The notes beneath the pieces were generated by a model, which worked only from the letters and a program-made list of their open reading frames with translations, was not told where the DNA came from and searched no databases. From a virus, in IMG/VR virus record IMGVR_UViG_3300017950_002394, positions 1 to 29,518 of that record: a stretch of DNA of 29,518 nt; one strand, given 5' to 3'. Made by a program: the position numbers and the translations under genes. Of the stretch, positions 1 through 29,518 are shown piece by piece (positions within the stretch are counted from its first letter, which is position 1; each line of letters begins with the position of its first letter).

Positions 1-708
1 GAAGGTTTTTACGCAACCACTCGCGGTCACATTTCTTCATTGAGAGGAAAAATTCATGACGGAAGGTTCTATCAAGAATATGCATATGAAGTAGTATCCC
101 CATTATCATTAAATAGGTTTAAAAATATTGCATTGGATCTGGTGCATCCTGCAGGTCAAGAATTGTTTGGACGTTTTTCTACACAGTCAAACGTTTTTAT
201 TACTGTTGAGGGGTCGACAAGTAATGTGAAGAAAATTAAATCTACGGGAACAGTGAGCATAACAAAAACTGCCGCAACTGGAACCGTGGACATTACAAAC
301 AATGGTCATGCATTGACAGGCAATGGCACCGACTTTGCTAATGAGTTTGCAAACTTAGATTTTGCAGTAATAGAAATAGATCCCGGAATTGCCCAAGAAA
401 ATAAATTTTATCCGATAAGATTTGCTAATGTAGAAAACGCAACTACAGCAAATTTAGTAAGTGAGTGGAAGTTTGGAACTGTTTCCTCTGCAAACGTTTA
501 TTTTGCTACACATAATATCAATGGATCTGGCACAGAGTTTAGTGCAAGATTTGAAAGTGGTGACAACATGTTTATTCGACTGTCCGACAATAGTTTTAGA
601 AAACTTGAACTAAATACAATTACATCGGATACTTTGGCAAATACTAACACATTGTGGACTGAGAGTGATGTCTCTGGTGCCACAGTTTATTACACGCAAG
701 AGTTTTAA
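1..708 (+). CDS. Virion structural protein, C-terminal part (partial)
   Basis: The reading frame is open from the first base of the window, so this is the 3' part of a longer gene; the TTG at 40 is not needed as a start. About 25 residues in, the protein has a 'FYQEYAYEV' segment followed by 'LVHPAGQELFG'. I recognise this pair (Y-Q-E/D-Y-x-Y ... HPAG) from large baseplate-associated structural proteins of marine T4-like phages. The remaining 170 residues are Thr/Asn/Gly-rich and beta-like, with no catalytic motif and no membrane segment. The stop is 2 nt before the gp8-like gene, so both are probably on the same late transcript. The role as a tail or baseplate component is inferred from the motif and position; the exact T4 counterpart is not assigned. 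Confidence 0.7.
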   Translation, partial: EGFYATTRGHISSLRGKIHDGRFYQEYAYEVVSPLSLNRFKNIALDLVHPAGQELFGRFSTQSNVFITVEGSTSNVKKIKSTGTVSITKTAATGTVDITNNGHALTGNGTDFANEFANLDFAVIEIDPGIAQENKFYPIRFANVENATTANLVSEWKFGTVSSANVYFATHNINGSGTEFSARFESGDNMFIRLSDNSFRKLELNTITSDTLANTNTLWTESDVSGATVYYTQEF

Positions 709-710
709 GA

Positions 711-2480
711 ATGGCAACGAGATTAGCAACAAAAAAATTAGCAACTAAGGCTGCAAGAGATTTCTTGAATAGTATAAGTGCTACTGACAGTAGTACACAA
801 AAGAAATCGACAATATTGTATACAGTTTTAGGCAAAGACACAGAGTATGCAAACGAACCGACTCCTGACGACGTTTTAGATAACGTAGAGGTCAGTCAAA
901 TAAAAGTTCGTCAAGAATCAATCGGTGCCAAAAAAGTCAATGCTACAGATGTTTCTCTTGCAATTCCTCGTTATGATTGGGTGCAGGGAACTGTGTATGC
1001 AATGTACAGGGATATTGACCAATCATTACACACTAGAAATTTTTATGTCATTACAAGAGACAGCAATGTATACAAGTGCTTGAATAACAACAGCAATAGT
1101 CCTTCATTATATGAACCTAGAGGATATGACTTATCTCCATTTACTTCTGCAGACGGATACACTTGGAAGTATATGTACACTGTCAATACTGGTGATGCGG
1201 ATAAGTTCTTGACTACACAGTATATACCTGTAAAAGAAAGATCAGTTTCTGATGGATCGGTAGAAAGTGATAGGCAATTAGAAGTTCAAAATGCATCTGT
1301 CAATGGTGCTATTGAAATGATTGAACTCAATAACGAAGGAATTCGTTATTTGCAAGTAGCTAACGGTGCTGTGATCGACGCAACTGCATTGACTGTTACA
1401 TTGTCTCCTGTTCAAGGTGCACCAGAACCAACCAACGATATCTATAACGGATCTTCACTTTATATTACCTCGGGGACAGGTGCGGGACAACTGCGTAGAA
1501 TTATTAGATATGATGGAAACTCTAAGCAATGTGTTGTTAATACTGCATTTACGACAATCCCACAAAACGATTCAACTGTTGTAATTTCACCAACTGTTAC
1601 GATTGTTGGTGATGGCACAGGGGCAAAAGCATATGCGTCTGTAGGAGTTGATGGGGTTATTGCAAATGTCAATTTAGTATCTATTGGTCAAAATTATACA
1701 AAAGCAGATATTATTATTACTGCTAATGCGCAACACGGGATCGGAGCATCTGCCAATGCTATTATCAGTCCACTCAATGGACATGGTAGTAATCCTGCGG
1801 AAGAACTTTTTGCGGATAAAATTGTTATTAACACACAATTTAGTGGCACTGAAGGTGTTGCAGTGGATGGAAAAGGATATATTCAGTCCAACACTGATTT
1901 CAGAACGATTTCTTTATTGGCAGATCCAATGTTAAAAGTCGACGAAAACAATGAACATATTGAAACAGAAGTTGTTGCAAATACTTCAAACAGTCCACAG
2001 ACATTGCGATTGACAAATATATTAACAATGACATATGACGAAACGGATGGTGATGTTATTCTTAACCCATTGAATATTGGTGATACAATTACGACTGAAG
2101 CAATGTTAATTAGAGCACAGAGTGGGGATCTAGAATTTGTCACTGAACTTTCTCCTAGTGTTAGAAGAGATCAAGCACTATCAAAAGCAGTACAAGCATC
2201 AAATGGGCACGTTGTATTCACAAAAAGAGATTTAACTAGAGATTCTTCCTTCTATAATATTTACATAAATAATGTAAGAAGTTATAGTAACTATGCTCCA
2301 TTTGTTAAAGATGATGATATTTTAAAGAGCACTAGTGAAACGGTAGTTGGAAGAGTTGTTGATGTTTCCGGACCAGAAGCAAACACTTTTTCTGGAGATA
2401 TTCTGTATGTAGAAAACGTACAGAAAGTAACAAAAAATTTAGATCAAATAGAAGACATCAAAATCATTTTAGATTTTTAA
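711..2480 (+). CDS. 8: Baseplate wedge protein, gp8-like
   Basis: 589 residues. The N-terminal about 180 residues carry the pattern of T4 gp8-like wedge subunits in marine myoviruses: 'PRYDWVQGTVYAMY', then 'NFYVITRDSNVYKCLNN', then 'ADGYTWKYMYTV' and 'IPVK'. In T4, gp8 dimers join gp6, gp7, gp10, gp53 and gp25 to build the baseplate wedge. T4 gp8 is about 334 residues, so this version is much larger. The extra central and C-terminal part contains Gly/Ala-rich beta segments such as 'GDGTGAKAYASVGVDG' near residue 300. The start ATG lies 2 nt after the previous stop, and the next gene begins 11 nt downstream. The gp8 family call is fairly secure; the function of the extended region is unknown. 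Confidence 0.82.
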   Translation: MATRLATKKLATKAARDFLNSISATDSSTQKKSTILYTVLGKDTEYANEPTPDDVLDNVEVSQIKVRQESIGAKKVNATDVSLAIPRYDWVQGTVYAMYRDIDQSLHTRNFYVITRDSNVYKCLNNNSNSPSLYEPRGYDLSPFTSADGYTWKYMYTVNTGDADKFLTTQYIPVKERSVSDGSVESDRQLEVQNASVNGAIEMIELNNEGIRYLQVANGAVIDATALTVTLSPVQGAPEPTNDIYNGSSLYITSGTGAGQLRRIIRYDGNSKQCVVNTAFTTIPQNDSTVVISPTVTIVGDGTGAKAYASVGVDGVIANVNLVSIGQNYTKADIIITANAQHGIGASANAIISPLNGHGSNPAEELFADKIVINTQFSGTEGVAVDGKGYIQSNTDFRTISLLADPMLKVDENNEHIETEVVANTSNSPQTLRLTNILTMTYDETDGDVILNPLNIGDTITTEAMLIRAQSGDLEFVTELSPSVRRDQALSKAVQASNGHVVFTKRDLTRDSSFYNIYINNVRSYSNYAPFVKDDDILKSTSETVVGRVVDVSGPEANTFSGDILYVENVQKVTKNLDQIEDIKIILDF

Positions 2481-2491
2481 AGGTATAATAA

Positions 2492-5400
2492 ATGGCAATC
2501 GAAACCAATCTCAATAACAGTCCGTACTTTGACGACTTTGATGAAACAAGTCAATACCATCGTATTCTATTTCGTCCGGGGTATTCTGTACAAGCAAGGG
2601 AACTGACACAAATTCAATCTATTTTGCAAAATCAGATTGAGAAGTTTGCAAACGAAGTTATTGTTGATGGTACCGTTGTTTCTGGATGCTCTGTTAAAGT
2701 TCGATCTATCAATTACGTTAAGTTGAGAGATAAAGACTTTGCTAATAGTAGAATTGTTCTGTTGAATGATTTCTATGATAGTGGAAAAATTGCTAATGTC
2801 GTTGTGACCGGAACACTTTCTGGTGTTCAAGCAAGGTTAATTGATGTTAGGGATGGTTCTGAAGTCGGAATTCCAAATAATTTGACTATGTTTGTCGATT
2901 ATTTAAATTCAGGAACCGATAAAGCGACCAAAGTATTTAATAACGACGAAGAACTTATCTTTACTACAAATGGTCAGACTCGATCAGCAGGATTTAAATT
3001 TGCGGCAAACACAATTAAGGCAGACTCTTTTGGGGACTCTACCGGAAGAGGATTGTATGCAACAGTGTCTGATGGCACGATCTATCATAAAGGACATTTT
3101 ATTTATGTCGAGCCACAAGGAACTGTTGTATCGAAATATGATTTGACTGCAAACGTCAATATTGGATTCGAAACACGGGAATCTATTATCGATTCAAATC
3201 AGGATGTTAGTTTGCTTGATAATGCTACTGGTGCTACTAATTTTTCTGCTCCCGGTGCTAATAGATTAAAACTTTCACCAACTCTTGCGACAAGAGCAAG
3301 AGGAGTTGCAAATACACAAACCTTCTTTACTATTGCTGAAATGGACAATGGTGAAATTGTTCGTAAAAATACTGATACTCGTTACGCAGAAATTTCAAAT
3401 CATATTGCCGCAGGTGTATACGATAGTCACGGTAATTTTGCAATGGAACCATTCAACGTAAGAATCCGTGAACACTTGAAGAATGAAAGCAATCTTGGAC
3501 GGTATGCCGACGGTGATTCCAATAAACTTGTTTGTGAAGTTGAAAGGGGTTCGGGATATATCATGGGTAGGAAAGTAAGTCTTACCAACGCAATGTATAG
3601 ATCTTTCGACAAAGCAACAGATACCGAAGTATTTGATGGGGTGGCAATAGGACAAAATATTGGTAATTATGTTTTTATCAATGAAGTTGTTGGACTTTGG
3701 AACTTTACTCAACTAGTGCAAGTAGACCTATATGATACTGCGCAGACAGCAGTAACCTCAAAACTATATGGTATTTCTAGTGCAACTGGTGTTAAGATCG
3801 GTACTGCTTATCTGAGAGGGTTCGAATATGAATCTGGTGTTTCAGGAACTGCAAGTGGTAAATATCGTGCATATCTGTTTAACATCGAAATGAATTCTGG
3901 ACAATCGTTTAAAGATGTTAAAGGTCTATACGTCAATAATGCTGTTTATTCAGATTCACTTGCTGATATTGTTTTAGAAAATGATGGTTCAGCAAAACTT
4001 TATGACTCAGGTTTAGAATCATCAGTATTCCCCCTACAGCAGGGTGGTACTAAGTTACTAACTAAAGAAAGATTTAGATTTAGACAAAAGTCAAGTGGTA
4101 ATGTTCAGCAAGTAAATGACGGTCAGGTAACTATCGACATTGCATCTTCTTACTTAAGTGAAGCAGAAGCACTCGATGTCCAAGGAACATTAACCGGACC
4201 TGCAGAAAGATCTTACGTTGTTGTTGCAAAAGAAGCAGCCGAAACAATAGATCAACCGGGTACCATAGATTCTTCTACTCAAATTGGATCTACACAATCA
4301 TCTACGATACAAGGTAATGGTACAAAATTCCGTACTACGTTTAGAGTTGGAGACGTTGTAGAAATTGGTCCTAATGGTTCTCATATTGGACAAGGTATTG
4401 TTGCTTCAATTGCTTCTGATACCGAAATGGTTCTAGATTCATGGGGAGTAAGTGATTTTACTGGTGAAACATACGCATACCGAATCTCATTCCCATCAGG
4501 ATATATTTTTGACTTCTCATCTAATGGTCAGATTACAACTAGTACAGATCAAATTACAATTGATTTTGATCGAGGTGTCTTTAGTGGAGATTTTGAAGTA
4601 GATGTTTACTATGATGTTAAAAGAGGAACAGTATCAAATCCTGCAAGTCAAGCAGACAAAGATGTAAACAAAAATAAATTTGTTCACATCAATACTGCGA
4701 ACAACGTTGCGGGATCTAGTGGTCCTTGGTCGTTGGGTGTTCCTGATGCATTCAAACTTAGAAAGGTCTACAAAGGAACTGTGAGTGGAGTAAGTACTGG
4801 TGACACCGATGTAACCTCTGAATTCGAACTTGTTTCGGGGCAAAAAGATTCTTTTTATGATATTTCTACATTACGTAAGAAATCAACCAGTACTTTAAAT
4901 ACAACTGATTGTGGATTAATGGTAGAGTTTGATTACTTTACTAAAGACGAAACTCAGGGTATTGGTTTTATGACAGTTGAGTCATATCCTGTTGATGACG
5001 CAAATCCAACAGCATCAGACAAAATTTCAACATCAGATATCCCCTATTTCGTTTCACCGAAAACAGGTAATCAAATTAACTTGCGTGATGCTGTAGATTT
5101 TAGATTCTATAAACAAGCAGGTACGATTGACGGAGGAACCACTTGCGTTCCTAGTGCCACAGGAACGGTTGTATCTGCTCCAACAAATCCATCTTTGTCG
5201 ACATCGTTTGAAGTCAATGCGGCAGGTGCTCATCCTATTTCACCAGATAAAAACTTTGAGTGTAGTGCAGAATTTTATCTTCCAAGAAGAGATAGAGTTT
5301 GTATCAGTTCAGAAGGCACAGTCGAGGTTGTAAAGGGTCGTCCAGACAGACAACCCAGTTTACCTGCAGAAAGAGCCTCAGCAATGACAATTGCTACATT

Positions 5401-8400
5401 AAATATTCCGGTGTACCCATCATTGTCACCATTTTCTGCCAGACAGACAGGAAAGCAAGAATATGCTGTCACAATGGAACTGGTTAACAATCGTAGATTT
5501 ACAATGCAAGATCTGCGTCAAATTGATAACCGATTGAAAAAAATGGAGTATTACTCTTCTCTTAATTTCTTAGAGAATTCTGTATCAGGAAAACAATTAC
5601 TAGGTACTGACGGTACAGATAGATTTAAGAATGGATTTTTGGTTGATAATTTCGATGGTCATAATGTTGCTGATACTCGGAAGGTTGGGTACAGTACATC
5701 TATCGATAGAAACAGAAACCAGTTGAGACCAAGATACAAAAGAAAAGATGTGCCATTTAAAACAAGTACACTTGCCGCAACAAATATGCAAACAACAGGT
5801 GACTTAATATCCCTTAACTATTCAAGTGTGGCACAGTTGGATCAGAGATTTGCTTCTAAGTTAAGAAATCCGGTACAAGAAATTCAATTCAACTGGCAGG
5901 GTGAAGTTTTATTGAACCCTTCAATTGACAACACACCTGATATTACTACACTTCCTGAGATCCAAGTTGATTTTGATGGAATGTATTCTGCTATTGAGTT
6001 TCTAGCAGCGGAAGCAGGTGTGACAGGGACTGACTGGGGAAATTGGAGAACTACGTCTCAATCTTCAGTTACACAAACCACTGGATCTTGGAACACTGGT
6101 GATGCACGTGGTATTAATCAAACAACTACATCTCAGACAGATCAAATCCGAAATGGTGTGACCACTTCTATTAGTCCATCTAATGAAGAGTTTTCTCTTG
6201 GTACTTTTGTAGAAAATGTTGCAGTTAGAGATTTTATGAGGTCTAGACCAATTCAGTTTACTGGTGTGAGAATGAGACCAAACACCATCGTATTCCCATA
6301 CTTTGACGATGAGAAAGTATCTGAATACTGCACACCAGTAGGTGGTGCAAGAGGTGATAGTTTGATCACTGACGCACAAGGTAAGGTGGAAGGAACATTC
6401 GTTATACCGAATGATAACAATCTTAAATTTAGAATAGGCACAAAACGATTTGAACTAAAAGATGTTGCTAATACTCAGACACAAGCAGCTTTATTATCAA
6501 CTTCTGCACATGGTGACTTTACTAGTATTCCATTGTCTGTAGATCAAAGAAGTTCATCTATCAACATTAAAACACCGCAGTTTTCTAAGAATCAAGTCAT
6601 TGATAATAGAACACTTACAAGCACAACAAATCAACGTGTTGTAACATGGAGATCCCCTCCGCAATCGAACGATGATGACGACAATGGTCCAAGTAATAAT
6701 GACGATCCGTTAAGTCAATCTTTCAGTGTATCTGCAGACTTACGGTCACAAGGTATTTTTGTTACTTCTATTGATCTTTGGTTCGGAAAGAAACATGCGG
6801 AGTTGCCAATCACTCTTCAAATCAGAGAAATGGAAAATGGATATCCTTCTCCTGTAATTGTTCCGTTTGGTTCTCTTACAAAAGATGCTAGTGAAATTAA
6901 TGTCAATGTGTCATCTGCAACCGAAAGCAGTAAGACAACGTTTACTTTTGAGTCACCCGTGTTCTTACACAATAGAAGGGATTATTGTTTCACGTTAATT
7001 CCGGGTGGAAACAATCCAGAATATGCCGTTTGGTGTGCGGAATTAGGTCAGACAGATATCGATACCAATGAGTTGATTCACAAACCCGCATCAATGGGTG
7101 TCATGTTCGTTTCATCAAACGATAAGACATGGACTGCTATTCAAAAAGAAGATGTTAAGTTTAGAATTAATAAAGCAAAATTCTCAACAAGAACAAATGG
7201 AACGTACTACATTGAGAACGAAGACATTGATTATTTAACTGTCGACTCGTTTACTAATGGTGGTGACGGAAGTACATTCATTGCGGGTGAAACAATTCGA
7301 GCAGAATCTATTTTAAGAATTGCCAATACGGATTCGGTATCTGATTTGGGTATACAAGTCGGTTCAATTGTACAAAACAGACCCGCAAAAGACGTTGGAA
7401 GCAATACGCAAATCTATGCAAATGGTGTAGTTAGACAAATCATTAACACATCAGAGACTATGACTTGTGCGAACGGTGATACTGTTGATGTGATCACACT
7501 TAAGATTGATGGGTTTGGTGATTTTTCAAACTCTACAACAGACAATGTGCACGAAGTATATGTGGGAACTACACTTGTAGGAAACACGGTAGAGTTTTTT
7601 GCAAATACTAACGTGTCCACACTTGAGTTCTTGGATGTTCCATATGGTAAGATGGACATTAAAGTTTCGTCGGTAAACTCGACTCAACCAATTGCTACAG
7701 GGACTTATCTCAGAGGACAAGACTCTGGTGCAAGTTGTAAAATTGTCACTATTGATAATTTGACAGTAAACACTTTAATTCCAAAAATACCTTATCTTAC
7801 ATATGCTAATACTTCAGCATCATGGGAAGTTAGACCTTCTGATAACTCAAATGATCCAGATGCGTCATATAGAGCAGTTGATGTTGAAGAAGAAAATGAT
7901 TTACGAGATGAAACCAAAGCAATCTTTAGTTTCAGTAATCAAGGTGCAACTGGAAAGTCGATGTTAATCAAAGGAACATTTAGAACAGAAGATCCAAATG
8001 TTTCACCTGTTGTCGATAAATCTAGAATAACTGGTATTGTGGTTGAAAACATTATTAATAATGACTCTACTGGTGAATATAGAGATCGGGGCAACTCAGA
8101 GGTTCGGTACATGACAAAACCTGTTGTCCTTGGTGATGGAAATGAAGCAGAAGATATTAAAGTATTTTTAACTGCCTACAAACCTTCCGGAACTGATATT
8201 AAAGTTTATGCTAAAGTTTTAAGTGATACTGATGGTCAAGATTTTGATGATAAAGATTGGTCACCGTTAAGACAATTAACGTCAGCAAATACTTTCTCTG
8301 ATTCTGTCGATGTGAAAGACTTGAGAGAATTTGAATATGGATTTGGTTCTATTGATTATGAAAATAATGGTTTCTTAACACTCACCAATGTTAATGGTAA

Positions 8401-8815
8401 CACTGCGTTACTTTCAGTAGGTGATGTTGTCGGAAACACAGGAGAGCACACGCCTTCTGGTGGAGTATTTGCAAATGCATCTATTTCAGAAATTATTAGT
8501 GACAATGAGTCTGGTACGATTCACGTAAAGGTTACTGGAATTGCCACTAACACATATGCTGACTTTGTAAGTTTAGCAGCGAATAATGATGGAGTGAGTA
8601 TACCGGGTGGTATTGAAGCAACTGCATTATCTTTCACTGCCAATAGTCATGCGCATCTAAATAGTGCTAATAGTAGTGTAGTTACTTATGTTACACAAAC
8701 GGGAGAAAGGCATCATCAGTTCAAAACTTTTGCTGTGAAGATTGTGTTGACTTCTACAAGTTCTCACATTGTTCCGATAGTAAACGATATGAGAACGATT
8801 GCATTGCAAGTATAA
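2492..8815 (+). CDS. Giant DUF4815-type virion structural protein
   Basis: 2107 residues. The N-terminus, with 'SPYFDDFDE' followed by 'RPGYSVQARELTQIQSILQNQ', is the signature of DUF4815 proteins in the baseplate or tail-fibre region of T4-like cyanophages and pelagiphages. Around residues 980-1035 is 'NRRFTMQDLRQIDNRLKKMEYY', a helical segment also typical of these proteins. Near residue 1390 an acidic Asn/Asp linker (DDDDN...) precedes 'DPLSQSFSV', then 'LPITLQIREMENGYPSPVIV'. The rest is Thr/Asn/Ser-rich and probably beta-structured. The likely role is a baseplate-attached structural or fibre-anchoring protein; this is inferred from family and position. The ATG follows an AAAGG-type ribosome site, and the TAA shares one base with the next ATG. 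Confidence 0.83.
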   Translation: MAIETNLNNSPYFDDFDETSQYHRILFRPGYSVQARELTQIQSILQNQIEKFANEVIVDGTVVSGCSVKVRSINYVKLRDKDFANSRIVLLNDFYDSGKIANVVVTGTLSGVQARLIDVRDGSEVGIPNNLTMFVDYLNSGTDKATKVFNNDEELIFTTNGQTRSAGFKFAANTIKADSFGDSTGRGLYATVSDGTIYHKGHFIYVEPQGTVVSKYDLTANVNIGFETRESIIDSNQDVSLLDNATGATNFSAPGANRLKLSPTLATRARGVANTQTFFTIAEMDNGEIVRKNTDTRYAEISNHIAAGVYDSHGNFAMEPFNVRIREHLKNESNLGRYADGDSNKLVCEVERGSGYIMGRKVSLTNAMYRSFDKATDTEVFDGVAIGQNIGNYVFINEVVGLWNFTQLVQVDLYDTAQTAVTSKLYGISSATGVKIGTAYLRGFEYESGVSGTASGKYRAYLFNIEMNSGQSFKDVKGLYVNNAVYSDSLADIVLENDGSAKLYDSGLESSVFPLQQGGTKLLTKERFRFRQKSSGNVQQVNDGQVTIDIASSYLSEAEALDVQGTLTGPAERSYVVVAKEAAETIDQPGTIDSSTQIGSTQSSTIQGNGTKFRTTFRVGDVVEIGPNGSHIGQGIVASIASDTEMVLDSWGVSDFTGETYAYRISFPSGYIFDFSSNGQITTSTDQITIDFDRGVFSGDFEVDVYYDVKRGTVSNPASQADKDVNKNKFVHINTANNVAGSSGPWSLGVPDAFKLRKVYKGTVSGVSTGDTDVTSEFELVSGQKDSFYDISTLRKKSTSTLNTTDCGLMVEFDYFTKDETQGIGFMTVESYPVDDANPTASDKISTSDIPYFVSPKTGNQINLRDAVDFRFYKQAGTIDGGTTCVPSATGTVVSAPTNPSLSTSFEVNAAGAHPISPDKNFECSAEFYLPRRDRVCISSEGTVEVVKGRPDRQPSLPAERASAMTIATLNIPVYPSLSPFSARQTGKQEYAVTMELVNNRRFTMQDLRQIDNRLKKMEYYSSLNFLENSVSGKQLLGTDGTDRFKNGFLVDNFDGHNVADTRKVGYSTSIDRNRNQLRPRYKRKDVPFKTSTLAATNMQTTGDLISLNYSSVAQLDQRFASKLRNPVQEIQFNWQGEVLLNPSIDNTPDITTLPEIQVDFDGMYSAIEFLAAEAGVTGTDWGNWRTTSQSSVTQTTGSWNTGDARGINQTTTSQTDQIRNGVTTSISPSNEEFSLGTFVENVAVRDFMRSRPIQFTGVRMRPNTIVFPYFDDEKVSEYCTPVGGARGDSLITDAQGKVEGTFVIPNDNNLKFRIGTKRFELKDVANTQTQAALLSTSAHGDFTSIPLSVDQRSSSINIKTPQFSKNQVIDNRTLTSTTNQRVVTWRSPPQSNDDDDNGPSNNDDPLSQSFSVSADLRSQGIFVTSIDLWFGKKHAELPITLQIREMENGYPSPVIVPFGSLTKDASEINVNVSSATESSKTTFTFESPVFLHNRRDYCFTLIPGGNNPEYAVWCAELGQTDIDTNELIHKPASMGVMFVSSNDKTWTAIQKEDVKFRINKAKFSTRTNGTYYIENEDIDYLTVDSFTNGGDGSTFIAGETIRAESILRIANTDSVSDLGIQVGSIVQNRPAKDVGSNTQIYANGVVRQIINTSETMTCANGDTVDVITLKIDGFGDFSNSTTDNVHEVYVGTTLVGNTVEFFANTNVSTLEFLDVPYGKMDIKVSSVNSTQPIATGTYLRGQDSGASCKIVTIDNLTVNTLIPKIPYLTYANTSASWEVRPSDNSNDPDASYRAVDVEEENDLRDETKAIFSFSNQGATGKSMLIKGTFRTEDPNVSPVVDKSRITGIVVENIINNDSTGEYRDRGNSEVRYMTKPVVLGDGNEAEDIKVFLTAYKPSGTDIKVYAKVLSDTDGQDFDDKDWSPLRQLTSANTFSDSVDVKDLREFEYGFGSIDYENNGFLTLTNVNGNTALLSVGDVVGNTGEHTPSGGVFANASISEIISDNESGTIHVKVTGIATNTYADFVSLAANNDGVSIPGGIEATALSFTANSHAHLNSANSSVVTYVTQTGERHHQFKTFAVKIVLTSTSSHIVPIVNDMRTIALQV

Positions 8816-9021
8816 TGAATAAGTTAAAGATAAAAGATCATGATGATTTGGTACGTGATGTTAAATCCAATGCGGTAATTAATACAAATCAAACCGCATT
8901 GGAAAATTATAGAAATAAACGAAAGGCAAAACGTGAAATGATTAATGACGTAACAAATCTTAAAAATGATGTGCAAGAAATAAAAGAATTATTACAACAA
9001 CTTTTAGAGAAGAATAGATGA
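8815..9021 (+). CDS. Small coiled-coil protein between tail genes
   Basis: 68 residues, very Lys/Asn-rich. The last 25 residues (VTNLKNDVQEIKELLQQLLE) have a hydrophobic heptad pattern expected of a short coiled coil. The start overlaps the previous stop by one base (TAATG) and the stop overlaps the next ATG by four (ATGA), so it is embedded in the tail operon and translationally coupled. No signal peptide or membrane segment is visible. I do not recognise a family. A small trimeric connector or assembly factor between the DUF4815 protein and the tail fibre is a reasonable guess from context only. Confidence 0.65.
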   Translation: MNKLKIKDHDDLVRDVKSNAVINTNQTALENYRNKRKAKREMINDVTNLKNDVQEIKELLQQLLEKNR

Positions 9022-12000
9022 GTATTCAAATCGCAAATACAGGACTAGGAAACAGTTTCGACACTTGGAGACTGAACACTAATCAGATAGCAACCATTAT
9101 GAGCAACAATGTTGTTACTGTTGCCACATCTGATTCATCTCGAAAAAACTTTACTGAGGGTGATGGACACATCATCGGCACCTTTACTGCCGAAGAACTA
9201 AGGGCATCAGAAATCAAAGGTGGGAACACTTCCGTTGATGGTGATCTAACTATTTCTGGAAATACTACGATTGGTGGAGACGGTCTAGGTACTTCAAGAT
9301 CATTAATCGTTCATGCAAACACTACCATTAGTGGCAATCTCATCGTTGACACTATTGGGCAAGAAGTGTTTAAAATGGGAAGTATCGAACGCATCAGAAT
9401 TAATGGTGGTACAACAGGTCAGTTCTTACAGTTAAGAGACAAAAACGATACACCAGATTTTAAAGATCTGGTATTGCGTGACATCACAGATCTTTCAACC
9501 AATTCGGCACATATTATTCTTTCTGCCGCAAACACCACGTTTAGTGACAATGGAGATTCCCCAAAAGTTGTGTTCTCTACGACTTCTGGTGACAGGATCG
9601 AAATGTTCCTTGCCAAGGCAGCGGGTGTTGGAGACTCGGACCTTTATTTAAAATTAGTAGATACGGTTGGTGATTCAGTATTTGCCGTTGTTGATTCCGG
9701 AAACAATATTGTCGCACAGATTGATTCGACTGGTGAGGCAAACTACGAAGGAAGAATGACTGCAGTGGGATTCACCACAGAAGATCATATTCTTCCGACT
9801 GCCGATGATCAACAAGATTTAGGTTCATCTACTTTAGAGTTTAAAGATGCATACATCGATGGTGTCGCATACGTAGATGAGTTATCATTAGGGACTGCCG
9901 CAACTCAAGGTGTCAGTACTTCAATAATTCCTAAAACTCATGATACTGTACATATTGGTTCTGCAACTCGTCGGTGGAGAAACTCGTACTTTACAGGAAA
10001 TATGCAAGCAAACAATGTGTATGTCCGTAAAGTGGGTATTGGTGGTGACTTAACTGCAAATGGATTGTCCAAACTTTCCAATACAACTGTTACGAAGTTA
10101 AACGCAAATAACGAAGTATACTTCCATGGTAACCTGACAGTCGATGGTGTATCGTCACTTAGTAACACAACAGTGACCAAGCTGAATGCAAACAATGAGG
10201 TTTACTTCCACGGAAACTTGCAAGTGCAAGGTGTTAGTTCTCTCAGTAATACTACGGTCACACTGTTTACAGCAAACAACAATGCAACTTTTAATGGAGA
10301 CCGTGTTACTGTTTCTGGAAACACATTCTTACAATCTCAATTGACGGTCACCGACACAGCAAGTTTCAATGGGGACGTTAACCTTGGTAGTGCAACAGAT
10401 GACACGATTACCATGGAGGGTAACTTTGCAAATCAACACACAGAAGGCAGAGCAACATTTAGTGATTACCAATCGGGTGGTGTAGGTATTGGAACATTAC
10501 CAGATACTGGATATGATTTACATGTAAATAGAGATGCAAAGATCGGAAGAAATCTAGATATTGCGGGGGCAGTCGGTATTACTGGTGATCTTTCGATAGG
10601 TGGTAATATTACTCTTAGCAATGAAAGTGGAACAGTATTACAAGCACAAGATTTTGAAACTGAAAACTTGCATGTATCTGGAAACTCATACTTAGGTTCA
10701 GGTACATCTGATTTGATTTACTTTAACGGTGTTGCTAATAGTTCTTTGTTAATTGCTACAGGAACTCGACATAATATTGGTACGTCGTCTAGTAGACACC
10801 ACATGATCTATGCGAACAACATGACAGTTTCGGATACGATCACTGCGAAAGATCTCAATGCAAGTGGTAACTTAGATATCGCAGGTAACACTGATGTCTC
10901 AGGTGCAATCACTAACGATGGCACGACACTGTTTGGTAACAACGGTAAGTTGCATGCAAACAACGTCATTCAGAATGGTAACATCACAACAGATATGTTA
11001 TCTAATACTGCGATTGCCACTGCGTTTGACGGATCAAATGGTGTTGAAAATCCTTCTGTTACATCAGGAACGTTTGGTAGTGCAACCTTAATACCAGTAA
11101 TTACCGTTAACAATAAAGGTCAGATTACTGCTGTTACTAACACTTCAGTTGCAGGTGTATCAGCATTCTCATTTAGTGGACAAGAGTTCAGAAACTTCTA
11201 CATTGACACTGCTGATGGAAATAGATTTACTGCAAACATTTCTGCAGGATCTATTTCAACAAACACACTAGCAGTTCCTGTTGATGCTGACGGTACTGCT
11301 GTCACAGATTACTTTGACGGATCAAACACAGTTCAGACATTTGGTAGCTCAACCAAGATACCTCAGATTCAGGTTAACAGTAAAGGGCAAGTTGTTAAGG
11401 TAGCAAATGTTACTGTTGCAGGTGTGAGTAGTGTTGAATTTACTCAAGCAAATAGTAATCTGAGAATTTCTACTGCGGATGGTGGATCGTTTGATGTCAA
11501 TATTCATGATGGACAACCAAGTAAACTTGAAGGAACAAGTAGTGAAGTAACAGTTACTGCGAAATCTGGTGATGCAAACACTTACGTTATTGGATTGCCT
11601 GATGATGTAACTATCGCAGGACAGTTAAATGTTTCAGAAAATGTTGTCATTGCAGGTAACCTTATAGTTCAGGGTGCGGTGTCCGAAGTAAGCACTACGA
11701 ATCTTGAAGTTGAAGATAACGTTATAAAATTAAACAAAGGTGAAACTGGACAAGGGGTAACTGATATTGGAGGTGAATCTGGTCTTGAAATTGATCGAGG
11801 GTCATTAAGAAATGTTAGATTGGTTTGGAACGAAGCAGAAGATGTATTTGTTGTCAGAAACCAGACAGATAATCACACACTAAATATAGAAGCAAATAAT
11901 TTCTTTGGTAATGCAAACACTGCTACACAATTAGAGACCGCAAGAAATTTTGCGTTGACGGGTGATGTTACAGCAACAGCAGTATCTTTTGATGGTAGTT

Positions 12001-12131
12001 CTGGTGTATCCTTGACAACAGATATAAGTGCTGATATAATTACTTCTACAGAATTAAAAAGTCCTGTTGCATTGAAGATTTATAATTCATCAGGGACGTT
12101 ACAGAAAACCTTATATGGTGCGGGTGAATAA
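9018..12131 (+). CDS. Tail fibre protein with internal repeats
   Basis: 1037 residues, rich in Thr, Asn, Gly and Ser, with 'GNLTVDG', 'SGNTTIGG' and 'GSSTLEFKDAYIDG' blocks typical of trimeric beta-helical fibres. Residues 353-408 contain two tandem 28-residue repeats (LSNTTVTKLNANNEVYFHGN...) and a degenerate third. Residues 670-829 contain a duplicated unit with 'IPVITVNNKGQITAV' and 'IPQIQVNSKGQVVKV', a motif family common in tail fibres. Near residue 890 'STTNLEVEDNVIKLNKGE' followed by 'SGLEIDRG' is a segment I recognise from marine T4-like tail fibres. The C-terminus (GDVTATAVSFDGS...) is also fibre-like. It probably contributes to host recognition. No adhesin tip domain is identifiable. 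The ATG overlaps the preceding stop as ATGA. Confidence 0.82.
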   Translation: MSIQIANTGLGNSFDTWRLNTNQIATIMSNNVVTVATSDSSRKNFTEGDGHIIGTFTAEELRASEIKGGNTSVDGDLTISGNTTIGGDGLGTSRSLIVHANTTISGNLIVDTIGQEVFKMGSIERIRINGGTTGQFLQLRDKNDTPDFKDLVLRDITDLSTNSAHIILSAANTTFSDNGDSPKVVFSTTSGDRIEMFLAKAAGVGDSDLYLKLVDTVGDSVFAVVDSGNNIVAQIDSTGEANYEGRMTAVGFTTEDHILPTADDQQDLGSSTLEFKDAYIDGVAYVDELSLGTAATQGVSTSIIPKTHDTVHIGSATRRWRNSYFTGNMQANNVYVRKVGIGGDLTANGLSKLSNTTVTKLNANNEVYFHGNLTVDGVSSLSNTTVTKLNANNEVYFHGNLQVQGVSSLSNTTVTLFTANNNATFNGDRVTVSGNTFLQSQLTVTDTASFNGDVNLGSATDDTITMEGNFANQHTEGRATFSDYQSGGVGIGTLPDTGYDLHVNRDAKIGRNLDIAGAVGITGDLSIGGNITLSNESGTVLQAQDFETENLHVSGNSYLGSGTSDLIYFNGVANSSLLIATGTRHNIGTSSSRHHMIYANNMTVSDTITAKDLNASGNLDIAGNTDVSGAITNDGTTLFGNNGKLHANNVIQNGNITTDMLSNTAIATAFDGSNGVENPSVTSGTFGSATLIPVITVNNKGQITAVTNTSVAGVSAFSFSGQEFRNFYIDTADGNRFTANISAGSISTNTLAVPVDADGTAVTDYFDGSNTVQTFGSSTKIPQIQVNSKGQVVKVANVTVAGVSSVEFTQANSNLRISTADGGSFDVNIHDGQPSKLEGTSSEVTVTAKSGDANTYVIGLPDDVTIAGQLNVSENVVIAGNLIVQGAVSEVSTTNLEVEDNVIKLNKGETGQGVTDIGGESGLEIDRGSLRNVRLVWNEAEDVFVVRNQTDNHTLNIEANNFFGNANTATQLETARNFALTGDVTATAVSFDGSSGVSLTTDISADIITSTELKSPVALKIYNSSGTLQKTLYGAGE
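10074..10325 (+). repeat. 84-bp coding repeats in tail fibre
   Basis: Two complete in-frame 28-codon units (10074-10157 and 10158-10241) are followed by a degenerate third from 10242. The first 20 residues of the two complete units are identical, while many codons differ by synonymous changes (for example AATACAACTGTTACG against AACACAACAGTGACC). The third unit keeps 'LSNTTVT' and then diverges. These are protein repeats rather than a recent DNA duplication. Confidence 0.85.
11025..11504 (+). repeat. Duplicated ~90-residue unit in tail fibre
   Basis: Two related units start with 'FDGSN' at 11025 and 11313. Each continues through a 'TFGS-T-IP' segment (11070 and 11337), 'GQ(I/V)' and 'VAGVS', and ends with 'TADG--F--NI'. 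The offset between corresponding segments is 267-288 nt because of a small indel. They are diverged copies of one fibre module. Confidence 0.75.
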
Positions 12132-12134
12132 TTT

Positions 12135-13565
12135 ATGGCATTAGATCATGGCAGACCTATTCAGATAAAACAAAATGTTTTTTCTGATTTTGAAGAAATG
12201 ACAGATGGTGACATGGCATATGTTGCTAATCTTATTTTGGAAGAATTTGCAAAAGATGACACTGGACCGGGTTCCATTAATATTAATGGAAATGATGGAA
12301 CACCTATAGGAACATTTATTGATACGAGATATACGGGAGTTACTGTTGGTACTCATCCCGTAGACTCAGATGATATAACTGAAATTAACTATGTGTTCAA
12401 ACAAAATTTAAACGAGGTGTCTTTAACGGAGGGAACGGATTATGTTCCTCCTGTAGTATTTGACTCCGGAAACACTGATTTTAGAACAGTTGATGATGGA
12501 AGAGATGAAACGGAGTTTCCTACTCCTCAGATTGGCATCCAAGCAATGGATATCGGTCAAATTAAATCAACTATTATTGATAAATGTTTAGGAAAACTGT
12601 CTTCTGGTGGAGTAGGATCGTATTATATTGGATCGACTGCTCCAGATGATGGTGGTACGTGGAAAATAATTGGTTCTTTTACAGACACTTCATTGGATGA
12701 TACTGTCGGAAGTTCTGATATTGAAACTGAGGTCACTTACAATCTTTATAGAAAAACTGATGACAATGCAGAGTATGTTGTTAGGAGACCTCTGTATTTG
12801 AGATCTGATGACGATTTATCTGAAATGTCAGACGGTGATATTAAGGATATGAAATCTATTTTACAGTACTATATCCGGACTACCGGAATTGGTCAATATG
12901 CATTACAAGAAAATGCTCCTGCAGTAGGGACTTGGACTGCGGTTGGAAGTTCTTCTGATAAGAGACAAAACGAAGGAAATATTTCATATACTGGATTCTT
13001 TACTGGACAATATACAGGTTCCTACACTGCTTCTTATACTGGAACTTATCAGACTACATATACGGGATCTTATACCAGACAATACGCAGGTTCTTATAGT
13101 GGGTACTATACTACGGATTATTCAGGAAGTTATTCTGGTGGATATTCAGGGACTTATCGTAGAACTTTTACAGGATATTATACAGGTAATTATAAAAGAT
13201 TGTATGCAGGTACTCACGGATTCTTAAAGTATTATGGTGGGTACAGCAAATATTGGACGGGAACTCACAATTATACAAGATATTGGCAAAGAACTGTCAC
13301 AAAAAAATTCACAAGGTCATCTACGGGTACTTACACAGGAACTTACACTGGTGAGTACACTGGTGCATACCAAGGAGATTATTCTGGTACTTACGGAAGT
13401 CCAGTTAATAAAAACTATGTGGGAAATTACTCGGGAAATTATATTCGTAACTATAGTGGAACCTATTCTGGTAATTACTCATCGTTTTTTACAGGGGCAA
13501 CAGTTTTACAACAAGAAATTACCGTTTCTGGCACTCCAGTAACACTTTGGCAGAGGACAGCATGA
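12135..13565 (+). CDS. YTG/YSG tetrapeptide-repeat virion protein
   Basis: 476 residues in two parts. Residues 1-280 contain three related modules, each beginning with a helix preceded by an acidic turn ('EEMTDGDM' near 21, 'AMDIGQI' near 137, 'EMSDGDI' near 230) and ending about 35-40 residues later in 'GTF' or 'GTW'. Residues 285-454 are an aromatic low-complexity array of Y-(T/S)-G-x units (YTGS, YSGT, YSGN, YTGE) with about 30 copies, interrupted near 340-380 by a Lys/Arg/Trp-rich stretch. A 22-residue hydrophobic tail follows. It lies 3 nt after the tail fibre and is probably a virion component, perhaps a distal fibre. Similar Tyr/Gly repeats occur, as I recall, in other marine phage structural proteins. 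No enzyme motif is seen. Confidence 0.7.
   Translation: MALDHGRPIQIKQNVFSDFEEMTDGDMAYVANLILEEFAKDDTGPGSININGNDGTPIGTFIDTRYTGVTVGTHPVDSDDITEINYVFKQNLNEVSLTEGTDYVPPVVFDSGNTDFRTVDDGRDETEFPTPQIGIQAMDIGQIKSTIIDKCLGKLSSGGVGSYYIGSTAPDDGGTWKIIGSFTDTSLDDTVGSSDIETEVTYNLYRKTDDNAEYVVRRPLYLRSDDDLSEMSDGDIKDMKSILQYYIRTTGIGQYALQENAPAVGTWTAVGSSSDKRQNEGNISYTGFFTGQYTGSYTASYTGTYQTTYTGSYTRQYAGSYSGYYTTDYSGSYSGGYSGTYRRTFTGYYTGNYKRLYAGTHGFLKYYGGYSKYWTGTHNYTRYWQRTVTKKFTRSSTGTYTGTYTGEYTGAYQGDYSGTYGSPVNKNYVGNYSGNYIRNYSGTYSGNYSSFFTGATVLQQEITVSGTPVTLWQRTA
12987..13496 (+). repeat. 12-bp-period coding array (Y-T/S-G-x)n
   Basis: The array encodes residues 285-454 of the repeat protein. The unit is four codons: TAT/TAC, ACT/TCT/AGT, GGA/GGT and a variable fourth. 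Fourth positions are mostly Ser, Thr, Asn, Gln, Asp or Tyr. An interruption at about 13195-13330 carries 'KYYGGYSKYWTGTHNYTRYW'. Codon choice varies between copies, so it is not a simple microsatellite. Confidence 0.9.
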
Positions 13566-14005
13566 TGCAGAATGTACATATTAAAAGAGCGTATTATTTA
13601 AATAATGCAAGAGACAAAATCGAAGTGCATTATACGACACAAGATAGTGATGGTGTTTTTGTAGCACAAACTTCAAAATCTGAAAAAGAAGCTTCTTTGT
13701 GGATACAAGCGCATTCTCAACTAACTGTTGAAGAAATGACGAATTTTACTAAAGATCATATTGAAGAAATTGATAATAGAAGAAGACGTATTGACGAACA
13801 GAAAAAAGCAATACTAACAGAAAAAGTTAATGATGAGTTGTTTAAAGCAAAATTAGAAATTTTTGAATTGCCTGAAATTAAAGATTCGAAAAATAGAACT
13901 ATGAAATCTAAGATTCGTAAAGCAGAAACTCTCAATCAAGTTTATATTTATGCAGGAGCGATGATTGCACTTGAAACCCTCAAGAAAGAAAAAGAGTCCA
14001 AATAA
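13562..14005 (+). CDS. Hypothetical helical protein downstream of tail fibre genes
   Basis: 147 residues from ATG 13562; the frame also opens at a TTG at 13547. I prefer 13562 because it forms an ATGA overlap with the preceding stop and has an AGAGG ribosome site 6-7 nt upstream. The first 50 residues look like a small beta unit with 'RDKIEVHYTT' and 'FVAQTSKSEKEASLWI'. The remainder is a long, charged, probably helical region with 'NRRRRIDEQKKAIL'. There is no catalytic motif, signal peptide or membrane segment. By position it may be an accessory or assembly protein for the fibre cassette, but no family is recognised. Confidence 0.6.
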   Translation: MMQNVHIKRAYYLNNARDKIEVHYTTQDSDGVFVAQTSKSEKEASLWIQAHSQLTVEEMTNFTKDHIEEIDNRRRRIDEQKKAILTEKVNDELFKAKLEIFELPEIKDSKNRTMKSKIRKAETLNQVYIYAGAMIALETLKKEKESK

Positions 14006-14705
14006 CGGATATCTATATGTTGGCACAACTTCCAAAATTTATCTACGATCAGCAATATACAGTGCCCAGTCTTTAAAAGACTATTATCCAGAAGCAAATG
14101 TAACTATAGCAACTCAAAAAGAGTGGATTGATGACACTCTTTTTGATACATTTGATCATGTAATCGAAGTCTCAGATCACTACAGAGCAAAACTAGAAGC
14201 ATTACCAAAAACTCCATATGACCTAACATTGTATATTGATGCTGACACTGAAGTGTGTCACGAAGATATCTCTAAAGTATTTGAAGAGATTGGCAATGCA
14301 GATATCGTTTTAACTAAAACCAGAGACTATGCATCAGCAGAAGTTTACTTTCCCGGAGGTGAACTCAGAGATCATTGTGGTGTGTTCTTATATAGGAAAA
14401 CACCAAAAGTGATAACATTCATGGAAAAGTGGTTTGAGTACTACAAGAAACAAAAAGACCACGGAGAAGAAGGATGGCCTTACGATAGGAACTTATACCC
14501 ATCTTCTTTGAGATATTGGGATCAATTTACCTTTTGGTGGTTGCAAAATAAAACTGAATATGCTATAGTAAGAGAATATTTTAAAGATCCGGATGCACGA
14601 TGGAATTATATTTGGCCGTATGAAGAAGAGGGAAGGTGTGAATGTGATCCGGATGACATTGTGATTTATCACAGAACTTTACCGAAGGAAGATCGTTTAA
14701 TATGA
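13965..14705 (+). CDS. GT-A glycosyltransferase-like protein
   Basis: 246 residues if begun at TTG 13965; there is no in-frame ATG near the N-terminus, and TTG 13971 is an alternative. An AGGAG at 13954-13958 supports 13965 at a 6-nt spacing. The N-terminal 'GYLYVGTTSKIYLRSAIYSA' is followed by 'YDLTLYIDADTEV' with a D92-A-D94 motif, the metal/nucleotide-sugar motif of GT-A folds. 'GGELRDHCGVFLYRKTPKV' and 'RYWDQFTFWW' match the acceptor-side pattern of small galactosyl- or glucosyl-type transferases. No membrane anchor is present, so it is likely cytoplasmic. It overlaps the preceding gene by 41 nt and follows the fibre genes directly, so glycosylation of a virion protein or of host surface glycan is possible. 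Sugar and acceptor are unknown. Confidence 0.68.
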   Translation: MHLKPSRKKKSPNNGYLYVGTTSKIYLRSAIYSAQSLKDYYPEANVTIATQKEWIDDTLFDTFDHVIEVSDHYRAKLEALPKTPYDLTLYIDADTEVCHEDISKVFEEIGNADIVLTKTRDYASAEVYFPGGELRDHCGVFLYRKTPKVITFMEKWFEYYKKQKDHGEEGWPYDRNLYPSSLRYWDQFTFWWLQNKTEYAIVREYFKDPDARWNYIWPYEEEGRCECDPDDIVIYHRTLPKEDRLI

Positions 14706-15367
14706 AGTTATTGGATTGCGAATATAATCCAGAAGTTGTAGAAATTTTAAATTCTATTCAACAACAAGTATTCGCAGAATTAGAAAATATTGTTTGTGAA
14801 GGAAATCCTGATGAAGATTATCATACAGGACAAGATTACCTAGAGAAAATGTTAGAAAAAGACTCTCAAGGTAATCATAAAGGATTCCCTGAAGTAACGC
14901 ATGGATGCAGTATCACGAATCGTGAATTAGTTGGATTCACAGAAGACAACGAAATTAAACACAATATCACTGAAGAATTCTACGAATCTAATGTTCAAGC
15001 AATGTCTAAATTGTGCACATACCTTGGTGCTAGAAATAATGCAGTAATGATGTATTATCCTAAAAATGGATTTATGGGTTGGCATCATAACGCAAATGCT
15101 CCCGGTTATAATATTCTAATGTCGTACTCAACTGATGGAGATGGATATTTTAGATATAGAGATCCCGTCACTAAAGAAGTAGTTACCATGCCAGATAAAA
15201 AAGGATGGACTATTAAAGTTGGATATTATGGTGGATGGGGTGAAGATGATAAAATTTATTGGCATTGCGCAAGAACGAAAAATCCAAGGATTACTTTAGG
15301 GTTTATTATACCAGACGAAAACATGTGGCAAATGATGATTGATGATATTTGTGACTATGACCAGTAG
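14702..15367 (+). CDS. 2OG-Fe(II) oxygenase-like protein with HxN motif
   Basis: 221 residues; ATG overlaps the upstream stop (ATGA). The core 'GFMGWHHNANAPGYNILMSY' (residues 123-142), 'GDGYFRYRD', and 'YWHCARTKNPRITLGFI' near 187-202 form the double-stranded beta-helix pattern of 2-oxoglutarate/Fe(II) oxygenases. Candidate ligands are H128 and distal H188, with R196 for 2-oxoglutarate. The usual acidic ligand of HxD/E is replaced by Asn (H128-H-N130). I recall related proteins with W-H-x-N in marine T4-like phages, so this may be a family feature rather than damage. Substrate is unknown. Its stop overlaps the stop of the convergent glycosyltransferase gene by 13 nt. Confidence 0.6.
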   Translation: MKLLDCEYNPEVVEILNSIQQQVFAELENIVCEGNPDEDYHTGQDYLEKMLEKDSQGNHKGFPEVTHGCSITNRELVGFTEDNEIKHNITEEFYESNVQAMSKLCTYLGARNNAVMMYYPKNGFMGWHHNANAPGYNILMSYSTDGDGYFRYRDPVTKEVVTMPDKKGWTIKVGYYGGWGEDDKIYWHCARTKNPRITLGFIIPDENMWQMMIDDICDYDQ

Positions 15368-16020
15368 TGCTCAAATCCTTCATACGATTGATCGTCTAGC
15401 ATGTATCCTTTCTTAACATCAATTGTTTTATTGTAACTGTTAAAAATGCAGATGGGCATATTGGGGTAGTAATATTCTTTATGCCTACCTGTTTCGGGAA
15501 TGTATATCGGTTTATCGTCACAACCATATATCCCGTATAATCTACTATAGATATCAAATTGTGAAAAATGACAAACTTGTGCGTTGGATTCTAGATAGGT
15601 GTCTATTCCTCTATGTATCATCATATACTTTTCAGGATCGCACATAAACTTGCTCCACAGGTGATCTGTGCTGTCCCATGCCATAACTGATGAATTATAT
15701 CCTCTTTGAGATCTTATCAAAGAAACACAACCTCTCTTTGCATAAAATGGAAGATGGTCAATATTATTTTGTATTACCACGTCAAGATCTAAATAGAGTC
15801 CTTTTTGAAATAAGTAAAATAAGTATAGTTTATAGAACACGGGTTTTAATGACATGTCCTCATGTTCAATGATATGAATGTAAGGATCTATTCCTTTAAA
15901 GTTATCAGTGTAGCAAAAAAAGTTAAAGTCTTGGGTAAGATTTCTTTTACACATTTCGTAGACTCTGTTGACGAAAGAAGAGTCGAACTTATCTCCCAAC
16001 TTGACTGTTACAATGTTCAT
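15355..16020 (-). CDS. GT-A glycosyltransferase with DxD motif
   Basis: 221 residues. It starts 'MNIVTVKLGDKF' and has a Rossmann-like first half. 'FYKLYLFYLFQKGLYLDLDVVI' places D78-L-D80 exactly as in GT-A sugar transferases of the DXD type, where helix residues before the DxD contact the nucleotide. Further features are 'RGYNSSVMAWDS' near 107-118 and 'YIPETGRHKEYYYPN' near the C-terminus. No transmembrane segment is visible. It is the last gene of the leftward block and its ATG overlaps the stop of the methyltransferase-like gene (ATGA). It could attach the sugar made by the upstream amino- and carbamoyltransferases; that role is inferred from clustering only. Confidence 0.7.
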   Translation of the reverse strand: MNIVTVKLGDKFDSSFVNRVYEMCKRNLTQDFNFFCYTDNFKGIDPYIHIIEHEDMSLKPVFYKLYLFYLFQKGLYLDLDVVIQNNIDHLPFYAKRGCVSLIRSQRGYNSSVMAWDSTDHLWSKFMCDPEKYMMIHRGIDTYLESNAQVCHFSQFDIYSRLYGIYGCDDKPIYIPETGRHKEYYYPNMPICIFNSYNKTIDVKKGYMLDDQSYEGFEHYWS

Positions 16021-16649
16021 TGTCTGCCAATCACCATATATCTTTCGTACCCATTATTCATTTGATGTGTTCCAGAATATAGTATATCACTCAATCCTGA
16101 TTTGTCAATAAAATCTTTCTCACTTTTTGAACAATTGATATGATCATCAACATACTCCATATTATTGCTTTGCAAAATAAATATGCATCGTTCATTGTAT
16201 TCTTTATTTGCTATGATCTCTGGTAGGTTCGGCATATGTTCTGATGAAGTATTAATAACAAGACGAACATCTTTATCCTTATTCAATCCTTCATCGAGTG
16301 GATTAAGTGCATTTTGATTTTTCAAAAATACTTTATCTCCCAACTGTTTCTCGTTTGTAAATTTCCTGCAAAGGTCAAGTGCTCTATCGTCCAGATCTAT
16401 GTTCGTTATCTTTAATATCTGTGGTAATGCTTCCAATAGAATATCAATCAAAGGATATCCATACCATCCACCAAAAATATGCACATTCAATTTTTCGAAC
16501 TTATTAATGTGATGCATAGGGAGATTATCAACTAACCATTTTTTACAATCGAGTTGATCCGGACTCACACTATACAATAAGTCTTTTGCGTCATACTGTT
16601 TTTGTATTGCCTCCCACCATATCTTCCAGTAGATCGGATCTATTTGCAT
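16017..16649 (-). CDS. Putative SAM-dependent methyltransferase
   Basis: 210 residues from the ATG whose first base is 16649. A longer frame opens at 16688, but I prefer 16649: it has GGAG 8 nt upstream and gives a 10-nt overlap with the carbamoyltransferase, like other junctions here. Residues 55-71 'NVHIFGGWYGYPLIDIL' look like beta1 and a glycine-rich motif I. 'ITNIDLDDRALDLCRKF' (81-97) is the acidic beta2 end that binds SAM ribose in class I methyltransferases. 'VRLVINTSSEHM' follows about 40 residues later as motif-IV-like. The glycine motif is not canonical, so a related Rossmann enzyme is possible. Methylation of the cluster product is inferred. Confidence 0.55.
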   Translation of the reverse strand: MQIDPIYWKIWWEAIQKQYDAKDLLYSVSPDQLDCKKWLVDNLPMHHINKFEKLNVHIFGGWYGYPLIDILLEALPQILKITNIDLDDRALDLCRKFTNEKQLGDKVFLKNQNALNPLDEGLNKDKDVRLVINTSSEHMPNLPEIIANKEYNERCIFILQSNNMEYVDDHINCSKSEKDFIDKSGLSDILYSGTHQMNNGYERYMVIGRQ

Positions 16650-18124
16650 ATCATTTCTCCACCAAGAACCAATGTGTCGAGACCACACTTTTTAAATGTT
16701 TTCATTGCATCCTCTGGTGTTTCTACAATCGGTTCTTGACAATTAAAACTTGTATTGAGTAACATAGGTATACCAGTAATATCATGGAAAGCACTAATTA
16801 GCTTATAGTATCTTTCATTCTGGATTTTAGTGACAGTTTGTATTCTTGCAGTGCGGTCTACATGAGTGACACCGGGTATAGCATCGGAGATGACGGGAAC
16901 AATTCGTGACATGTAAGGACTAGGTTGATCCGTGTCAAAGTAATCCTGATAATATTCTTCCAATACTGATGGAGCAAATGGACGAAAGTCTTCTCTCAGT
17001 TTAATCTTAGAGTTGATAATGTCTTTAATGTTTGGATTACGGGGATCAGCAAGAATACTACGATTGCCCAATGCTCTGTTGCCACTTTCAGACTTCCCTT
17101 GATACCAACCAATAATTTTACCGTCTGCAATTTGTTTTGCGATTTCATGGTAATCTGGTTCGGACATATCTATATCATACTCTTGTCCACTGTATACTGA
17201 AGGAATATGAATATTTTTATTAATAATATAATCAGCATGCATGTATGAACCTAAAGATTGTCCTTCATCACCAACTGCAGGGGGGACGTAAACATTTTTA
17301 TACATTTTAGTGCAAAGTTCATTCATATACCCATTGTATGCAACCCCCCCAGATAAACACAAATTATCGGATGTTTTATGCTCTTCCAAATATTCCATGA
17401 TTTTATCATTAGTATATTGTTGCATAGTAAAGGCAATATCTTCCTTGGGTATTTTTTGTTCCTTCAAAGATTTCATTACTCTCTCATTAGCAAAATAAAA
17501 TTTATCTCTGTACTTTCTAAGTTCCTCGTTGTGCAATTCTAGAATAGAATACACGTAAGAGTTGTATTTGCCGTATCCTGCCAAACCCATTAACTTTCCT
17601 GCATCTAGAGTATGGAACCCAGTAAATATACATGCCATATTCCACAACCATCCAAGAGCAAGTTGGATTGATGCATCTTTAATGTGTCCGTTTTTATCCG
17701 CAAACATTGCACGATAAAACATCCCTCCACCATCAACCGCCAGACAGTCTGCCTCTTCATATTGAGAAGATAAAAAGGAGTATGCCATATGAGATTGATG
17801 ATGATTAATGTAATAGATATTGTCTTTGTAGTAATAATCCCATAGATTGGATGGACGGAATGCATTAATATTTTCATAGTGGTCTTTTAAAATAGTTTCA
17901 AAAACATCAATTCCTCGACTATCACGAACTCCTCCTCCAGTATAAGTAAACGTAAATATTTCAGAATCTATCCTTGGTAAAAAGTGCGCATCATAAAACT
18001 TTTTCCAACAACCTTTATACACGTTTCTTTTATGTCTTGTATACCTTTCAGATTGATAATGCAATACACCATCATACCAATTATGATCATGAGCATTTAA
18101 GGTCGTCGCAAAAATTTTTTTCAC
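16640..18124 (-). CDS. O-carbamoyltransferase, NodU/CmcH/TobZ family
   Basis: 494 residues, the most clearly identified enzyme of the block. It has 'HHQSHMAYSF' (H108, H109, H112) and 'LAVDGGG' (D131) of the Kae1-like ATPase-fold domain. It also has 'GKLMGLAGYGK', 'NLCLSGGVAYNGYMN', 'PPAVGDEGQSLGSY', 'ESGNRALGNRSILADPRNP' and 'IKLREDFRPFAPSVLEEY' of the C-terminal carbamoyltransferase domain. Family members make carbamoyl-adenylate from carbamoyl phosphate and ATP, then carbamoylate a hydroxyl on a sugar or antibiotic (nodulation factor, cephamycin, tobramycin). Members are usually around 550-600 residues, so this is a compact version with the motifs intact. Its ATG overlaps the upstream radical SAM stop by 4 nt. 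The acceptor hydroxyl is unknown. Confidence 0.9.
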   Translation of the reverse strand: MKKIFATTLNAHDHNWYDGVLHYQSERYTRHKRNVYKGCWKKFYDAHFLPRIDSEIFTFTYTGGGVRDSRGIDVFETILKDHYENINAFRPSNLWDYYYKDNIYYINHHQSHMAYSFLSSQYEEADCLAVDGGGMFYRAMFADKNGHIKDASIQLALGWLWNMACIFTGFHTLDAGKLMGLAGYGKYNSYVYSILELHNEELRKYRDKFYFANERVMKSLKEQKIPKEDIAFTMQQYTNDKIMEYLEEHKTSDNLCLSGGVAYNGYMNELCTKMYKNVYVPPAVGDEGQSLGSYMHADYIINKNIHIPSVYSGQEYDIDMSEPDYHEIAKQIADGKIIGWYQGKSESGNRALGNRSILADPRNPNIKDIINSKIKLREDFRPFAPSVLEEYYQDYFDTDQPSPYMSRIVPVISDAIPGVTHVDRTARIQTVTKIQNERYYKLISAFHDITGIPMLLNTSFNCQEPIVETPEDAMKTFKKCGLDTLVLGGEMICK

Positions 18125-18936
18125 TCCATTACCTCAAGAACTTGTAATATGTGATCTCGACTTCTTTTAGGGATTGTCTCAGTGCAATTGCGGCAGTAGT
18201 CTTCATACTTAAATAATTCGAAGTTCATCATCTTATCAATGTTTTCTTGAGTGAGTTCAAACTGCCTAGAACCGTTGATTACCTTTTTACTGCAGTGACG
18301 TATCTTACGAATCTCAAAGTCGATGACAGGGACTAAGGGGAAGGCAGAGCATATCTTACGATCAAACTCTGGTGCTTGTTCAATAACATCATACGTAGGA
18401 GATCGTGAATTGTATTCTTTCAACATCGTATTATCATGATAGATATCCATGCGATGCTTCTTGCTGTACTCATAGAACCCCGGTGTCTTGATAATCAGAT
18501 TGTAGTTGTTCTTGTCATTCTTTCCAAAGAACTCATACGTCTTAGGTCCAAGTTTTTCGATCCGATCTTCATAGAAGTCCAATACAAGGTGTTCGATGTA
18601 CATGATCTCAGGGTCTTCCAATATGAACGGATACCTGTTGCGAACCAGTGAGTTTGACAATACAGAAGGCACAAGGTTCTCGTGCTTCTTAATCTCATCA
18701 ATGACTTCAGGCAGATTCTTAACTAGTGCGGGTTCACCTCCTAACAAATTAATTCTTGTTGGGTAAGGTGAGAACCATTCTAACAACTCAGACAGAAACT
18801 CCATATCAACTACAAGGTTGCGCATTTCTTTCGTCCACGCAGTACAGTAGTGGCACGTCTTGTTGCACGATTTAGTTAGATAAAAATCAACAGAAAGATA
18901 ACCAAGTTCTTTCACATCACGTAATGATTTATACAA
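18121..18936 (-). CDS. Radical SAM enzyme with extra C-terminal cysteines
   Basis: 271 residues. 'FYLTKSCNKTCHYCTAW' gives the C24-x3-C28-x2-C31 ligands for the SAM-binding 4Fe-4S cluster, and 'INLLGGEPALV' (G66-G67-E68-P69) is the GGE motif that contacts SAM. C-terminal cysteines ('RKICSAF', 'IRHCSKK', 'DYCRNCTE') suggest an auxiliary iron-sulfur cluster of SPASM/twitch type. Such enzymes include peptide-modifying maturases and sugar dehydrogenases or dehydratases such as BtrN and AprD4. The gene lies between the StrS-type aminotransferase (3 nt gap) and the carbamoyltransferase (ATGA overlap), which favours a sugar or cyclitol substrate over a peptide. No precursor peptide was recognised. 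Radical SAM assignment is firm; the reaction is not known. Confidence 0.85.
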   Translation of the reverse strand: MYKSLRDVKELGYLSVDFYLTKSCNKTCHYCTAWTKEMRNLVVDMEFLSELLEWFSPYPTRINLLGGEPALVKNLPEVIDEIKKHENLVPSVLSNSLVRNRYPFILEDPEIMYIEHLVLDFYEDRIEKLGPKTYEFFGKNDKNNYNLIIKTPGFYEYSKKHRMDIYHDNTMLKEYNSRSPTYDVIEQAPEFDRKICSAFPLVPVIDFEIRKIRHCSKKVINGSRQFELTQENIDKMMNFELFKYEDYCRNCTETIPKRSRDHILQVLEVME

Positions 18937-18939
18937 AAT

Positions 18940-20007
18940 TTACACTATTCTCCATAAGATTTCGATCACATTATTTATTTCACTCTGTTCCATCCATGAA
19001 TGAATTGGAAGAGACATGACGGTATTTGAAGCAATCTTAGAATTAACACAGTCATCTTTCCTATGCTTAATATTATCATACATTGAATTTTCAGACAAGG
19101 GGTTATCATAATGAACTTGAAATCCGTGCTGGCGCAAATGTTCCCTCAAATCGTTATCTTCCAATCTTATAACATATTTGTGATTATTGTGTATTAAATT
19201 ATCATCTCTAGGTGATATGAATATAGGAAGACCGTTAAATGCTTGGTTATATTTCTGTGCTACAATTTCTCTTTTCTCGTGCAACTCAGTTAATCTTTTG
19301 AGTCTGTTACTAATTATTTTAGCATTTAGTAATCCCATGGTAGAATTTCTACCTAACATAGTAAAATCATTTTTCTTGCCGTGTCGTCGGATAGACCTAA
19401 CAAATTCTGCATGTTCCTCATTGTTTGTCAGGAACATACCACCTCCTTCAGGTCCGGCAATTACTTTGTTTATATTAAAACTAAAAGAACTGCAATCTCC
19501 AATAGACCCTGCTCTAATTCCATTTAGACTCGATCCTAGAGACTGTGCGGAATCTTCAATAAAAATTATATTATTCTCTTGACAAAACTCTTGTATTGCT
19601 GTAGAATCAGTCATGTTCCCGAATAGGTGTGTATAGATCAATGCTTTAGTCTTTGGTGACACCATTCTTTTGATAGACTCTAGAGATATATGATAAGACT
19701 CCAAATCAATATCGCAGAACACTGGTGTAGCACCAACCATTGATATGCATGATGATGTAGATATCCAAGAGAAGTCGGTGACTAATACCTCATCACCTGC
19801 ACCAACATTATGACATAGTAAAGAAAAGTGTAAAGCATCTGTTGCACTTGCGACTGCGACTGCGTAATCTCTTTTCGTGATAAATTCTAAAACTTGTCTT
19901 TCTAAAAATTCAACATTATTATCTTTAGAAGACATCACTCCATCAAAAATTCTTTGATAAGATCTTCTATTATCTGAATAATCTCTGTTCCATCCTGTAT
20001 ACTGCAT
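18940..20007 (-). CDS. DegT/DnrJ/EryC1/StrS-family PLP aminotransferase
   Basis: 355 residues, near full family length. 'ASATDALHFSL' binds the PLP phosphate, and 'GAGDEVLVTDFSWISTSS' and 'GATPVFCDID' are family signatures. 'FIEDSAQSLGS' supplies D152 and Q155, and 'FSFNINKVIAGPEGG' supplies the catalytic Lys181. These enzymes transfer an amino group, usually from Glu or Gln, to a keto sugar nucleotide or keto cyclitol. No damage is visible. ATG 20007 overlaps the preceding stop (TAATG) and has AGGAAAG upstream. Together with the carbamoyltransferase and glycosyltransferases it points to an amino sugar or aminocyclitol product. It could also be part of surface glycan synthesis. Confidence 0.9.
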   Translation of the reverse strand: MQYTGWNRDYSDNRRSYQRIFDGVMSSKDNNVEFLERQVLEFITKRDYAVAVASATDALHFSLLCHNVGAGDEVLVTDFSWISTSSCISMVGATPVFCDIDLESYHISLESIKRMVSPKTKALIYTHLFGNMTDSTAIQEFCQENNIIFIEDSAQSLGSSLNGIRAGSIGDCSSFSFNINKVIAGPEGGGMFLTNNEEHAEFVRSIRRHGKKNDFTMLGRNSTMGLLNAKIISNRLKRLTELHEKREIVAQKYNQAFNGLPIFISPRDDNLIHNNHKYVIRLEDNDLREHLRQHGFQVHYDNPLSENSMYDNIKHRKDDCVNSKIASNTVMSLPIHSWMEQSEINNVIEILWRIV

Positions 20008-20018
20008 TATCTTTCCTG
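20006..20018 (-). repeat. 13-bp repeat CAGGAAAGATAAT, copy 1
   Basis: Encodes the C-terminal Q-E-R-stop of the SPASM-like protein and includes the ribosome site of the DegT aminotransferase gene. The same 13 bases occur at 20974-20986 at the end of the nitroreductase gene. Over 22 bp the two sites differ at only three positions. Confidence 0.6.
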
Positions 20019-20342
20019 TTGATTTTTTAGGTTGCCATTATCAAAAGTTTTATATATTTGTTTTCGTTCTTCTTTTTTTTCTTTTTCACAAAGATCAAAA
20101 CAACAAATCGGTCCTTTATGATTTTTTAAATTTTCTACAAATATTTGCCACTCGTCCAGAAATAATATTTCATCAATAGTATCAAATTCATCTATTTTAC
20201 TTGCTTGCATCAAATTCCATAACGATTCATCATTTCTGTATGATTTAGGATCATCGCATCGGCAACACGGAAGCAATTCTCCTCTGTTAGTGATTGCCAT
20301 GCCAATCTCACCTTTTAAACACTTAGGTTCTAATTTTTTCAT
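20007..20342 (-). CDS. Stand-alone SPASM-like Cys-rich protein
   Basis: 111 residues with seven cysteines: C8, C26, C27, C29, C80, C81, C85. C8-x12-G21-x4-C26 matches the opening of the SPASM auxiliary-cluster motif (C-x9-15-G-x4-C), and the downstream cysteines could complete one or two 4Fe-4S clusters. In most radical SAM/SPASM enzymes this domain is fused to the C-terminus of the radical SAM domain; here it is a separate gene. It begins with an ATGA overlap with the upstream 206-residue radical SAM gene. I infer that the two proteins act as one enzyme. The C-terminus (KKEERKQIYKTFDNGNLK) is highly charged. Confidence 0.7.
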   Translation of the reverse strand: MKKLEPKCLKGEIGMAITNRGELLPCCRCDDPKSYRNDESLWNLMQASKIDEFDTIDEILFLDEWQIFVENLKNHKGPICCFDLCEKEKKEERKQIYKTFDNGNLKNQQER

Positions 20343-20959
20343 AACATCCTTTTTGTGGGTTTAAGTAGATCTGCAGGACCAGAGTTTCTTGTCGAATATA
20401 TAACATAAAATTTCACCCCAATTTCATTAGCATGATTTAGAGCATCGATAACATGATCCTCATTGTATTTAAAAACAAGATATTGCCATGTTGGTTTATT
20501 GTTTAAATATTTTTTTGACTCTATCATTGCTTGGTAAAGAATTTTTGTCCTTTGATTTTTTCTATAGATAATACTTTCGTCAATAGGGTAACCATCAATA
20601 CCAAAAATCCATTGAGCCTTTGGGCACGATTTAAATGCCTCGACATACCAATCTATTTTTTTATACCCAGAAGCATGATGCACCTCAACTAATTGAACCG
20701 AAGGATTATTATTGCACATTTTTAAAAATTCTATAAATTTTGGATGATGTACTGGATCAGAATATTGGCCGCAAAAGGAAATGTGTGTAAATTTTTCGCA
20801 TACCTTTGCAAATTCTTCAATTGTTAAATCTCTTCCAATTGATTTATTTGTTTGCCTAGCACATTGTAGACATTCTAATGGACAACGATTGCAAATATCA
20901 ATATTAACAAATTGTTTGTTGACATCATACCATTGTCTTACTGAATAATTAATCATCAA
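20339..20959 (-). CDS. Radical SAM protein (split from SPASM-like partner)
   Basis: 206 residues. 'NIDICNRCPLECLQCARQTN' carries the C26-x3-C30-x2-C33 cluster ligands plus an extra C23. 'FTHISFCGQYSDPVHHPKF' occupies the place of the GGEP strand, in the form seen in several phage radical SAM proteins. The later beta/alpha units of the partial TIM barrel are present ('PKAQWIFGIDGYPID', 'PTWQYLVFKYNED', 'GVKFYVIYSTRN'), so the barrel looks complete and short. The protein stops where a SPASM domain would normally follow, and the next gene provides that domain. A CGGAG ribosome site precedes the start. The substrate is unknown. Confidence 0.8.
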   Translation of the reverse strand: MMINYSVRQWYDVNKQFVNIDICNRCPLECLQCARQTNKSIGRDLTIEEFAKVCEKFTHISFCGQYSDPVHHPKFIEFLKMCNNNPSVQLVEVHHASGYKKIDWYVEAFKSCPKAQWIFGIDGYPIDESIIYRKNQRTKILYQAMIESKKYLNNKPTWQYLVFKYNEDHVIDALNHANEIGVKFYVIYSTRNSGPADLLKPTKRML

Positions 20960-20973
20960 TATACTCCGATTGT

Positions 20974-20986
20974 ATTATCTTTCCTG
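20974..20986 (-). repeat. 13-bp repeat CAGGAAAGATAAT, copy 2
   Basis: Encodes Q-E-R-stop at the end of the nitroreductase-like gene, just before the radical SAM gene. It is identical to the sequence at 20006-20018, and the preceding codons are similar too (N-T-Q-E-R against N-Q-Q-E-R). The two copies flank the radical SAM plus SPASM gene pair in direct orientation. Confidence 0.6.
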
Positions 20987-22258
20987 AGTATTTTTCACAA
21001 TTTCAATACATTTAATATCTCTGGTGTATGCTGTATTAATTTTAATTTCATGTTCTGTTGGTATAAATTGTTTTTTACCATAAGGGTCTGTTAGTGTTTG
21101 TCCTCCATATTCTTTAACATCGTAAATGTCTATTTTACGTTTTTCTTTACCATTTTTAGTCAAAGGATTCCAATCTGCATCTCTATGTTTAATTGATACG
21201 TGATGACCGTTACTTGCTCCTATTGCAATTTCTGTATCATCACTTTCCCATCTTGGTCTTCCTTCATTGGGAAATCCTATACCAAGACCAAAAAATAATC
21301 TTTTTGTTCCTGCTTTTACATCGTCATAAATCCCTAATGTTTTTTCCCATTCATATTCATAGTCCGGACCCAAATCTTTTACTTTATTTGGACCTGTCTT
21401 GTACCCCATTCGATGAGCAGCTCGCATTACCAAACTCATTGCCATACCAACACTTACAATTGAATTTTCCCAACGACTTTCACCAAAAGCATTTTGTAAA
21501 GTCCCATCATTATTGCAGTTAAACATAGTTGGAGGTTGTTTGCAAACAAATATCATATACAAATTTGCATTCATTTGCGAATTTCTCCACATCGCAGGTG
21601 GATTTTTTCTATGAGTACTTCCCCAACTAAATTGATATAAGTACTCAATAGTTTCTCTATCTGTAGAATAATATACATCATAGTATGCTTCATGTTGTTT
21701 ACTAGGTGCATTTTGAGCAATCCACAATAAATAATCTACTACTTGAGGACTTATTGTTTTAGAGAGATCCCAATTCCTTTGGCATTCTTGCATAGACAAC
21801 ATAGTTTTTTGTTCATCGTCCCAAGAATATATCATGTGTTTTATTCTTGTTTCATAATCAACTGTTCTGGGAATCTCATCATTATTAGATGTCATGCCGT
21901 CGTTTAAATTCTTTTTAAATTTGCTTATAGCATCTGTACACAGATAGATTGTTTGTTGATCGTTTATCAAATCTTGTATACAATTTAATATAAAATTATA
22001 ACATTCAAATTCTATATGTAAATACTTTAGTTGAAGTCTTCCACTATCAAAAAATATTCTAGCAACATTATCCATGGGTATTAAAGTATTGTCTTCTAAA
22101 CAATATAATATGGAGTTTAAAATATATTTTAAATCTTCTGTTCGATGTTGATTATCTTGAGATGAGAACGGATAAGTTTTTTTGATCCAAGCATCAGTTT
22201 TTTCTGCAATACTATCTTTATTTTCCTTTATTATTGCAATCGATTGTTGTATACTCAT
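20975..22258 (-). CDS. Nitroreductase-fold flavoprotein with extra N-terminal domain
   Basis: 427 residues. The C-terminal part has features of the FMN-dependent nitroreductase family: 'VDYLLWIAQNAPSKQHEAYYDVYY' (near 173-196) resembles the FMN-contacting R/xxAPSxxNxQPW segment. 'ENSIVSVGMAMSLVMRAAHRMGYKTG' resembles the A-G-A-x-x-x-L-x-A-x-x-x-G-Y/L-G helix, and 'LFFGLGIGFPNEGRPRW' the closing G-x-P segment. Nitroreductases are usually 180-250 residues; here about 135 extra N-terminal residues, mostly helical with several cysteines, are unassigned. The family reduces nitro groups and quinones, and relatives oxidise peptide azolines or dehalogenate. It sits between the GT-B-like gene (4-nt overlap) and the radical SAM gene (15-nt gap). 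Its redox role in the pathway is not known. Confidence 0.65.
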   Translation of the reverse strand: MSIQQSIAIIKENKDSIAEKTDAWIKKTYPFSSQDNQHRTEDLKYILNSILYCLEDNTLIPMDNVARIFFDSGRLQLKYLHIEFECYNFILNCIQDLINDQQTIYLCTDAISKFKKNLNDGMTSNNDEIPRTVDYETRIKHMIYSWDDEQKTMLSMQECQRNWDLSKTISPQVVDYLLWIAQNAPSKQHEAYYDVYYSTDRETIEYLYQFSWGSTHRKNPPAMWRNSQMNANLYMIFVCKQPPTMFNCNNDGTLQNAFGESRWENSIVSVGMAMSLVMRAAHRMGYKTGPNKVKDLGPDYEYEWEKTLGIYDDVKAGTKRLFFGLGIGFPNEGRPRWESDDTEIAIGASNGHHVSIKHRDADWNPLTKNGKEKRKIDIYDVKEYGGQTLTDPYGKKQFIPTEHEIKINTAYTRDIKCIEIVKNTQER

Positions 22259-23082
22259 AAAAAATCCTCAATTCCTTTAAGTATGGGAGATACATCTATT
22301 TCCCGAATCTCTCTTTCATAATAAACACTTCCCCCATCCACAACATTCTTATCACGTGCATAGATAATGTCTTTGCTATAGTATTTGCACTCTTGAATTA
22401 ATCGTGGTGCAGGGTCAAAATAATCTTTTGTGTACACGTATGTTTTAAACTTGCCAAGCAAGTTATTCACTGGGACATATACATTATTTAGGTCACGACT
22501 AGTATACTTATCGTCATACACTAGTATACCATGATCTACGTAATTTAGATATTTTTTAATAATTTTTTCTGCGGTATTATAATACCTTTTATTCGTTCCT
22601 AGAAACAAATATTCAAACTGCACGTCGTCAACTGGATCTTTGTAGATAGAGAAGTTGATATGTTTTTCAAAATGATCACCAACACCGTTGGGATACACTT
22701 CATGATCACATAGATCATAAGTTTTTGATTTGAAGTACTCTACTGCCTTGGGGTAATCTTCAGGATGATTTTCTGAGTACACAACAATACAGTTTTTAAA
22801 TAGCAAATGCATCAGTAACTTTTGATCACTACTGTATTTGGTTATAGTCAAAAAAGGAATTGTGATAATACTCCTTCCCATGACGATAGAAACCCCATCC
22901 TCATAATCATCAAATATAATATCACCGACTACAGTATATTTTTTCTCAATAGAATTAATATAGTCTTGCGGCACAAAGTCCGGATGTGTTATAATAATGA
23001 GAGGTATATTAAGATATTGAGAATATTCATAACTATAGTAAAACAAACCGTCATGTGGTTTACTTGTGCAGACTATGTTCAA
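22255..23082 (-). CDS. Putative GT-B-like glycosyltransferase
   Basis: 275 residues from TTG (first base 23082), with AGGAT 7 nt upstream; no in-frame ATG lies nearby. It is the first gene of the leftward block. The C-terminal half resembles the second Rossmann domain of GT-B enzymes: 'FEYLFLGTNKRYYNTAEKI', 'VDHGILVYDDKYTSRDLNNVYV', and 'YFDPAPRLIQECKYYSKDIIY', where the E-C-K-Y-Y segment sits at the usual E-x7-E-like donor-binding position. The N-terminus (HDGLFYYSYEYSQYLNIPLIIITHPDF) fits a GT-B acceptor domain. Family identity is weak and the protein is shorter than typical GT-B enzymes. It lies opposite the mini-SDR gene across a 48-bp gap with promoter-like sites. Confidence 0.45.
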   Translation of the reverse strand: MNIVCTSKPHDGLFYYSYEYSQYLNIPLIIITHPDFVPQDYINSIEKKYTVVGDIIFDDYEDGVSIVMGRSIITIPFLTITKYSSDQKLLMHLLFKNCIVVYSENHPEDYPKAVEYFKSKTYDLCDHEVYPNGVGDHFEKHINFSIYKDPVDDVQFEYLFLGTNKRYYNTAEKIIKKYLNYVDHGILVYDDKYTSRDLNNVYVPVNNLLGKFKTYVYTKDYFDPAPRLIQECKYYSKDIIYARDKNVVDGGSVYYEREIREIDVSPILKGIEDFL

Positions 23083-23091
23083 TGTATCATC

Positions 23092-23099
23092 CTAAATAG
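23092..23099 (+). promoter_or_regulatory. Late-promoter-like CTAAATAG, rightward
   Basis: CTAAATAG lies 31 nt upstream of the mini-SDR ATG and resembles the T4 late consensus TATAAATA and its cyanophage variants. With CTAAATAT on the other strand it forms a 7-bp inverted repeat (CTAAATA - 14 nt - TATTTAG). Similar octamers occur by chance inside genes here, so the support comes mainly from the position in the only real intergenic gap. Confidence 0.5.
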
Positions 23100-23111
23100 T
23101 AATTCTTGATA

Positions 23112-23119
23112 ATATTTAG
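23112..23119 (-). promoter_or_regulatory. Late-promoter-like CTAAATAT, leftward
   Basis: Read on the minus strand this is CTAAATAT, 29 nt upstream of the TTG start of the GT-B-like gene, the spacing expected for a late -10 element plus a short leader. It would drive the whole leftward block 23082 to 15355, whose genes otherwise have almost no gaps. No separate -35 was found, as is usual for T4-type late promoters. Confidence 0.5.
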
Positions 23120-23130
23120 TAGAGTATATT

Positions 23131-23559
23131 ATGACCAAATTTCATATCACTGGAACACGTCGTGGTTTAGGTAAAGCACTTTTAGATAAGTATGGGAACT
23201 GCAGTTTCGAAGAATGTGATGTGTTCATTAATTGCAAACACGATAAGTATTCCCAAGTAGATTTGTTGTACAAAGCGGCAGAGATGGGTAAGAGAATAAT
23301 TAATATAGGTTCCAATAGTCCAGATGAAACTAAGAATACTGCTCGTCCATACCAAATAGAAAAGTTTGCATTAGATAAAGCAAATGAACAATTGTTTTAT
23401 CAGGGAGTTGATACTACAATTCTTAGATTCGGATATTTTGATACCCCAAGAGTTGCACACATCGATGCCAACAAAATGAGTCTTCAGTATGTTGTCAGCA
23501 TTGTGGAGTGGGTATTACAACAACCACATAGAGTAAAGGAAATTACTGTATGTCCATAG
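23131..23559 (+). CDS. Mini short-chain dehydrogenase/reductase-like protein
   Basis: 142 residues. 'FHITGTRRGLGKALLD' is the SDR dinucleotide-binding motif T-G-x3-G-x-G (T7, G8, G12, G14). 'DVFINCKHDKY' replaces the N-A-G strand, 'RIINIGSNS' carries the catalytic Ser position, and 'RPYQIEKFALDKAN' gives Y74-x3-K78. Typical SDRs are about 250 residues; here the segments between beta-strands are shortened while the S-Y-K catalytic residues and the N-terminal Gly motif are kept, so it appears compacted rather than broken. NAD(P) is the likely cofactor; substrate unknown. It is the first gene of the rightward block, 31 nt downstream of a CTAAATAG site, and its stop overlaps the next start by 10 nt. 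Confidence 0.7.
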   Translation: MTKFHITGTRRGLGKALLDKYGNCSFEECDVFINCKHDKYSQVDLLYKAAEMGKRIINIGSNSPDETKNTARPYQIEKFALDKANEQLFYQGVDTTILRFGYFDTPRVAHIDANKMSLQYVVSIVEWVLQQPHRVKEITVCP

Positions 23560-24020
23560 AAGTAATCGGTAAAGTTGACATCGATAAAATAATCACAGAA
23601 ATTTCACAACTCGATTTTAAAACACAATTGCCACTACAAGGGGTTGCGGGAAGTGATTCTTCCTCTGATGGTATGGTCGAAGAGTTAGATTATGTAGAGA
23701 CAGAATATAATCATAATTTGTATACCAATATGATGCCATACACATATGAAGTGATCAATGAGTATGTGATGTATAGAAGCAGAGTGATGAAGATGAAAGA
23801 AAAAACATGTTACAGTTATCACTATGATAGTACAAAAAGAATTCATATTCCTCTAATTACGAACTGGAAATGTTTTTTGTTGATAGGTGATAGATCCTAT
23901 CATTTACCTGCTGATGGATCAGTCTACCTTGTGGACACTACTGGATATCATACAGCATTAAATGGGAGTAGAGAAAGGTTTGACAGAATACACCTCATTG
24001 GAAACGTTACCTCATTTTAA
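23550..24020 (+). CDS. Aspartyl/asparaginyl beta-hydroxylase-like 2OG oxygenase
   Basis: 156 residues. 'CYSYHYDSTKRIHIPLITN' gives H91-Y-D93 of the facial triad and the following I-H-I-P-L strand. 'YHLPADGSVYLVDTTGYHTALNGS' gives the distal His H134 with N138, and 'RFDRIHLIG' gives R146 for 2-oxoglutarate. This spacing matches the aspartyl/asparaginyl beta-hydroxylase family. Family members hydroxylate Asp or Asn side chains in peptides or free amino acids. The protein consists of little more than the beta-helix core. It overlaps the SDR by 10 nt and the next, related gene by about 40-60 nt depending on that start. Substrate unknown. Confidence 0.75.
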   Translation: MSIEVIGKVDIDKIITEISQLDFKTQLPLQGVAGSDSSSDGMVEELDYVETEYNHNLYTNMMPYTYEVINEYVMYRSRVMKMKEKTCYSYHYDSTKRIHIPLITNWKCFLLIGDRSYHLPADGSVYLVDTTGYHTALNGSRERFDRIHLIGNVTSF

Positions 24021-24588
24021 ACTAAACATTCGATTGCCTATAGAATGTAGAAATGAGTTGATGGAGATTGATGATTATTACGGTTTAATTCTTGATAGTA
24101 AAGTCAAAGAAGCAACTCGTAGAAGGTACCGTGCTACGTCCAAAGGACATGCATTTAGATCATATGCCTCATTTAAAGACGCATATAATCTGAACTTTTA
24201 TAAAGAATTTATTCGAACCGAGTCGTGGCATAAGATACCAAAAACAACTAAATGGTTAACCTCAAATTTATGTGACGAAGACGATATGGGTATGGTTTGT
24301 TTGCATAAAATTACTGCAGGGGGATGGGTTAATTGGCATTCGCACGGAGAGTATGGATTGTCAATTGTACATTTTAGTCTACAGACTAACGAAGACGACT
24401 TGTCTGAGGTATGGAATCAATCAGACAATACTATTGATTCTATGAACTATCCAGAGTTGGAAGGGTATGTATTTAACTCTTTTTTACAACACAGGTCAAC
24501 AAATTTTTCAGAACAAGACAGAATACACTTAGTAGTGGAATGTGATCCTAATAATGAACGATTTCAAAATTTATACACTAGAGCATAA
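23962..24588 (+). CDS. AspH-like/cupin oxygenase with HxH motif
   Basis: 208 residues from ATG 23962, which overlaps the previous gene by 59 nt. TTG 23980 (GAG 6 nt upstream) is an alternative start, and the conserved part lies well downstream of both. 'AGGWVNWHSHGEYGLSIVHFSL' (residues 119-140) gives H126-S-H128 and E130. 'FNSFLQHRSTN' gives H177 and 'QDRIHLVVE' gives R187. The layout (H-rich strand, distal His, Arg) parallels the aspartyl-hydroxylase-like gene just upstream, but the first ligand pair is HxH or HxHxE instead of HxD. It could be a Fe(II) cupin dioxygenase or a diverged 2OG enzyme. It forms a tandem pair with its neighbour and may act on the same substrate. Confidence 0.6.
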   Translation: MGVEKGLTEYTSLETLPHFKLNIRLPIECRNELMEIDDYYGLILDSKVKEATRRRYRATSKGHAFRSYASFKDAYNLNFYKEFIRTESWHKIPKTTKWLTSNLCDEDDMGMVCLHKITAGGWVNWHSHGEYGLSIVHFSLQTNEDDLSEVWNQSDNTIDSMNYPELEGYVFNSFLQHRSTNFSEQDRIHLVVECDPNNERFQNLYTRA

Positions 24589-25135
24589 AAAACTTTGGAT
24601 TGATGACTTTCATAATAAGTTAGAACAGATAAAGTTGTCTGATGATCCAAAGAAAGATAACTATCTATTATCCAATTTAAAGTTCGATGAACAGGTTGAC
24701 TTTTCTGTGATCTATAAAGAAAATGACTTGGTTGCCTTTTCATCGATATGGAACAGAGATTCTTATCCTATCAATTCGTATCGTATACTTAATCGTTCAT
24801 GGAAAGATCCTCGCATCCGATGGGGGAAACCTGCTTATTTTGTATTGAGTAAAATGATGGTAGATCATCAGGTTGATGTATGCAAAAGAATAGGGGCATC
24901 GTCAGTCTTTATTAGTAGTGAGGGCAGACGAAAACTATGGTTAAAAAAATGGGTACATGGTGCCAATCAAGACGGACATAAGTTTATCCAAATTAATGGT
25001 ATGGTTAAAGTTTGTGGGGCATCATATCTTAGGTGTTGGCAGAATGTTGCTTACTTAAGTTTAGATGGCACTGTCCCAGACTTTACATGTGTAGACTACG
25101 ATATCTGGGAACTAATGGTAAACTATGACAAATAA
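24554..25135 (+). CDS. Putative GNAT-like acyltransferase or hypothetical protein
   Basis: 193 residues from ATG 24554; a GTG at 24542 in the same frame would add four residues. The middle shows a strand-turn-strand 'DFSVIYKENDLVAFSSIW' like beta2-beta3 of GNAT acetyltransferases. It is followed by a long helix (YFVLSKMMVDHQVDVCKRIGASSVFIS) and 'GRRKLWLKKWV'. The R/Q-x2-G-x-G/A acetyl-CoA loop is not clear, so the family call is weak. It has no signal peptide or membrane segment. It overlaps the upstream oxygenase gene by 35 nt and the downstream PLP gene by 11 nt, so it belongs to the same coupled operon. Confidence 0.5.
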   Translation: MNDFKIYTLEHKKLWIDDFHNKLEQIKLSDDPKKDNYLLSNLKFDEQVDFSVIYKENDLVAFSSIWNRDSYPINSYRILNRSWKDPRIRWGKPAYFVLSKMMVDHQVDVCKRIGASSVFISSEGRRKLWLKKWVHGANQDGHKFIQINGMVKVCGASYLRCWQNVAYLSLDGTVPDFTCVDYDIWELMVNYDK

Positions 25136-25889
25136 AAATGTAATACATGGATACGATTTGCCAAATGAAAGTCTAGGACGAAACTATGATCTTATAGAAA
25201 AATACGAAAATGCATGGAGATCTTGGTTGGGTCTTTCATCATTTGAATATGCGATACCCACAAACGGAATTGTAGAATCTATAGAAAAGATTTGCTCAAG
25301 CAAAGATTACAAACGATTTGTTATTATAGAGAATGAAGTTAAATTTTACGAATCAATATTAAAAAATTATAATCAAAATTATATTGTGATTAGACCTTAT
25401 GATTGGGCAGTTTTACACGAAGATGATTTAATTTGTTTGAGTATGCCTTTTTCTCCTATTGCTTCTATCCCTACTTGGTATTATGATCTTTGTCGTTACA
25501 TCAAAGACAAAAGTATTTTTATGTTTATCGATGGTGCTTACTTAGGCACTATAGGCGAGAAATTGCATATACCTGAAAATTGTAAACTATTTGCAGTAAG
25601 TGTTAGTAAATGTTTTAATGCCTCTGGTCTTAGATCGGGCATGTTGTTCTGTGACCATGTACCAACATTGTTTAAGACTAAAGTCCATCTTGCCAACTAT
25701 AATTATTATGCTATGGTAAAAACAATTGAACTGCTCAGTGAATACGATTACTATTACATGTATGATACATTTCGAGATACGCAACTAAAGATATGTGAAG
25801 AGCAGGGCCTGACCCCTGCTGATAGTGTAGTCCTTGGTTACAATAAAGATCTAAGGGTGTGTATCCCAAAAGTCTACAGAAAAACCTAA
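25125..25889 (+). CDS. Short fold-type-I PLP enzyme (class I/II aminotransferase-like)
   Basis: 254 residues. 'IFMFIDGAYLGT' gives D136 and Y139, which contact the PLP pyridine and 3'-hydroxyl. 'FAVSVSKCFNASGLRSGML' gives the catalytic K162 in S-x-S-K and R170, which with the serines binds PLP phosphate. These are the class I/II aminotransferase signatures (histidinol-phosphate aminotransferase and threonine-phosphate decarboxylase relatives), normally 350-400 residues. The N-terminal substrate arm and most of the C-terminal small domain are missing or reduced, including the usual C-terminal Arg region. It could be a minimal aminotransferase, decarboxylase or lyase. The 3' end overlaps the convergent radical SAM gene by 39 nt and contains a GC-rich hairpin. 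Confidence 0.7.
   Translation: MTNKNVIHGYDLPNESLGRNYDLIEKYENAWRSWLGLSSFEYAIPTNGIVESIEKICSSKDYKRFVIIENEVKFYESILKNYNQNYIVIRPYDWAVLHEDDLICLSMPFSPIASIPTWYYDLCRYIKDKSIFMFIDGAYLGTIGEKLHIPENCKLFAVSVSKCFNASGLRSGMLFCDHVPTLFKTKVHLANYNYYAMVKTIELLSEYDYYYMYDTFRDTQLKICEEQGLTPADSVVLGYNKDLRVCIPKVYRKT
25801..25820. terminator. GC-rich perfect hairpin at convergent gene ends
   Basis: AGCAGGG, a 6-nt loop (CCTGAC) and CCCTGCT form a perfect 7-bp stem with five G-C pairs, unusual in this AT-rich DNA. It lies within the last 30 codons of the short PLP gene and 31 nt beyond the stop of the leftward radical SAM gene. No U-tract follows on either strand, so intrinsic termination is uncertain. It may instead stabilise or mark 3' ends of converging transcripts. 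Confidence 0.35.
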
Positions 25890-27398
25890 TTTATTGTAGT
25901 AAGTTTTTACGTGATCATAGAACTTATTTTCTAACCATCGCATCAGTCCGACATCCTGATCCATGACAAAGTTGAAGTACAAATCAACATCTTGGTGATT
26001 GATACCATAAGTTCTGAATATAGGATACATATCAGATCCAACCCAATAAGGATCTCTTGTATCATAAAGAGCACGTGCTTCATTGTATAGTTGATATGCT
26101 TGAGTTGACGACATGGTTTCATGTACCCAATCATTTCCATATCCACGGATAGTATAATCCTCTTTCCCGTACTCACTCATTTCTTTGATGTCAATCATGT
26201 TGTCATAAAATTTATCTCTATGCCACGTAGTAAAACTATATGTCTTTAATGGTGACGATTTTAACCATTCAAAAGTTTGTCGTTGTGATTCTGGTGTTTC
26301 TTCAGGCAGTCCAATAATAAAATTGCTGTGAGTGTATAACTGACCGTCGGTTCTTTTGTTAATCTCTTCTAACACTTTATTAGATTTTTTGTGACTTAGA
26401 TTTTTATTTGCTCTCTTCAATGCTTTATCATTAGTCGACTCTAATCCAAATTTTAAATACTTGCAACCCGAGTCATACATTAAATTAATTAGATCAGGAT
26501 GGGTGCTTAGTATATCAGTTCGTGCATATGAGTGCCACTCAATATCAAACGGGAGATCTATAAACATGCCACAGATGTCTTCAACCTTTTTCTTACTATC
26601 ATTAAACGTATCATCAAGTAATCGATATCGAGTTGTACCATACATTTCATAATTTCTAATTAGTTCTTCTCTAATTGATAAGGTGTCTCTTTTTTTATTT
26701 GTGTGACGGTATGAACAAAAATAACAATTGAAAGAGCACCCTCTGCTAATTTCTATAAATGTCCATTCGTCCGGACAAAAGTGGCTGTGTCTATTGTCAA
26801 TGGACAGATTGCGCATGTGATCCTTTGTCACCGGATAATCTTTATCGGCATGAATGACTTTTGTGTTTTTAAATTTATAACTTTTATTGCCGATGTCCCA
26901 AGTGTCATAACAAATAGGGTTGTTTAAATTTTGTACTGCTATGTCACCCTCACCTGTGATTACGTAATCTATATGATCATCAATGTATTTCAATCCTTCA
27001 TTTGACACATTTGTTATTTGCCCACCACCAATAATTATTTTAACATGGGGATAATTATCTTTGATATACGATAATATTTTGGATGCTTTCTCGTGGAAAT
27101 AAATTACTGAATTTGATTTACTTCCTATAGGATTAAATTTATCAAATAAAGAATGTTGATTGAAGTTCTTTGTGTGCCCTCTCATGTTTGTTAAACTAAT
27201 ACCCACAATTTTAGTATTGTCGTCGATATACTTATTGAGAATTTCTTTTTGTTTTTCAAATCTTAGATGGAAGAAATAATCGATCACAGGACATTGCAAT
27301 GCAGTTGCAATTCTATAAGCTCCTGCAGTTCGGATTGGTGTTCCATGCCCATAGTCAGCATTAAACCTTGGCATCATGTCTGTCAATACTAAATTCAT
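25851..27398 (-). CDS. B12-binding-type radical SAM protein
   Basis: 515 residues. 'EISRGCSFNCYFCSYR' supplies C221-x3-C225-x2-C228. The N-terminal about 190 residues have the Rossmann pattern of cobalamin-binding domains of this class: 'KIVGISLTNMRGHT', 'VKIIIGGGQITN' and 'DYVITGEGD'. The classic D-x-H-x-x-G cobalamin motif is not seen, so B12 binding is uncertain. The barrel continues with 'RYRLLDDTFNDS', 'WHSYARTDIL' and 'CKYLKFGLESTND...ALKRANK', then 'SNFIIGLPEETPES', all standard for this superfamily. Relatives methylate unactivated carbons, make methylthio groups or rearrange rings. It is the last gene of the right-hand leftward block, starting in an ATGA overlap with the upstream oxygenase. 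Substrate unknown. Confidence 0.83.
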   Translation of the reverse strand: MNLVLTDMMPRFNADYGHGTPIRTAGAYRIATALQCPVIDYFFHLRFEKQKEILNKYIDDNTKIVGISLTNMRGHTKNFNQHSLFDKFNPIGSKSNSVIYFHEKASKILSYIKDNYPHVKIIIGGGQITNVSNEGLKYIDDHIDYVITGEGDIAVQNLNNPICYDTWDIGNKSYKFKNTKVIHADKDYPVTKDHMRNLSIDNRHSHFCPDEWTFIEISRGCSFNCYFCSYRHTNKKRDTLSIREELIRNYEMYGTTRYRLLDDTFNDSKKKVEDICGMFIDLPFDIEWHSYARTDILSTHPDLINLMYDSGCKYLKFGLESTNDKALKRANKNLSHKKSNKVLEEINKRTDGQLYTHSNFIIGLPEETPESQRQTFEWLKSSPLKTYSFTTWHRDKFYDNMIDIKEMSEYGKEDYTIRGYGNDWVHETMSSTQAYQLYNEARALYDTRDPYWVGSDMYPIFRTYGINHQDVDLYFNFVMDQDVGLMRWLENKFYDHVKTYYNKLGFSVDFWDTHP

Positions 27399-28147
27399 TT
27401 ATACTCTTCTGGCAAGTAATTAATTTTATGTGTTGCTGTTGACAAAGGGATATCTCTATCGTCCCAAAGATCGAGAGTAAGGTAGATTCGATTAAAGTTT
27501 CCTGTGTGTACTATTTTATGAGGCACACTCACATTCATGAACCAAGCATGCCCCGGTTCGAAATATATTTCACACCACTCATCATCAATAAGAAAAAAAG
27601 TTTTTACAGATTCGTCAGTGTAGACAGGAATATGAACTCTAAATCCATTATTTTTAGGATGCGGATAATCTATATGAGGTTTCAGATGCCAGTTTGGATA
27701 CGCAATACTGTATCGTGCCCGTATAACTTCCGAAGAAAACTTTTTCAAAATGTTTTTTGTATATTGCCCTACCCAAGGCAATGTCTTTGTCCACTTGACA
27801 GGATCGGGTTCCATCAAATTAAATTGTCTGTATTCATCTGCCACAAAATTCACATCAGCAAGTTCACTTTTTGCATCTTCCCACGCAACATTTCTGGTAG
27901 AAAACCATTTTTTTAAATACGTCCCGGTTTGATCTAATAAGAAACTTTGGTGTTCCAGATATTCTTCATACAACCACTCATGATCAATATCAGAAAATAT
28001 TGGTGCGCACACGGGATATTCGTTGAGATTACCTTTGGACTTATACAATTTAATTTCATCAAAGAGATTGACTTCATCCCATTTATAAATCTTTTTGATT
28101 GTGCCAATTGATTCTCCCTTATAAGGATGACGGCTGATAATTTTCAT
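27395..28147 (-). CDS. Aspartyl/asparaginyl beta-hydroxylase-like 2OG oxygenase
   Basis: 250 residues. 'PNWHLKPHIDYPHPKNNGFRVHIPVY' gives H158-I-D160. 'YFEPGHAWFMNVSVPHKIVHTGNFNRIYL' gives distal H210 (H214 possible) and R220. The order H-x-D, 'R-x-H-I-P', distal His and Arg matches the aspartyl/asparaginyl beta-hydroxylase family. About 140 N-terminal residues precede the core and are unassigned; they include 'PVCAPIFSDIDHEWLYEEYLEH'. The protein is larger than the similar 156-residue enzyme at 23550. The stop overlaps the radical SAM start, and the start overlaps the upstream oxygenase stop by 4 nt. Shared operon and fold suggest one pathway with its neighbours. Confidence 0.78.
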   Translation of the reverse strand: MKIISRHPYKGESIGTIKKIYKWDEVNLFDEIKLYKSKGNLNEYPVCAPIFSDIDHEWLYEEYLEHQSFLLDQTGTYLKKWFSTRNVAWEDAKSELADVNFVADEYRQFNLMEPDPVKWTKTLPWVGQYTKNILKKFSSEVIRARYSIAYPNWHLKPHIDYPHPKNNGFRVHIPVYTDESVKTFFLIDDEWCEIYFEPGHAWFMNVSVPHKIVHTGNFNRIYLTLDLWDDRDIPLSTATHKINYLPEEYK

Positions 28148-28914
28148 ATCACCAAAACCCTATCATAATTTTTAGATGCATTCATCTGTATCCAATCAAT
28201 CATTTGAGTTGATGCTTTCCCTTCTACTCTACATATAATTCTTTGTTGATCTGAAGCATCAATACTATGATGTATTAGATCAGGTCTGAAGTAATAAACT
28301 TTATCATTCATTGTAACAGTTTCATTTGATCTGGTATAGTGAAAATTAATACCATCTCCCTGTAGTACAATTGTTATTATACAGTCAACGTCCATATTGA
28401 AATGATTAATATTGTACTGTGACAGATGCTCCTGTCTTCTTTTATTTGTTTCGGAGTCGATACGATATACACTATCAATGTGTCTATGTAAAGACATTCC
28501 TTTTTCTACTGTTTGTATATTAACTCTGCCCAACTTTTCGAAAGGAAGTTTACTGACTAATGAACACAGACGAGGACAGTCTTTTGCAATTGATGTCCAG
28601 TTAAAGTAATGGGTGTCAGTAATTAAATAACTAAAACTATACTTGTGTCCATTAATCCCTCGCAGAAGAACTCCACGAACAGGAAAGTCTTCTGGTCTTT
28701 TATCTCTTTGGTTTTGTCGAGATTCTTTTTCTATCAAGTCTGCCTCGTTGATATTAAACAACGACATTTTAGGTCTATCCAGTTTAATCCCTTTAGATGA
28801 TATCCAAGCACCGTAATTTTCAATCGAGTGTTTACCTTCACGAAAAACTTCTTGCTCATTATATTCCAAATGTAAAGGTGAATATAATACTAACTGTTTA
28901 TTAAGGTACACCAT
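28144..28914 (-). CDS. 2OG-Fe(II) oxygenase-like protein
   Basis: 256 residues. 'GRVNIQTVEKGMSLHRHID' gives H145-I-D147. After an insertion of about 25 polar residues, 'MDVDCIITIVLQGDGINFHY' forms the next strands. 'YYFRPDLIHHSIDASDQQRIICRVEG' gives distal H215 or H216 and Arg R225/R229. The pattern is that of the HxD...H beta-helix dioxygenases, close to the aspartyl-hydroxylase-like group. The N-terminal 125 residues are unassigned, and no signal peptide or membrane segment is seen. It overlaps both neighbours (14 nt upstream, 4 nt downstream). Substrate unknown. Confidence 0.72.
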   Translation of the reverse strand: MVYLNKQLVLYSPLHLEYNEQEVFREGKHSIENYGAWISSKGIKLDRPKMSLFNINEADLIEKESRQNQRDKRPEDFPVRGVLLRGINGHKYSFSYLITDTHYFNWTSIAKDCPRLCSLVSKLPFEKLGRVNIQTVEKGMSLHRHIDSVYRIDSETNKRRQEHLSQYNINHFNMDVDCIITIVLQGDGINFHYTRSNETVTMNDKVYYFRPDLIHHSIDASDQQRIICRVEGKASTQMIDWIQMNASKNYDRVLVI

Positions 28915-29428
28915 GAATTTTCTCGATCAGAGTATCAATTTGTTCGTCTTCACCAAACCCACCAACATGGAAAAAACATCTTCTATCTTTATTTTCGGGA
29001 ACACCGTGCTTTATCCAACCATTTATTATACATACATTGGAATAATTATAACTTGCGATTTTATTATCATCCTCATCATAAAAATGGCACGGGTCATTAA
29101 CATTCAATAAAGGGATTGATAATACACAAGATCTATAATCTTTATGAGGAATAATAGCACCACTAAGTTCTGCTATTTGACTATTATCATATACATGCTT
29201 ATAATCATGATGTTTATTTGTATTACAGAAAAGATTTGCAATTTTTTTAAAAATAGGATGGTCTGAATAATCATCAGATGATTCTGATATTCTATATCTT
29301 TTATAAAATGATGATCCGGATGAAACTGAAAAATTATTCTCATATTTTTCAAATAAACTTAACAAAAAAATTTTATCTTGCTCTGTTACATTAATATTAT
29401 TAACATGATAAAAATATGTCACTTGCAT
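28901..29428 (-). CDS. Small HxD...H oxygenase-like protein
   Basis: 175 residues from ATG 29428; the frame also opens at GTG 29434. I prefer ATG because AAGAG lies 5 nt upstream. 'AELSGAIIPHKDYRSCVLSIPLLN' gives H95-K-D97. 'SNVCIINGWIKHGVPENKDRRCFFHVGG' gives distal H141 and R149/R150. The spacing fits a minimal 2OG-Fe(II) oxygenase core. The strand wording (S-I-P-L-L-N ... I-N-G-W-x-x-H-G-V) resembles small phage dioxygenases, by recollection only. It overlaps the partial upstream gene by 10 nt and the next gene by 14 nt. Confidence 0.65.
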   Translation of the reverse strand: MQVTYFYHVNNINVTEQDKIFLLSLFEKYENNFSVSSGSSFYKRYRISESSDDYSDHPIFKKIANLFCNTNKHHDYKHVYDNSQIAELSGAIIPHKDYRSCVLSIPLLNVNDPCHFYDEDDNKIASYNYSNVCIINGWIKHGVPENKDRRCFFHVGGFGEDEQIDTLIEKIHGVP

Positions 29429-29518
29429 TCCCACTCTTGTTTGAAGTTCGGTCTGCTGACTTTCATTTTGAAAGGAGAAGATTCGATTAGTTTTTTATAT
29501 TTTTCTGTGTAGAATCCA
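29419..29518 (-). CDS. C-terminal end of an upstream gene (partial)
   Basis: Read from the right edge leftwards, a frame stays open for 32 codons and ends at TGA 29421-29419. Its last residues are K-M-K-V-S-R-P-N-F-K-Q-E-W-E-C-K, giving a 10-nt overlap with the next gene's ATG. That overlap style is the same as at other junctions in this window, which supports a real gene. Nothing can be said about its function from so short a tail. Confidence 0.55.
   Translation of the reverse strand, partial: GFYTEKYKKLIESSPFKMKVSRPNFKQEWECK

Follow-up and report, generated by a model that had tools for sequence, protein, structure and literature searches.

Marine T4-like phages carry many 2-oxoglutarate (2OG) oxygenases of obscure purpose, and the presence of many divergent ones in a single phage is already known, for example from cyanophage S-SCSM1 with its 24 2OG-Fe(II) oxygenase genes (PMC9602691). 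What do such enzymes do in IMG/VR record IMGVR_UViG_3300017950_002394, a contig of 29,518 nt analysed here over its full length (the window), in which an earlier note had placed five oxygenase-like genes within 6 kb and a sixth, diverged one at 14702?

Genomic setting of the oxygenase genes

The contig is best explained as part of a pelagimyophage-like (T4-like) genome that extends into the host recognition cluster (HRC). It comes from a marine T4-like phage, probably one that infects SAR11, to which Pelagibacter phage Mosig EXVC030M (MT647606) is related. Two genes at 711-8815 place the island:

711..2480, + strand: gp8-like baseplate wedge protein, a T4-like phage marker (Pfam Phage-Gp8, E 9e-7)
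2492..8815, + strand: VrlC-like protein, left border of the HRC (DUF4815, E 8e-48)

Excerpts of the pelagimyophage description site the HRC after gp8 and VrlC (PMC7029224), and in our contig the island directly follows the VrlC-like gene, whose product aligns with Mosig VrlC over its full length at 33% identity. The five oxygenase genes sit in this variable host recognition island, downstream of gp8 and VrlC. The other border of the HRC is the neck gene gp14; no neck gene was found before the contig end at 29518, and the oxygenase operon is incomplete because the contig stops there. Judging by the orthologous loci, a further oxygenase and a desaturase-like gene would be expected beyond that end. 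The same excerpts describe fibres, glycosyltransferases and radical SAM (rSAM) cassettes in an island by VrlC, as seen here, and list an aspartyl/asparaginyl beta-hydroxylase as core to pelagimyophages, but they do not mention a block of several oxygenases with a B12-type rSAM protein and a PLP enzyme (PMC7029224).

Five divergent oxygenases

All six open reading frames proved to be real and lie where the earlier note put them, the one at 28901 extending to 29434 with a GTG start. The five of the island are:

23550..24020, + strand: oxygenase 1, PF05118 (E 4e-8), HYD...H...R
23962..24588, + strand: oxygenase 2, PF05118 (E 2e-7), HGE...H...R
27395..28147, - strand: oxygenase 3, PF05118 (E 3.5e-9), HID...H...R
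28144..28914, - strand: oxygenase 4, distant PF05118-like (Pfam E 0.005, below cut-off), HID...H...R
28901..29434, - strand: oxygenase 5, from AF2 model, fold search and orthologues, HKD...H...R

In the Pfam profile search, the proteins at 23550, 23962 and 27395 passed the PF05118 gathering score. That at 28144 reached 17.1 bits against a gathering score of 22.6, and its fold assignment is weaker because it comes solely from this below-cut-off match and the HxD...H...R motifs. The same search gave no family match for the proteins at 28901 or 14702, and PHROGs gave a functional name to none of the five. The AlphaFold (AF2) model of 28901 (pLDDT 79) had top Foldseek matches that were nearly all 2OG oxygenases, and a VIA Z of 10.8 against PHD2. 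The double-stranded beta-helix was found by model and fold search in 28901 and through PF05118 in 23550, 23962 and 27395. All five are of this 2OG-Fe(II) kind, on evidence of varying strength, as the earlier note had proposed.

The iron ligands HxD/E...H and the distal Arg are present in all five and kept in orthologues: H91-Y-D93/H134 in 23550, H128-G-E130/H177/R187 in 23962 (profile alignment), H158-I-D160/H210/R220 in 27395, H145-I-D147/H215-216/R225 in 28144 and H97-K-D99/H143/R152 in 28901. The earlier cupin-like HxH reading of 23962 was discarded for HxE on the profile alignment; the orthologue of 23962 in a related viral contig (L002, 13774-14439) carries HYD. AspH-type aspartyl/asparaginyl beta-hydroxylases have a two-His site without an acidic ligand, and the five, each of which has HxD/E, are not classed with them.

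Orthologues share 70-74% identity for 27395 and 64-66% for 28144. pS is above pN between orthologues, which shows purifying selection. The set is neither chance nor an annotation artefact, because of this pS excess and because any PF05118 match occurred in 5 of 48 phage records tested, many of which are fragments, the five positives including this contig and three relatives that had been gathered by way of its oxygenase genes. Recent tandem duplication, already doubted in the earlier note, is ruled out since the five are almost unrelated pairwise: eight of ten pairs aligned no better than shuffles and two weakly (z 4.0-4.2). Profiles connect 23550, 23962 and 27395 via a further relative.

The nearest Foldseek matches of 28901 and 14702 include AlkB/ALKBH5, which would suit hypermodification of DNA by AlkB/TET-like oxygenases, although the fold is common to all 2OG oxygenases. 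We consider such a role very improbable: three of the five fall in PF05118, the island is one of surface genes, and VIA ranks prolyl hydroxylases first.

Partners of the block and their conservation

The oxygenase genes are interspersed with and flanked by the following:

22255..23082, - strand: conserved protein of unnamed family, glycosyltransferase-like C-terminus by eye
23131..23559, + strand: short SDR-like protein paired with 23550 (GTRRGLG and YQIEK motifs by eye)
24542..25135, + strand: possible GNAT/acyltransferase-like protein (by eye; a Mosig gene annotated as N-acetyltransferase lies near a Mosig oxygenase)
25125..25889, + strand: short PLP-enzyme-like protein, aminotransferase class I/II (Pfam E 0.009, below cut-off)
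25851..27398, - strand: B12-type radical SAM enzyme (Radical_SAM E 8e-14)

The B12-type rSAM, SDR and PLP neighbours named earlier are supported, the SDR by motif only. The proteins at 22255, 23131 and 24542 had no Pfam match; the first has 54-55% identity to counterparts in L002 and Mosig, the SDR-like gene recurs with 23550 in another locus (L185), and the 24542 gene is syntenic in L002. The profile of the PLP-like protein matches PDB 3p1t (E 5e-4). The rSAM protein has a PhpK-like match (E 4e-44, below that model's cut-off) and a B12-binding match (E 3e-5) of 24.4 bits against a cut-off of 32.1, so its use of B12 is doubtful. Its closest solved relative is AprD4 (PDB 6fd2, E 1e-8), an aminoglycoside enzyme of apramycin biosynthesis, but the genome context differs and the reaction is not transferable. 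As to a cellular origin, a pattern scan, which reaches close relatives only, gave no cellular relative of this rSAM protein. For 27395 the closest solved relative was L-proline cis-4-hydroxylase (PDB 4p7w), a weak match (E 0.11) in which HxD...H is aligned; only about 100 residues align and the substrate is not transferable.

The genes of oxygenases 5, 4 and 3 and the B12-type rSAM overlap in the window and keep the same order in two other viral contigs (L002 and L003), one of which has seven such oxygenases in 8.6 kb. In the window and in L002, the PLP, acyltransferase-like and 23962 genes follow this block. S-SCSM1 is likewise a T4-like marine phage with many 2OG oxygenases that diverge from one another; these belong to PF13640/13661/13759/05721 (PMC9602691), whereas those of our contig are of PF05118 or family-less and are packed in 6 kb, next to the genes of a B12-type rSAM and a PLP enzyme. 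A metabolic or regulatory role has been proposed for the 2OG oxygenases of S-SCSM1 and other marine phages (PMC9602691), and 2OG oxygenases are enriched in seasonal marine viruses (PMC11561400). The five might accordingly lower 2-oxoglutarate or hydroxylate host proteins, reprogramming metabolism. We find such an auxiliary role quite unlikely, as it leaves the fixed order with the B12-type rSAM and PLP genes and the diversity of the five unexplained.

The genes before the block (15355-22258) include sugar-type and radical SAM ones:

15355..16020, - strand: glycosyltransferase (PHROG 1962, E 2e-7)
16017..16688, - strand: methyltransferase-like protein (weak Methyltransf_3, E 7e-4, below cut-off)
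16640..18124, - strand: NodU-type carbamoyltransferase (Pfam Carbam_trans_C, E 2e-65)
18121..18936, - strand: radical SAM protein (Radical_SAM E 5e-7; partial viperin/MoaA-like matches)
18940..20007, - strand: DegT/DnrJ/EryC1 sugar-type aminotransferase (E 2e-80), PseC/LegC-like below equivalog cut-offs
20007..20959, - strand: split pair of radical SAM (20339-20959) and SPASM-like (20007-20342) proteins (weak Pfam, below cut-off)
20975..22258, - strand: nitroreductase-family protein (Pfam E 6e-7)

The sugar-type core from methyltransferase through carbamoyltransferase, rSAM and DegT to the SPASM/rSAM pair is common to this contig, Mosig and a further genome (G001), and in both of the latter the methyltransferase-like gene adjoins the carbamoyltransferase too. 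The split pair is kept in relatives; among its matches in genome bins, L187-L190 look like phage contigs and L191 and L192 are ambiguous. Mosig also has PF05118 genes in and near its island, but no match was found there to oxygenases 5 and 4, the B12-type rSAM, the Y-x-G-x repeat or the 14702 family.

A desaturase-like gene lies beside oxygenases in L002, L003 and Mosig, and LpxO belongs to PF05118. Hydroxylases of the LpxO type could modify lipid A, or some other lipid, in concert with a desaturase. Modification of acyl chains in this way is unlikely in our view: there is no desaturase within the 29,518-nt contig, no lipid hydroxylase model was matched, and the conserved partners are rSAM, PLP and sugar enzymes.

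The protein at 14702 and its fibre cassette

The sixth candidate lies in a different group of genes:

12135..13565, + strand: fibre-like protein with C-terminal tetrapeptide [Y/F]-x-G-x repeats
13547..14005, + strand: charged protein of about 150 aa (in 71/71 testable loci)
13965..14705, + strand: GT-A-like glycosyltransferase with invariant DxD
14702..15367, + strand: double-stranded beta-helix oxygenase-fold protein, WHxN...H...R (AF2 model, fold match)

The repeat region of the fibre-like protein has 31 Y/F pairs at spacing 4, and the small charged protein is probably a coiled coil, judged by eye. D92 and D94 of the transferase are invariant in 12 homologues; its Pfam matches to nucleotide-sugar transferases are weak, and its best PDB match, glycogenin-1, is not significant (E 0.1). 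These three with the oxygenase-fold protein form a widespread cassette: the glycosyltransferase adjoins the 14702-type gene in 75 of 75 loci, and a repeat-protein homologue lies upstream in all 50 testable ones. In one contig (L085) the oxygenase is missing from beside the repeat fibre and transferase, but that contig ends in the next gene.

The AF2 model of 14702 (pLDDT 89.5) has the double-stranded beta-helix, matches AlkB, PHD2 and FTO, and reaches a VIA Z of 11.5 to PHD2, and PHROGs gave chance-level matches only. The earlier claim of a sixth diverged oxygenase stands for the fold; membership in the set was rejected, the protein being unrelated to the five in sequence and context. Its ligands are H128-H-N130/H188/R196, with HxN in place of HxD/E, and all four residues are kept in 83/83 homologues; both of the further homologues in phage C48C1 have HxN as well. 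Because the metal motif is HxN, activity is uncertain, and on the predicted structure we class the protein as an oxygenase-fold member and not as a proven oxygenase. A link of the whole family to fibres only was also rejected, as the two in C48C1 are remote from any fibre gene, one near uvsY and the other near a helicase.

Most likely, 14702 and the glycosyltransferase of its cassette would act jointly on the product of the Y-x-G-x repeat fibre gene immediately upstream. More tentatively, and with the balance somewhat against it, the two may form a system dedicated to modifying a tail fibre of Tyr/Thr/Gly tetrapeptide repeats: the HxN protein would oxidise residues of the repeat, or present them if it is inactive, and the glycogenin-like transferase would glycosylate Tyr or Thr. 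We found nothing useful in the literature on phage Asp/Asn hydroxylases or Tyr-rich fibres.

Proposed function

The reading that we prefer, and to which we give an even chance, is an exchangeable cassette in which five Fe(II)/2OG hydroxylases of, or near, the PF05118 type serve a tailoring pathway, with 14702 in a separate fibre cassette. The five would be divergent hydroxylases that belong, or lie close, to the Asp/Arg-hydroxylases (PF05118), and each probably activates O2 at its HxD/E...H iron site while the distal Arg holds 2-oxoglutarate. Their partners in building or decorating an unusual amino-acid- or sugar-derived group would most likely be the B12-type radical SAM and PLP enzymes, the acyltransferase-like protein, the DegT sugar aminotransferase and the carbamoyl-, glycosyl- and methyltransferases, and the group would then be placed on a host surface glycan or on the virion. 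The data show the fold or family, the kept ligands, the order of the genes and purifying selection; we infer activity, along with substrate, order of steps and location of the product.

The best reading of the substrate is a small molecule or glycoconjugate, because the gene order is fixed, the sugar-type core is shared, the genes lie in the HRC and the nearest solved relatives are, weakly, a hydroxylase of free L-proline and, for the rSAM, AprD4 of apramycin biosynthesis. The neighbours from which we judge the product class are shuffled from phage to phage, and the desaturase-like gene by the oxygenases of L002, L003 and Mosig suits an acyl substrate equally. Successive oxidation of one scaffold, one of two roles suggested in the earlier note, would fit the overlapping order conserved in L002 and L003 and the sugar-type neighbours.

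The other suggested role was that of residue-specific protein hydroxylases, which would act on tail fibres or virion proteins much as some viral prolyl hydroxylases act on collagen-like proteins. PF05118 includes protein hydroxylases, the island also holds fibre genes, and 14702 is tied to the repeat fibre. We regard this role as rather improbable for the five, which travel with B12-type rSAM and PLP biosynthetic enzymes and not with a fixed fibre gene; they have no linked protein substrate, and their weak nearest solved relative hydroxylates a free amino acid. For 14702, where catalysis is putative, this role is preferred, because that gene is tied to the repeat-fibre gene.

The block fixed with a B12-type rSAM and PLP enzyme and the cassette fixed with a fibre give two concrete substrate classes for such oxygenases, namely a tailored small molecule or glycan and a repeat fibre. 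The gene content suggests that a surface molecule or fibre is tailored chemically in an elaborate way. If the two-enzyme system of 14702 and the transferase is real, marine phages would have a widespread form of fibre decoration that is as yet undescribed. If either substrate class is right, phages of abundant ocean bacteria would subject their own surface or that of their host to unusual oxidative chemistry, with a bearing on adsorption and superinfection.

Setting and identity of the clustered oxygenases

That a marine T4-like phage may carry multiple divergent 2OG oxygenases is already established. For example, S-SCSM1 has 24 (PMC9602691), and in pelagiphage-related viruses they are a recognised feature (PMC11561400). 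In the papers searched, an open-access part of the literature, we found no description of a PF05118 (Asp_Arg_Hydrox) cluster accompanied by genes for a B12-type radical SAM protein and a PLP enzyme, nor of a repeat-fibre/transferase/HxN cassette. In the window, fibre-like genes and then many biosynthetic genes in series lie downstream of:

711-2480, gp8 baseplate gene
2492-8815, VrlC-like gene

The 'host recognition cluster' described in pelagimyophages, T4-like phages of SAR11, has this layout (PMC7029224). The closest named relative found for the island was Pelagibacter phage Mosig. It shares with the window genes for a methyltransferase, a carbamoyltransferase, a radical SAM protein, a DegT aminotransferase, a SPASM protein and a further radical SAM protein, and their relative order is unchanged.

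Five clustered genes, named by position, had been proposed as oxygenases, and our results agreed. Three proteins (23550, 23962 and 27395) exceeded the Pfam cut-off of PF05118, 28144 stayed under it (E 0.005), and 28901 had no match in the Pfam search; for the latter, a model built from three orthologues (pLDDT 79) gave top Foldseek matches that were almost exclusively 2OG oxygenases, and a VIA comparison matched it to PHD2 at Z 10.8. The His/Arg motifs of the earlier note were found in all five as HxD/E...H...R, retained in orthologues, but HxH in 23962 is better taken as H128-G-E130 because the orthologue in contig L002 shows HYD there. The same note had denied a recent tandem duplication; indeed, 8 of the 10 pairwise alignments scored as shuffled sequence, the five being near-unrelated. 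Between orthologues pS (0.62-0.87, synonymous sites close to saturation) exceeded pN (0.16-0.47), indicating genes under constraint. PF05118 matched in 5 of 48 records, mostly gathered by VrlC and many fragmentary, and these 5 include the window and three relatives gathered via its oxygenases.

Conserved block and radical SAM modules

The order ox28901, ox28144, ox27395, B12-type radical SAM was common to the window, where the block genes overlap shortly, and contigs L002 and L003. Compared with the window, both contigs have a desaturase-like gene and extra genes of oxygenase-like type, which lie within the block and upstream of it; the number of oxygenase-like genes between L002 positions 5829 and 14439 is seven. 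After the block, PLP-like, acyltransferase-like and ox23962 genes lie on the opposite strand in the window and L002. By eye, L003 also encodes a BMP-type ABC-transporter substrate-binding protein (4048-5061).

At 20007-20959 of the window, a radical SAM core and a SPASM-like part are split over two overlapping genes, which are a single fused gene in L002 (3134-4108). By eye, the island of a relative, L182, has at 8747-14755 four radical SAM/SPASM-like genes in series and an additional HxD...H...R oxygenase-like gene (8747-9391). The contigs L187-L190, taken from genome bins labelled Acidimicrobiia, Planctomycetota and Flavobacteriales, appear to be phage DNA that carries the window's radical SAM module.

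The 14702 cassette

The protein at 14702 had been considered a diverged sixth oxygenase. Its model showed a confident oxygenase fold (pLDDT 89.5; PHD2, Z 11.5), but no sequence link to the five was detectable. The family is large, relatives being encoded by at least 521 of 599 pattern-matched viral-contig stretches among the matches listed. All 83 homologues carry HxN at the site of HxD/E in active 2OG oxygenases, a substitution that may reflect an altered metal site or lost catalysis. Two additional copies in phage C48C1, both with HxN, lie one close to uvsY and the other close to a helicase, which argues against an exclusive fibre role.

Neighbourhoods were counted at the best 80 loci, which are not 80 independent cases since they were picked by similarity to the window's protein and, with the window, C48C1 and L033, form only 13 groups at 70% identity. 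At testable loci, a GT-A-like transferase gene was immediately upstream of the 14702 homologue (75/75), the small charged protein was present (71/71), and so was a homologue of the fibre-like protein at 12135 (50/50). A tetrad Y/F repeat occurred at 49 of 50 loci versus 0 of 460 background ORFs, and was absent from the fibre-like proteins that Mosig, L185 and L190 encode at the corresponding position; no 14702 relative was found in Mosig. Fibre-like proteins built of [Y/F]-x-G-x tetrapeptide repeats lie at 12135-13565 in the window (no Pfam or PHROG match) and at 8666-18709 in L008 (phage C48C1), where the protein reaches 3347 aa. The transferase's DxD is invariant and its best solved matches, non-significant, were glycogenins. 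Glycogenins glucosylate tyrosine.

Proposed role of the block

The neighbours are of sugar and small-molecule type: a glycosyltransferase, a nitroreductase and radical SAM proteins, besides a DegT aminotransferase (E 2e-80) and a NodU-type carbamoyltransferase (E 2e-65). The closest solved relatives are a free-proline hydroxylase for 27395, a weak match, and AprD4 of aminoglycoside biosynthesis for the B12-type radical SAM protein, whose cobalamin use is putative, its B12-binding match being under the cut-off. Because of these neighbours and relatives, we consider it more likely that the block tailors a small molecule or glycoconjugate than that it hydroxylates proteins, with overall chances of about even; substrate, reaction order and product location are what we infer. 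The SDR-ox23550 pair recurs in L185, a different phage, unlike the block kept in L002 and L003; thus the island is assembled from exchangeable cassettes.
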